Shown piece by piece: positions 1 through 51,003 of a stretch of 51,003 bases of DNA (position 1 is the stretch's first letter; every line of letters begins with the position of its first letter). A program made the position numbers and the translations under genes. A model generated the notes under the pieces. It ran no database searches. It was given only the letters and a program-made list of their open reading frames with translations, and had not been told where the DNA came from. The stretch is from NCBI GenBank assembly GCA_937981995.1, contig CALJNC010000079.1:1-51003 (forward strand), written 5' to 3'. This stretch comes from an uncultured Chitinophagaceae bacterium. GTDB taxonomy: Bacteria > Bacteroidota > Bacteroidia > Chitinophagales > Chitinophagaceae.

Positions 1-1
1 C

Positions 2-244
2 AATAGTTTTAAGTATGCTTTTGAAGGGGTAGACAATCCAAAAATTGATATAGAACTAGTTGAAAATAACGGAACGTTGGAGTTGCGAATGCAAGATAAC
101 GGGAAGGGATATGCCAAGGAAGATGTAAGCAATGATTCTTATGGGACACGTATTATGGAGTTGTTAGCCAAAAAACTGAAGGCTTCCTATAGCCTTTCAG
201 GGGATGAAGGAACTTCATTACTTTTAAAGTTAGAAACATCCTAG
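2..244 (+). CDS. Sensor histidine kinase, C-terminal end (partial)
   Basis: This is the last 80 codons of a histidine kinase whose start lies left of the window; the reading frame is open from base 2 to a TAG at 242-244. The fragment is the ATP-binding HATPase_c domain: it opens with the N-box (NSFKYAF), has a G1 box (DNGKGY) and a later GTRIMELLAKKL stretch matching the G2/ATP-lid end. The N-box form is typical of LytS-type or HisKA_2/3 kinases, whose ATPase domain is short. Only three bases separate its stop from the downstream response regulator, so the two form a two-component operon. Signal and sensor domain cannot be judged from here. Confidence 0.85.
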   Translation, partial: NSFKYAFEGVDNPKIDIELVENNGTLELRMQDNGKGYAKEDVSNDSYGTRIMELLAKKLKASYSLSGDEGTSLLLKLETS

Positions 245-247
245 TCT

Positions 248-1042
248 ATGAAACGAATATTAATTGTAGAAGATGAACCTATACTCTTTGCAAAACTTGA
301 ACGCCTACTGAAAAGTGATTATCAGCTCTATCCCTTTACGCCTAGCGTATCAGAAGCTATTAAAAGAGTAGACAAACTAAGACCGGACCTTGTACTTTTA
401 GATATTGATCTAGAGGGTGAATACTCGGGGCTGGACTTAGGGAAGAAGCTTAATGACCACTATCAAATCCCATTTATTTATGTGACACAACATAAGGATA
501 CACCTACATTTACGCAAGCGTTGTTTACTGGCCATGAACAGTATGTAGTGAAAACAAAGCCAACCCTAAATAAACAAGAGCTATTGAATGCGATACAAAC
601 TGTGTTATTCAAAAATGAGCAACGTAAGGAAATACCCAATCGTCAGGGGGTATTGGCTACAGATGATTATAAAAATAAACTAAAGGGCTTAAATGCCAAG
701 CAACAGGTGCGCTCCGCTATTAAATATGACGATATTGCTCTAATTAGTACCAAGCGATTTTTGTCTGATGGAGAAATGAAAAATGTTGAGAAAAATTATG
801 TGGCCGTTAATACCATAGCAAATGAGTGGTATGTTCGGCCGGGAACATTAAAAGAGTTTAAAGAAGCATTACCTGATTATTTTTTACAAGTAAGTGATGG
901 TGAAATTGTAAATTTCAAAGAGTCATCTTTTAAGGGCCGGATCAATGGTAAAAATGTATTGATAAATAACCAAATTATAGAAATAGGTCGACAGTTTCGA
1001 CCTACTGTTGATACCTATATTAAAGGTTTGTACGGCGAGTAG
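248..1042 (+). CDS. Response regulator, receiver plus LytTR-like DNA-binding domain
   Basis: A 264-residue protein with a receiver domain at about residues 1-120: acidic pair E8/D9, phosphoacceptor D52 in LLDIDL, T80 and a KTKP lysine near 102-104. The C-terminal 100 residues look like a divergent LytTR domain: the pattern FLQVSDGEIVN, then LINNQIIEIGRQF, follows the usual order of LytTR strands (recognition of a direct-repeat promoter element is the known role of the family). It is coupled to the kinase just upstream. The linker (about 125-160) is rich in lysine and polar residues. Its targets are not visible here. The assignment as a response regulator is firm; the LytTR part is weaker because the sequence is diverged. 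Confidence 0.85.
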   Translation: MKRILIVEDEPILFAKLERLLKSDYQLYPFTPSVSEAIKRVDKLRPDLVLLDIDLEGEYSGLDLGKKLNDHYQIPFIYVTQHKDTPTFTQALFTGHEQYVVKTKPTLNKQELLNAIQTVLFKNEQRKEIPNRQGVLATDDYKNKLKGLNAKQQVRSAIKYDDIALISTKRFLSDGEMKNVEKNYVAVNTIANEWYVRPGTLKEFKEALPDYFLQVSDGEIVNFKESSFKGRINGKNVLINNQIIEIGRQFRPTVDTYIKGLYGE

Positions 1043-1146
1043 TATTCGTAAATGTGCAGATTGTCCTTTAAAAAATGCCAATCGTCCCAATAAGTTTTTG
1101 TATCTACAAAGTCTGTTTAATCTTGTTTTTAATTAAAACAATGATT

Positions 1147-1698
1147 ATGAAAAAACAGATAATATTTACAATAATATGCTTGACATTAACTTTATTCACT
1201 AAAGCTCAGGAGATAACTGTTCCCGAGCCAGAATTTGAAGGAGAGATCATTTTTGTTTTGAACAATAAAGCTGTTGAGCTAGACGCAACTACGACTTTTA
1301 TGAAAAAAGGTCAATCTGTTGGGAGAATGATGACTGGAATAGGCAAATCAAAAGCTAGACTGGTTGCCAAAGGTTCTACATCAACTGCAAAAATTGAACA
1401 AAGGGATAAATTATATTTTATTTATAATAATGGTTCTAATGCTGTTAAACCAACAAAAATTATACAACTTTTAAAGTTTAAACAGACAAATAAAACAAGA
1501 GAATATTTAGTATCTAGTGCTAGTAATGTGTCAGGGCAAACTGAAACTGGTGTTTTGGATTTAATAAAATTTAAGGCCAAAAAATACGGCGATAGTTCAT
1601 ATTTAATTTCTGTGTCCAATTTATCTCCTGGGGAGTATGCTTTCTTTTTGGGTAGTGTTGAAACCTACGAGGGAAGTTTTTTTACTGTTACGGAATAG
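1147..1698 (+). CDS. Secreted protein of unknown function
   Basis: A 183-residue exported protein. I chose the ATG at 1147 because it begins a compact signal peptide (MKKQIIFTIICLTLTLFTKAQ, cleavage after KA-Q, a form common in Bacteroidota); an in-frame ATG at 1075 would put a poor extra hydrophobic stretch in front. The mature part is beta-rich, with a segment rich in Lys/Ser/Thr and no cysteine or recognisable catalytic motif. The phrase LSPGEYAFF near the C-terminus is typical of a beta-sandwich ending. I do not recognise the family. It stands alone between the regulator gene and a T9SS cargo gene and has no visible terminator. Confidence 0.7.
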   Translation: MKKQIIFTIICLTLTLFTKAQEITVPEPEFEGEIIFVLNNKAVELDATTTFMKKGQSVGRMMTGIGKSKARLVAKGSTSTAKIEQRDKLYFIYNNGSNAVKPTKIIQLLKFKQTNKTREYLVSSASNVSGQTETGVLDLIKFKAKKYGDSSYLISVSNLSPGEYAFFLGSVETYEGSFFTVTE

Positions 1699-1750
1699 AT
1701 TAACAAATTGTATTATTACGAATCATTAAAATTTAGAAAAATAAAAAATT

Positions 1751-1876
1751 ATGAATTACAAAGTAGAAAATTTCCCTCAACAGAACGATCCCGCAACATA
1801 TCTGCAGCGCTTAATAGATTCTGCTGCGGAAAATGTTTGTTTAAAGAAAGTTGCTCAAGAAATGTGTATAAAGTAA
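1751..1876 (+). CDS. Possible 41-residue small ORF or gene remnant
   Basis: In the 338-base gap between 1698 and 2037 an ATG-started frame encodes 41 residues (MNYKVENFPQQNDPATYLQ...), ending in AQEMCIK. Its composition looks protein-like. An overlapping second frame (to 1962) continues with VTKEDGLIKGLKAFVYRYRN, which also looks coding, so the two together may be a short gene broken by a frameshift near 1870. The rest of the gap (1963-2036) is AT-rich and shows no hairpin, promoter box or RNA gene that I can support. I cannot assign a family. Confidence 0.3.
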   Translation: MNYKVENFPQQNDPATYLQRLIDSAAENVCLKKVAQEMCIK

Positions 1877-2036
1877 CCAAAGAAGATGGTCTAATAAAGG
1901 GTTTGAAAGCCTTTGTGTACCGTTATCGAAACTGTCGTTCGGGATATTTTATTTTTCGTTAGGATAACTTAACTTTATTTTTTACTAAAACAAAGATAAA
2001 CATACCCCTTCACCTAATCAATCAAAAATTATTACA

Positions 2037-3689
2037 ATGAGACATATTCAACTTTTTCTTTTTTCGTTTTTCTTCTTTTCTTTTATAGGTTTACAAGCAC
2101 AGACTAAAATAGAATATCTAGACATCAACAACGTGAAGGCCGGATATTTACTCCATGGAAACATGTTTTGGAATCCAGATAGTAGCAAAGCGGCCTACGA
2201 ATTTCCCAAAGGCAGTGGCGTACATTCTAATTTTGCGAGTGGTTTGTGGATAGGCGGAATAGACCAAAGCACAAACGGGTTAAAGGTGGCTTGTCAGACT
2301 TACGGCACATCCGGAAATGACTTTTGGCCAGGGCCACTAAATGAATTTAATGCTGCCTCTATTGATTCTGCCACCTCTGCTAATTGGTCGCAGATTTGGA
2401 AAATGAATAAGTCAACTATTGATTCTTTCTTGAATATTACGAATCATACGCTAGCGAATACGCCATTCAGTATCCTTCGTTGGCCAGGAAGAAAAAATCC
2501 GCATGCAAGAACGCCAATGAATGATACCTTACAAATCCCAGACAGACGTATGGCCCCTTTTATAGATGTTAATAATGATAATGTATATAACCCATTGGAT
2601 GGTGATTACCCTTCAATTCTAGGAGATCAAATGCTATTTTGGGTTTTTAATGATAAATTTGGAGTTAAGCAATCGGGTTCTGTAGGTATCGGTCTTGAAA
2701 TTCATGCTTTGGCCTATGCTTACAATTGTCCTGATTTGAATAATGTAACATTTTTAAATTACCGTGTCCACAATTGGACTACAAGTATAATTGATAGTAC
2801 CTATTTGGGTATATGGAGTGATGTAGATCTTGGTTATGCATTTGATGATTACATTGGCTTCGATACGGTAGCGCAAATGGGTGTAGTTTATAATGGTGAT
2901 TCATTTGATGAGGATGTGACTAATCCTAATTATCCGTCAAAAGGTTATGACTCTTTGCTTACTCAACATGCTATCCTTTTAGCACGGGGTCCAAAAGTTG
3001 ATAATCCAAATTATCCTGCTACAGATCCCAATCCTTATATTGAATTGGGGCCTAGCTCATTCACCTATTTTGGTAATGGGAATTCGCCCTTGGGTGATCC
3101 TACAATTCCTGAACAATATTATAATTATTTAACTGGCAGTTGGCGAGATGGCCAGCCATTTCGATTAGGCTGTGACCCTTCTGATACAACTAAAGTACCA
3201 TATCCATTTGTATTCCCAGATGAACCCTCTATAGTCGGTGGTTTATCTGAAAAAGAGTGTAATAGAAGTCCTTTTGATAGAAGAATGGTTTTTGCATCTG
3301 GTCCATTTCGTTTGATACCGGGAATTGTTCCTAATGATATAACCTTTGCATTTCTGAATACAGATAGAGGATCCGATAATTCTAATTTTGACGCAATTAG
3401 AATTGTTGCAGACTCTGCAAGAAATTATCATTGTGGGAATTGGCCGCAAAGTGTTCGAAATATTAATAAAATTGAATTCACTGTTTATCCAAACCCTGCC
3501 TCCACTTCATTAACTGTATCATCCGAAAATGAAATTCTCAGATTAGAATTATTTGACTTAATAGGAAGAAAAGTTAAAAGTGCAGTAAACAAGCAAGTCG
3601 ATATAAGTAAAATACCTAATGGAATCTATATGATTAAAGTAGTTACCAAGCAAGGCGCTGGTGCGCAAAAAGTTCAAATTTTAAATTAA
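2037..3689 (+). CDS. Secreted protein with C-terminal T9SS sorting domain
   Basis: A 550-residue protein with an N-terminal signal peptide (hydrophobic Phe-rich core, cleavage near LQAQ) and, from about residue 478, a type A T9SS sorting domain: TVYPNPAS, then LELFDLIGRKV, then IPNGIYMIKV and a short terminal strand. The domain directs transport across the outer membrane by the type IX machine and removal or anchoring at the surface. The body (25-470) is rich in Asn, Asp, Tyr and Gly, with repeated acidic stretches such as DVNNDNVYNPLDGDYP that resemble calcium-binding loops; I see no catalytic motif. The following gene starts 6 bases downstream. Function in the body is unknown; the secretion route is well supported. 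Confidence 0.9.
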   Translation: MRHIQLFLFSFFFFSFIGLQAQTKIEYLDINNVKAGYLLHGNMFWNPDSSKAAYEFPKGSGVHSNFASGLWIGGIDQSTNGLKVACQTYGTSGNDFWPGPLNEFNAASIDSATSANWSQIWKMNKSTIDSFLNITNHTLANTPFSILRWPGRKNPHARTPMNDTLQIPDRRMAPFIDVNNDNVYNPLDGDYPSILGDQMLFWVFNDKFGVKQSGSVGIGLEIHALAYAYNCPDLNNVTFLNYRVHNWTTSIIDSTYLGIWSDVDLGYAFDDYIGFDTVAQMGVVYNGDSFDEDVTNPNYPSKGYDSLLTQHAILLARGPKVDNPNYPATDPNPYIELGPSSFTYFGNGNSPLGDPTIPEQYYNYLTGSWRDGQPFRLGCDPSDTTKVPYPFVFPDEPSIVGGLSEKECNRSPFDRRMVFASGPFRLIPGIVPNDITFAFLNTDRGSDNSNFDAIRIVADSARNYHCGNWPQSVRNINKIEFTVYPNPASTSLTVSSENEILRLELFDLIGRKVKSAVNKQVDISKIPNGIYMIKVVTKQGAGAQKVQILN

Positions 3690-3695
3690 ATAAAA

Positions 3696-4088
3696 GTGAA
3701 AAAAATTGTATTTGTAATATGCGCTCTCTTATTTGGGTTTAGTTCTTCTGCCCAAGTTGTAAACTTATCTTATAAGACCGAAGCATCCAATTGTTATGTA
3801 AAGAGAATTTACAAAAAGAATGGCAATACATATATTGATGTTGATTTCATAGCTTTAAAATGGTTTACCAATGAGCATGTTTTGGATGACTATAAAATTA
3901 TAAATAACAATCCCAAAATTAGAACCTATCGGGTAAAAAAAACTTGTTTTAAAACATGCGACCTAAGTCAAACGGAGTGTATTAGTGATTTTAAGCGAGA
4001 GATAAAAAAAGACTGGAAAACGATGTTTTCCATAAGGGCAGTTAATGGTTTAGTTACAAGTTTGTACAGACCTATTTGCGCGGGATAA
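3696..4088 (+). CDS. Small secreted protein with NNNPKIRT domain
   Basis: A 130-residue exported protein with a GTG start at 3696, chosen because it begins a good signal peptide (KKIVFVICALLFGFSSSAQ) six bases after the previous stop. The mature part carries the pattern CYVKRIYKKNG..YIDVDFIALK...INNNPKIRT, which recurs in the C-terminal half of the lipoprotein at 7591-8319 (CYIKRYYE..YIDVDYIVMK...VNNNPKIRT). The two are therefore paralogous extracytoplasmic domains. It also has four further cysteines (KKTCFKTCDLSQTEC..), suggesting disulfides or metal binding, absent from the paralogue. I do not recognise the family. Confidence 0.75.
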   Translation: MKKIVFVICALLFGFSSSAQVVNLSYKTEASNCYVKRIYKKNGNTYIDVDFIALKWFTNEHVLDDYKIINNNPKIRTYRVKKTCFKTCDLSQTECISDFKREIKKDWKTMFSIRAVNGLVTSLYRPICAG

Positions 4089-4101
4089 ATAAACACTTAA
4101 A

Positions 4102-5613
4102 ATGAGAATTTTAGCAATTATTTTACTTTGTAGTTTTTATGTAACAAATGTTTCGGGTGATACGAACTTGAAATCAAATCAAACGAGTAGCATAAGTACA
4201 TTTAATATTCTGTCAGATAGTCTAGTGGAATTGACATGTAAGACCGATGTCGATTTTAAAAACATAATTCTAAAAAAACACACATCTGTAATTGATGTTA
4301 TAATTGATTCTAAATTGGCATTTAGTCTCAAGATAGATAGCCTAAATGAGTATGAGCGGATTGATTTTTGTTATCATGATTTTAGTGGTAATGGAAAGTT
4401 GAGTGTCGTATTGTTTTTAGTCAATCCTAATCTTAGTGGTGCCTATTGTTTAATATATAAGGAGAAAGATGATGCTTTTCATAAGCTCCTTGATGTCAAA
4501 AGTGATTATTCAAATACACATATTATTGGAAATATGCTTTTGTTTATTCATGGAAATAATGGGGTATACTACCGATTAAATGGTGGAATTTTTGAAAGTA
4601 AAGTTGAAATTCCTAATGCTTTGGATATGTTGAATCAGTTTGATTTAATAGAATCTAACAAACTATTTAGAAGTTGGTTGTCACCTATTGAAGATAAGTA
4701 CAATGTTTATCAGAACACTTGGGATAGGCATCCTTGTTATCTAAAAATTGGAAATGAATTTAATCATACAAGTAGTTTTGCTCAGGGGAAATGGGATCTA
4801 ACTTTTGTAGTGAGAAGTTATGGGTTAAATAATTATAGAAGTCACCTACGTAGTGCTTTTTTAAAAAGAGTATATATTTCAGGGGATAAAATTGCGATTG
4901 GACAATCTAAAGAATCAATTTCTAAAATATTAAAGAAAAGGTTGACCAAAGAGAAGTTGGTAGTTAGAGGTACTCATAATTGGAGGGGTTATTTTTTACT
5001 ATGGTTCAAGAAGGACGAGCTATATGCAATCATATATTCAGCGCCTGATTTATCTTCCTGGGTCGAGGAGTTTCGACTTCCTGATGATTGTAAGTGTAAG
5101 TACAGACCCAGGAATTATACTTTAGGGGATGATTCTCCGAATGTACTATATCTCCATAAAATTTTAAATACAAATGCTCTAACTCAAATGGCTAGGTCAG
5201 GGGTGAATTCTCCGGGAAATGAGGGGTCAATGTTCAGTGAAAAGACAACTTCTTCTATTAAGAAGTTTCAGAAATTTAATAGTTTAAAAGTAAGCGGTAG
5301 ACTAACTGGTGAAACCAATAAAGCTTTAATTGACTATTGTTGTGAGTATGAAAAAGAATATGACGAACTTCAAAACCTAATGACGGGATATTGGAAAACG
5401 GGTAATAATGAATATCTAGATTTAAAACCTAATGGCACAGGGACAAGAGGAAATAGTAAGATTAGTTGGGAAATAGATGAACAATCACATTTTCTCAAAA
5501 TTAGAGAAGGGTATGGTTGTAAGAGCTTTAAAATTGTCATTCTAGGCAAATACAAGATTATAGCCGAAGAAGAGAATGGTAAAAACAAAGCAACATGGAT
5601 AAAAAGTAATTAG
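4102..5613 (+). CDS. Secreted protein with peptidoglycan-binding-like and lipocalin-like domains
   Basis: A 503-residue protein with a signal peptide (residues 1-20, ending VSG). Residues about 345-415 match the PG_binding_1 helical repeat: an acidic/hydrophobic helix, MFSEKTTSSIKKFQKFNSL, then VSGRLTGETNKALIDYC; this order (helix, FQ, G.L...T...L) is characteristic of domains that bind peptidoglycan. The last 80 residues (GYWKTGNNEYLDLKPNGTG... WEID) read like a small lipocalin-type beta domain. The first 340 residues are beta-rich and unassigned. It lies 13 bases after the NNNPKIRT gene and 7 bases before another secreted protein, so probably in one transcript. The peptidoglycan-binding call fits the wall-synthesis genes further downstream. 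Confidence 0.75.
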   Translation: MRILAIILLCSFYVTNVSGDTNLKSNQTSSISTFNILSDSLVELTCKTDVDFKNIILKKHTSVIDVIIDSKLAFSLKIDSLNEYERIDFCYHDFSGNGKLSVVLFLVNPNLSGAYCLIYKEKDDAFHKLLDVKSDYSNTHIIGNMLLFIHGNNGVYYRLNGGIFESKVEIPNALDMLNQFDLIESNKLFRSWLSPIEDKYNVYQNTWDRHPCYLKIGNEFNHTSSFAQGKWDLTFVVRSYGLNNYRSHLRSAFLKRVYISGDKIAIGQSKESISKILKKRLTKEKLVVRGTHNWRGYFLLWFKKDELYAIIYSAPDLSSWVEEFRLPDDCKCKYRPRNYTLGDDSPNVLYLHKILNTNALTQMARSGVNSPGNEGSMFSEKTTSSIKKFQKFNSLKVSGRLTGETNKALIDYCCEYEKEYDELQNLMTGYWKTGNNEYLDLKPNGTGTRGNSKISWEIDEQSHFLKIREGYGCKSFKIVILGKYKIIAEEENGKNKATWIKSN

Positions 5614-5620
5614 ACCCATT

Positions 5621-6715
5621 ATGAAAAAAACAATCCTATTTATATTATTAATCACCACAACAACCATCGGCTGGTCACAGCAGATTGTAGAATCTGTATT
5701 ATCCATACAAGAACAACGAAGCCAAATGGATTATGCTTTTTCCAGCGAAACACGATTTAGCAATGTAACAATTATTCAAGAGTGTAAAAAGATTTTTGAA
5801 AACACACTTAATGTGCCCTACACCATTGAAGGATTAAAAACACTGGCCTTAGATCATGTTGGTAATAGTAAATTTAGAGATCGTTATACGGGCGAGGTGG
5901 TTACTGAAGAATATATTTATAAGCACATTAATATTCAATTGGCCAAAGATGTACTCAACGGAAAAGTAAAATTACAATCCAATCTAAGCAAGCATAATAA
6001 ATTCACTTTTGCCCAAAGCCGTAAAATGACCAGAAAGGATTTTACGCATTATGTATTAAAAATGCTCAGGATTAAATACGCAAGTAATAATACGTTCATT
6101 GACAATTACGTAAGACATATAGATGAATATACTTGGCAAACAGAGTTTGAGTATCAGCGCCTCAAAAAACAAAGCTTAAAAAATATTCAGGATGGCATAG
6201 CACTTTATGATTATGATGAAAAGTTTCATGTACAGACAGACTTTACGCTAGGCAATTACAATTTTGACAAAGGTTATTATCCTATAGAAGTACCAAAGGA
6301 TTTGTATAAGCACGGTTATTATCACAACCTAGATGATTTTAAGATTATTGGTATGGGAATGGGTGGTATACCCGGCGGTTTTTTCTATTTGTATGCACTT
6401 AATAGAGATGAGTTCAATGGCGTAGTCATGGATGCGGAATATGCTGAAAACCTGCTAACAAAAATTGATAGCCGCAGGAATATTTATACTAAAATTATTT
6501 TTAGTACCACTAAGCTACCCGTCGTTGAGAATAACAAAGTGGTTAGTATGATGGGCTTTATAGAAAAGATAGAATTTTATGCTGATCGGGAAAGACGAAT
6601 CAAGCTTTTTGATGTGGTTAGTAAAAGAAAGAAAAGCGATTATGATGCTTATAAATATGTAACCTTTAAGTCAAAAGGGTTTTATGATTTTATAATAAAC
6701 TTGATAAAAAAATAA
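5621..6715 (+). CDS. Secreted hypothetical protein, 364 residues
   Basis: An exported protein with a clear signal peptide (MKKTILFILLITTTTIGWSQQ). The mature region begins with a helical stretch and includes a Tyr/Asp-rich middle (GIALYDYDEKFHV... LGNYNFDKGYYPIEVP) and a later segment GMGMGGIPGGFFYLYALNRDEF. The second half alternates predicted strands ending in FIEKIEFYADRERRIKLFDV. I recognise no catalytic or metal motif and cannot place the family with confidence. It sits in the run of secreted proteins, 7 bases after the previous gene and 1 base before a tiny membrane protein. Confidence 0.7.
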   Translation: MKKTILFILLITTTTIGWSQQIVESVLSIQEQRSQMDYAFSSETRFSNVTIIQECKKIFENTLNVPYTIEGLKTLALDHVGNSKFRDRYTGEVVTEEYIYKHINIQLAKDVLNGKVKLQSNLSKHNKFTFAQSRKMTRKDFTHYVLKMLRIKYASNNTFIDNYVRHIDEYTWQTEFEYQRLKKQSLKNIQDGIALYDYDEKFHVQTDFTLGNYNFDKGYYPIEVPKDLYKHGYYHNLDDFKIIGMGMGGIPGGFFYLYALNRDEFNGVVMDAEYAENLLTKIDSRRNIYTKIIFSTTKLPVVENNKVVSMMGFIEKIEFYADRERRIKLFDVVSKRKKSDYDAYKYVTFKSKGFYDFIINLIKK

Positions 6716-6716
6716 A

Positions 6717-6920
6717 ATGATGACTTTACTAGGAATTATTGGGTTAAAAAATTTTCTTATATATTTGAAAGCAAGAATGCTTAAGATATTTTTACTTGGC
6801 TTGCCGGCAGGAAGTGAGTGGATCATATTAGGGTTTCCTATTCTTTTGGTTGCTATGATAGTATTAATTCAGAGGGCTAGAAACGGTACTGGTGATGACT
6901 GGGACGATGAATATAAATAA
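6717..6920 (+). CDS. Small single-TM membrane protein
   Basis: A 67-residue ORF starting one base after the previous stop. An internal ATG at 6777 would give a 47-residue protein, MLKIFLLGLPAGSEW followed by one strong transmembrane helix (IILGFPILLVAMIVLI) and a charged tail RARNGTGDDWDDEYK; this shorter form may be the real one. The layout (short N-terminus, one TM, acidic cytoplasmic tail) is that of many small Bacteroidota membrane peptides. Function unknown. The stop is followed immediately by the next ATG. Confidence 0.5.
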   Translation: MMTLLGIIGLKNFLIYLKARMLKIFLLGLPAGSEWIILGFPILLVAMIVLIQRARNGTGDDWDDEYK

Positions 6921-7151
6921 ATGAATATGCAAAATATAAATATCAAACAAAGTGTAAAATTTGGACTAATTGGCTCAATAATTATTGGGGCGCTCTCATT
7001 AATAAATTTTCTAGAGACAGTGTATTATATGTTCGACTATGGCGGCTTTGGTTTTTTGAATTTCTTTAAGGTAGCTGCTAAATTAGGTGGCCATGTATTA
7101 ATTATTCTTTTTTTTCACAGTTTTAATTTAAAAGTAAATGGCACAAAATAA
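6921..7151 (+). CDS. Small two-TM membrane protein
   Basis: A 76-residue protein beginning directly after the upstream stop codon, with two hydrophobic segments (about 14-33 and 47-66) separated by a Tyr/Gly-rich loop (YYMFDYGGFGF). The last four codons overlap the start of the zinc-ribbon gene at 7138, which suggests translational coupling. No family recognised; called from compact packing, hydrophobic pattern and overlap. Confidence 0.55.
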   Translation: MNMQNINIKQSVKFGLIGSIIIGALSLINFLETVYYMFDYGGFGFLNFFKVAAKLGGHVLIILFFHSFNLKVNGTK

Positions 7152-7569
7152 AATAATATCAGTTCAGCTCTACGGAGGAGTAATAGGAATGCTCATGGGA
7201 TCACCCAAGATGTCTTTAGAGCGAAGCATCCTTAAGGCAAATAGAAATGGCTATGAGGTTGTACAGATAATAGAATCGAGCTCGGGGAACTTGGCCTTAA
7301 ATGTAATCCGTTTAATTATCCTGGTTTTTACAATTTTCTTATTTACCCTAGGAAATGGATATTATATAATCTTGCGAAAAACAGATGGCAAAAAGGTGAA
7401 TTCAGATAATTCAAATTCTGTTTTGTCAACGGGTGTTACTAAGGAGTTGCTTATTAGTCCAGAAGAGGATGCCAGTCTTGATTTTTTAGATGATAAAACC
7501 TGTAGTAGCTGTGGTTCTGAAGTGCTTAAAGATGCCAAATTCTGTGAAAATTGCGGTAAACCACTATAA
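7138..7569 (+). CDS. One-TM protein with C-terminal zinc ribbon
   Basis: A 143-residue protein: an N-terminal basic part (1-50), one transmembrane helix (about 52-79), a Ser/Asn-rich linker, and a C-terminal zinc ribbon with C122, C125, C136, C139 (CSSCG...FCENCG). The same ribbon type appears at the N-termini of the two proteins at 8332 and 9390, so three neighbouring genes carry it. The ribbon presumably lies in the cytoplasm, where such modules act as adaptor sites. The gene overlaps its upstream neighbour by 14 bases. Function is unknown; membership of the downstream cluster is inferred from the shared ribbon and strand. Confidence 0.7.
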   Translation: MAQNKIISVQLYGGVIGMLMGSPKMSLERSILKANRNGYEVVQIIESSSGNLALNVIRLIILVFTIFLFTLGNGYYIILRKTDGKKVNSDNSNSVLSTGVTKELLISPEEDASLDFLDDKTCSSCGSEVLKDAKFCENCGKPL

Positions 7570-7590
7570 CTAATTTCTAAAATTACACTT

Positions 7591-8319
7591 ATGATCAAAC
7601 CCCTTTCTGTATTAGTTGTTGGCTTATTTTTTTTGTTTTCATGTAATAACAATGAAGCCCAATTAGAAAAACTACAAAGTGAAAATGAAAAACTTCAAAA
7701 GAAGATAAAAAACCAAGAAAACGATCAGCTACTAACTAAGGAGACCGTTAATTCTCCAGCTTATGTACGTCAAATTTTTGAGCAAAATGGAGAGCATTTG
7801 GCTAGAGTGGATTTGGTTCAGTTTAAGAATGGAGGGGTGGCCAACGAAAATGAAAAACTTCGTTTGTTCAAAATTCAGAATGCTGAACAAAAAAACTTCT
7901 TAGAATCTACCAAAGGTAGCGTAGTTAATTTGTCCGTTACGAATGGTGTTATTCAGGCTGTAGCAAATTCTACCATTCAGAATCCCGCTCAAAAAAAATC
8001 TTGTAGATACACTAAGGAGAGTTCCAGTTCAGATTGCTACATCAAAAGGTACTACGAATGTGGTGGAGACTTCTATATTGATGTGGATTATATAGTCATG
8101 AAAGAAAATGAAGATGGTCGTGGGGGTTATGTAGTAAACAATAATCCAAAAATTAGAACCTTTAAAGTTCAAAGCCATGCAACAATTTCAGGGGTTAGTG
8201 AAGGTCCGATAGATGCCCAAAGTTTCATACGGAACGAAATGAATCATGAAGAAGTTATTTATGTTAAAGTAAGAAAAGGTGTTATAGTAAGGATGTCTTC
8301 ATGGCGTCATGTAAGTTAA
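7591..8319 (+). CDS. Lipoprotein with coiled coil and NNNPKIRT domain
   Basis: A 242-residue protein with a lipoprotein signal peptide ending FLFSC (lipid-anchored C18), then a heptad-like coiled coil (about 22-50, LEKLQSENEKLQKKIKNQE). The C-terminal 100 residues carry the domain shared with the protein at 3696-4088: CYIKRYYECGG..YIDVDYIVMK then VNNNPKIRT. It is therefore an envelope lipoprotein displaying this domain at the end of a coiled-coil stalk. It starts 21 bases after the zinc-ribbon gene and ends 12 bases before the next one. No enzymatic motif is visible. Confidence 0.75.
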   Translation: MIKPLSVLVVGLFFLFSCNNNEAQLEKLQSENEKLQKKIKNQENDQLLTKETVNSPAYVRQIFEQNGEHLARVDLVQFKNGGVANENEKLRLFKIQNAEQKNFLESTKGSVVNLSVTNGVIQAVANSTIQNPAQKKSCRYTKESSSSDCYIKRYYECGGDFYIDVDYIVMKENEDGRGGYVVNNNPKIRTFKVQSHATISGVSEGPIDAQSFIRNEMNHEEVIYVKVRKGVIVRMSSWRHVS

Positions 8320-8331
8320 AATTATTGAATT

Positions 8332-9378
8332 ATGTTTTGTAAAAATTGTGGTGAAAAACTAAGTGAGACAGCAAAATTTTGTAAAGGCTGTGGCGAGAAA
8401 ACAGTTCCTAAACCAAGTGCAAGCGAAGAGATAGGACATTCCCCACCTGTTTCTATGCCTACATCGGTGAACGAACAATCAAGTGCTATAGAGGATGATT
8501 CTATTCTATCTAGAGAAAACGTTGCTGATTATGTGCGGTATATTTCTAATGCAAAAGGCAAAAGTCTGAATGAAAATAAAATTAGGAAATGGGAAAAGTT
8601 GGATGATAATGAACTTTCAAAAGCACTGGAAAAATTATACGTTCATTTAGGAATCAGCCATGCGGATAGGGAAAAATATTTAAACGTTTTTAGAGATAAG
8701 CAACATGTTCAGGTGGAGAGCCCGAATGAAAAAATTGTAGAAGCGCCTGTGGCTCCAGTCAATTATCAGTCCAACCCTGTTCAGCCCGTGCCGCAAACCC
8801 AACAACCTATTTATGTTGCTCCACCGCAGGAAACCAAAGGGAGGAACACAAAATGGTATATCCTTGGTGGAGTTGCCTTGCTTTTAGGACTTGGGTTTCT
8901 ATTCAAAGATAAAATTGTTGGAACCAAATCGGAGAATACAGAGCAGGTATCTAACGATGGCCATGATGTAGAAAATTATGATGGTTCGAATGATTACCCG
9001 GAGGAGGTAACTGAGGAATATTCTGAACCTGCTCAAACGTGGACGGCGGATCAACAGATACGAAATGTTGTCAATGCGGAGGATAATAGAAACTTTGATT
9101 TATTTTGGAGTTATTTTTCGCCTAATGTACGTAGGTATTGGGATGTGCGCTATCCAAGTTACTCTAAGCTAAAGAAAATGCTTGAGTTGCAATGGGGGAA
9201 GAAAAGTTATTCAGCCAACTTTGTACAATCTATTGATTATGTAAGTCATAATACCTATAATTTACATACTCGTTTTGAGTATCAAATGAAAAAATCCGGT
9301 AAACAGAAATCTGTATATTCCACCGTACGTTATGTATTTGATGATGACGGCAAGGTGTTAGAAGTATATGGATTATAA
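8332..9378 (+). CDS. Zinc-ribbon, one-TM protein with NTF2-like C-terminal domain
   Basis: A 348-residue protein in four parts: an N-terminal zinc ribbon (C3, C6, C17, C20); a roughly 60-residue helical domain (about 61-122, RENVADYVRYISNAKGK... ELSKALEKLY) repeated almost residue for residue at the N-terminus of the SH3b protein at 20802; a Pro/Gln-rich linker and transmembrane helix (about 175-191); and an extracytoplasmic domain (about 235-348) with the strand-helix pattern of NTF2/SnoaL-like folds. Helix and C-terminal domain are closely related to the next gene, so the pair arose by duplication. Ribbon and helical domain should be cytoplasmic, the NTF2-like part periplasmic. Role unknown; a transmembrane adaptor is my inference. 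Confidence 0.75.
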   Translation: MFCKNCGEKLSETAKFCKGCGEKTVPKPSASEEIGHSPPVSMPTSVNEQSSAIEDDSILSRENVADYVRYISNAKGKSLNENKIRKWEKLDDNELSKALEKLYVHLGISHADREKYLNVFRDKQHVQVESPNEKIVEAPVAPVNYQSNPVQPVPQTQQPIYVAPPQETKGRNTKWYILGGVALLLGLGFLFKDKIVGTKSENTEQVSNDGHDVENYDGSNDYPEEVTEEYSEPAQTWTADQQIRNVVNAEDNRNFDLFWSYFSPNVRRYWDVRYPSYSKLKKMLELQWGKKSYSANFVQSIDYVSHNTYNLHTRFEYQMKKSGKQKSVYSTVRYVFDDDGKVLEVYGL

Positions 9379-9389
9379 TAGTATGTCCT

Positions 9390-10031
9390 ATGATAATATG
9401 TAGCAATTGTAATACAGAAATAACGGCCACAACAAAATTTTGTAAAAATTGTGGTGCCAAGATTGTGGTGCCCACTCCACAACCGCAGGCCACCCAGCAC
9501 GTTACACCTCCACCCATACATACGAGAGCAAAGAGTGATAATGTAAAATGGTATATTATTGGCGGTGTAGTTCTGTTGTTAGGTTTAGGTTTTTTATTTA
9601 AGGATAAAATACTTGCCTACGAGGAGTCAACGGTTGCATCTCAAACTACAACAGAAGTTCCGGAAGCTGTGCCAGCAGAAGCAGCACCGTCTTGGAGTGC
9701 TGAAGGGAATATTAGAGCGATGGCTAATGCTCAAGACAATAGGGATTTTGATCAATTGTGGGGATATTATTCACCCGATATGACGCGCTATTGGGACATG
9801 AACAATCCAACCTATGGTAAATTAAAGAAGCGATATACCTCTGTTTGGAATAAGTTAAGTTATTCTACTAATGAAATTACCTCTGTAGAACATGTTAGCG
9901 GTAATACCTACGATATGAATACTACGTTCACCTACCAAATGAAAAAATCAGGCAAAACTAAAACAGGGTACTCTACCGTGCGATACAAGTTTGATGATTA
10001 CGGAAGAGTGGTAGAAGTTTATGGGCTATAA
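9390..10031 (+). CDS. Zinc-ribbon, one-TM, NTF2-like protein (paralogue of preceding gene)
   Basis: A 213-residue shorter copy of the upstream protein: zinc ribbon (C4, C7, C18, C21), Pro-rich linker, TM helix (about 54-70, WYIIGGVVLLLGLGFLFKD, nearly identical to its neighbour's) and the same NTF2-like C-terminal domain ending VRYKFDDYGRVVEVYGL. It lacks the 60-residue helical domain. The start at 9390 is fixed by the ribbon, whose first cysteine is residue 4; another ATG seven bases upstream is out of frame and stops at once. The gene lies 11 bases after its paralogue. Confidence 0.75.
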   Translation: MIICSNCNTEITATTKFCKNCGAKIVVPTPQPQATQHVTPPPIHTRAKSDNVKWYIIGGVVLLLGLGFLFKDKILAYEESTVASQTTTEVPEAVPAEAAPSWSAEGNIRAMANAQDNRDFDQLWGYYSPDMTRYWDMNNPTYGKLKKRYTSVWNKLSYSTNEITSVEHVSGNTYDMNTTFTYQMKKSGKTKTGYSTVRYKFDDYGRVVEVYGL

Positions 10032-10071
10032 GAAAAAGAACAAATGGTTTAAAGGAATATACAATAAGGTT

Positions 10072-11271
10072 ATGATAAAAATAAAAAGACTATTGCCGCT
10101 TCTCATACTGAGCTTTATGGTATCATGTAACAATGATAACTCCAAATCTGTCACGACGGATACAGAACATGAAATAGAAGAAAGTGTTGCAAATGAAAAA
10201 GGTAAAATGCCAAGCTGGGATGGCACTTTTGCCTTAACTGATTTTTATTCTACTAATAGTAAGCTAGATCGGCTCGCGACATCTATTTATAATACCTTGG
10301 ATGAGGATACCCGAGCGGCGCAGCTGATTATGCCCGCTATGTCTAAAAACGATTTTGCACTGCCACCATCTCAAATAAAAAAACTATTTAAAAATAAAAA
10401 GATTGGGGGCGTATTATGTTTAAGAGGAACAACTAGTTTTTTTAAAAAACATCTTAAGGCCCTAAACAAGCTTGCAGAGCGCAATGACATACTGCCCATT
10501 ATGAGTAGCTGCGATGGAGAGCCCGCACTTATACATTATAAGCTAAAGGATCAGGGGAAAATGGTCCCAGCCAATGCGCAAAATACCATAGCCGATGTAA
10601 AAACGGAAGCAGCAAAAGTTAGAAGCCTTATGGAGCAAATAGGACTCAATATAAATTTTGCACCTTTAGCTGATAACGACAAGAATAAGGCGATTATTGG
10701 CAACAGGTCTTTTGGTTCATCATTGGGTGACATATCTCCTAAGGCAATTGCTTTTGTAAACACACATCAGCAAAATAATAAAGTTGCTGTACTTAAACAT
10801 TTTCCCGGACACGGAAGTGTGAAAGGCGATAGCCATAAAAAGCTTGTTGAAATACGAGGCAGAATGACGGAGGTGGCAACATTTAATGACATTATTAAAA
10901 AGTCTAAACCGCTAGGAGTTATGGTGGGGCATATAGCAGTGGTAGGAAATAAAAAGTACAATACCAATGATCAACCGGCATCCTTATCACGAAAAATCGT
11001 AACGGACCTTTTGAAGAATCAATTAAATTTTAAGGGTATTGTCTTTACAGACGCTATGAATATGGGCGGCGTTGCTAGTTTTAAAAATGCCTCTTATCGA
11101 TCCCTTCAGGCTGGTTCTGATGTTATAGTCATGCCCCTGCACCCTGAAAAATTACATGCACGCATTAAGAAAGAAATTCAAACCCAATCTGCAATGTCTA
11201 AGCAGTTAAAAGAATCTATTAAAAAAATTATAAAACTTAAGCTTTGTTTAGGTATCTTAAGCTCCGATTAA
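10072..11271 (+). CDS. Lipoprotein, glycoside hydrolase family 3 (NagZ-like), atypical
   Basis: With the start at 10072 (good AAGG upstream and a lipobox FMVSC, C19) this is a 399-residue lipoprotein; an in-frame ATG at 10021 would add a hydrophilic leader before the signal and overlap the previous gene. The GH3 barrel is clear: KHFPGHGSVKGDSHKKL has the Asp-x-His acid/base pair (D253, H255) and VFTDAMNMGGV holds the nucleophile Asp (D327). GH3 NagZ enzymes cleave beta-N-acetylglucosamine from wall fragments. The usual IDQEGGxVxRL loop is replaced by SSCDGEPALIHYK, so substrate or activity may differ. Its neighbours concern the cell wall, which suits a muropeptide substrate. The canonical paralogue is at 25012-26082. 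Confidence 0.85.
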   Translation: MIKIKRLLPLLILSFMVSCNNDNSKSVTTDTEHEIEESVANEKGKMPSWDGTFALTDFYSTNSKLDRLATSIYNTLDEDTRAAQLIMPAMSKNDFALPPSQIKKLFKNKKIGGVLCLRGTTSFFKKHLKALNKLAERNDILPIMSSCDGEPALIHYKLKDQGKMVPANAQNTIADVKTEAAKVRSLMEQIGLNINFAPLADNDKNKAIIGNRSFGSSLGDISPKAIAFVNTHQQNNKVAVLKHFPGHGSVKGDSHKKLVEIRGRMTEVATFNDIIKKSKPLGVMVGHIAVVGNKKYNTNDQPASLSRKIVTDLLKNQLNFKGIVFTDAMNMGGVASFKNASYRSLQAGSDVIVMPLHPEKLHARIKKEIQTQSAMSKQLKESIKKIIKLKLCLGILSSD

Positions 11272-11274
11272 TCA

Positions 11275-13758
11275 ATGGAAAATTTTGTTCTCGCCTTATT
11301 AGTAAATGACCGAAGAAAGGTCTTGTTACCATTATTGAAAGGAAGCCCTCGTCCTTCAGAGGAGTACATAATCAATTGTGGTTTAGCAGTGGCTCGTATA
11401 CCTATACTTACCATTGATAAAAGTAAATTAGTCCAAACTTTAGTTTGTAGTACCAAGGATGTTGCGTTGAAAGATTGCACCTTTAAGTGTGAAGTAAATA
11501 ATGGTCGCCTTAAAGTAAGCATTGACCCACCCAAAGGAGATATTCCTCAGCAAGAAAGTGCACCACTTCCTGAAAAAGAAACATCTTGGCGTGATGGAGC
11601 TGTAGCTAAGACTAAAAAGCAAAAAGTGGATGTTGTAAAGGACAATGGGGAATTGCCGCAGGAGTTACCTGCATTGTGTGGGATAAAGCTAGGTTACGAA
11701 GAGTCATCGGAGGCAATCATGATTTATGCAACACCCAGCGGTGATCAGCAGATAGCAGCAGAAAATAAATTTAATTTAGAAATTGCTTTCAATGCAGATT
11801 CCTATTGTAACTCTTTTACAATTGCTCTCACGGATAAAAACTCTTATGTGCATTTTGGTTTTGATTTTGGATCAGAAGCATCTCAGATAAATGAATTTAG
11901 GTATCTCAAAAATGTGAGCTCGAATAGCTTTGAAAGTAAAGAATCGGTTCCATCACTTTTTGATATTATTAAGGACAATAAAGAATTAAGCAACGAAAAG
12001 GATGATGCTTTTATTCAGTTTGAAAGAGGGTCCAATTTTTATAAGTCTATATTTTTTGCAAAAAAACAAATAGAATTGCGTAATGATGCCGATGGGAACG
12101 ATACGGCTATTCACGAAAGTGAAAAAAGTCTAAGTATCTTAAATAAAAGTATCGAAACGGATAGAACCTATTTTGAAGGATGGTATCAGTTACCTAACCT
12201 CAAAATTGCTCATAAGTATAGCGCTGACTTGCACCAATATAAATTTACGGTTGATAATAACGGTCAAAAACGGACCAAAGACATTAGCTCGCTCAATGAA
12301 ATATTGTACTCCAATATATTAAAGGAGTTGATCTATAACTATTTGATAGCAAGTATTGATAAACACAAAAAGAGTGACCTGCGCCTAACCTTGCTCATAC
12401 CTAATATGTATGAAACCTCTGATATTATAAAGATAAGACATCAAATAAAACAGAAAGTAGGGGAAATAAATAGCGAAAATTTACAAAATGCTATACGCTC
12501 CTTAGAAATTACAACCCTATCAGAAAGTGATGCTTCTTTTATGGGGTATTATAACAGAGATCATCATAATCAAACGGAGGCAAACAAGTACTATATAATA
12601 ATAGATTGTGGCAAGGGGACCACTGATTTTAGTGTGGTTCAGACGGATGAAAATGATTTGTATGATTACAAAACCTTGTATCGAAATGGGTTTGCCGGTG
12701 CGGGTAATTTAATAACCTATGCTTTTTTTGAGGCCTTGTTTTATTATATCTGCTCTATAAGCGAGAACCCGGACAATGCTAAAGAGTTTATAAAGAAGTC
12801 ATTAGATGGGAAGAGCTCGGCGGATATTAATCGTCTATTCGAACTGATTGAGCAAATGAAATTTAACTATGATCAAGATGCACCTCAAGCCATCATAGAA
12901 AAATTCTATGAGACGGCGGTTACGGGAGATTTTAATTTTAAGAATCTTTTTAATGGAGGCGAAAGTTGGGAAACAATATTCCTTTTATTAAAAAACTGTA
13001 GAAGCTGCTATGATTGGAATGGCTATATCTCTGAGACAGTAGATTTTATTAGTAAGTCTATAGCGGATAATCTGAACAATGTGGTTAAATCTCTTGGCCA
13101 AACGGTGCAGTGTGGTGGAGTACTACTAAGCGGTAGAGGTTTTATGTTTAAACCATTGCGCAAAAGTGTGATTGAGCATTTACAACAAATTGGCATTGAA
13201 GAAAACTTGGTCCGAGAGCCAGAGAGTGCCAAAGGATTGAAAGATGTGTGTTTGAAAGGAGTGTTCAGAAGAGGGTATAAATACAATCCTGATATTATGT
13301 GTATGCCAGTAAGGCAACAAAATAAGGCGCAGCCCGTTGGTGAAAATATTGAGATGCCCATAAAAAAGGAGCGTAAAATATTTAGACTATTTCATCAAAA
13401 ATTGGGTGAAATACTTGCGGAGGGGATGGATTTTGGTAGCGAACAAAATTCCATGAAAATGGATGCGACAGATATTAAAACCTTGAGATTTATTATTGGT
13501 AACTCTATTTATGAGCCTTCTAATTTTAACCTCAAAACGGGCGATCAGCTTGAGCTTATTTACTCGGGTGATGCCTTTGTACTGAAAGCGATTGACCACG
13601 GAGAACTAATAGATTTTTGCACCTTAGAAAAAAATTCAGAGGTGGAACATTCTGAGAGTAATCAGATTGTTGGGTCGCTATTTCCTGCCGTTCTATCTGA
13701 GAAGAGTATTAATTTTTTAAATCAAGATTATTCCTATGAAGACCTTATGCCGTTTTAA
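11275..13758 (+). CDS. Hsp70/actin-fold (ASKHA) ATPase
   Basis: An 827-residue cytoplasmic protein with no signal or TM helix. From about residue 190 it follows the actin/Hsp70 ATPase pattern: phosphate-1 loop HFGFDFGSEAS (D197), phosphate-2 loop IIIDCGKGTTDFSVV (D444, D451), a GFAGAGN segment near 472 like the Hsp70 GGxDFD strand, and an adenosine motif CGGVLLSGRG (about 613-622) in the C-terminal third. The first 185 residues are an unassigned beta-rich domain with a Lys/Pro linker; the last 130 are beta-like. It is not a DnaK orthologue, since the substrate-binding half and EEVD-like end are missing. It starts 3 bases after the GH3 gene and overlaps the next by 23 bases, so the products are probably made together. 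Confidence 0.8.
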   Translation: MENFVLALLVNDRRKVLLPLLKGSPRPSEEYIINCGLAVARIPILTIDKSKLVQTLVCSTKDVALKDCTFKCEVNNGRLKVSIDPPKGDIPQQESAPLPEKETSWRDGAVAKTKKQKVDVVKDNGELPQELPALCGIKLGYEESSEAIMIYATPSGDQQIAAENKFNLEIAFNADSYCNSFTIALTDKNSYVHFGFDFGSEASQINEFRYLKNVSSNSFESKESVPSLFDIIKDNKELSNEKDDAFIQFERGSNFYKSIFFAKKQIELRNDADGNDTAIHESEKSLSILNKSIETDRTYFEGWYQLPNLKIAHKYSADLHQYKFTVDNNGQKRTKDISSLNEILYSNILKELIYNYLIASIDKHKKSDLRLTLLIPNMYETSDIIKIRHQIKQKVGEINSENLQNAIRSLEITTLSESDASFMGYYNRDHHNQTEANKYYIIIDCGKGTTDFSVVQTDENDLYDYKTLYRNGFAGAGNLITYAFFEALFYYICSISENPDNAKEFIKKSLDGKSSADINRLFELIEQMKFNYDQDAPQAIIEKFYETAVTGDFNFKNLFNGGESWETIFLLLKNCRSCYDWNGYISETVDFISKSIADNLNNVVKSLGQTVQCGGVLLSGRGFMFKPLRKSVIEHLQQIGIEENLVREPESAKGLKDVCLKGVFRRGYKYNPDIMCMPVRQQNKAQPVGENIEMPIKKERKIFRLFHQKLGEILAEGMDFGSEQNSMKMDATDIKTLRFIIGNSIYEPSNFNLKTGDQLELIYSGDAFVLKAIDHGELIDFCTLEKNSEVEHSESNQIVGSLFPAVLSEKSINFLNQDYSYEDLMPF

Positions 13759-14926
13759 GATATTGCAGGCGAAGTACTTTTTTCTAATTGCTGCTTTTCT
13801 ATTTTGTACAACCGTATTATACGGCCAAACCCGATTTATTATATCTCATAACGAATCGGAGGCCGATGGTTTGATAACCAAAATTGAAAGAAGGGATAAT
13901 ACTGACCCCCTAAGGGTAGAAGTTGTAAGTAGTAAAGATACTTCTGGTTGTACTATAACATTTGGCGAGGCTGAAGAAGGTTATTTTCTAGATAATAAAA
14001 GTTTAGATGCCATCGAAGCCTACTTATTGACAGATGCCGAAGAGCGTTTGGCGATAAATGCGAATGAGCTCCATGAAGTTTTAGTACAAAGTGATCAGGT
14101 GTATTTCAAACTAGAAGATCCGAATGCTCAAGCAGCAGCAAATGTTTATAAACGTACGCAACAAGGTGGACCCAAAGAAAGGGACTCTAAATTATGGATT
14201 ATACTCGCTGGTATAGGTGGATTACTCATCGGCCTTATAGCATCTGCTTTATACAATTTTAAAAAGAAGGATACAATACAAAACGAACAACAAGATATGG
14301 TAAAAAAGGAGTTTCTTACGGAAGTATGTAAAGAATTAGGCATTGATACGAAACTTAGAAGAAAGGAGGAATACGAGACAATCTTATCTGCAATTCAGGC
14401 TAAGAATGAAGTTTTTGAATCTATCAAAAATGCAAAATTGAGACTGGAAACAGAAAAAGATGAGTTGAATAAAGAATTGAAAGGTGTGCAAGCCGCCTGG
14501 AAAGATGCAGGCGATCAGCTTGATGAGCATCAAAAGCAAGGAGCGCGTATTGACAACTTTATAAATTTTGTATCTCAAAATTATTTGGATGAGTTTAAAA
14601 ATGCGTTTTCTACAGGAGCCCCCATGCATCCTTTGCCTGAGAAGGATAAGTCAATTTTTACGCATACAATTTACGCATTAGCTTTTCATTTCATGAGTTT
14701 GATTAAGGTGAAAAAGCAACAAGCAAGTGAGTTTGATAAACAGAATATTGGCCAAGGAAATGGCGAATCCATAAATAGTAATACCTATAAGAATGTAAAT
14801 ATCTTGAATGAAAATAATATTCAAGATTACAATGGAGTAATACTATTTATAGCTCAGGAACTAAAGAAAAACGGTGTGTTAGAACTGAAAGATGTTAGTT
14901 TCCAAGGTCACTACTTCAAAGATTAA
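13736..14926 (+). CDS. Membrane-spanning coiled-coil protein linked to the ATPase
   Basis: A 396-residue protein with a signal peptide (cleavage near LYGQ), a periplasmic domain (about 32-150), one TM helix (about 158-177, LWIILAGIGGLLIGLIASALY), then a long charged cytoplasmic part with a coiled coil (about 190-265) and a C-terminal helical segment. This topology joins the cell exterior to the cytosol. The start codon lies inside the end of the ATPase gene (23-base overlap) and the stop is 4 bases before the giant SEDS-PBP gene. I infer that it connects the cytoplasmic ATPase to the wall synthase. No family recognised. Confidence 0.7.
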   Translation: MKTLCRFKILQAKYFFLIAAFLFCTTVLYGQTRFIISHNESEADGLITKIERRDNTDPLRVEVVSSKDTSGCTITFGEAEEGYFLDNKSLDAIEAYLLTDAEERLAINANELHEVLVQSDQVYFKLEDPNAQAAANVYKRTQQGGPKERDSKLWIILAGIGGLLIGLIASALYNFKKKDTIQNEQQDMVKKEFLTEVCKELGIDTKLRRKEEYETILSAIQAKNEVFESIKNAKLRLETEKDELNKELKGVQAAWKDAGDQLDEHQKQGARIDNFINFVSQNYLDEFKNAFSTGAPMHPLPEKDKSIFTHTIYALAFHFMSLIKVKKQQASEFDKQNIGQGNGESINSNTYKNVNILNENNIQDYNGVILFIAQELKKNGVLELKDVSFQGHYFKD

Positions 14927-14930
14927 TTAA

Positions 14931-17900
14931 ATGAAATCTTACGGACTCAAAATTGTAAGTCTTTTATTATTTGCGTTATTGCTAGTTGTGATATGGCAGT
15001 TTGGCGTGCGTATTGAGTTGTTCCTGCTAAGTGCCGTATTAGCTTGTATTTTTTATTTTGTAGGAGTTATCAATACGGAGCATTATGTTTTAAGCAACAA
15101 CTTTCCGAGCACGGACCCCGCCAAGAAAATGAATTTTTTGACAAACAAAGGTAAACTCTTTGCTGTAGTGTTATTTGGTTTACTTTTTGTGATAAGTTGT
15201 TTCTGGATTAGAACCGTGCAAAATCCTCGGGGTAAAACGGCATATTTTACCAATGCAGATCACTCGGCCTTAGCCAATACAGGTTTTACTATCAAGGATC
15301 AAGTCGTTTTGAAAGGGGTGAATGCGGAGAATCCAATTTTTAAAACGAAAAGGGGGCTTCTTAAACTTGAAGAAAAGGGACAAGCGCTCATTTGGAATAA
15401 TTTTTTCGAGCCAGTATTTAGCCTCAGCAAAAGTCAACGGAGCTATACGCCTGTCAATAATGTATACAAGCAACCCATTTCTAAAGGTTGGACTATAAAA
15501 GGAGATGGTACCGTATTAGAACTTATTGATATGAAAAAAAAGCCAAGTCACTTCTGGCTGAAAAGAAAAATTCTTAATCGGTGGGGCAGTAAATACTCCA
15601 TGACTTTCAGGTGTAGTAGTATAGATAGCTTAGGCAATTCGAAGGGTGCGGTGTATGATACGTTTAAGGTAGTGTCGACGATCAATGTAGGAATGCGCTT
15701 GGGTGATTTGCTTAAAAGAAATCCAGAGGGTGAGGAAATATCACAAGTAGCTTACGCATCACTAGAGGGGCTTTATCAATCTTATTTTCTGGCGAACGAA
15801 GAAAGCAATTTTTTAAGTTTTTTCCCTAATGCAGATTCCTGGGGTAGAGGATATCGGGTCTTTAATAATAATAATGTGGTGAGTCCTTCATTGAGTGGTA
15901 GGCACTCTTTATTAGAAAGTGGTTCTAAGTTTTATATAGGGTTTGCCCAAACGAAAGATAAAATGATACTGTCGCAAGCGGAGGAGGGGCTTACTTTGTC
16001 TTTTCAAACTCCCGAGCTGCATTCCCTTCGACCCGACGGTCAATTGCTCACAATAGGCAATACTTTTAATGGCTTCCTTATTAATAATTATCAAAATCTT
16101 GCGAAGTCTAATTTGGAGCAAGGCTTTTTATTTGATCGCGGTTTTGCTCCTTCTGCCAAAAATAAAATGTCGGCGAGAATATCGTATGAGCTTGGGGAAC
16201 CTTACAGTTCTTTGAACTTAAAAGTGCGGACTCGTAACAAAATTATTCAACCATCTTTAGATGGTAGTTTTATTGTTCCAAGCGAACGGGTCTCCTGGAA
16301 TTATCAGTTAGTTGATTTTTCTAAGAACCGGTATACTTTACAGTATCAATTTATATTTCTTGGTTTTATTTTTCTAGGCTTTGTACTCACCTTGATGTAT
16401 AACCCAGGAAACAATCAGGAGCGTATTGAGCCAATTGTGTACTATGTGATTTATACTTTCTTGGTCGTTCGACAAGTTATGCTTTGGAGGTTAACCACCT
16501 TCCCTCCAACAGAGAATATATCCCAGGCTAAGTTGGATAACTTATTATATTACGATACACATTTAATGGGTTACGATGTGTTTTTTCCGAATGGAATTTT
16601 GTTCACTATCCTTTTTATTTTAGGAATTAATATGTACCGTTGGTTGGGTAAAAGAGGAAAAGAGTTGAAGTTGATGCCAAGCGGTGTAAATAAAAAATTG
16701 TTCGTTTATACCGTGGTCCTTGTTTTATCTGGTGTCGTATTCACCATTTTCAAAAGTTCAATTCTGGGAAGGCTTTTTGCTATATTGATTCCTTTGGCGC
16801 TGTATTTTAAATTTAGCTATGCTATGATGCAGCATGAAAATGCTGAAATAAACTATGAGCAACTAAAGTCTCAAAATAATTTTATTAACTACCTGAGACT
16901 GTTCTTTACAAATTTGTTCGAGTCAAAACACTTTTTCTTATCACTAATGACCCTTGGCTTTCTGGCATATACTGATAAAGGGTTCTGCGTTTTATTTCTG
17001 CTCTTTTTATTTCTGCGAAAAATAATTATTTCTTTTGTAAGAAACCGAGAGATAAGAGATGGATCGATCCTAAAAACATTGGTTAGTCCCAGGCATTATT
17101 GGATTTACTCATTGGTATTTTTATTTGTGTACTTAATTTTTGTTGGTTTCAAACCAACATTTTACGTACTCCTTAATTACAAATTTGTTGTTCTTTCAAT
17201 TGTATTAGCATTAGGGCTATTCATTATTTGGCTAACTACTTTGCCAGTCTCCATTAAGCGAGCTGCTGCCATATGTGTTGGTATTGGTATTATCCTAATT
17301 ATAATACCATTTAGTAGAAGCTATATCGATGGTAAAATCAACAACAAAATTAAACATACCAAGTATCGTGCATCTATTCTGTTTGAACCCATCGAGAATC
17401 TTATTTCTGAAACGCCCTTTACATCTTTCGATTCTAAAAAAATTATTCAAACAGCGCAGAATCAATGGTTCATTAATTCTTATATATCTAAAAAAATAGA
17501 TTATGCAGCTCCGGTTAATTTGAGAGGTCATTTTAGCAAAGGTGTAAACTATATTACCCAAACGCGAGATTTGGTACTCCCTCGTTTTTTTATAGCGGAG
17601 TATGGTAGGTTGGCAATGTATTTAATTCTAGCATTATCCGTCATGCCCATTCTTATTTTGCTACTATCCTTTCCAGTTTTTAGTAGCTTGAACAAATTAG
17701 TGCCCAGCCACTATTTAGCGATCAGCGTAGGATTACTTTTTTGTACGATTGGATTTTTCGTTTGGATGACTTCTACAAATCGGTTTGTTTTTTTCGGACA
17801 GGATTTTCCATTTTTTAGTTTGACAAGTAAGATAGCCGTGCTCTTACCCTTATTCCTATTTACCACAATCCTCTTACTGCCTTTGCAACCCAAGGATGCC

Positions 17901-20363
17901 AATGAGTTACTTTTAAAAGCTAAACTAAAGCGTGGAGGATTGTTTGCACTAATACTATTAATCATAGTCGCTATTTCGGGTAGATCTAATGTTTTAAATG
18001 AGAGAAGCTTTAATATTAATTTGGCCAATACACACGATGCGATTGATGCTGGGTGTAACGAAATTGTACAGGCCATTCAATCAGAAATGAACTTGAAGAT
18101 TAACTTACCATCTAATCAGTCTGATATTAATATTACGGCAACTCAAAAGTTTAAAAAAAGTGTAGCGAAAGTATTTAGTCAATTAAAAGAGAATGAACAT
18201 TACAAGAAGTTATTAGAGTCATCTGATCCATACACCCGAAGCATTTTGGAATTGGTGGCTAATAATCCAGTAGCCTGTCTTAAAAATGATGCACCGGCAT
18301 TCATTCGTTATGTAAATGGAAATTTCGTTACCACCTTCAACCAAAACATTTATTTAGAACTACCCGCTTATAATGTCAGTAATCAATGGCGTGGTCAAAT
18401 TTACAGCAATACAGTTGTCAATGAATTGGCAAGTATACAGGTAGGGAATAAACAATTTCCTTTGGAGCAGCTTCCTGCACGAGTAGACTATGCAGGAGCA
18501 AATATTGCTGTATTGCCCAAGTCTTGGCTACCCGACGGAACGGCGGATCAAGTTGTCATTTCTACTTATAATCCAAGTCAGGGTAGTAAACTTAAATCAA
18601 AGGAAATTCAGCTCTTAGTTAAGGAAGAAAAGCGAAATAGAAATTTGAATATGAATAGTTTTGCTGAGAAGCTAAGCATAGAAGATCAAGCTACAATACT
18701 TGGGGAAAAGGATATGCTGCCCGTGTATTTTAATCGTACGGGGCAGAGCATGGTAACTAATAAGTGGGTCAATGGTAAGCGTAGGCTTATTTATCCGTTA
18801 GGCGATAAATTCTTTTGGCTTTATCACTATGCGAATGTTGCGAATCTCGGGAATAGTAAAATGGGGACATTGGACAGAAACTTAAGTTTAACGATAGATC
18901 CCGATCTACAGATTAAAGGAAAGCAATATTTGGCGAGTAAACTATCAAAGAAATATCAAAGACGAAAGGACTTTAAATTCTCTGTTATAGCGGCTGATGG
19001 CTTAGGCAATATTAGATTAATGACAGATTATGTGGCTAATCGAGAAAAAATTGACCCTAACAATCAGAAAGCACTTTATGAATTAAGTACAGAAAATTAT
19101 TTTGCTTCTAGCAGGAAGAACGAGCGTGACCAATGGGCTAATAGTAATTTGCTCAATATGGTTTATGGTCCTGGTTCCTCCATTAAGCCTATCGTATTGG
19201 GAATAGTTTCTGGTGAGGTTAATGCCGGTTGGGAAAGAATGAAATTATTAAGATCTAATCGTTTTAGGCCCAACAGAAAAGGGAAGAGTGCTGTATTCTC
19301 CTATGCAGGTTTACCCTTAAATAAAAAAGGCTTAGGCTGGCCAGAACAGCATGGAGGTGATAATGCCGATTGTGATGTAATCAACTTCATTTCTAAAAGT
19401 AATAACTTTTATCACTCCCTACTTGTGTTTTTGGGTTCTTATGCCCAAGATGATTTCAAGACGGAAAATGGAGCGTATTCATTGCGTAATTTGTACAGCT
19501 CGGATGAGAGCAAAGGAAACTACTATCCTAAAGTTACTTTTGATGGCACGCAGTATGGGTTTAAGAGTATCAGGTCAGGAGGTTGGCCCAGCTCTGCGAA
19601 TGACAATACATATTTTGGCAACGAACAATCCATCTTAAGTGCTGGCTTTGCTAAAAAATATAATCTCATTACCAAGGATATAGATAAAAATGACTATTCC
19701 ATAAAAACAAAAAAGCGTGTAAACTTTGCTGACACTGATATCTTCGATACGATGAAGCGATCCTCAGTTGCTAGCTACATTTGGTCATTCCCTGAGGAGT
19801 CGTATTTTTTACAAAAAGAGAGGCGCGCTAGTAATAAAGTAGACAATTTACTTTTTGGACTAAAAAATCCAACGGCAGGTGGAGCTCCCTATGAACTTTC
19901 GCCAGTAAAAATGGTGGAGTTATTTGGTAGAATGTTTACGCAAAAAAATTATGTTCCAACACTGAGGCAGTCAATTTCGGTTAGGTCGATACAATATGCT
20001 GATGCAAGTTGGAAGCTCAATGAATACGAAATTTTTCTTAAAAACTTCGTGTATAAAGGGATGGCAGATATTTTTAAAAGAGGCACCCTTCGAGGTTTAG
20101 GTGGCAAGTTTGGTGGAAGTAATACGTATAGGGGTTACCATATTTATGGTAAAACAGGCACAACAGGTCAAGGTGGAAAATATGATTCTAAACGTTTGGC
20201 AATTGTAATCTCTAAGGAAAACTTAGAAGTGTCTGGTCCAAGTGATAAAATATATGTGGTATATATTGCAGCGCAAGAGATAAATGATACGAGGTATGAC
20301 GTTTACAAAGATATTATCGATATAATAATGGACTCTCAATCGTTTAATACATATATGAAATGA
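14931..20363 (+). CDS. SEDS-like / class B PBP fusion protein, 1810 residues
   Basis: Domains in order: three TM helices (1-95); an extracytoplasmic beta-rich domain (about 95-470, unassigned); a polytopic region (471-1017) of roughly 12 helices; and a periplasmic penicillin-binding transpeptidase (about 1018-1810). The transpeptidase has all three motifs: SxxK (S1416-K1419 in GPGSSIKP), SxN (S1490-N-N) and KTG (K1741-T-G-T). The end of the polytopic region recalls FtsW/RodA: KYRASILFEP, YITQTRDLV..FFIAEYG (like the HTDFIF..EELG loop carrying the essential Asp; here D880), and VFFGQDFPFFSLTS (like the GLTLPFLSYGGSS helix). SEDS proteins polymerise lipid II and class B PBPs crosslink the product. 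The start is 4 bases after the coiled-coil gene; the stop overlaps the next ATG. Confidence 0.85.
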   Translation: MKSYGLKIVSLLLFALLLVVIWQFGVRIELFLLSAVLACIFYFVGVINTEHYVLSNNFPSTDPAKKMNFLTNKGKLFAVVLFGLLFVISCFWIRTVQNPRGKTAYFTNADHSALANTGFTIKDQVVLKGVNAENPIFKTKRGLLKLEEKGQALIWNNFFEPVFSLSKSQRSYTPVNNVYKQPISKGWTIKGDGTVLELIDMKKKPSHFWLKRKILNRWGSKYSMTFRCSSIDSLGNSKGAVYDTFKVVSTINVGMRLGDLLKRNPEGEEISQVAYASLEGLYQSYFLANEESNFLSFFPNADSWGRGYRVFNNNNVVSPSLSGRHSLLESGSKFYIGFAQTKDKMILSQAEEGLTLSFQTPELHSLRPDGQLLTIGNTFNGFLINNYQNLAKSNLEQGFLFDRGFAPSAKNKMSARISYELGEPYSSLNLKVRTRNKIIQPSLDGSFIVPSERVSWNYQLVDFSKNRYTLQYQFIFLGFIFLGFVLTLMYNPGNNQERIEPIVYYVIYTFLVVRQVMLWRLTTFPPTENISQAKLDNLLYYDTHLMGYDVFFPNGILFTILFILGINMYRWLGKRGKELKLMPSGVNKKLFVYTVVLVLSGVVFTIFKSSILGRLFAILIPLALYFKFSYAMMQHENAEINYEQLKSQNNFINYLRLFFTNLFESKHFFLSLMTLGFLAYTDKGFCVLFLLFLFLRKIIISFVRNREIRDGSILKTLVSPRHYWIYSLVFLFVYLIFVGFKPTFYVLLNYKFVVLSIVLALGLFIIWLTTLPVSIKRAAAICVGIGIILIIIPFSRSYIDGKINNKIKHTKYRASILFEPIENLISETPFTSFDSKKIIQTAQNQWFINSYISKKIDYAAPVNLRGHFSKGVNYITQTRDLVLPRFFIAEYGRLAMYLILALSVMPILILLLSFPVFSSLNKLVPSHYLAISVGLLFCTIGFFVWMTSTNRFVFFGQDFPFFSLTSKIAVLLPLFLFTTILLLPLQPKDANELLLKAKLKRGGLFALILLIIVAISGRSNVLNERSFNINLANTHDAIDAGCNEIVQAIQSEMNLKINLPSNQSDINITATQKFKKSVAKVFSQLKENEHYKKLLESSDPYTRSILELVANNPVACLKNDAPAFIRYVNGNFVTTFNQNIYLELPAYNVSNQWRGQIYSNTVVNELASIQVGNKQFPLEQLPARVDYAGANIAVLPKSWLPDGTADQVVISTYNPSQGSKLKSKEIQLLVKEEKRNRNLNMNSFAEKLSIEDQATILGEKDMLPVYFNRTGQSMVTNKWVNGKRRLIYPLGDKFFWLYHYANVANLGNSKMGTLDRNLSLTIDPDLQIKGKQYLASKLSKKYQRRKDFKFSVIAADGLGNIRLMTDYVANREKIDPNNQKALYELSTENYFASSRKNERDQWANSNLLNMVYGPGSSIKPIVLGIVSGEVNAGWERMKLLRSNRFRPNRKGKSAVFSYAGLPLNKKGLGWPEQHGGDNADCDVINFISKSNNFYHSLLVFLGSYAQDDFKTENGAYSLRNLYSSDESKGNYYPKVTFDGTQYGFKSIRSGGWPSSANDNTYFGNEQSILSAGFAKKYNLITKDIDKNDYSIKTKKRVNFADTDIFDTMKRSSVASYIWSFPEESYFLQKERRASNKVDNLLFGLKNPTAGGAPYELSPVKMVELFGRMFTQKNYVPTLRQSISVRSIQYADASWKLNEYEIFLKNFVYKGMADIFKRGTLRGLGGKFGGSNTYRGYHIYGKTGTTGQGGKYDSKRLAIVISKENLEVSGPSDKIYVVYIAAQEINDTRYDVYKDIIDIIMDSQSFNTYMK

Positions 20364-20797
20364 AGTTGAGACTTACGACCAATACAATTTGTGCCTTCTT
20401 GCTAATAATCTTTTTAGCAGTAGGATTATTAGTAACCCAAATGGGTTCTAGATCTAGTACTGATAAGGAACCCGGACTAGTCGCTCTCAACAAAAGTCAT
20501 ATTTCAATGATTCAAGTAGATTCTTTTAAAAACTTCTTGAATAAAGTATATGCGAATACTCTTTCAATTGGAGGCGAAAAGGACAAACTAAGCATTGAAA
20601 TTACTCAACAAGGTAAGCTTGCGAATGATTTTATTAATTCAAATGAACGATTGTTAGAAACGAATGAATTTTGTGATATTAAAATTGATCAAGAGCAAGG
20701 GATAATAAAAGCGAGTTTTCCTACCTTGAATATTAATGAAGAAACGTTTGTAAAAGTCCCAAACGATGTACTGATAGGAATAACTGCGAAAAAGTAA
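20360..20797 (+). CDS. Small one-TM protein of the cluster
   Basis: A 145-residue protein whose ATG overlaps the stop of the SEDS-PBP gene (ATGA), a sign of translational coupling. One N-terminal TM helix (about 8-27, TICAFLLIIFLAVGLLV) is followed by a short periplasmic domain with alternating strands and no cysteine or catalytic motif. Size and topology resemble a synthase accessory subunit, but no homology is visible to me. The next gene starts 4 bases downstream. Confidence 0.65.
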   Translation: MKLRLTTNTICAFLLIIFLAVGLLVTQMGSRSSTDKEPGLVALNKSHISMIQVDSFKNFLNKVYANTLSIGGEKDKLSIEITQQGKLANDFINSNERLLETNEFCDIKIDQEQGIIKASFPTLNINEETFVKVPNDVLIGITAKK

Positions 20798-20801
20798 AAC
20801 A

Positions 20802-21968
20802 ATGATAACAAAGGAGAATATTACGGAGTATATCAAGTATATCGCTCAAGCGAAAGGAAAAACATTTGATGACACTAAACTGGCTGGTTGGAAAAATCTC
20901 AACGATAGTGAATTAAGCAAAGCACTTGAAAAACTATACGCACATTTAGGAATTCCCACTCAAGATGTTCCTAAATATATTAACGGATTTATAGCCACAC
21001 AACAAAGCGTTTCCAAAACGAATGAACAATCAGGGACAGTTGCGGAACCAACTATTGCTTACGCAACACCGGTACAGGCCGCTCCAGTTTACCAACAAAC
21101 TGTTTACCAAACGCCAGCACCACAGAATCAGCGTAAATCCAAGGTTTGGAAGATGGTCCTTTTGATTGCAGCTTTGTTAGCTTGTTCATTTTTGGGGTAT
21201 ACCTACTATCAGTATAGCGATTATGGCTATGCGTATGCACTCACGGATAATATTGCAATCAGAGAGCAACCCAACAAAAGTTCAAAGGAGCTGGGAAGAA
21301 TGGACATGTTTGGAAAGTATATGACCAAGGATGGGCAAATACAGGATAGCTACTCGGCCTTTAAAATAATCGGTGATGACGAATATGATTACACAAAAAT
21401 TGCTTTTAGTGATTCTTATTGGTCTTGGATTACGGGTAATACTTCTGAGGGTTATGTACATACCAAGTATATCGGCCCGGATAAAAATGTTCATGATAAT
21501 TACAAAAGAATATTCGGTAATCTAAGTGATGATTACAATGAACTGGATAAGCTTCAATTCATCTATCGAAAGATTATTTACAATGGGATTGTAAAGTCCA
21601 AAACAATCAAGCAACTTGTGGTAAAAGAGCCTTGTTTCAAATCTCCCAAGCTTGATATTAAACTTCGACTCAGTATTGCACAAATTAAACAGAGAAAAAA
21701 TGGTTCTGTCGTTGGCTATACAGTAATTGTACAGCTATCAGATGATCAGTACTATACGATAAAAGGAGACTTGAATGGTGAGGTTGAAAAACTATACAAA
21801 ATTAAAATCATGGGAGAATATATGAAAACGCAAGGCAAGTTTAAATATTTTCCTGGTTCTGATTATGAAGACAAACATATACAACTCAAACCCTGTAACT
21901 CTAACGAAACCTACGATGCGTATGAGCCGTTCGCCGAATTCTATGGCTCAGAAATGTGTTACATGTAA
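20802..21968 (+). CDS. One-TM protein with N-terminal helical domain and extracytoplasmic SH3b domain
   Basis: A 388-residue protein. Residues 2-62 repeat the helical domain of the zinc-ribbon protein at 8332: YIKYIAQAKGK against YVRYISNAKGK, and ELSKALEKLYAHLGI against ELSKALEKLYVHLGI, about half of 61 aligned positions being identical by eye. Then a Gln/Pro/Val linker, a TM helix (about 114-135), and a bacterial SH3 domain (about 145-225: TDNIAIREQPNKSSKELGRM ... GYVHTKYIG). SH3b domains commonly bind peptidoglycan stems. The last 160 residues are beta-rich and unassigned. It closes the + strand cluster; the next gene is convergent with a 6-base gap. Confidence 0.75.
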   Translation: MITKENITEYIKYIAQAKGKTFDDTKLAGWKNLNDSELSKALEKLYAHLGIPTQDVPKYINGFIATQQSVSKTNEQSGTVAEPTIAYATPVQAAPVYQQTVYQTPAPQNQRKSKVWKMVLLIAALLACSFLGYTYYQYSDYGYAYALTDNIAIREQPNKSSKELGRMDMFGKYMTKDGQIQDSYSAFKIIGDDEYDYTKIAFSDSYWSWITGNTSEGYVHTKYIGPDKNVHDNYKRIFGNLSDDYNELDKLQFIYRKIIYNGIVKSKTIKQLVVKEPCFKSPKLDIKLRLSIAQIKQRKNGSVVGYTVIVQLSDDQYYTIKGDLNGEVEKLYKIKIMGEYMKTQGKFKYFPGSDYEDKHIQLKPCNSNETYDAYEPFAEFYGSEMCYM

Positions 21969-21974
21969 TATGAA

Positions 21975-22691
21975 TTATTCAAAAATTTCTTCCGCTTTCA
22001 ATAAGCTCTCAGGCTTACCTACATCCATTAGTATTTTACCACTGTGATCATAAGCAAGAATTTTTTGAGTTGCTGCTAAATCAAGGTACGTATCAATAAT
22101 TGAGAATTTACCTCTTTGTTTTATTAGCGGAAATATTTTTGTACTAATTACTTGTATGCCACTAAAAGCAAAGTCAACAAGTACTTCTTTTTGGTGCACA
22201 ATCTTTTCTTCGTTTGTTTTTTTATTATGCCAACCGCATAATTGTAGCTCATTGTCAAATAACAATCCTCTTGAGCTTTCTCTGTTACTAACTGCAAGTG
22301 TTATTAATGCATCGTTTTGATTATGCTGTTCTATTAGTTCTGTAATATCAATATCGGTGAGGATATCTACGTTCATGACCAATATATCATCTGCATTTTC
22401 TAATAAGGGACGTGCTTTTAATAATCCACCCCCAGTTTCTAATACTTCATCTGTTTCATCAGATATGGTTGTTTTAATACCAAAGTCATTCTCCTCTAAA
22501 AAAGAAATAATTTGATCAGCAAAGTGATGCACGTTCACAATAACCTCTTCAATACCAAATGATTTTAAGTATTCAATATTGCGTTGCAGTAAAGGTTTAC
22601 CATTTACGGGAGCCATTGCTTTAGGTGCATTGAGCGTAAACGGTTTTAAACGAGTACCAAGACCCGCGGCAAAAATCATTGCTTTTTTCAT
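21975..22691 (-). CDS. Sugar-phosphate nucleotidyltransferase, MurU-like
   Basis: A 238-residue protein of the NTP_transferase fold: AAGLGTRLKPFTLNAPKAM holds the G-x-G-T-R nucleotide loop and the Lys, VMNVDIL supplies the metal-binding Asp, and length and order match N-acetylmuramate-1-phosphate uridylyltransferase (MurU) and related short mannose-1-phosphate guanylyltransferases. MurU makes UDP-MurNAc during wall recycling. Its start overlaps the stop of the CBS-domain gene by 4 bases. Exact substrate cannot be fixed from sequence; short enzymes of this type are often annotated only as nucleotidyltransferase. Confidence 0.8.
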   Translation of the reverse strand: MKKAMIFAAGLGTRLKPFTLNAPKAMAPVNGKPLLQRNIEYLKSFGIEEVIVNVHHFADQIISFLEENDFGIKTTISDETDEVLETGGGLLKARPLLENADDILVMNVDILTDIDITELIEQHNQNDALITLAVSNRESSRGLLFDNELQLCGWHNKKTNEEKIVHQKEVLVDFAFSGIQVISTKIFPLIKQRGKFSIIDTYLDLAATQKILAYDHSGKILMDVGKPESLLKAEEIFE

Positions 22692-23785
22692 TTTTCTAGT
22701 ACTTTTAATCTGAGGGTTTCAATACGGGTTTTGCTCACTTTTAATATTTTAAATTCATAAGGGCCTATGATAATCTTTTCATTTTTATCAGGAATCTCAT
22801 TATACTCTTCTATTATATAACCCGAAATAGTTTCAGCAGATTCAGTAGGAAGTTCGAGGTCAAATTTTTCATTGATATATTCTACTTCCAATCTACCTGA
22901 AAGAATAATTTCGTCATTCGATATCTGTTGTTCTATGTATTCACTTTCATCGTGTTCATCTTCTATTTCTCCAAAAAGCTCTTCTAGTAAATCTTCTGTG
23001 GTAAGAATACCAGCGGTTCCTCCAAATTCATCTACCACCCAAGCTATGCTTTTTTGCTTACGCTTAAAAAAAGAAAGCATTTCAATTGCCGTCATGGATT
23101 CGGGTACAGTAGGAATTTCTCTTACGAGCTTTTCTATGCTTTCAGGGTTTTGATAAAAATCGGAGTGATGCACGTAGCCAACTATTTTATCAATATCATT
23201 TTCATATACAATCAGTTTAGAGTGTTTACTTTCTATAAAAATATTTTTTACAATAGCAACTTCTTCATCTAGCGCAACAGAAATAATTTCATTACGAGGG
23301 ATTAAGCATTCTCTTATTTGAATACCATAGAGGTCTAAGGCATTATCTAGTATTTCGGCGCTATCTTTTTCTTCCTCACTTGCATAGCCCAAGTATTCTA
23401 ATGCTGGATTGGCATCTACGCTTGATGGTTTGGATTTGCTTTCGTCATTAAGATTTCTAAAAAGAAAACGTTGGCTAGGAAGATTTTGCTGAGAGAATAA
23501 TTTATACGCCAATACTAAAAATAGAATACATAAGCCTGCGCTTATTACAATACACAAAATAATCAAAAGGCTATTGGGCACACCATTGAATGTGAGAGAC
23601 CAACGAGCCAAGGAAGCAGCTAAGAGTACAAGAGAGGCAATCATACCAAGGTCTAATAATGCAGGAATTACAGCACGAGGTGCTTCGCCATTTTGCGGAG
23701 TGGCTAATTCTTTTTGTTGCAAACTAATTTTTGCTCCCGATAGGAGTATAAATAAAACAGAACTAATAAATGGTATTAATAGCAC
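22688..23785 (-). CDS. CNNM/CorC-type protein with CBS pair (hemolysin-like)
   Basis: A 365-residue membrane protein. The N-terminus starts like a CNNM (DUF21) domain, with TM segments at 1-20, 46-66 and 74-95; a cytoplasmic CBS pair follows (about 155-280, IPRNEIISVALDEEV..., WVVDEFGGTAGILTTEDLLEELFGEI), then a CorC_HlyC domain (about 285-365). The VDEFGGTAG..T.ED..EE..GEI signature is strongly conserved in this family, which is linked to magnesium/cobalt homeostasis and, as GldE, to gliding in Bacteroidota. The membrane region is shorter than the usual roughly 190 residues. It sits 10 bases downstream of gmk. Confidence 0.85.
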   Translation of the reverse strand: MLLIPFISSVLFILLSGAKISLQQKELATPQNGEAPRAVIPALLDLGMIASLVLLAASLARWSLTFNGVPNSLLIILCIVISAGLCILFLVLAYKLFSQQNLPSQRFLFRNLNDESKSKPSSVDANPALEYLGYASEEEKDSAEILDNALDLYGIQIRECLIPRNEIISVALDEEVAIVKNIFIESKHSKLIVYENDIDKIVGYVHHSDFYQNPESIEKLVREIPTVPESMTAIEMLSFFKRKQKSIAWVVDEFGGTAGILTTEDLLEELFGEIEDEHDESEYIEQQISNDEIILSGRLEVEYINEKFDLELPTESAETISGYIIEEYNEIPDKNEKIIIGPYEFKILKVSKTRIETLRLKVLEK

Positions 23786-23795
23786 ATTGAACTAT

Positions 23796-24374
23796 TTATG
23801 TTATAAAATTTTGAATGATGGATTGGCACTCTTTAATTGCATCCTCTAATTGATCATTTACTACTACATGATCAAATTTATCACGCAGTAAAAGTTCTTT
23901 CTCGGCTTTCTCTACACGTTCTTTTATCATGTCGGCTGTTTCTGTACCACGTTTTTTAAGTCGTTCAGTAAGTACTTCTAAGCTGGGTGCTTGTATAAAA
24001 ATGCTCAAAGAATTTGAAGCATATTGTTGTTTTATTTTTTGAGCTCCTTGTACATCTATATCTACAAGGGGTGTTTGATCATTACTCCAAATCTCACTTA
24101 GCTTTGCTTTAAGTGTACCATAAAATTTATTTTGGTACACCATTTCATATTCGGCAAAAGCATCTTCCTCTATTTTACTTTCAAACTCTTGTACACTCAT
24201 AAAATGATAGTCAACCCCATCGGTTTCGTTTTTACGAGGTGGTCGAGTAGTAGCACTTATACTAAAGGCAAGCGTTTGAATTGATTGTAAAAGCTCTTTT
24301 ACAATCGTTGTTTTTCCTGAGCCCGAAGGCGCAGTAATGATAATTAGTTTTTGAGGGAGTGGTTCGTCGGTCAT
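23796..24374 (-). CDS. gmk: Guanylate kinase
   Basis: A 192-residue enzyme of standard length that phosphorylates GMP to GDP with ATP. The P-loop is ITAPSGSGKTT (K21), followed by STTRPPRKNETDGVDYHF, the GMP-binding signature, and later VDIDVQGAQKIKQQ. The RVEKAEKEL helix near the C-terminus is also typical. It begins 3 bases after the thioredoxin-like gene and lies in an operon with the CBS-domain gene and the nucleotidyltransferase. Assignment is secure. Confidence 0.97.
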   Translation of the reverse strand: MTDEPLPQKLIIITAPSGSGKTTIVKELLQSIQTLAFSISATTRPPRKNETDGVDYHFMSVQEFESKIEEDAFAEYEMVYQNKFYGTLKAKLSEIWSNDQTPLVDIDVQGAQKIKQQYASNSLSIFIQAPSLEVLTERLKKRGTETADMIKERVEKAEKELLLRDKFDHVVVNDQLEDAIKECQSIIQNFIT

Positions 24375-24377
24375 TGA

Positions 24378-24899
24378 TTATTTCAATAATTTTTTTAGAT
24401 CAGCTTCACTTGCTTCTGGCGTATTGTATTTACCTATTATGGTACCATTGCCATCAATTAAAAAACATTGTGGTACAAAGCGCACACCATAAATCTTACC
24501 AGGTTCGCTTCCCCAGCCACCTAAGTCACTCATATGATATGGCCAGTCCAGTTTGTCTTTTGCAATAGCTTTTATCCAAGCATTTTCTTTTTTATCTAAA
24601 CTTACGCTCAATACAGTAAAACCTTTTCGTGCTTTTTTAAACTTTTTATTTTTATACTTATCGTAATATTTTACCAAGCCGGGGTTTGCTCTACGACAAG
24701 GCCCGCACCAACTAGCCCAAAAATCAATAAGCACGATACGCTTTTTATTAATTTTTGAAAGTTTAATTACTTCACCCTGTGGGTTTTTAAATTCAAGTTC
24801 AGGCGCTGCTTGTCCTACTTCAATTTTAGTGTTTTTATACTGTGCTTGTGCTGTGAAGACAAATAATATTGCCAATACCGTTAAAAATATATTTTTCAT
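24378..24899 (-). CDS. TlpA-like secreted thioredoxin-fold oxidoreductase
   Basis: Start chosen at 24899 so that the protein begins with a signal peptide (MKNIFLTVLAILFVFTAQAQ); an upstream in-frame ATG at 24956 would add a polar leader. The 173-residue product has the AhpC/TSA-Redoxin layout: GQAAPELEFKNPQGE, then LIDFWASWCGPCRR with redox pair C65/C68, and the cis-proline region GVRFVPQCFLID. It probably reduces or maintains thiols in the periplasm. It is the first gene of the operon leading to gmk. Confidence 0.9.
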   Translation of the reverse strand: MKNIFLTVLAILFVFTAQAQYKNTKIEVGQAAPELEFKNPQGEVIKLSKINKKRIVLIDFWASWCGPCRRANPGLVKYYDKYKNKKFKKARKGFTVLSVSLDKKENAWIKAIAKDKLDWPYHMSDLGGWGSEPGKIYGVRFVPQCFLIDGNGTIIGKYNTPEASEADLKKLLK

Positions 24900-25011
24900 T
24901 CTTGCTGTAAAGATATTACAATTTGAAATATTTCTAATTATTGAATTGTAAAGCAATAATTAGATATAAGGACGCCTTTTGTAAAGGCATAAATACAGTA
25001 TGATTCGTTTA

Positions 25012-26082
25012 TTATAAGCCTTCTTTTAGCTTTAATACTCTCTCATAGCTCTCATTAATCCGTTTCATTGGAATGCTTCCGCTTAAAACCATTTTTTTGA
25101 TAGTAGAGTGCACATTGCTAGCTGAGTATTGATTTGCACCTGGGATATTATTACTAAACATTAAAATATCTACACCTGCCAAGATTGCTTTCTTAATACT
25201 CTCTTTAAATCCATAGTATTTTGCAATAGCACCCATTTGCATATCATCAGTAATGATTACTCCTTGGTAGCCTAGCTCGTTGCGAAGTGTACCCGTAATT
25301 ATTTTTTTAGAAAGCGTAGCGGGTAATTTGCTAGGCTCTAATTGTGTATTAATAATATGGGCTGTCATAATAGCATCCACTTTATTTTTTTCTATTAATT
25401 TTTGATAAGGGAGTAATTCATTTGTTTTCCAGTATCTGCTTACATCGGCTATGCCTTTGTGGGAGTCGCTCCTGCTATTGCCATGTCCGGGGAAGTGTTT
25501 TAGTACAGTAAGTACATTGTTCTCTCTGTGTGCATCTACGTATACCTCGCCATATTTGGCTACCGTATTGGGATTGCTAGAAAAACAACGCTCAATTTTT
25601 CCTAAAACAGGACAACTAGGATTATGCAAATCCATAACGGGTGCATAGTTTACATTGATACCTATGCTGCCACAAGTACTTGCAATACGCGTTGCAATGG
25701 TACGTGCGTATGAAATATCTCCTCTTTGCGCTACATCATAAGCTGATGGCATGGCAGGGAAACCATATCTTGTTTTTAATCGATTTACTTTACCACCTTC
25801 TTGATCAATTGATATGAGCAATGGAATTTGCGCTGCGCCTTGCAATCGTTCCGTCAAAGCAATCATTTTTGATTTAGCCTGCGATTTATGTACGTTGTAC
25901 TCATATAAAAGCACGCCGCCTACTTTACCCTGTGCTACATATTTATATATGCTGCTATTGGAGGTTACGCTAGTACCTTTCATACCTATCATAATCATTT
26001 GCCCAATTTTTATATCCAGGCTATCAGCATAAGAAACGCTAGCAATACAAATGGCTAATACAATTAAAGTCAATCTTTTCAT
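25012..26082 (-). CDS. Glycoside hydrolase family 3, NagZ-like beta-N-acetylhexosaminidase
   Basis: Start at 26082 gives a signal peptide (MKRLTLIVLAICIASVSYA) and sits 6 bases after a -7 box; an in-frame ATG at 26112 lies upstream of that box. The 356-residue enzyme is canonical: SIDQEGGKVNRL, KHFPGHGNSRSDSHKG with the Asp-x-His acid/base pair, and VIITDDMQMGAI with the nucleophile Asp. GH3 NagZ-type enzymes remove N-acetylglucosamine from wall fragments. The signal peptide places it in the periplasm. The lipoprotein at 10072 is a divergent relative. Confidence 0.93.
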   Translation of the reverse strand: MKRLTLIVLAICIASVSYADSLDIKIGQMIMIGMKGTSVTSNSSIYKYVAQGKVGGVLLYEYNVHKSQAKSKMIALTERLQGAAQIPLLISIDQEGGKVNRLKTRYGFPAMPSAYDVAQRGDISYARTIATRIASTCGSIGINVNYAPVMDLHNPSCPVLGKIERCFSSNPNTVAKYGEVYVDAHRENNVLTVLKHFPGHGNSRSDSHKGIADVSRYWKTNELLPYQKLIEKNKVDAIMTAHIINTQLEPSKLPATLSKKIITGTLRNELGYQGVIITDDMQMGAIAKYYGFKESIKKAILAGVDILMFSNNIPGANQYSASNVHSTIKKMVLSGSIPMKRINESYERVLKLKEGL

Positions 26083-26088
26083 ACGCCT

Positions 26089-26096
26089 CAAAGATA
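26089..26096 (-). promoter_or_regulatory. Bacteroidota -7 promoter box (TATCTTTG)
   Basis: On the minus strand TATCTTTG matches TAnnTTTG exactly and ends 6 bases before the GH3 start codon at 26082. No convincing -33 TTTG was seen at the usual spacing, so this is a half-site match supported by position. Confidence 0.5.
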
Positions 26097-26194
26097 TTAA
26101 GGGTGAATGCATATTCTTATTTTTTAATTGTTATTTAGAAAGAAGAACGTGAAAAAGGTTTAGCCTCGAAATGTGAAATTCTTATAAAAAGAAA

Positions 26195-26220
26195 AAGGGC
26201 AATTCATTTGAATTGCCCTT
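26195..26220 (-). terminator. Rho-independent terminator of the surface-protein operon
   Basis: A perfect 11-bp stem (AAGGGCAATTC pairing with GAATTGCCCTT) around an ATTT loop. Read on the minus strand it comes 19 bases after the stop of the beta-helix gene and is followed by TTTCTTTTTAT, a U-rich tail. Confidence 0.9.
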
Positions 26221-26238
26221 AGCTCATATTAGGATAAA

Positions 26239-29200
26239 CTACTTAAGAGTTATTTTATACGATTTAACTCCTTGTCCATTGGAAATAAGTACGAAGTATA
26301 ATCCTTTGGCAAAGTTGTTTAAATTAATTTCTTGAATCGTTTCATTTTGATATTTACCATTTAAAAGCATTTTACCCATTGAGCTTCGCACTTGATAATT
26401 TCCAGAGCCAGTTCCATTAGGATTAAGCTTAATGATTCCTGTTGTAGGGTTCGGATAAAGAATTAACTCATTAAAATCAGTTTGAACTGTATTATTATCA
26501 TTGTTAGGCTTCGCTACTGGTTCTTGGTCACAATCTGTGCATGGCGCTATATGCGCACGAAACTTACAACTTGCAATTGCTTCAAAACCATCTTCTAAAA
26601 TAATATCTGAACCTGCTGTATATTCTACTATAGAAGCGGATCCGCTGATGGAATTACTGGCTTTAATTTCTATTTTCGCCTCACGTTTATCCAAAGCATT
26701 GACAACATTATTTGTTGTTGTTGTTAAAGTTAAAAAGTCGACACACACTGGCGGTTCAGTAATCGTAATACTTGTACTAGTCGCACAACTATTAGCGTCA
26801 GTGGCCGTAATGATATAGTTGTTAGCAGTAAGGTTAGTAAATTTCCCAGACTGAGCTTGTGCTCCTAAATTAGGCAGTATAGTATAAGAAATAGCAGGAG
26901 TTCCCCCATTAGCTTCCACATCAATCGTACCATCGCTATCGCCATTACAAACTAGGTCCGTAGAAGATGTCGCCTTCCAGGTAAGTTGTGTAGGTTCTGT
27001 AATCGTAACGCTTGTGGTAATGGTACAATTATTAGCGTCGGTAGCCGAAATGGAATATGTGCCCTCTGTTAATCCATAAAAATTACCCGTGGCATTTGTA
27101 ATATTTCCAGGTATTAAGTTATAACTAATTGGGTTCGTTCCACCCGAAGCATTAATTTGTATGTCACCATCACTACCTCCGTTACAACTTACATTATTAA
27201 TAGTAGGGTTGTTCCAAACTAATTGGTTTGGTTGAGTAATTGTTACACTTGTACTGATTGTACAATTATTAGCGTCAGTAGCCGTAACGGAATAAGTGCC
27301 GGCTGTTAATCCAGTAAAGTTACCGGATGCATTGGTTACATTACCAGGCATTAAATTATAATTCAAAGGAGCCGTTCCACCCATTAGATTGGATTCTATA
27401 CTACCAATTCCTCCTCCATAACAAGTATTATCTGTGGTGTTATACAAAAGGGCTAAAACGCCTTGGCTATGGACTTGTGAGTAGTTTGGCAAACATGCTA
27501 CTACAGCACTAGGAAAACCTGTTTTACCACCCGTAATGCAAGGTGCATTTGTATTAACTGTGCCATATTGGTAAAAATTATTAGCACCGCCCCCGGGATA
27601 CCAAAAGTTATTACTTCCACTACCTTGAGCTACAATTGCCTGATCATCAATATAAAATAATGAGGTCCCAAGAGGATTTTTATCAAATTTAAATTTCCTA
27701 AACTGAAAATAGGATTGTTGATCTATTATAAGTTGCCCATATAAATTAATTTTATATCCTAATGTATTTAAACCTCCAGTGGTAAAAATTGTAGATGTCG
27801 GCTCAAACATTACCGTACTATTTTCACCAATTGTAGCCTGAATTCCAACATTATTCACATCACCATCAAGTTTAAAAGTTAAACCAGCATTACTTTTAAA
27901 TCTTGCTTTCAAATAACCATTTGTAGTGGTGGTGCTTCCATTACGACCAAATAATAAGATGTTTGCACCAAAGTCCTTATGTGTCAGCATAACGCTGCCA
28001 TCAACTTCAAACACATTGGGATCACAAGGATTTGCACTTCCTTCAATTTCCATCGATGCCGTTTCCCAGCCATGTTTACTTGTTAATGAGTTATAGGTAT
28101 TTTTTATTGATGTATTTCCTTTAAACAAGACACTTCTTAAAATACTTGAAGACGAGGCAGAACTATATGTAATACCATCATTTGAATATTCAAAAACACA
28201 ATTGTCAAAGGATGTGTAATCATTGCTTGTAAACGGGCTTGGACCTTTTGTTACGATTCTGAACATTTCTCTAGAAGCTCCATTTACTTTGAAATTACAA
28301 TTACTAAATTCAGCCCCCTCAGAATCTAAATGGTCAGCAGTTTGAACAAGCCTTTGAAACGGATAACTTGTTCCAATCAATATATTGGAAGCTGGCCATG
28401 CTTGATTTGTGTTTAAAGGATTGTTCTTATCTTCAAAAGTGCAATTATTATACTTAGTAGCGAATGCTTTTCCATGCATCCCGAATTTGAAGACCGGGCA
28501 ATAAATATTACATTCGTTGAAAACAAGGTTTTTACCTGTGCATTCTAGGCCATAACTATCTCCGTCCCAAAGGGTACAATTTTGAAAAGTGACGGTATTT
28601 ACTTGAGAGCTCTTTGTAACATCTAATATTGCTCGACCTTTATTCCCAATAAAAGTGCAGTTTGTAAATAGACCGTTTTCACATGCTTGTGTTGTTAAGT
28701 TAGGCTCCATATCCATTCCGCAATTCGGGTTACCATAACCCGAAGGTTCAACGTCATTATTTTTCCCTGAATAGTTGAAATCAACGTTATCAAAGTTAAC
28801 TTCTTTACCGCTGATCCACGCAAAAGCTGTTCGTCCGTTGAATTCGAATGTGGCGTTCTTGCAATATAGATTCGTATTACTTTGCCAATTATTATCTTCA
28901 AGTCTAAGACCATCGAATGAGTTATGGTGAACATGCATTTCTTCAATTGTAATATTTTGACAGTCTACCAAGTTTATGGCCATAGAAGCGGATTGAATAG
29001 ATTGGGATGGATGCTTCCCTCCTAAAAGATGGAAAACTTTATTTCCATGAATTTCAAGGTTTGTAAATTTTACATTTTGTGCATCATTCAACGTAAAAAT
29101 CGATCCCCCATCCTCTTGTTGTAAACCCCAGTAAGCATTGGAATACCAATTATTTTGGGTAGTCGTCCCAACCCATGATCCATTCGTATGTAGAAACGAA

Positions 29201-29865
29201 TTCCCATATTGATCCCAATAGCCTAAATGAAGGTCTGCGTTTTTCTTTATAATAGCATTCTCTGCTCCCTTAAACCAAATACCATCAATTTGTGTATTTA
29301 AGTTACTTTCTATGTTTCCAAGTTTTATAGTTTCCCAATAAACTGTTGAATATTGTTTTGGGCCATTTCCTAGATGATTTACATATTCGTGCAAGATTCC
29401 TACCCTAATAGTTTCAGTATTTGCCGTTGGAACAGCGTTAGGAAAAATATCCGAGTAAGGAATATCTACTATAGGTGGAGTTGGGTTCGAATTTGTAGGA
29501 ATAAAATTTTGATAGCTATAATCAATTGAATTTACGTTATTGATTGTAATTTCTTTTCCAATCAAGTATGCATTGCCATTGTTAGATGCTGAAAAGTTAA
29601 CGATTACATGATGTGTCGTGTAGTTAATCTTATGGGAAATGTCACTTGAGGTGGTAGAGTATGGGATTCCATTTTTATCCCATTTGTTGTTTAACCATTT
29701 ATTTAGCTTAATAAAAGCCCAGGTGTCATCGTCATTGTCATTAGCGCTTGCCCCGAAATCAGAATCGATATATACATTTAAAGGTATTCCCGATAGTGTG
29801 GCCTGCGCATAACCAATAGTTGAACAAGTCAGGATATAAATTAGTAGTACGAGTAATCTCTTCAT
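26239..29865 (-). CDS. Surface protein: parallel beta-helix, SprB-type repeats and T9SS sorting domain
   Basis: A 1208-residue exported protein. A signal peptide (cleavage near GYAQ) is followed by a long region (about 180-650) of right-handed parallel beta-helix type: many short repeats such as NCTFIGNKG, NCTLWDGDS, ECNIYCP and NCTFEDKNN. Four SprB-like repeats follow (about 815-1040), each with C-x-G-(G/D)-S/G-x-G, GLTAGTYSVTATDANNC and TSVTITEP. After a Cys-rich spacer comes a sorting domain (LILYPNPTTG, SSMGKMLLNGKY, NNFAKGLYFVLI). SprB repeats occur in gliding adhesins; beta-helices often bind or degrade polysaccharide. It is the second gene of an operon with the repeat protein 1 base upstream, and ends at a strong terminator. 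Confidence 0.9.
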   Translation of the reverse strand: MKRLLVLLIYILTCSTIGYAQATLSGIPLNVYIDSDFGASANDNDDDTWAFIKLNKWLNNKWDKNGIPYSTTSSDISHKINYTTHHVIVNFSASNNGNAYLIGKEITINNVNSIDYSYQNFIPTNSNPTPPIVDIPYSDIFPNAVPTANTETIRVGILHEYVNHLGNGPKQYSTVYWETIKLGNIESNLNTQIDGIWFKGAENAIIKKNADLHLGYWDQYGNSFLHTNGSWVGTTTQNNWYSNAYWGLQQEDGGSIFTLNDAQNVKFTNLEIHGNKVFHLLGGKHPSQSIQSASMAINLVDCQNITIEEMHVHHNSFDGLRLEDNNWQSNTNLYCKNATFEFNGRTAFAWISGKEVNFDNVDFNYSGKNNDVEPSGYGNPNCGMDMEPNLTTQACENGLFTNCTFIGNKGRAILDVTKSSQVNTVTFQNCTLWDGDSYGLECTGKNLVFNECNIYCPVFKFGMHGKAFATKYNNCTFEDKNNPLNTNQAWPASNILIGTSYPFQRLVQTADHLDSEGAEFSNCNFKVNGASREMFRIVTKGPSPFTSNDYTSFDNCVFEYSNDGITYSSASSSSILRSVLFKGNTSIKNTYNSLTSKHGWETASMEIEGSANPCDPNVFEVDGSVMLTHKDFGANILLFGRNGSTTTTNGYLKARFKSNAGLTFKLDGDVNNVGIQATIGENSTVMFEPTSTIFTTGGLNTLGYKINLYGQLIIDQQSYFQFRKFKFDKNPLGTSLFYIDDQAIVAQGSGSNNFWYPGGGANNFYQYGTVNTNAPCITGGKTGFPSAVVACLPNYSQVHSQGVLALLYNTTDNTCYGGGIGSIESNLMGGTAPLNYNLMPGNVTNASGNFTGLTAGTYSVTATDANNCTISTSVTITQPNQLVWNNPTINNVSCNGGSDGDIQINASGGTNPISYNLIPGNITNATGNFYGLTEGTYSISATDANNCTITTSVTITEPTQLTWKATSSTDLVCNGDSDGTIDVEANGGTPAISYTILPNLGAQAQSGKFTNLTANNYIITATDANSCATSTSITITEPPVCVDFLTLTTTTNNVVNALDKREAKIEIKASNSISGSASIVEYTAGSDIILEDGFEAIASCKFRAHIAPCTDCDQEPVAKPNNDNNTVQTDFNELILYPNPTTGIIKLNPNGTGSGNYQVRSSMGKMLLNGKYQNETIQEINLNNFAKGLYFVLISNGQGVKSYKITLK
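26749..27423 (-). repeat. Tandem SprB-type coding repeats
   Basis: Four tandem units of roughly 210-230 bases within the surface-protein gene. The middle units are close copies at DNA level (the block GTACAATTATTAGCGTC recurs near 27020 and 27265, a variant near 26785). Each encodes the GTYSVTATDANNCTI / TITEP module. Confidence 0.8.
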
Positions 29866-29866
29866 T

Positions 29867-30916
29867 TTAATCGTTTTTTGAGATTTTAAATTCTAGAATT
29901 AGTTTTTTCAATTCATCAATTTGTTTTTGTTGATTAATGGTATATAAAGTCAGCTCTTCAATTTTTTGTTGTTGGATTTTACTTATTTCTCCTAAACTTA
30001 TTCCTTCTTCTTCAACTACTTTGGCAGAAGGCACGTCCGGTAAGTGTCCGTTTATTTGTATGAAGCTTTCTACTTTTTCCAATGGCATTAATTTATACGA
30101 AGGTTCAAATACGTAATCGGCCCAACCCGTTCTAACACGTACTTCTTCCGTAAGGATCCCTCCTTTAACGTATAAATGGTAATCACTAACATCAATATTA
30201 TTTGTTGTACCAATGTAGTTTGGTGTATGAGTTGTTCCAATACCGACCTTTCCATTTGTAAAATCACCGTAGATAAGAGGTGTAGTAGCCGGAGAGTTGG
30301 CAATATATAGTTTATTGTCTCCTTGCGAACTCCAACCTGCTTTATGCCCTAAAAACACATTCCCTGAACCCAAAGTATTATAACCAGCCTCGAAACCTAT
30401 TACAGTATTGTTCGCTCCAGTGCTATTATTTAAAAATGACCTTGAACCAATAAGTGTATTCGAACCTGCGTTTGTTTTTTGACCTGCACTTTTTCCAATA
30501 AATGTATTATTTCCACTTTTATTATTTAGTCCAGCAGAATTTCCAATACATGTATTACTTCCGCCAGTTTTGTTATCTCTACCTGCATTACAGCCAATTG
30601 ATGTATTACTTCCGCCAGTTGTGTTATATCGAGAAGCTTCACTACCCAAGAATGTGTTGTATTGACCGCCAGTTAAAAAGCTCCCAGCACGGTTGCCTAT
30701 ACTTACATTTTTTTTCTTAGAAGCAGATCGCCCTGCGCGATAGCCTATAAAGATATTTTCTGAAATTGAAGAATTTACTCCAGCATCTAAGCCTATATGA
30801 ACGCTTGATCCAACTTGCGTTGAGTTTGGGACAATTACGGTTCCATTTTGTGCATAAGCATCAAAAACCATAAAAAAAAGGAGGATTACTAAAATAATTT
30901 TTTGTTTGTTTTTCAT
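29867..30916 (-). CDS. Secreted repeat protein with YadA-head-like repeats and coiled-coil tail
   Basis: A 349-residue exported protein: signal peptide (ending AYAQ), then 10-12 repeats of the form xNTxIGxxAGxxNxxG (about 35-205; SNTSIGCNAGRDNKTGG, SNTCIGNSAGLNNKSG), the motif of trimeric YadA-type stalk/head domains. A conserved region follows (WADYVFEPSYKLMPLEKV, INGHLPDVPSA), common at the C-terminus of tail-fibre-like proteins of Bacteroidota, then a coiled coil (about 305-345). It probably forms a trimer at the surface. No sorting domain is visible, so export past the periplasm may depend on its partner. One base separates it from the beta-helix gene. Confidence 0.85.
   Translation of the reverse strand: MKNKQKIILVILLFFMVFDAYAQNGTVIVPNSTQVGSSVHIGLDAGVNSSISENIFIGYRAGRSASKKKNVSIGNRAGSFLTGGQYNTFLGSEASRYNTTGGSNTSIGCNAGRDNKTGGSNTCIGNSAGLNNKSGNNTFIGKSAGQKTNAGSNTLIGSRSFLNNSTGANNTVIGFEAGYNTLGSGNVFLGHKAGWSSQGDNKLYIANSPATTPLIYGDFTNGKVGIGTTHTPNYIGTTNNIDVSDYHLYVKGGILTEEVRVRTGWADYVFEPSYKLMPLEKVESFIQINGHLPDVPSAKVVEEEGISLGEISKIQQQKIEELTLYTINQQKQIDELKKLILEFKISKND
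30300..30815 (-). repeat. Tandem YadA-head-like coding repeats
   Basis: Degenerate units of 42-48 bases within the preceding gene, with near-identical copies of the block TGTATTACTTCCGCCAGTT (as read on the + strand, near 30547 and 30604). They encode the NTxIGxxAG repeats. Confidence 0.75.
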
Positions 30917-31003
30917 AATTTATAACTTTATTATCCCAAGTTAACTTATTTAAAATTCATTTGCAACTATCAACTTTGTTAACTTTTTTTTGCTTGGTTT
31001 TAA

Positions 31004-31011
31004 TACTTTTG
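31004..31011 (+). promoter_or_regulatory. Bacteroidota -7 promoter box (TACTTTTG)
   Basis: Exact TAnnTTTG match, ending 7 bases before the start codon of the PLP enzyme gene. A TTTG at 30975-30978 is a possible -33 element, but the spacing (25) is longer than the usual 19-21. Confidence 0.6.
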
Positions 31012-31018
31012 CACTCTT

Positions 31019-32227
31019 ATGAGTCGAAAACAATCCTTCAACACAGCTTGCATACATGCCGGTCAAAAGCATGACGCGCATCGAAGTCATCTTACACCAA
31101 TATATGCATCCAGTACCTATACTATGGACGATGCACAATATGGCGCTGATATATTTACTGGCAAGCAAGAAGGTTATGTATATGGTCGATTTGGCAATCC
31201 AAACACCAATGAGGTTGAAGATAAAATTGCAGCATTGGAAACCCATGGCTTAGATATTGAGGCTAAAGCTATTTTGCATGCTTCGGGTATGGCTGCCATT
31301 AGCACAGCTATTTTGGTAAATGTAACGGCAGGTAAAAAAGTACTTAGTCATTTTTCATTATATGGTGGTACACAAGAATTGGTTGACAAAGTATTGCCAC
31401 CTTTACATATTGAATCCATTTTGGTTGACTTTCAGGATTTAGATTTGGTAGAGGAGCAATTGAAAAATGATAAGGATATTGCCGTGCTATATATTGAAAC
31501 ACCCGCAAACCCAACCTTACGATGTGTTGATGTAAAGGCCTTATGCGATCTCGCCAAAAAGTATGATGTAAAAACAATATGTGATAATACGTTTGCCTCG
31601 CCTTATTTACAACAGCCCTTTGCATTAGGTGCTGATTTTATAATTCATTCCACTACCAAATACTTAAATGGTCATGGTACGGCTATAGGCGGCATTTTGC
31701 TTGGAAGAGATGTTGAGTTTATGAGTACCAAAGTAACCAAGCATCATCGCTTGCTTGGTGCTAATGGAAATGCGTTTGATGCTTTTTTATTAAACAATGG
31801 AGTAAAGACTTTAGCCTTGCGCATGGAAAAACATTGCAGTAATGCCGAAAAGCTTGCAGCGTTTTTAGAAACGCATCCTGCTATTGAAAAAGTAAATTAT
31901 CTTGGATTACCGACTCACCCCGATTTTGAATTAGCTAAGAAACAAATGAAACACGCTGGTGGCATGATGAGTTTTGAAATAAAAGGAGGTTTTGAAAATG
32001 GAAAAACATTTATAGATAATTTGCAGCTTTGCACACACGCTGTTTCTCTAGGCACCTTAGACACGCTAGTTTCTCACCCGGCCAGTACTACCCATTTTGG
32101 TGTAACCAAAGAGATGAAACTAAAATCAGAAATTACTGAGGGGCTTATTAGGGTTAGTGTAGGACTGGAAGATGCTGATGATATAATAGAAGATTTTGAA
32201 CAAGCTTTAAGTAAATGCACGCAATAG
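31019..32227 (+). CDS. Trans-sulfuration family PLP enzyme (cystathionine gamma-synthase / methionine gamma-lyase type)
   Basis: A 402-residue enzyme of the Cys/Met metabolism PLP family, near the usual 380-400. Features: TPIYASSTY, YGRFGNPNTNEVE (substrate/phosphate contacts), SGMAAISTAIL, the pyridine-binding Asp in ICDNTFASPYLQ (D189), and the PLP lysine in HSTTKYLNGHG (K214). The C-terminal VSHPASTTH and GLIRVSVGLED stretches contact the substrate carboxylate. Members cleave or exchange gamma-substituents of homoserine, cystathionine or methionine. The C-terminal half suggests methionine gamma-lyase or sulfhydrylase, but I would not choose one. It starts right after a -7 box and overlaps the next gene by 13 bases. 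Confidence 0.92.
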   Translation: MSRKQSFNTACIHAGQKHDAHRSHLTPIYASSTYTMDDAQYGADIFTGKQEGYVYGRFGNPNTNEVEDKIAALETHGLDIEAKAILHASGMAAISTAILVNVTAGKKVLSHFSLYGGTQELVDKVLPPLHIESILVDFQDLDLVEEQLKNDKDIAVLYIETPANPTLRCVDVKALCDLAKKYDVKTICDNTFASPYLQQPFALGADFIIHSTTKYLNGHGTAIGGILLGRDVEFMSTKVTKHHRLLGANGNAFDAFLLNNGVKTLALRMEKHCSNAEKLAAFLETHPAIEKVNYLGLPTHPDFELAKKQMKHAGGMMSFEIKGGFENGKTFIDNLQLCTHAVSLGTLDTLVSHPASTTHFGVTKEMKLKSEITEGLIRVSVGLEDADDIIEDFEQALSKCTQ

Positions 32228-32775
32228 AACCTTATTACAATTGGCGCCATTTATATACTCCTGAAGAAGATGAGTTTTCACCTTTTTTTGGAAAAGAGCA
32301 CAGTCAGTTTGAATATTCTGAAACGGTATATAACTACTATATTCATCCGCAGTGGGATGCTTTTGGCAGTGAAAATATTTATATGAAATTTCAATTTGTA
32401 GATTATGAAATTGGCTATTGTATAATAGAATTATTAGGTGAATGGAATGATGCGATTGCCAATGACATTATGCACTTGAAACGAAATATTATTGATGTAT
32501 TACTTATGAAAGGGATACGTAAGTTTTTATTTATCGCAGAAAATGTTTTGAGCTTTTATGCTGATGATGAAAGTTATTACGAAGAATGGCATGAAGAATT
32601 AGATGATACAGGATGGGTAGTAGTAATGAACCTCCCAGATCAAAGTATGGAGGAGTTTATGAACTCAAGAGTGCGCGATTATTTGCTATTTGAGCAAATA
32701 ATTAATTGGCGCACGTATCAACCCCATGCATTGTTTGAACTTATTGATAATAAACAGCTTAAAAGATTGTTGTAG
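32215..32775 (+). CDS. Conserved hypothetical protein, acidic, 186 residues
   Basis: A soluble acidic protein, rich in Tyr, Trp and Glu, without signal or TM helix. Its start overlaps the end of the PLP enzyme gene by 13 bases, so it is likely co-translated. The centre (IIELLGEWNDAIANDIMHLKRNIIDVL, helical) and the acidic ADDESYYEEWHEELDD segment are its most striking parts; no catalytic motif. I have no family name for it. A weak hairpin follows, which fits better as the terminator of the convergent gpsA. Confidence 0.75.
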   Translation: MHAIEPYYNWRHLYTPEEDEFSPFFGKEHSQFEYSETVYNYYIHPQWDAFGSENIYMKFQFVDYEIGYCIIELLGEWNDAIANDIMHLKRNIIDVLLMKGIRKFLFIAENVLSFYADDESYYEEWHEELDDTGWVVVMNLPDQSMEEFMNSRVRDYLLFEQIINWRTYQPHALFELIDNKQLKRLL

Positions 32776-32780
32776 ACGTT

Positions 32781-32804
32781 AAAAATTACTCCTTACGGGA
32801 GTAA
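32781..32804 (-). terminator. Terminator between convergent genes, best oriented for gpsA
   Basis: Stem TTACTCC / GGAGTAA (7 bp) with a 5-base loop lies in the 46-base gap between two converging genes. On the minus strand it is followed by TTTTT (AAAAA at 32781-32785 on the + strand), a U tract; on the + strand the downstream sequence is not U-rich. Confidence 0.7.
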
Positions 32805-32821
32805 GCGACTTTAATTATCCT

Positions 32822-33814
32822 TTAATTGAATAAGGATTCTAGTTTTTTAAATTGCTTTTTTGAACTTTTCTTGTCGTGTAAAATCTTGTACACTGCCTCG
32901 GCTATGGGCATTGAGATGTTTCCTTTTTTATTTAGTTCTATTATCCCTCTGCTAGCAAAATATCCTTCGGCCTCCATATTCATTTCTAGTTTTGTGGCCT
33001 TTACAGAATATCCTTTACCTATATAGTTTCCAAAAGCTCTATTCCTGCTATGTAATGAATAACAAGTAACTAATAAATCTCCGAGGTAAGCACTTGTATT
33101 ATAATGGTGTTGTTGTTCAGTAGCCATTACATCCATAAAATTTTGTAGCTCTGCAAAACAATTGGTTATATACACACTTTGAAAATTATCGCCATAATCT
33201 AATCCATGAGCTATGCCTGCACCTAAGGCATATATATTTTTAAGAACGGCTGCATATTGTATTCCTTTTACATCTGCGCTGCATACAGTATGCATATAAT
33301 GCGTTTTGAAGTAAGAGGCAATTTGTTCGGTATAGCTTGCGTCATATCCTCCAAACGTGAGGTAGGATAATTTTTCTGAAGCTACTTCTTCGGCATGACA
33401 AGGTCCTGTAATACAGAAATAATTTTCTTTTTTGAGTGCCGTCCTATTACGTAAGTAATGATTCATTAGCTCGTGCTCATCGCCTATGAGTCCTTTAGTT
33501 GCTGAAAGAACTTTTTTTGATTCAAAGGCATCGCCATCTAGGGTTTGAAATACATCTGGCACATAGGCCGATGGGATACCAATTAATATAATTTCTCCAT
33601 CTTTTACTGCTGTAACTAAGTCTGTGGTGGGTAGTATATACTCCATATCATACTCTACTGATGTGAGGTAGTTGGGGTTATGCGCGTGTTCATTTAAATG
33701 TTGAACCGCATCTTCGCTGCGCATCCACCAATTAATATTTATTTTATTATCCGTAAGAATTTTTGCGAGTGCCGAACTCCAACTTCCATTCCCTAAGACT
33801 GTAAATTTTTTCAT
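32822..33814 (-). CDS. gpsA: Glycerol-3-phosphate dehydrogenase (NAD(P)+)
   Basis: A 330-residue enzyme that makes sn-glycerol 3-phosphate from dihydroxyacetone phosphate for phospholipids. The Rossmann loop is VLGNGSWSSALAKIL, with the third glycine of GxGxxG replaced by S13. SATKGL (K107) and YAAVLKNIYALGAGIAHGL (catalytic K192) are both present, and CITGPCHAEEV matches the GP(S/N)xAxE motif. Length is normal. It is a single gene convergent with the acidic protein gene. Confidence 0.95.
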   Translation of the reverse strand: MKKFTVLGNGSWSSALAKILTDNKININWWMRSEDAVQHLNEHAHNPNYLTSVEYDMEYILPTTDLVTAVKDGEIILIGIPSAYVPDVFQTLDGDAFESKKVLSATKGLIGDEHELMNHYLRNRTALKKENYFCITGPCHAEEVASEKLSYLTFGGYDASYTEQIASYFKTHYMHTVCSADVKGIQYAAVLKNIYALGAGIAHGLDYGDNFQSVYITNCFAELQNFMDVMATEQQHHYNTSAYLGDLLVTCYSLHSRNRAFGNYIGKGYSVKATKLEMNMEAEGYFASRGIIELNKKGNISMPIAEAVYKILHDKKSSKKQFKKLESLFN

Positions 33815-33845
33815 TTAAGTAATCCGAAGGTAACGATTGTGTTTT

Positions 33846-34607
33846 TCATTTTTTCATTTTTTCATTAAATGATTTAAACCTACGTCTTGAAATGGGCACT
33901 TCAATTTTGTTGGGTAAAATAATATAATGCTTCCCACCCTTTTGTTCAACATGCTCTACTAACGCCTCATTTATAATATAACCTCTATGTACTCTTGTAA
34001 AATTTTCGGGCAGGATGTCTTCGTAATGTTTCAAGTTATAACTACCCAAATAGGCTTTCTCGCTTTGCGCGGTATAAAAATTAGTATAGCTACCATCAGA
34101 AGATAAGTGGGATAAATCTTTAAAGTTGACATAATGAATCTCAGAACCATATCGTAGCGTTAGATGTGTTTTGTCTTTATTATCATCTTGTTTTGAAATA
34201 ATTTCTGTACTTGTAGGAGAATTATTTTTTCTAGCCTGTAAAAATACTTTGAGCCTTTCCAAGGTTTTTTCTAAGTAATCTTTATTTATAGGTTTCAGGA
34301 TATAATCAATAGCATTTAGCTTAAAAGCTTTAATAGCATATTCATTATAGGCGGTTACAAATACAGTTTCAAACGTATTGTTGTCAATTCGTTTTAAGAA
34401 TTCTATGCCTGTTTCTTCGGGCATTTCAATATCTAAAAAAACTATATCAGGCTTCTCAGTTTGAATAATGCTCTCGGCTGCTTTGGTTGAGTTGACAGAT
34501 GCTATTATTTCAATATCAGGAGCCAGTTCATTAAGGAAGCCTGTTAAGTTTTCTCTAGCTTCAAATTCATCGTCGACTATAAGTGCTTTAATATTTTGTT
34601 TATTCAT
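33846..34607 (-). CDS. LytTR-family response regulator
   Basis: A 253-residue regulator: receiver domain with acidic D12/D13, phosphoacceptor D59 in VFLDIEMP, T85 and K105 in YILKP; then a LytTR DNA-binding domain (about 150-250) with HLSSDGSYTNFY, FTRVHRGYIINEALVEHVEQ and VPISRRRFK. It overlaps the start of the large kinase gene upstream by 8 bases, so it is the kinase's partner. Target promoters are not identifiable here. Confidence 0.95.
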   Translation of the reverse strand: MNKQNIKALIVDDEFEARENLTGFLNELAPDIEIIASVNSTKAAESIIQTEKPDIVFLDIEMPEETGIEFLKRIDNNTFETVFVTAYNEYAIKAFKLNAIDYILKPINKDYLEKTLERLKVFLQARKNNSPTSTEIISKQDDNKDKTHLTLRYGSEIHYVNFKDLSHLSSDGSYTNFYTAQSEKAYLGSYNLKHYEDILPENFTRVHRGYIINEALVEHVEQKGGKHYIILPNKIEVPISRRRFKSFNEKMKK

Positions 34608-37458
34608 AAGGGATGTTTATCAATACTGTATTTTTAAATTCATTATTCTCAGCGTTCTTAATAATATCTACTGCATATTTCTGGTTGTGTATTTTAGATA
34701 ATACTTCAAATCTCTTTTTAATATTTTTAAGTGCTGATTGACTACCGCTTTTATTGTTTGATTTATCAAAACCTGCGCCATTGTCCATTACTTCAATCTC
34801 AACACTGTCTTCATTTTCTGATATATTGATTATTATTTTACCTTCAAGTCCTTGCAATGGAATAATGCCATGCTTAACTGAGTTTTCTACTAAGGGTTGT
34901 ATACTTAAGGGGGGCAATTTTACATCGCTGCTTACCAACGTATCTTCTATATTTATTTTAAAAGTAAGTGTTTGGTTCAGTCTTAAGTTTTCTAACTCAA
35001 GATAATTGGTAACTAGTGTCAACTCATCTTCTAATGAGATAAGTTCTGATTTTACGTTTTCCATATTCTGACGGACTAAATCAGAAAACACAACCAAATA
35101 GTTGTCAGCGTCATCCTTGTTTTTTCTAATAAGACTTTGAATACTATTTAAGGAGTTAAAGATGAAGTGAGGGTTCATAAGTGCATTGAGTGCTTTAAAT
35201 TCATTGCTCAGATTTTTCTTTTCAATTTCTTTTTCTGTAAGGAGTCTTTTTTGTTTTTTGAGTCGCAGGTAACTTGTAATAAGAAAGGTAGAGAGAATTA
35301 ATAAGATAATTAATGCTAGGATAAACCATAATCTAAAATAGAAAGGTGCTTGTACTTTTAAATCAACGGTTACAATATTAGAGAAGGTTTTTTCATTTAC
35401 CGCCGCTCTAAATAGTATGTCATACGTACCCCAATTATGATTAAGAAGTTCAATTTGAGGTTTTGTAGTATTAATCCAAACAGTATCCTTACTATTTTTA
35501 GAATTAATAGCGTACTGATAACTCACGTGACTTCCAATTTTTCCTAGTACTTGATAATTAATGTAAATTCTTTGCCTATCGGCGTATTTAATAAATGCAG
35601 TATTGTCTGAGGCAAGTAATTTGTTGGATTCGTTTACTATATTTTGAAGTGTTACAATAGGATGCCATTCCTTTATGGCTATAGAATCTATTAAAAATAC
35701 CTGAGTTGAATTATCAATAGTAACATATAAGTTTGTTGAGTCAGAATGAATATTGGTTAAAGAAACATCAGAAAGCGGCGTACGGAGTTTACTAATTACG
35801 TACTTATTGTTTCTTTTACTTATCAAGCGATTTACGTCATTATTATCTCGTATAAAAAACGAGCTAGCCGATATTTTTTTTAAATTTTTTAGATCGTATT
35901 TTAAAAAAATCTCAGCGATTGAAGTAGTGTCATTTGAAGAAAAATCGTCAATTTTATAGAGTTTAAAGTCAGTATAATTTATAAAGAAGAGATCCTTTTT
36001 TATAATGCAGGTTTTGTAGGGGACTATCTTTTCTGGTAAAGGGACTCTTATAAGTGTATCTTTTTGGTATCTAAAAATTCCACCCTCACCATAAGACCAT
36101 AATTTTTTACCACTTTGCAAAAAACCAAAAAGCGTGCTACCTGTTCCGCTTGTATCTATCTTATGGCCGTTATAGTCGTATGTGTATATATTGTAACGGT
36201 CTCTTATAAAAATATGATCATTTGTTAAGTAAATTTCTTTAGTAGGATGTTTGTCTTCTAGAATAAGCTTTGTTTCCCCAGATTTTATATCTAATTCATA
36301 TACTCCGTCTTGTATCTTGCTAAGGAAAAACTTATTCTTAAATCGTTTTAGTTGGTTAAATTTTTTATTCGTTGAAATATTTACCGGTGGGGTGTTGCTT
36401 TCTTCTGCACGAATTCTATTTTCTTGGTCTATTAAATAAGTTGTTGTGTTGTCTTTAGCAATTAATTTAGTTTTATATGCTAAGGATTTATTTGCCGTTG
36501 TTTTTTTTGTAAATACATGAATTCCTGTGTGGGAGCTAGCGTATAAATTGTTGTATTGATCTTTGCCCAAACCGGTAATGAATTCTCCAGAAAGCTTTCG
36601 AGTCTTGTTCTTGTTTTTTTCAAATACAAGCCCATCTTGGTAAGCCAGTACATCAAAATCATCAAGGCGTACTTTAGCCATGAATGTTTTATGCTTATCA
36701 ATCTGGATTGGATAAAATGTAGGGGTTAAATTATACATACCATAACTAGTTCTTAGAGTATTACGTTCTAAATTATTATGGGTAGAGAATACTCCAAATA
36801 CGAATGCATTTAGTTTGTTTAAACTTAGTACGGTATCTGCCCTATTATTATGCCATGAAATTATGTTACTAGTAACTTTTTCCCCCTTATGAGTAACTTC
36901 TAATGTATAAATTAGTTCGTCGTTAAAAAAACAGATTTGTTTCATGCTATCAAGCTGGGGTAAAATTTCTTTAACTACTTTGTCTTTACGGCATCTATGA
37001 TATGTATTTCCGGTCATGTCATGAAGTATAATAAGACTTGAATCTTTTTTGCTAATAAAAAACGTACGAATAAAACCACTAGACTTATCTACGGTAGGTA
37101 TAAAGTCACAATTATTGGCGTTATAAAATTTATCATTTTTAAAAAAGCTCAATTGGCCGTTGTATGATGCAAACCATATTCTTCCCCATTTATCTTCGAT
37201 GCAATGAAAAATATCATTATCAGCTAAGCCATCTTTCATAGTAAAAACTTCCATGCCTATGCCGTTATACCTTACAACGCCCGCTTCGGTACAAAACCAC
37301 ATAAAGTTTTTTGAGTCTTTAAAAACGTTATATATATGATTGGTTGGCAAACCATCATCGGTCGTAAGCTTTGTGATGTCATAATCTTGTGCTATTGAAC
37401 TAGTAGCAGCCAATAAAAAAAAAGAAATTATAAACAGGAAAGAAGCTTTAGTGCGCAA
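34600..37458 (-). CDS. LytS-type sensor histidine kinase with beta-propeller sensor
   Basis: A 952-residue kinase: signal peptide, a two-component-regulator propeller (starting YDITKLTTDDGLPTNHIYNVFKD, with blades such as NIYTYDYNGH), a Y_Y_Y beta-sandwich (about 630-695), one TM helix (about 705-730), a short coiled coil and the His_kinase domain MNPHFIFNSLNSIQSLI with phospho-accepting H764. The ATPase end has SIQPLVENSVKHGI and MDNGAGFD. Such propeller kinases sense extracellular ligands. Its stop overlaps the ATG of the LytTR regulator. Confidence 0.95.
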   Translation of the reverse strand: MRTKASFLFIISFFLLAATSSIAQDYDITKLTTDDGLPTNHIYNVFKDSKNFMWFCTEAGVVRYNGIGMEVFTMKDGLADNDIFHCIEDKWGRIWFASYNGQLSFFKNDKFYNANNCDFIPTVDKSSGFIRTFFISKKDSSLIILHDMTGNTYHRCRKDKVVKEILPQLDSMKQICFFNDELIYTLEVTHKGEKVTSNIISWHNNRADTVLSLNKLNAFVFGVFSTHNNLERNTLRTSYGMYNLTPTFYPIQIDKHKTFMAKVRLDDFDVLAYQDGLVFEKNKNKTRKLSGEFITGLGKDQYNNLYASSHTGIHVFTKKTTANKSLAYKTKLIAKDNTTTYLIDQENRIRAEESNTPPVNISTNKKFNQLKRFKNKFFLSKIQDGVYELDIKSGETKLILEDKHPTKEIYLTNDHIFIRDRYNIYTYDYNGHKIDTSGTGSTLFGFLQSGKKLWSYGEGGIFRYQKDTLIRVPLPEKIVPYKTCIIKKDLFFINYTDFKLYKIDDFSSNDTTSIAEIFLKYDLKNLKKISASSFFIRDNNDVNRLISKRNNKYVISKLRTPLSDVSLTNIHSDSTNLYVTIDNSTQVFLIDSIAIKEWHPIVTLQNIVNESNKLLASDNTAFIKYADRQRIYINYQVLGKIGSHVSYQYAINSKNSKDTVWINTTKPQIELLNHNWGTYDILFRAAVNEKTFSNIVTVDLKVQAPFYFRLWFILALIILLILSTFLITSYLRLKKQKRLLTEKEIEKKNLSNEFKALNALMNPHFIFNSLNSIQSLIRKNKDDADNYLVVFSDLVRQNMENVKSELISLEDELTLVTNYLELENLRLNQTLTFKINIEDTLVSSDVKLPPLSIQPLVENSVKHGIIPLQGLEGKIIINISENEDSVEIEVMDNGAGFDKSNNKSGSQSALKNIKKRFEVLSKIHNQKYAVDIIKNAENNEFKNTVLINIPYE

Positions 37459-37544
37459 TGAGGTGTTTTAGATATACTAAGATAAAAAGGATTAAGTGTA
37501 AAAGATATTTTTTACAGTTTAAAAATTATTCTGCATCGAATATG

Positions 37545-37578
37545 AAAAGGGCTACCTAATTAAACTAGCCCATTTTTT
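37545..37578 (-). terminator. Terminator of the DUF4349 lipoprotein gene
   Basis: A stem GGGCTA / TAGCCC (extended by A-T pairs on both sides) with an 11-base loop lies just beyond the minus-strand stop at 37580 and is followed on that strand by TTTTCAT. The tail is short, so strength is moderate. Confidence 0.65.
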
Positions 37579-37579
37579 A

Positions 37580-38419
37580 CTACGCGGTTTTTAAGTGATA
37601 CTTTCTCACAAAAAACAAACCCAATCCGATCAATAACAAAATAGGCCAAACAGTTACCAAGGCCAAAATAATATCAGAACAAATGTGCCAACCTTTTACT
37701 GCAGCATTTGCAAATCCAATATGTAAAGGCGTTCGATAATTTTTAGCAGATATTGTAGTTGCAGATTTATAATAAGGAGCCGCTGTCATTTGAATATCAA
37801 ACCAAAGGTATTTTGTTTTGTAATTCATTTTAGCCGCAAGCGCTTTTGCTTTTATAGCGTTCATTGAAGTATTGTTATCATAGTATATATTTTTGCTATT
37901 TCCTTTGCGATGTTGTGCCTTACCAGATTTAGAATACACATTGGCTACTTCTTTTTTCTCCCATAGGTTTTCGGTTATATCATCATCGTGAATTTGTAAT
38001 GAAGAAATAGTAGCATTTGAATTAAGCACATAGTTGATAAAACTATCTGCCTTAGCAATTGGTACCCGTACAGATAATTTTCCTTGCGCGACAATTTTTT
38101 CCACTACCACACTACTATCTATAGTTTTTTGATAACTATCTTCTTTATAGGTTTCATTATTTATTTCATAATTGTATACGTAGCCTTTAATAGGTTTGAG
38201 AAATGTTTTTAGGTTGATTATAGCTTTTTCTAAATGATCTACCTTCAAGCTAATATTAGCTGTTTTTACTACCTTTCGCTTGTCTTCATCATATTCAGCT
38301 TCCGCGCTGGAGTAAGAATCTGATAAAGACGAGGAGGCATGATTTATATCAGATTGACAAGATGTAAATGCTATGGCTAAGGTTATAATACTCAATACAA
38401 TTAGGGAAATTCTTTTCAT
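37580..38419 (-). CDS. DUF4349 family lipoprotein
   Basis: A 279-residue lipoprotein (lipobox FTSC, C21). Residues about 48-245 match DUF4349: KVVKTANISLKVDHLEKAI, a central VRVPIAKADSFINYV..., and the helix-strand end, followed by a C-terminal TM helix (about 255-272) and a basic tail. The usual RxxR..tv..L central helices appear shortened. Its cellular role is unknown. It is a single gene, ended by a hairpin, and divergent from valS. Confidence 0.85.
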   Translation of the reverse strand: MKRISLIVLSIITLAIAFTSCQSDINHASSSLSDSYSSAEAEYDEDKRKVVKTANISLKVDHLEKAIINLKTFLKPIKGYVYNYEINNETYKEDSYQKTIDSSVVVEKIVAQGKLSVRVPIAKADSFINYVLNSNATISSLQIHDDDITENLWEKKEVANVYSKSGKAQHRKGNSKNIYYDNNTSMNAIKAKALAAKMNYKTKYLWFDIQMTAAPYYKSATTISAKNYRTPLHIGFANAAVKGWHICSDIILALVTVWPILLLIGLGLFFVRKYHLKTA

Positions 38420-38567
38420 GATTCTATTTTACTATTAATCCCTTCTTTAGATTGATGGTAACCAACATGAGCTGTTAAGAAAATTGCAAGAAAAACCTAA
38501 GGGAATCAAATTTTAAGAACTTCCTAAAAAATACTCACGACTTACTACACACTACTTACGACTATCT

Positions 38568-38575
38568 TACTTTTA
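38568..38575 (+). promoter_or_regulatory. Probable -7 promoter box of valS (TACTTTTA)
   Basis: Seven of eight positions match TAnnTTTG (last base A). It ends 7 bases before the valS start codon, the same spacing as at other genes in the window. Confidence 0.45.
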
Positions 38576-38582
38576 CAGCCTC

Positions 38583-41213
38583 ATGAGTTTAGCAAAAAAT
38601 TATTCACCGCAGGATAGTGAAAATAAGTGGTACAAGCATTGGAATGAGCAAGGGTATTTCAACTCTTCTCCTAATGATAAAGATGCATATACCATAGTTA
38701 TGCCACCACCCAATGTCACGGGTATATTACACATGGGTCATGCCTTGAATAATTCTGTACAGGATGTACTAATTCGCTTTGCAAAACTCCGTGGATATAA
38801 TACGTGTTGGGTGCCAGGTACCGATCATGCTTCGATTGCTACGGAAGCAAAAGTGGTGGCGATGCTTAAAGAAAAAGGCATTGACAAAAACAATTTGAGC
38901 CGTGAGGAATTTTTAGAACATGCCTTTGAATGGAAAGAAAAGTATGGTGGTATTATTTTGCAGCAGCTTAAAAAACTAGGTTGCTCTTTAGATTGGAATC
39001 GTGTAAACTTTACAATGGACGATCATTATTATGATGCTGTAATAGATGTATTCATTGATTTATTTAATAAAGGAAAAATTTACCGCGGGGTAAAAATGAT
39101 TAATTGGGACCCAAGCGCCAAGACCGCTTTGAGCGATGAAGAGGTCGTGCATAAGCAAGTAAATTCTAAATTGGTTTACATTAACTACCCAATGGTTGAT
39201 GATCCAAGCAAGCACATGACTATTGCAACGGTAAGGCCAGAGACCATCTTGGGAGATGTAGCCATAGCAGTACATCCAGAAGATGAACGTTATAAAGGTT
39301 TAGTAGGCAAGAAATGTTTGGTGCCTTTAATTAATAGAGAAATTCCAATTATAGCCGATGATTATATTGATATTGAATTTGGTACGGGTTGTTTGAAAGT
39401 AACACCGGCGCATGATATTAATGATTTTAATATTGGTCAAAAACATAATCTAGAAACGATTGATACTCTTAATGAAGACGGCACAATGAGCGAAGCGGCT
39501 CAGCTTTATATAGGGCAAGATCGTTTTGATGTACGTAAGCAAATTGTAAAAGATTTAGAAGAAAAAGGTTTTGTAACTAAAGTAGAAGATTATCAAAACC
39601 AAGTTGGTTTTAGTGAACGAACTGATGCAGTAATCGAGCCAAGATTAAGTATGCAATGGTGGTGTGATATGAAGGACATGGCCAAACCAGCTTTGGATGT
39701 GGTAATGAATGATGAAGTAAAATTTTATCCTGCTAAGTTTAAGAATACCTATAAGCATTGGATGGATGGCGATAATATTAGAGACTGGTGCATTAGCCGT
39801 CAGCTTTGGTGGGGACAGCGCATACCAGCTTATTATGATAATGCAGGTAATATGGCAATCGCAAAATCACAAGAAGAAGCCTACGAACAATTAAGAATTA
39901 AAAATTCAGCATTAAGCATTGACCAGGTCCATCAGGACGAGGATGTTTTGGATACTTGGTTCTCTTCTTGGTTGTGGCCGTTAGAAGTTTTTGAATGGAA
40001 TAAAAACAAAGAGCAAAATGGTGATGTAGATTATTATTATCCAACAGCAACTTTAGTTACCGCGCCGGATATTATTTTCTTCTGGGTGGCGCGAATGATT
40101 ATGGCGGGTATGGAATACAAAAAAGCTATCCCATTTAAACAAGTTTATTTTACAGGTATCGTACGCGATGGTCAAGGCCGTAAAATGAGTAAGCAATTAG
40201 GCAACTCGCCTGATTTATTAGGCCTGATAGAAAAGCATGGAGCAGATACCGTGCGCTTTGGGGTAATGATAGCAGCGCCTGCAGGTAATGATATTTTGTT
40301 TGATGAAAGCGGTATAGAACAAGGTGAAAAGTTTATCAATAAAATTTGGAATGCACTGAAGCTTTTAAAAATGTTTGAGGAGAAAGTAGGTGATGCTGAT
40401 ACCATTGATGCCTCATTTGCTAATGCATGGTTTGCCAATAATTTAGAAGCAGTAAAGGCAGATGTAGAAGCTGACCTAAAACAATTTAAATTAAGCGAAG
40501 CCTTAAAGAAAATTTACTCTTTGATTTGGAATGATTACTGTTCTTGGTATTTAGAATTTATAAAACCGAGTAGAGAAGGTCATATTTCTGAGGCGACTTT
40601 AGCGCAAGCAAAAAATTATTTAGAAGAACTTTTAAAACTGTTGCACCCATTCATGCCTTTTGCTACGGAAGAAATGTATCATTTAGTAAATGAAAGAGCA
40701 GCAGGGCATGATTTGATGGTTGAGACTTTAGAACCAGCAAAAGAAGCAGATCAAAGCGTAGTAGAAGCAGGTGCTTTATTACAAATGATTGTTACACAAG
40801 TACGTGACGCTCGGGTAAAAAATAAATTGAAATATACAAACGAAATTGAAATACACTTTGCTGATAATAAAAAGGAAAAACTACAAGCCTTTGAAAGTTT
40901 ATTAGCAAGCCAAGTAAATGCAGGCGCAATACATTACACAAGTGAAGATGTAAACGGAATCAATTTTGTAGTAAAAGATATTCAAGGTGTGATTACTTCT
41001 GATGTAGAAATTGACTCAACAGCACAGCTTGAGCAATTAAATAAAGACTTAGCCCAAGCAAAAGGTTTCCTAGTTTCTGTAGAGAAGAAATTGGGCAACG
41101 AACGTTTTGTACAAAATGCTAAACCAGAAATAGTAGATATAGAGCGCAAGAAAAAAGCTGACGCAGAAGAGAAGATTAAACTCTTGGAAGAGAGTATTGC
41201 AAGTTTGGGGTAA
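38583..41213 (+). CDS. valS: Valyl-tRNA synthetase
   Basis: An 876-residue class I synthetase charging tRNA-Val. The HIGH motif is in NVTGILHMGHAL (50-53) and KMSKS appears as KMSKQ (K534-K537). The editing domain has TVRPETILGDVAIAVHP and a GTGCLKVTPAHD motif. WWCISRQLWWGQRIP is represented by DWCISRQLWWGQ, and the C-terminal coiled coil (about 815-876) is complete. Length and order are normal. The stop shares a base with the next ATG (TAATG). Confidence 0.97.
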   Translation: MSLAKNYSPQDSENKWYKHWNEQGYFNSSPNDKDAYTIVMPPPNVTGILHMGHALNNSVQDVLIRFAKLRGYNTCWVPGTDHASIATEAKVVAMLKEKGIDKNNLSREEFLEHAFEWKEKYGGIILQQLKKLGCSLDWNRVNFTMDDHYYDAVIDVFIDLFNKGKIYRGVKMINWDPSAKTALSDEEVVHKQVNSKLVYINYPMVDDPSKHMTIATVRPETILGDVAIAVHPEDERYKGLVGKKCLVPLINREIPIIADDYIDIEFGTGCLKVTPAHDINDFNIGQKHNLETIDTLNEDGTMSEAAQLYIGQDRFDVRKQIVKDLEEKGFVTKVEDYQNQVGFSERTDAVIEPRLSMQWWCDMKDMAKPALDVVMNDEVKFYPAKFKNTYKHWMDGDNIRDWCISRQLWWGQRIPAYYDNAGNMAIAKSQEEAYEQLRIKNSALSIDQVHQDEDVLDTWFSSWLWPLEVFEWNKNKEQNGDVDYYYPTATLVTAPDIIFFWVARMIMAGMEYKKAIPFKQVYFTGIVRDGQGRKMSKQLGNSPDLLGLIEKHGADTVRFGVMIAAPAGNDILFDESGIEQGEKFINKIWNALKLLKMFEEKVGDADTIDASFANAWFANNLEAVKADVEADLKQFKLSEALKKIYSLIWNDYCSWYLEFIKPSREGHISEATLAQAKNYLEELLKLLHPFMPFATEEMYHLVNERAAGHDLMVETLEPAKEADQSVVEAGALLQMIVTQVRDARVKNKLKYTNEIEIHFADNKKEKLQAFESLLASQVNAGAIHYTSEDVNGINFVVKDIQGVITSDVEIDSTAQLEQLNKDLAQAKGFLVSVEKKLGNERFVQNAKPEIVDIERKKKADAEEKIKLLEESIASLG

Positions 41214-41590
41214 TGAAAGGAAGTTTGCTTGGCACTTGGTTGTGGAATTTACAAGTTGGAGGTCTATTATGTTTGTTGTTGAGTCCTCTGTTTTTTCATG
41301 GTTGGGAAAGTTTTGGAGCAAGTTTTTGGCCCACATTTTTAGCAATTTTAGTATTTCCTGCTGTTATAGCATCTCCTTTAATTCTTTTCTCTAAAAAGTT
41401 GATTCGTCAATCGTTGAAATTATTCAAGATAGTTTATTGGTCTTTTACAGTTGCAATAAGTCTCGTTTTTTGCTCAGTTTTTTCATATGACTTTGATGAA
41501 ATTCTTACTTTTATTGTAATTTATGTGTTGGTTGGTAATGTTGTATTTTATAGAATCATGGATATAAAGTTGTGGAACCTTAAACAATAG
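41213..41590 (+). CDS. Small polytopic membrane protein
   Basis: A 125-residue protein with four hydrophobic segments (about 12-30, 35-53, 68-88, 95-115). It starts with the last base of the valS stop codon, so it may be translated by re-initiation. No family recognised. Compact overlap and hydrophobic pattern support a real gene. Confidence 0.6.
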   Translation: MKGSLLGTWLWNLQVGGLLCLLLSPLFFHGWESFGASFWPTFLAILVFPAVIASPLILFSKKLIRQSLKLFKIVYWSFTVAISLVFCSVFSYDFDEILTFIVIYVLVGNVVFYRIMDIKLWNLKQ

Positions 41591-41677
41591 TACATTCTAT
41601 CTTGACTTAGTCTTAAAACATTTAGTTAAACACCAATATACCATTTCATTTTTCTGTAATTTAGTAGTCTTAATTTT

Positions 41678-42127
41678 ATGCGCGCATTTTCTACATTTAT
41701 AATATTCGTAATTGGCTTTCTTGCTTTATCGGCTTTTACGCCTGAGGGCAAAAAGAGTGTACCTAAACTGCAAACTTATTTTGCCTGTAAGCAAAATGGT
41801 AAAATTGCAGTAAGTGCCGAGCAGTTTTTACAGAATATCAAACAACCATTTTGCGCAAAAGATTCTTTAGATAGCCTGTATGAAGTGGTTAAGTTTGATA
41901 TGATTTATGCCGAGACGGGCTTGTACCAAGATTCTTCAGGTCTGCCTATTGTTCATACAGATTACTCTTATGGAACCTTTCAAGGGGATAAGGTAGACGA
42001 TGCTTGGGCAAAGGTCTTCCAGGACCACATTTATAAAGGCGATACGATTCGTTTTAAAAATATATTGGTTAAAGGTGCTGATAAACGTACCTATCGTTCT
42101 AGTAATATTGAGCTAGTGATACGTTAG
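41678..42127 (+). CDS. Secreted protein resembling the C-terminal domain of GldM
   Basis: A 149-residue exported protein with a signal peptide (cleavage near SAFT). The second half, YEVVKFDMIY...TFQGDKVDDAW...HIYKGDTIRFKNILVKGADKRTYRSS, follows the pattern of the GldM C-terminal domain (strand, long gap, helix, then FxxIxxxGxDxxxR), a beta fold of the T9SS core. Alone and without the other GldM domains it cannot be a motor subunit. The fold assignment is by eye and moderate. Confidence 0.6.
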   Translation: MRAFSTFIIFVIGFLALSAFTPEGKKSVPKLQTYFACKQNGKIAVSAEQFLQNIKQPFCAKDSLDSLYEVVKFDMIYAETGLYQDSSGLPIVHTDYSYGTFQGDKVDDAWAKVFQDHIYKGDTIRFKNILVKGADKRTYRSSNIELVIR

Positions 42128-42146
42128 ATTATCCTTCCACTCGTCT

Positions 42147-42154
42147 TACTTTTG
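42147..42154 (+). promoter_or_regulatory. Bacteroidota -7 promoter box (TACTTTTG)
   Basis: Exact TAnnTTTG match ending 11 bases before the ATG at 42166. No clear -33 element. Confidence 0.5.
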
Positions 42155-42165
42155 CATTTCTTAAT

Positions 42166-42777
42166 ATGAAAGCATTTTTTAAGGCAATTAGCATTATTTT
42201 TCATCCTGTTTTTTTGACTACTATGGGCATGGCTTATATTGTATTTGTAAGTCAAAACCCAGCCTTAGATGTACCAGTTGGCAAAGAGGTTCAATGGCTA
42301 TTAATTACATTCTACAGCACCATGTTTATGCCTTTGTTTGTGGTTTTTCTGCTTTGGAAATTAAAGTTTATACAATCATTTGAAATGAAAACAGTGAAAG
42401 AACGATACGTCCCTTTAATCGTATGTATGAGTTTTTATTTTTGGGTATTTTGGATTTTTCATTTGACACTCGGCGCATCGCCTTGGATTAAAACTTTTTT
42501 ACTAGCTAGTTTCATTACAATGGTGTTTCTTTTTTTAGTTACTATTTTCAATAAAATTAGTTTGCATGTAGGTGCAATTTCAGGTGTTACAGCTTACGCA
42601 TTATTACTTAATATTAGTACGGGTTTTCAGGATGTACTTTTTCTTATGGCATCGATTGTAATTTTTGCTTTGATTGTATTATCTCGTATAAATTTGAAAG
42701 CGCATACTACGCAACAGTTAGTTATGGGAGGTGTTTTAGGATCTTTGGCTAGCATCATTGCATTTTTTATTTTTTAA
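42166..42777 (+). CDS. Membrane protein of PAP2 phosphatase type, divergent
   Basis: A 203-residue polytopic protein with six hydrophobic segments. Three short motifs sit in the order of PAP2 phosphatases: KTVKERYVP (like KxxxxxxRP), SLHVGAISG (like SGH) and a later SRINLKAHTTQQLVMGGVLG (like SRxxxxxHxxxDxxxG), where the Arg is present but the usual Asp is not. PAP2 enzymes remove phosphate from lipid phosphates such as undecaprenyl pyrophosphate. Activity is uncertain. The downstream gene starts 10 bases later. Confidence 0.7.
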   Translation: MKAFFKAISIIFHPVFLTTMGMAYIVFVSQNPALDVPVGKEVQWLLITFYSTMFMPLFVVFLLWKLKFIQSFEMKTVKERYVPLIVCMSFYFWVFWIFHLTLGASPWIKTFLLASFITMVFLFLVTIFNKISLHVGAISGVTAYALLLNISTGFQDVLFLMASIVIFALIVLSRINLKAHTTQQLVMGGVLGSLASIIAFFIF

Positions 42778-42787
42778 ACTATTTTTT

Positions 42788-43507
42788 ATGAGTAAGATTG
42801 ATATTAGTACTTGTTATTCACCCGCCTTATTACCACTTTTTGATTTTTCAGAATGTTTAGTGGTAATCATTGATATTTTTAGAGCAACATCTACTATAGC
42901 CGCTGCTATGGATAATGGAGCTGAAAAAATTATTCCGGTTGATAATGTAGAACAGTGTATTGAGCTAGGAAATGAAATACCCAATTCAATAACCGCTGGT
43001 GAGCGTAATGGTAAGGTGGTAGAAGGATTGCAATATGGTAATTCACCATCAGCATATCCGGGAGATTTTGTAAATGGTAAAACCCTTGTATTAACTACAA
43101 CCAATGGTACAAGGCTATTACATTTGGTAAAAGACGCCCCCGAGGTACTTAGCGGTTCCTTTCTTAATTTAAAAGCAACGGCTGACTATATAAAAGCACA
43201 AAACAAGAATGTATTATTAGCCTGTGCATCTTGGAAAGATCGTTTCAATTTAGAGGACACTTTATTTGCAGGTGCCCTTTATCAAGCTTTAGGAGATGCG
43301 GCAACTACAATCTGTGATTCTACTATTGGCGCATCTGCTTTATACGATACTGCTAAGGATGATTTGTTTGGCTTTTTAAAGCAAGGCTCACATTTTGCGC
43401 GCTTATCTAAGTATGGCTTGGAGGAGGATATGCGCTATTGCTGTGCTATAAATAAGCATGACAATGTAATTCGTTATGATGGTCAATCATTAATAATACC
43501 TTCGTAG
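42788..43507 (+). CDS. comB: 2-phosphosulfolactate phosphatase (ComB family)
   Basis: Start at 42788 (MSKIDISTCYSP); an in-frame ATG at 42758 would overlap the membrane protein gene and add a hydrophobic Phe-rich leader. The 239-residue protein has the ComB motifs: VIDIFRATSTIAAAM, GERNGKVVEGLQYGNSP, LVLTTTNGTR and LACASW..FNLEDTLFAGAL. ComB converts phosphosulfolactate to sulfolactate; in most bacteria the coenzyme M route is absent, so the true substrate is often unknown. The next gene begins 1 base later. Confidence 0.9.
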   Translation: MSKIDISTCYSPALLPLFDFSECLVVIIDIFRATSTIAAAMDNGAEKIIPVDNVEQCIELGNEIPNSITAGERNGKVVEGLQYGNSPSAYPGDFVNGKTLVLTTTNGTRLLHLVKDAPEVLSGSFLNLKATADYIKAQNKNVLLACASWKDRFNLEDTLFAGALYQALGDAATTICDSTIGASALYDTAKDDLFGFLKQGSHFARLSKYGLEEDMRYCCAINKHDNVIRYDGQSLIIPS

Positions 43508-43508
43508 C

Positions 43509-44486
43509 ATGCAATTCAATCTTTCGAGTCCTCCTTTTGATTCTAAGTTTAAAATTGAGCACGCTCATCATTTATTTTTTGTAGGTTCTTGTTTTTCTGA
43601 ATCTATTAGCCAATATTTTTTTGATCGAAAGTTTAGGATACAGGTAAATCCTCATGGCGTTATTTATAACCCCATAAGTATTGCCAATAGTATTGATGAA
43701 ATTGTTGCTTTACGAGATGCTAATGAAAAAGCTTTTTATAAAAAGGAAGGGAGACTACAATCTTTTAATCATCATTCTTCCATAGCGGCAGAAACTTCTG
43801 CTGGGCTAAAAGAAAGGATCCAAACTATAAACCAATCTAGTTCTGCATTTTTAAAAAAGGCTGATATTGTTTTTATAACTCTAGGTACTGCATGGGCTTA
43901 TTATCATAAGGACTTAAAGCAAATTGTAGCGAATAATTTAAAAGCGCCGTCTACATTTTTTGAGCAAAAACTTTTAAGTATTCAACAAATTACTGCAGCA
44001 CTGCGTAGAATGATAGAAAGTATTCAAACGATTAATAGTAATGCAAAAATTGTTTTTACGGTAAGTCCCGTACGACACGCAAAGCAAGGTCTGGTTGAGA
44101 ATAATAGGAGTAAAGCTCGATTGATTGAAGCGGTTCATCAATTATTAGAAGAAGAGCAAGGTTTGACTTATTTTCCTTCCTATGAGTTGGTAATTGATGT
44201 ACTGCGCGATTATCGATTTTATAAAAAAGATTTAGTGCATCCAAGTCAACTTGCTACTGATTTTGTTTGGGAGTATCTGCATACTCATTTTATTACTAGC
44301 GCAGATTATAACCTTATTGAAAAATTACATAAATTAAATTTAGCAACGCAACATAAATTGTTTAATAGTGCAGGTGAATCTTCTAAGTCTTTTATAAACA
44401 CACAACTTGATACCATTGCAGCATTGCAAAAGCAATTCCCTTACTTAGAACTAGATGGTGCTAAAAGATATTTTGAAAACCTATAG
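43509..44486 (+). CDS. GSCFA domain protein
   Basis: A 325-residue protein with the GSCFA signature at the N-terminus (HHLFFVGSCFSESISQYF) and the later blocks NPHGVIYNPISIA, TLGTAWAY, FTVSPVRH and LVHPSQLATDFVWEYL. The pattern (GS at the front, SPVRH and the DxxHPS histidine at the back) is that of SGNH-type hydrolases, so Ser and His may be catalytic. Substrate is unknown. It follows comB by 1 base, and its last 6 bases overlap the converging DUF4783 gene. Confidence 0.9.
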   Translation: MQFNLSSPPFDSKFKIEHAHHLFFVGSCFSESISQYFFDRKFRIQVNPHGVIYNPISIANSIDEIVALRDANEKAFYKKEGRLQSFNHHSSIAAETSAGLKERIQTINQSSSAFLKKADIVFITLGTAWAYYHKDLKQIVANNLKAPSTFFEQKLLSIQQITAALRRMIESIQTINSNAKIVFTVSPVRHAKQGLVENNRSKARLIEAVHQLLEEEQGLTYFPSYELVIDVLRDYRFYKKDLVHPSQLATDFVWEYLHTHFITSADYNLIEKLHKLNLATQHKLFNSAGESSKSFINTQLDTIAALQKQFPYLELDGAKRYFENL

Positions 44487-44885
44487 TTTCTCAAATCGTA
44501 ATTCTTTAAGGAAGAATGCATCCTTTTCAGGTACAAAAAACATATACACTCTGTAGTTTGACGATTTGGTGTATAGCGTACCAATTGCGTACAAGGTATT
44601 GTTTGTTTGAGATTGTCCTGTATGACGTAAACTAAAGTCCTTAGCAGTGCTTTTAGCGAAGAATTTCTTCAAGAGTGCACTTGCTTGCGTTTTGCTGTAG
44701 CTAGTTGCTTTGTTTTCAGAAAAAGTAATATCAATTGTCTTGTCAAATACTTTAGACATGGACCTAACATCCCCAATTGCCAGAGACTCCCGGACAATCT
44801 TTATGTACTGCTCACCTTTGGCGCTTAAGTTTAGCGCAAACAGAAGTAGCAGAACCAATGTTAGTAACTTTTTCAAAATAAACAA
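44481..44885 (-). CDS. DUF4783 domain secreted protein
   Basis: A 134-residue protein with a signal peptide (hydrophobic LLTLVLLLLFALNLSA) and a DUF4783 domain: IVRESLAIGDVRSMSKVFDKTIDITF, then KTQASALLKKFFA and HTGQSQTNNTLYAIGTL, the NTF2-like order. The family is common and uncharacterised in Bacteroidota. It is convergent with and overlaps the GSCFA gene. Confidence 0.85.
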   Translation of the reverse strand: MFILKKLLTLVLLLLFALNLSAKGEQYIKIVRESLAIGDVRSMSKVFDKTIDITFSENKATSYSKTQASALLKKFFAKSTAKDFSLRHTGQSQTNNTLYAIGTLYTKSSNYRVYMFFVPEKDAFFLKELRFEKL

Positions 44886-44920
44886 ATTAGGTTCTATTCA
44901 AATGTAAAACATTTAAAAGC

Positions 44921-44928
44921 TAATTTTG
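44921..44928 (+). promoter_or_regulatory. Bacteroidota -7 promoter box (TAATTTTG)
   Basis: Exact TAnnTTTG match ending 7 bases before the gpmI start codon at 44936. Confidence 0.55.
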
Positions 44929-44935
44929 TTATTTA

Positions 44936-46459
44936 ATGAATAAAAAGGTATTACTCATTATCATGGACGGTTGGGGTCATGGTAAAATCGCAGGCTCAGA
45001 TGCTATAAAAAATGCATCAACGCCCTATGTTGATAAGCTATATAATCAGTATCCAAATACGCAATTAATTACTTACGGTAAGGAGGTAGGACTGCCCAAA
45101 GGCCAAATGGGAAATAGCGAAGTAGGTCACCTTAATTTAGGAGCTGGACGTGTTGTATATCAAGAGCTTGAGCGTATTAACGTATCTATTGAAACAGAAG
45201 ATTTTTACAAGAATGAAGCGCTTATTAATTGCATCAATTATGCAAAAAATAATAATAAACCAATCCATCTTTTAGGCCTTGTAAGTGATGGTGGCGTACA
45301 CTCTCATATCAATCATATTAAAGCTATTACTAATGCGTGTGAGCAAAATGACTTTAACAACTTGTTTGTACACGTTTTTACAGATGGGCGTGATACGGAC
45401 CCAGAAAGTGGTTTGAGTTATGTTACTGATTTACAGTTACATCTGTCAAAATCTGTAGGCGAAATTGCAACTATTACAGGACGCTTTTATGCTATGGATC
45501 GAGATAAACGATGGGAAAGAGTAAAGCTGGCTTATGATAATTTGGTGACTGGAAATGGCGATAAACATCAAGACGCAATAGAGGCAATAAAAGCATCATA
45601 TAATAATGGAATTACCGATGAATTTTTGAAACCAATTACCTTATGTGAGGAAACTGGCAAACCTAAAGGGACTATAAAAGATGGCGATGCTGTTTTGTGT
45701 TTTAATTTCAGAACGGATCGTTGTAGAGAAATTACAGAAGTGCTTACCCAGAATGATTTTACCGAACACGGCATGCAAAAATTAGATTTGCATTATACTA
45801 CGATGACTGAGTATGATAAATCATTTAAAAACATCAATGTATTATTTACAAAAAGTGATTTGACAAATACATTAGGCGAAGTGTTAGAACGGAATAATAA
45901 AACCCAAATTCGAATTGCTGAAACGGAGAAATATCCACATGTTACGTTTTTCTTTTCGGGAGGTAGAGAAAAAGAGTTTGATGGAGAAACCAGAATCATG
46001 AAGCCATCACCCAAAGATGTAGCTACCTACGATTTAAAACCTGAGATGAGTGCCTACGATTTGACAGAAGCTTTACTGCCAGAAATAGAAAAAGGAGAGA
46101 CAGATTTTATTTGTCTCAACTTTGCAAATACAGATATGGTAGGGCACACTGGTGTTTGGGATGCAGCCATGAAAGCAGCCGAAACAGTTGACGAGTGCGT
46201 AAGTAAATTAATACCTGCAGCATTAAAACAAGAGTATGCAATTTTCTTAACCGCCGATCATGGTAATAGTGATTGCTTGCGTAATGAAGATGGCTCGCCT
46301 AATACGGCACATACTTTGAATCCCGTACCGCTATTTTTTATAAGCAAGGAAAAAAATGCTTCAATAAAACCCGGTAAGCTAGGAGATTTAGCTCCAAGTA
46401 TACTTTCTTATATGGGAATAGAAATTCCTGAGGAAATGACGGGTGCTGTTTTAATCTAG
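44936..46459 (+). CDS. gpmI: 2,3-bisphosphoglycerate-independent phosphoglycerate mutase
   Basis: A 507-residue glycolytic enzyme of normal length converting 3- to 2-phosphoglycerate. The metal Asp is D11 in LLIIMDGWGHG, the phosphorylated Ser is S61 in GQMGNSEVGHLNLGAGR, and FTDGRDTDPESG, RFYAMDRDKRWERV, RTDRCREIT and LTADHGNSD complete the active site (two Mn/Mg). Its last 4 bases overlap the converging LOG-family gene. Confidence 0.97.
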   Translation: MNKKVLLIIMDGWGHGKIAGSDAIKNASTPYVDKLYNQYPNTQLITYGKEVGLPKGQMGNSEVGHLNLGAGRVVYQELERINVSIETEDFYKNEALINCINYAKNNNKPIHLLGLVSDGGVHSHINHIKAITNACEQNDFNNLFVHVFTDGRDTDPESGLSYVTDLQLHLSKSVGEIATITGRFYAMDRDKRWERVKLAYDNLVTGNGDKHQDAIEAIKASYNNGITDEFLKPITLCEETGKPKGTIKDGDAVLCFNFRTDRCREITEVLTQNDFTEHGMQKLDLHYTTMTEYDKSFKNINVLFTKSDLTNTLGEVLERNNKTQIRIAETEKYPHVTFFFSGGREKEFDGETRIMKPSPKDVATYDLKPEMSAYDLTEALLPEIEKGETDFICLNFANTDMVGHTGVWDAAMKAAETVDECVSKLIPAALKQEYAIFLTADHGNSDCLRNEDGSPNTAHTLNPVPLFFISKEKNASIKPGKLGDLAPSILSYMGIEIPEEMTGAVLI

Positions 46460-47031
46460 TTTGAGTTCATCCATCTGGGTAATGGCGGAGGCGTATAGCG
46501 TTCCATTTTAACTAAGAGGTCATTTACATTGTTGCTCACTACAAAAAGTTCAAGATTATTTTCTCTTACAAATTTATCTTGCACTGCTTTATTCAAAAAT
46601 TGAAGTAACTCATCGTAATAGTTATTCGTATTTAATATTCCAATGGGTTTTTTATGTCTTCCCAATTGAGCCCAAGTTAGTATTTCAAAAAGTTCTTCGA
46701 ATGTACCCATGCCTCCTGCTAGGGCAATAAAGCCATCGCATAATTCAAACATTTTTTGTTTTCGTTCGTGCATAGTGTTTACCACAATGAGCTCATGAAG
46801 TCCATCGTGTACTACTTCTTTTTTTTGTAAAAATTTGGGTATAACACCTATGGCTTTGCCTCCAGACTCAATACAGGCATTGGCTACAGCTCCCATAAGA
46901 CCAATTTTTGCTCCGCCATATACAAGGGTACTATTGTTTTTAGCCAAGGTGCGCCCTAGCAAAGAGGCATCGTTTTTATATTCTTCAATTCGTCCCAAAC
47001 TAGATCCACAAAAAACGGTTATACTTTTCAT
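46456..47031 (-). CDS. LOG family protein (TIGR00730), nucleotide 5'-monophosphate phosphoribohydrolase type
   Basis: A 191-residue Rossmann-like protein. Signatures: LVYGGAKIGLMGAVANA, MHERKQKM (R90, K91) and ALAGGMGTFEELFEILTWAQLG (AGGMGTFEE, 105-113), the PGGxGTxxE catalytic motif with Ala for Pro. Members split cytokinin ribotides or AMP to base plus ribose phosphate. Bacterial targets are often nucleotides of metabolism. It is a single gene convergent with gpmI. Confidence 0.92.
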   Translation of the reverse strand: MKSITVFCGSSLGRIEEYKNDASLLGRTLAKNNSTLVYGGAKIGLMGAVANACIESGGKAIGVIPKFLQKKEVVHDGLHELIVVNTMHERKQKMFELCDGFIALAGGMGTFEELFEILTWAQLGRHKKPIGILNTNNYYDELLQFLNKAVQDKFVRENNLELFVVSNNVNDLLVKMERYTPPPLPRWMNSN

Positions 47032-47120
47032 TGTTTAATATCTTCTTTCGGATACTAAGGTATCGCTAAATTGAGAATACGCTTTTATTAATTCCAATAT
47101 TCTATGGTTAGGTATTATAT

Positions 47121-47148
47121 TAATCGTAATATTGCAATTATACGATTA
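47121..47148. promoter_or_regulatory. Palindromic ArsR-type operator
   Basis: Two half-sites, AATCGTAATATTG and CAATTATACGATT, form a 26-base inverted repeat with only two mismatched pairs (28 bases counting the flanking T-A pair), ending exactly at the ArsR start codon. ArsR-family repressors bind such AT-rich palindromes, so this is most likely the autoregulatory operator. Confidence 0.8.
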
Positions 47149-47480
47149 TGGGAGTTACTAAGTCAAGCATATTTACAGCAGAACAAAATACCATAGCAGC
47201 ATATGCCAAAGTATTGGGCCATCCTGCTCGCATAGCAATTATACAAGAACTTATCGAGCGTAAATCATGTGTATGTGGAGATTTGGTTGATGAAATAGGT
47301 CTAGCGCAGGCTACAATATCTCAGCACTTAAAAGAGCTAAAACAATTAGATATTATAAAAGGCGAAATTGACGGTACGCGCGTATGCTATTGTATTAATA
47401 CCCTAAAGTGGAATGAAGTAAAAAAAATGTTTGGTGCTATGTTTAGCTCCTTGCGAAAAAGAAAGTTTACATGTTGCTAA
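47148..47480 (+). CDS. ArsR-family metal-responsive repressor
   Basis: A 110-residue winged-helix regulator with VLGHPARIAIIQELIERKSCVCGDLV (the CxCxxL-like metal site: SCVCGDL) and recognition helix LAQATISQHLKELKQLDI. The C-terminus ends in CC, a further thiol pair. Family members release DNA when As(III), Cd or Zn binds the cysteines. The palindrome abutting its start indicates autoregulation. The next gene starts 10 bases later. Confidence 0.93.
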   Translation: MGVTKSSIFTAEQNTIAAYAKVLGHPARIAIIQELIERKSCVCGDLVDEIGLAQATISQHLKELKQLDIIKGEIDGTRVCYCINTLKWNEVKKMFGAMFSSLRKRKFTCC

Positions 47481-47490
47481 AAAATTAATT

Positions 47491-47955
47491 ATGAAATTAT
47501 CAGAAGTAAAAAAGAGTTTAGTAGGAATGGACCAAGTGTCTTTTATATTGCCCAATGGCAAAAATGTGCCTAAGCATTACCATCTCACTGAGATAGGAAA
47601 TGTCAACAAGAAGTTTGTTGATTGCGGTGGAAAGGTACGTGAGGAAACAAAAGTAAGTTTTCAGCTATGGACTTCAATTGACTTACATCATAGATTGAAA
47701 TCTGAAAAGTTTGCGAAAATAATTTCTACGGCCGAGGAAACGATAGATTTACAAGATGCAGAAGTTGAAGTTGAATATCAAGGCGAGACAATTCAAAAAT
47801 TTGGACTAAATTTTAATGGTGAACAGTTTGTATTAACACAAACCAAAACCGATTGTTTAGCCAAAGAGGATTGCGGTGTACCTGTGCAAAAAGTAAAAAC
47901 GAAATTGTCTGAATTGGCGAGTGCATGTTGTGAACCTGGTGAAGGTTGTTGTTAA
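47491..47955 (+). CDS. DUF6428 family protein (ArsR-associated)
   Basis: Start at 47491 (MKLSEVKKSL), 10 bases after the repressor; the in-frame ATG at 47431 lies inside the repressor gene. The 154-residue protein has the DUF6428 pattern: VSFILPNGKNVPKHYHLTEIG, VDCGG..REETKVSFQLW, DLHHRLKS, and ends with cysteines (ACCEPGEGCC) after CLAKEDCG. This family regularly follows ArsR in Bacteroidota arsenic operons. The cysteine-rich tail suggests thiol metal or arsenite binding. No efflux or reductase gene follows here. Confidence 0.85.
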   Translation: MKLSEVKKSLVGMDQVSFILPNGKNVPKHYHLTEIGNVNKKFVDCGGKVREETKVSFQLWTSIDLHHRLKSEKFAKIISTAEETIDLQDAEVEVEYQGETIQKFGLNFNGEQFVLTQTKTDCLAKEDCGVPVQKVKTKLSELASACCEPGEGCC

Positions 47956-48014
47956 TCTATTTTTGATAGAACTAGGAGAGTTCGATATCTGAGTTGTCCA
48001 ATAATTTAAAGCAC

Positions 48015-48872
48015 TTAAGTTAGCGACTTGAAAATTTCAGTGACATGTTTAAAGATAATCAAGTGCCCTTCATTAGGATAGATTTTTAATTCACTGTTTG
48101 GAATTTCTTTGTGTAGCAATTTAGCCCAATCCAACGGCACGTTGGCGTCTTTATCTCCCTGGTAAATAGTCGTAGGCACTTCTATTTCGTTTAAATTCAT
48201 ATTCCAATCTTGAACGAGAATATTAGAAATTTCATGTGCAACGCCTTGATGACCCTTGCGAAATGCTTCGGTAAACATTTTTTCTATTACACCCATAACC
48301 GCAGTATTTTTTAGTACTTCTTGATCAGGAGCGCTCATTACCTTCAAAAAGTTTTTAAGAGCCTTAGCAGGATTCTTTTTCAATTGACTATTTTGAATTT
48401 TGAGCATAAGCCGCAATAAGAACGGAAACGATTTAGCTAATTGTAATAAGATACGTACTTCTTTGCTCAACGCTTTTTTACTTTCAGTAGTATAGGGTGC
48501 AAAGCCACTTACAATTTTTAATTGACTAATTTGTTCTTGATTATACAATGCAATGCCCATGGCAAAAGGAGCACCTGCAGACATGCCGACAACCGAATAT
48601 TTTTGAATTTTTTCTTTTTGTATTATTTCGCTTACATCGCTTGCTACACTTTGAATACTTGCATTGCCATCAAAATCAGAAAGCCCATGTCCAGGACGAT
48701 CAAAAGTTATGATACGCAAATTATTTTTTACGGCGAAAGAAATATCATAGTGCATCTCAAAGCGTGAACTCTGCGAACCATGACAATATAAAATAGGGTA
48801 GCCGTCTGCAGTGCCGTATTCAGCATAGCTTAGTTTACGCCCATTGCTTAGTATGATTTTTTTTTCTTTCAA
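48015..48872 (-). CDS. Alpha/beta hydrolase
   Basis: A 285-residue cytoplasmic hydrolase with the oxyanion-side motif LYCHGSQSSRFEM, the turn FDRPGHGLSDF, nucleophile elbow VVGMSAGAPFA (S98), acid loop YQGDKDANVP and catalytic His in PNEGHLIIF. The helical cap is between about 135 and 215. Substrate unknown. No operon partner visible; a 26-base gap separates it from the lipoprotein gene upstream on the same strand. Confidence 0.88.
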   Translation of the reverse strand: MKEKKIILSNGRKLSYAEYGTADGYPILYCHGSQSSRFEMHYDISFAVKNNLRIITFDRPGHGLSDFDGNASIQSVASDVSEIIQKEKIQKYSVVGMSAGAPFAMGIALYNQEQISQLKIVSGFAPYTTESKKALSKEVRILLQLAKSFPFLLRLMLKIQNSQLKKNPAKALKNFLKVMSAPDQEVLKNTAVMGVIEKMFTEAFRKGHQGVAHEISNILVQDWNMNLNEIEVPTTIYQGDKDANVPLDWAKLLHKEIPNSELKIYPNEGHLIIFKHVTEIFKSLT

Positions 48873-48898
48873 TTGAATTTAAGTAAAATAAATAGAGT

Positions 48899-49321
48899 TT
48901 AATCGTGCTTAAATATAAACCACAATTTAAGGTTAGGATTAGTCCCTTGGTTGGGATTGTCCGAGAGTTCATAAGTATAATAGTTATTGCACAATAATTT
49001 AGCGCCTACATAATCTATGATAGGTAAACCGTTAGTCGAATCGTTTATTTTTAAACTACTACTGATAATCGAAAATGCGGAATCATATTTCTTGTATTCT
49101 GAAACCTCGCCAGATTTTAAATCATCGTAACTATTCTTAAATCCTTTTGAATCTAAAAGGATTTCGGTAAAATCGTATTGGCTTTTGTTTGCTACACGTA
49201 TATAAATTCCATCAACACTATTATCGCAGGGGTCAGGTGGAGTTTGTACAACATAATCTTTCTTACAGCTGAAGAAAAAAAGTAACATAAGAAATGGGAG
49301 GATTTTTACCGGCGTTTTCAT
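48899..49321 (-). CDS. Small lipoprotein of unknown function
   Basis: A 140-residue lipoprotein: lipobox FFSC (C19), then KKD and a Pro-rich start (VVQTPPDPCDN), with an immunoglobulin-like strand pattern (IYIRVANKSQYDFTEILLD) and two further cysteines. I do not recognise a family. The intergenic stretch upstream (49322-49507, AT-rich) holds no gene, hairpin or RNA that I can support. Confidence 0.7.
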   Translation of the reverse strand: MKTPVKILPFLMLLFFFSCKKDYVVQTPPDPCDNSVDGIYIRVANKSQYDFTEILLDSKGFKNSYDDLKSGEVSEYKKYDSAFSIISSSLKINDSTNGLPIIDYVGAKLLCNNYYTYELSDNPNQGTNPNLKLWFIFKHD

Positions 49322-49507
49322 AATTCTTGAATAGTTTATTCATCTATTCGCAAAGTAAGAAAAAAATTATAACAGTAACATTAGTGTGCAGAGCGCAAAA
49401 ATTCCTATTCATTAAAATAAGTACAATCGCTAATGCAAGGATTTCTTAGAACCTTGTTTCTTCAGGTACGAAGTGTTGGGCTTTTATCAATAAATCTGGT
49501 CCGATTG

Positions 49508-50250
49508 TTAATAATTGATACGAAACGTTCGATTCAATTCTTTTAAAAAATAAATATTGCTTTGCGGTTGAGTGTCAGTTTTTTCATTTGGATATAAGTG
49601 ATAAATTCCTAAGTAGTCCGCTGAATAGTTATGTTTTTACTTTTGGCATTATTGTACAGCCAGTTTGGAATGAATGCCCAATCTAAGTTGCTTGTCTTTC
49701 CAACGGTTTCTGGGTTTGTAGTATCGCCGGATATAAAAATTCTTTTGCCATGCCAAGTAATGATATAGGAGAAATGTTTGAAGGTGAATTTATGTTTGGT
49801 TTTAATAAATTGAATTGAAAAATTTTCTGTCGAGCTGTTTAGCTTTTTCAATTTCCTTGTATTCCAATTTCCATAAACTTTTCCCTTTTTGTCTTTCTTA
49901 ATCGATTTTAAAAGTTTTTTGGAGTAATGGTCAGCATGCCGGTGCGTAAATAAGAAAATGGCGTTTTCTTTGATATTATTTAGTTCAGATTCTTTGTATT
50001 TCATATATCCATACGCACCCGATTTATAAGGAAAATCTACATAGAGATTTGTGGTACCATCGCTTAAGTATAGTCCTGCATTACCTTTAAACTCAATCTT
50101 TATTTGATTTACTTGTCCGTAGCCAGCATTTGTAAGTAACAAGAAAACTATTGTGAAAATATATTTGATAAGTGCGCCTACTACTTTAGGTGTCCAACGT
50201 TCGCTAAAGGTATTGAGCTTTTCATTTAAGTTGACTTTCTTGATTTCCAT
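49508..50250 (-). pseudogene. Metallo-beta-lactamase-fold protein, broken by a one-base frameshift
   Basis: An N-terminal hydrophobic segment (VGALIKYIFTIVFLLLTNAGYGQ) is followed by an MBL fold with the FTHRHADHYS metal motif (HxHxDH) and FISGDTTN. The open frame stops at 49609, right after LYNNAKSKNITIQRTT. In the next frame the sequence resumes as YSADYLGIYHLYPNEK and continues to a TAA at 49508-49510 with good coding character. A single missing A in the run of five T (+ strand 49633-49637) explains the break and would restore about 44 residues including the conserved His region (GIYHLYP). If real it inactivates the enzyme; a sequencing error is possible. Start chosen at 50250 (MEIKKVN); an in-frame ATG at 50328 overlaps the upstream gene. 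Confidence 0.75.
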
Positions 50251-50305
50251 TTGTTTTATTTTATAATGAGCTTGTCTACTTTCGTGCGCTAGTAGTGGAA
50301 GTAAG

Positions 50306-50806
50306 TTATTTTTTATTTGGCAATTCAACTTTAATTATTTCTGCTTCACCAATTTTATTTGGACCTTCATGCATCCACCACTTCCTGCCGATGTCAAGAT
50401 ATTTTTCTATCGGTTGTTTTGCTAGAAATCGAACTACTACAATTTTAGTTTCGCCAACTTGTATTTCGCTTTTGGTATCAAATTGAATATCACCTATAAA
50501 GGCATATAACATCCTCCCATTGCTTTCGTATTCAAAGACATGATCTGGCCGGTAGCCGCTGTAGATAGGAGTTGTTCGCATGCCTCCATCCTCCTTAGAA
50601 AGGACGGTTAGCGTACAAGTTACATGATATAAAGGAGGAGTTTCTTCCAAATCGAAGTCAGTGATACTCCTTTCAGTATATCTACTCCAAGCCATTCTGT
50701 CAAATACTTTTGAGTTTCCGTCGTTCAGCCATTTTTTAAAGATGAGCTTGCCATTAAACCAGAGGTAGAATTCATTATTATCTTTTATTTCTTTTTTAAT
50801 TATCAT
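50306..50806 (-). CDS. Free-standing EF-Tu domain III-like protein
   Basis: A 166-residue protein. From about residue 66 it follows EF-Tu domain III: TLTVLSKEDGGMRTTPIYSGYRPDHVFEYE (EF-Tu: YVLSKEEGG..TPF..GYRPQFYFRT), then GETKIVVVRFLAKQPIEKYLDIGRKWWMHEGPNKIGEAEIIKV (EF-Tu: PIAM..GLRFAIREGGRTVGAGVV). There is no GTPase domain or P-loop, and residues 1-65 are unassigned. It is therefore a domain relative, not an elongation factor. Neighbour to the MBL gene on the same strand. Confidence 0.75.
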   Translation of the reverse strand: MIIKKEIKDNNEFYLWFNGKLIFKKWLNDGNSKVFDRMAWSRYTERSITDFDLEETPPLYHVTCTLTVLSKEDGGMRTTPIYSGYRPDHVFEYESNGRMLYAFIGDIQFDTKSEIQVGETKIVVVRFLAKQPIEKYLDIGRKWWMHEGPNKIGEAEIIKVELPNKK

Positions 50807-50876
50807 GGTGAATTCGAATCGAACTGATTAATTCACTAATTTAAGTAGATTTCGTCGTTTCTAAAAAAACTTTCCT

Positions 50877-50937
50877 CCCCACTAGGGGTAAAACAATAGC
50901 CAGTTGTCTTATAAGTACAACCACGCTAAAGACGTGG
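50877..50937 (+). other. Cluster of small hairpins upstream of the last gene
   Basis: Three short stems lie between 50877 and 50937: CCCC-ACTA-GGGG, GTTGT..ACAAC (50903-50921) and CCACG..CGTGG (50921-50937), ending 22 bases before the ATG at 50960. They could be a leader structure of that gene. Nothing identifies a known riboswitch. Confidence 0.35.
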
Positions 50938-50959
50938 CAAACAACAAAAATAAAAAATT

Positions 50960-51003
50960 ATGAAAACGACAATCAAACTAGCAATCATGGCCCTTACAGT
51001 GGT
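50960..51003 (+). CDS. Start of a further gene (partial)
   Basis: The window ends 14 codons into an ATG-started frame (MKTTIKLAIMALTV), which reads as the start of a signal peptide. Product cannot be told. Confidence 0.5.
   Translation, partial: MKTTIKLAIMALTV

What the first reader, a model, noticed from the sequence alone, without database searches (positions are those of the whole stretch)
11275..13758. Hsp70-like ATPase without substrate-binding half, coupled to a wall synthase
Phosphate-1 (GFDFGSEAS), phosphate-2 (DCGKGTTD) and adenosine (CGGVLLSGRG) motifs define an ASKHA ATPase, but it carries its own 185-residue N-terminal domain and no DnaK-type C-terminal domain. MreB and FtsA are also of this fold and direct wall synthesis, so an analogous role here is a reasonable hypothesis.
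Basis: partly seen in the sequence, partly recalled or inferred. Interest (0 to 1): 0.65.

Follow-up and report, generated by a model that had tools for sequence, protein, structure and literature searches.

The report
Hsp70/actin-fold ATPase of wall-synthase operon
A bacterium carries a conserved gene set in which an ATP-using protein of the actin/Hsp70 fold sits, through a membrane linker, next to a giant protein that appears to combine both enzymes that build cell wall, which looks like an extra wall-building machine.

Summary
The ORF is real (11275-13758, 827 aa) and is an ASKHA ATPase: its predicted model matches Hsp70-type and MreB structures (VIA Z 19.4 and 17.6), and the nucleotide-site motifs are nearly invariant in 62 sequences. 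No Pfam, NCBIfam or PADLOC match reaches a cut-off. It starts 3 bases after a GH3 gene and overlaps a membrane-linker gene, which is followed 4 bases on by an 1810-aa gene. That giant ends in a class B penicillin-binding protein (VIA Z about 25; SxxK and SxN in 55 of 55, KTG in 54 of 55). Its middle resembles a divergent SEDS glycan polymerase (profile match, and an Asp where FtsW has its proposed catalytic Asp). The order ATPase-linker-synthase holds in 41 of 46 GTDB loci (3 of the 5 others end at a contig edge) and in 29 of 29 family genomes found with the ATPase profile, 14 of them new. The host also has MreB, FtsA-like, RodA/FtsW and PBP genes, so this is an extra set. Best reading: the soluble ATPase controls a self-contained SEDS-bPBP synthase through the linker. 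Coupling is well supported; control and filaments are inferred. Two loci pair a paralogue with other genes.

The parts
11275..13758 (+). ASKHA ATPase, 827 aa, no predicted TM
11275..11832 (+). N-terminal beta-rich region, residues 1-186, fold not identified
   Evidence: model secondary structure
11845..13272 (+). ASKHA core, residues 191-666
   Evidence: VIA ranges against Hsp70 and MreB
11857..11886 (+). phosphate-1 motif GFDFGSEASQ (D197)
   Evidence: D197 in 60 of 60 covering sequences, (this motif was also a search pattern)
12520..12546 (+). connect-1 motif SESDASFMG (E417, aligned with the Glu of the DnaK stretch NEPTAAALAYG)
   Evidence: hhalign; 62 of 62, (also a search pattern)
12604..12627 (+). 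phosphate-2 motif DCGKGTTD, with Lys447 where DnaK has Gly
   Evidence: K447 in 60 of 62
13111..13140 (+). adenosine motif CGGVLLSGRG (G620-R621)
   Evidence: 62 of 62
13450..13638 (+). short C-terminal beta domain, residues 726-788
   Evidence: partial overlap with the Hsp70 SBD-beta range
13736..14926 (+). membrane linker, 396 aa: hydrophobic segments near residues 9 and 153, then a charged tail that reads like a coiled coil
   Evidence: a predicted TM in 52 of 53 linkers; coiled coil by reading only
14931..20363 (+). giant wall synthase, 1810 aa
16683..17972 (+). SEDS-like membrane section, residues 585-1014; D880 at 17568-17570
   Evidence: hhalign; D880 in 55 of 55
18375..20282 (+). class B PBP section, residues 1149-1784
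19176..19187 (+). SxxK (S1416, K1419)
   Evidence: 55 of 55
19398..19406 (+). SxN (S1490, N1492)
   Evidence: 55 of 55
20151..20159 (+). KTG (1741-1743)
   Evidence: K 55 of 55, T and G 54 of 55
20360..20797 (+). small protein, 145 aa, with an N-terminal hydrophobic segment (by reading)
   Evidence: cluster c4, 15 loci
20802..21968 (+). 388-aa protein with a weak SH3-like match
   Evidence: cluster c3, 17 loci; SH3_3 E 0.0041, below cut-off
10021..11271 (+). GH3 (NagZ-like) lipoprotein (lipoprotein by reading); beside the ATPase in this window
   Evidence: PF00933 E 1.8e-42; no relative at E 1e-3 among the other loci searched

Best explanation
The ORF is the cytoplasmic ATPase of an extra, self-contained peptidoglycan-synthesis module. 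Shown here: (1) an ASKHA-fold ATPase with its nucleotide-site motifs kept; (2) a membrane linker gene directly after it; (3) a synthase that joins a class B PBP transpeptidase to a SEDS-like membrane section in one chain; (4) these genes keep order and strand across Bacteroidota. Inferred: the ATPase binds the cytoplasmic tail of the linker, and its ATP cycle (opening and closing of the cleft, with or without filaments) switches or positions the synthase, as FtsA and MreB act on FtsWI and RodA-PBP2 (recalled). Because SEDS-like part and PBP are one chain, their pairing is built in and the linker would mainly relay the cytoplasmic signal.
For: Fold: Foldseek Hsc70 E 3.6e-10, prob 1.00; VIA Hsp110 Sse1 Z 19.4, 351 aligned, 3.8 A, an integrative DnaK model Z 20.1, and MreB 1jcf Z 17.6, 299 aligned, 3.5 A. 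Motifs kept. Spacing in the window: 3-base gap to GH3, 23-base overlap with the linker, 4-base gap to the synthase, 4-base overlap after it. In 395 genomes spread over the window's phylum the only two with a full-length ATPase are the only two with a full-length synthase. ATPase and synthase distances correlate at 0.97 over 53 loci, best of 999 permutations 0.13. PBP part: VIA Z 23.9-25.6 in the 50 rows shown. SEDS part: profile match to 26 SEDS proteins, prob 91.6 with -glob 0 and 66.2 by default, against 2.0 for the reversed profile and at most 4.8 in 20 block shuffles in the default setting. ATPase without predicted TM in 53 of 53, linker with one in 52 of 53.
Against: No activity, interaction or localisation data. 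For the SEDS section: no PF01098 match for the window protein, nor among the 25 of 28 families shown for 27 members; no Gly-Gly in the stretch aligned with FtsW outer loop 5; no SEDS chain in the 50 rows shown for the model; Wzy_C, another membrane polymerase/ligase family, also scores (76.9 and 31.7 in the two settings). Of the synthase profile's 12 weak genome hits 5 were identified with Pfam: 2 SEDS, 1 transpeptidase, 2 unrelated transporters. L035 and L037 carry the ATPase family without a synthase. Linkers fall in separate sequence clusters in different clades.
Confidence: 0.57

Rival explanations
1. Stress or conflict response: the ATPase is a sensor or switch in a Ter/caspase-type envelope-defence system, and the synthase is one of its outputs (wall repair or fortification after attack).
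For: Accessory genes in some clades: TerD twice and a CW_7 protein in L046, caspase with FGE-sulfatase (L028) or Sel1 repeats (L033), an AAA ATPase upstream in L048, transglutaminase-like proteins (L034, L036). Patchy distribution: 2 of 395 phylum and 30 of 394 family genomes. HSP70 components, some without the peptide-binding domain, occur in described conflict systems (PMC7159879, passages).
Against: These genes differ by clade while ATPase, linker position and synthase are constant. PADLOC finds nothing for 5 operon proteins.
Confidence: 0.22
2. Chaperone: the protein is an Hsp70-like chaperone that assembles or quality-controls the unusually large membrane synthase.
For: Hsp70-type chains lead the Foldseek list; the short C-terminal beta domain overlaps the SBD-beta range in ATP-state Hsp70 alignments; a paralogue sits beside a long repeat protein that reads like TPR (not scanned).
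Against: No DnaJ or GrpE among the neighbours scanned with Pfam; no HSP70 match for the window protein at E up to 1.
Confidence: 0.13
3. Generic membrane-signalling ATPase: the family serves several unrelated membrane outputs and the synthase is only the most common one.
For: L035 and L037 pair it with a repeat protein and DUF4407. L032 holds a second, distant relative of 1155 aa, and L040 a gene of the same cluster.
Against: 56 distinct loci pair it with the synthase (41, the window, 14 new) against 2; distances agree at 0.97.
Confidence: 0.08

Closest known systems
Rod complex (MreB, RodZ/MreC, RodA-PBP2)
   Same: Actin-fold ATPase in the cytoplasm, membrane linker, SEDS plus class B PBP
   Different: No MreC or MreD match among the window operon proteins scanned; SEDS-like part and PBP in one chain behind an extension of about 585 residues; the host has its own MreB and SEDS genes
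Divisome core (FtsA, FtsQLB/FtsN, FtsW-FtsI)
   Same: ASKHA ATPase beside SEDS-bPBP; of the ATPase profile's 7 weak genome hits three are FtsA by Pfam and one more reads like FtsA
   Different: No FtsZ-like match among the window operon proteins scanned; host has an FtsA-like gene (by reading) and two SEDS genes of its own
Hsp70 (DnaK, Hsc70)
   Same: Nucleotide-binding domain fold, connect-1 Glu, phosphate-2 and adenosine motifs
   Different: Own N-terminal domain, Lys in the phosphate-2 loop, no full substrate-binding domain and lid
Natural SEDS-PBP fusion ORFs
   Same: SEDS and PBP in one chain; PMC10449877 says such ORFs exist (passage), and L208 here holds one of 1355 aa that matches the SEDS profile (E 4.3e-29) and bears PBP motifs by reading
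   Different: The window's SEDS-like part is far more divergent, has an extra N-terminal module, and comes with the ATPase instead of the genes that read like kinases and PP2C in L208
HSP70-containing conflict systems (PMC7159879)
   Same: Hsp70-fold protein without its peptide-binding part in a signalling operon
   Different: The passages seen tell of GTPase-centred systems; 'transpeptidase' and 'ftsw' have 0 occurrences in the text

Membership tests
ASKHA superfamily | Duplicated RNase H-like ATPase fold | tested here: met
   Foldseek E 3.6e-10, prob 1.00; NBD-only chains have TM-score 0.54-0.62 by target length; VIA Z 17-20 against Hsp70 and MreB
ASKHA superfamily | Phosphate-1, connect-1, phosphate-2 and adenosine motifs | tested here: met
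   two of the motifs were also search patterns
ASKHA superfamily | ATP binding and hydrolysis | not testable with these tools
   needs biochemistry
MreB | Pfam MreB_Mbl match above cut-off | tested here: not met
   no match for the window protein at E up to 1; 9 of 49 aligned sequences match weakly, best E 0.0072
MreB | Filament formation on membrane | not testable with these tools
   needs biochemistry
FtsA | SHS2 (1C) domain inserted in lobe I | tested here: inconclusive
   no PF02491 match for the window protein; model coordinates could not be inspected
Hsp70 | HSP70 Pfam match | tested here: not met
   none for the window protein at E up to 1
Hsp70 | Substrate-binding domain (SBD-beta plus lid) | tested here: inconclusive
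   short beta domain 726-788 overlaps the SBD-beta range, rmsd about 5.3 A, Z not raised
Class B PBP | SxxK, SxN, KTG | tested here: met
   55, 55 and 54 of 55
Class B PBP | Transpeptidase fold with N-terminal pedestal | tested here: met
   VIA Z 23.9-25.6, about 350-370 residues at 3.1-3.9 A, ranges from model residue 563-570 to 1200; a range gives first and last residue only, so the pedestal part is less sure
Class B PBP | Pfam Transpeptidase above cut-off | tested here: not met
   18.4 bits against 22.1 for the window protein; 11 of 27 members match at E up to 1, best 2.3e-7
SEDS | Profile similarity to RodA/FtsW | tested here: met
   hhalign prob 91.6 (-glob 0) and 66.2 (default) against at most 4.8 in 20 block shuffles; highest of three families tried, but Wzy_C gives 76.9 and 31.7
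SEDS | Conserved Asp in outer loop 4 (E. coli FtsW D297) | tested here: met
   D880 aligns with the Asp of the host FtsW stretch SDFIY and is in 55 of 55; D297 as putative catalytic residue: PMC8765783 passages; that the two are the same Asp is my mapping
SEDS | Gly-Gly of outer loop 5 (E. coli FtsW G380-G381) | tested here: not met
   the stretch of the window protein aligned with SKGGSS of the host FtsW has no Gly-Gly
SEDS | Pfam PF01098 match | tested here: not met
   window protein matches PF00905 only; for 27 members 25 of 28 families are shown and PF01098 is not among them
SEDS | SEDS fold by structure comparison | tested here: inconclusive
   rows shown are all PBPs; the membrane part was barely tested
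Rod complex | MreC and MreD partners in the gene set | tested here: not met
   no such match among the window operon proteins at E up to 0.1

The most novel reading that the evidence does not exclude
A third kind of peptidoglycan machine besides the Rod complex and the divisome: an ASKHA ATPase of its own family drives, through a dedicated linker, a one-chain SEDS-bPBP synthase, independently of MreB and FtsZ/FtsA, perhaps switched on by envelope stress.
Probability: 0.4. Interest if true: 0.85.

Novelty: new variant of a known kind. Interest (0 to 1): 0.68.

Why it matters
Wall synthesis is understood mainly through two machines, each pairing an actin-fold ATPase with a separate SEDS and PBP (recalled). 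A compact natural version, with the two enzymes in one chain and a cytoplasmic ATPase of an unnamed family, would show which parts of that logic are essential, and would offer a three-protein system to test how an ASKHA ATPase cycle is passed across the membrane to a polymerase. It also puts a PBP-type enzyme in Bacteroidota that the Pfam model scores below its cut-off.

Tried and rejected
Family libraries: no match above a cut-off for the ATPase in Pfam, NCBIfam or PADLOC; sequence searches of solved structures gave nothing convincing (best E 0.055 and 0.11).

HHalign as a sub-family test did not decide: ATPase core against FtsA 75.4, DnaK 55.0, MreB 48.5, three controls 0.1 each (with -glob 0 gave DnaK 74.2, FtsA 0.1, MreB 0.0). 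In 20 block shuffles the maximum was 36.9 for FtsA, 9.1 for DnaK and 87.2 for MreB, so the MreB score is no better than a shuffle that keeps local motifs. The FtsA set held 3 sequences. I therefore rest the fold on structure and give no sub-family.

The SEDS score depends on the setting: 91.6 with -glob 0, 66.2 by default. The Wzy_C control is not clean (76.9 and 31.7), and Wzy_C and SEDS profiles match each other (54.2), so a related polymerase family is not excluded by sequence alone.

Weak genome hits: of the synthase profile's 12 only L076-L080 were scanned; L077 (symporter) and L078 (permease) are chance membrane matches. Of the ATPase profile's 7 L065, L066, L068, L070 and L071 were scanned (2 HSP70, 3 FtsA); L069 reads like FtsA and L067 was not identified. 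L209-L211, fetched as possible relatives, hold DnaK-type proteins that do not match the ATPase profile and were dropped. L208, with a SEDS-bPBP fusion, has no gene matching the ATPase profile in its 19.9 kb.

Rows dropped: L023, L029, L044 and L045 were left out of alignment A2; A2 still holds near-duplicate rows (L002-L007 come from the same genes as later loci, judged by sequence starts and lengths). 26 of the 41 synthase stretches, plus the window, went into A3. L044 (matched by the SEDS part only) and L045 were left out of the distance test. L044's ATPase fragment departs at the phosphate-2 motif and L045's synthase at KTG; I did not work out whether that is decay or misalignment. The GTDB scan used two short patterns, so loci that lack both would be missed. 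Promoter-like sites were not above shuffles (55 against 56.8) and terminator-like sites only slightly (14 against 10.1); I draw nothing from them.

Literature: searches listed no paper that I recognise as describing this gene set, judged from titles and abstract starts; only open-licence PMC text was searched. Passages were seen of PMC7159879, PMC8765783, PMC10449877 and PMC6207328.
Full report
What was checked. The ORF at 11275-13758 (+) is 827 aa with an ATG start. In the window the neighbours are tightly packed: GH3 ends at 11271, the ATPase runs from 11275 to 13758, the linker from 13736 to 14926, the synthase from 14931 to 20363, then 20360-20797 and 20802-21968.

The ATPase. No Pfam, NCBIfam or PADLOC match reaches a cut-off, and PDB sequence searches give nothing convincing. 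Forty-nine sequences, the window and some near-duplicates included, were aligned. Scanned singly against Pfam, 20 of 49 match diol dehydratase reactivase (DDR) and 9 of 49 match MreB_Mbl, all weakly, best E 0.0027 and 0.0072; both are families of the ASKHA kind by recalled knowledge. The AlphaFold2 model has mean pLDDT 77.9 and pTM 0.80. Foldseek ranks Hsc70, BiP and DnaK first, E 3.6e-10. VIA gives an integrative DnaK model Z 20.1 (352 residues, 3.6 A), the solved Hsp110 Sse1 Z 19.4 (351, 3.8 A) and MreB Z 17.6 (299, 3.5 A). In 62 distinct sequences the motif residues are nearly invariant; for the phosphate-1 and connect-1 motifs this is partly by selection, since they were search patterns. 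Lys447 in the phosphate-2 loop (GKGTTD, where DnaK has GGGTFD) is kept in 60 of 62 and marks this family. A profile search of 395 genomes gave 7 weak outside hits, of which 5 were scanned: three FtsA and two HSP70.

The ends of the ATPase. Residues 1-186 are beta-rich; no fold was identified. After the core comes a poorly predicted stretch (684-724) and a small beta domain (726-788), followed by a conserved Phe-Pro (F803 in 61 of 62, P804 in 62 of 62). Alignments to ATP-bound Hsp70 run into this domain, so the claim that nothing corresponds to the Hsp70 C-terminal half is open, not settled.

The synthase. The 1810-aa neighbour was aligned with 26 others and its residues 585-1784 with 28 others. 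The last part is a class B PBP: Foldseek E 1.1e-7, VIA Z 23.9-25.6 in the rows shown, S1416, K1419, S1490 and N1492 in 55 of 55 and KTG in 54 of 55. The Pfam model scores it below its cut-off and matches 11 of 27 members at E up to 1. The middle membrane part matches a profile of 26 SEDS proteins from relatives: 91.6 in one setting, 66.2 by default, against 2.0 reversed and at most 4.8 in 20 block shuffles. Sodium symporters give 0.8; Wzy_C gives 76.9 and 31.7 in the two settings. D880 falls on the Asp of the host FtsW stretch SDFIY; I take this to be E. coli FtsW D297, called putative catalytic in PMC8765783 (passages). D880 is in 55 of 55 sequences. In two loci the synthase is split into a gene of 590-595 aa and one of 1187-1188 aa that begins at the SEDS-like part, a natural boundary; these two are also the exceptions at Arg813 and at the GQDFP stretch. 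The Gly-Gly of FtsW outer loop 5 is missing. The SEDS assignment is likely but weaker than the PBP one.

Conservation of the set. Of 46 loci found in GTDB genomes with the ATPase, 41 have the synthase downstream on the same strand with one or two same-strand genes between (L019 and L044 also have one ORF on the other strand there). Of the other five, L023, L026 and L030 run into a contig end, and L035 and L037 have a 1364-aa repeat protein (TPR-like by reading) and a DUF4407 gene instead. A second set was found with the ATPase profile: 30 of 394 genomes of the window's family match at E 1e-10; the 29 other than the window's all have ATPase, linker and synthase in order; in L267 two ORFs stand at the linker's place. 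In 395 genomes spread over the phylum 2 have a full-length ATPase and the same 2 a full-length synthase. ATPase and synthase distances correlate at 0.97 over 53 loci, which shows joint inheritance, not contact. Of the 46 record titles one names Fibrobacter and one only 'uncultured bacterium'; the others name Bacteroidota.

The host already has the normal machines. Its genome holds one strong MreB, genes that read like FtsA and DnaK, two SEDS genes and five further transpeptidase genes over the cut-off. The module is an addition.

Accessory genes differ by clade: TerD twice and a CW_7 protein (L046), caspase with FGE-sulfatase (L028) or Sel1 (L033), an AAA ATPase (L048), transglutaminase-like proteins (L034, L036), and in the window zinc-ribbon proteins and a GH3 lipoprotein. 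Only some neighbours of some loci were scanned. This mix is what keeps the stress or conflict reading alive.

How it most likely works. Shown: predicted fold, motifs, no predicted TM in the ATPase (53 of 53), a predicted TM in the linker (52 of 53), active-site residues of the synthase, fixed gene order. Inferred: ATP-dependent closure of the ATPase cleft is passed by the linker to the SEDS-like part, which makes glycan that the attached PBP cross-links. Whether the ATPase forms filaments is unknown.

What is known. PMC10449877 (passages) says that single ORFs encoding a SEDS-PBP fusion exist; L208 here is one, beside genes that read like kinases and PP2C and without this ATPase. PMC7159879 (passages) describes HSP70 in GTPase-centred conflict systems; the words transpeptidase and ftsw have no occurrence there. 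Eight searches of open-licence papers listed no description of this gene set. I rate it a new variant of a known kind: it resembles the Rod and divisome cores in its parts, with a new ATPase family and an unusual one-chain synthase.

Noticed in passing
L208:7037-11104 (-): SEDS-bPBP fusion of 1355 aa with canonical SEDS motifs in a relative's genome, flanked by genes that read like kinases and a PP2C phosphatase; reminiscent of the actinobacterial rodA-pbpA-pknB-pstP cluster (recalled).
   Followed up: partly
L035:9494-17696 and L037:395-8697: Paralogue of the ATPase followed by a 1364-aa repeat protein (TPR-like by reading) and a 456-458 aa protein, DUF4407 in L037, with no wall synthase.
   Followed up: partly
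L032:3045-6512 and L040 (1145-aa ORF at 4338): Large gene upstream of the operon; in L032 it matches the ATPase profile but lacks Lys310 and Lys447; the L040 gene is in the same cluster.
   Followed up: partly
window 25015-26112 (-): A second GH3 glycosidase gene (PF00933 E 6.8e-75) in the same window as the operon's GH3 gene.
   Followed up: no
window 26242-29865 (-): 1208-aa protein with SprB repeats and a Por secretion tail.
   Followed up: no
window 7138-10031: Three zinc-ribbon genes among four consecutive genes; two of them (8332-9378, 9390-10031) belong to cluster c3, whose members follow the synthase in many other loci.
   Followed up: partly
L252:12202-13050 (-), L256:4789-5640, L259:4635-5465, L264:4212-5042, L265:469-1299: A conserved gene of about 280 aa, without Pfam match in the two scanned, directly precedes the ATPase in one branch of the family; ORFs of 273-348 aa stand at the same place in other loci of that branch.
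   Followed up: partly
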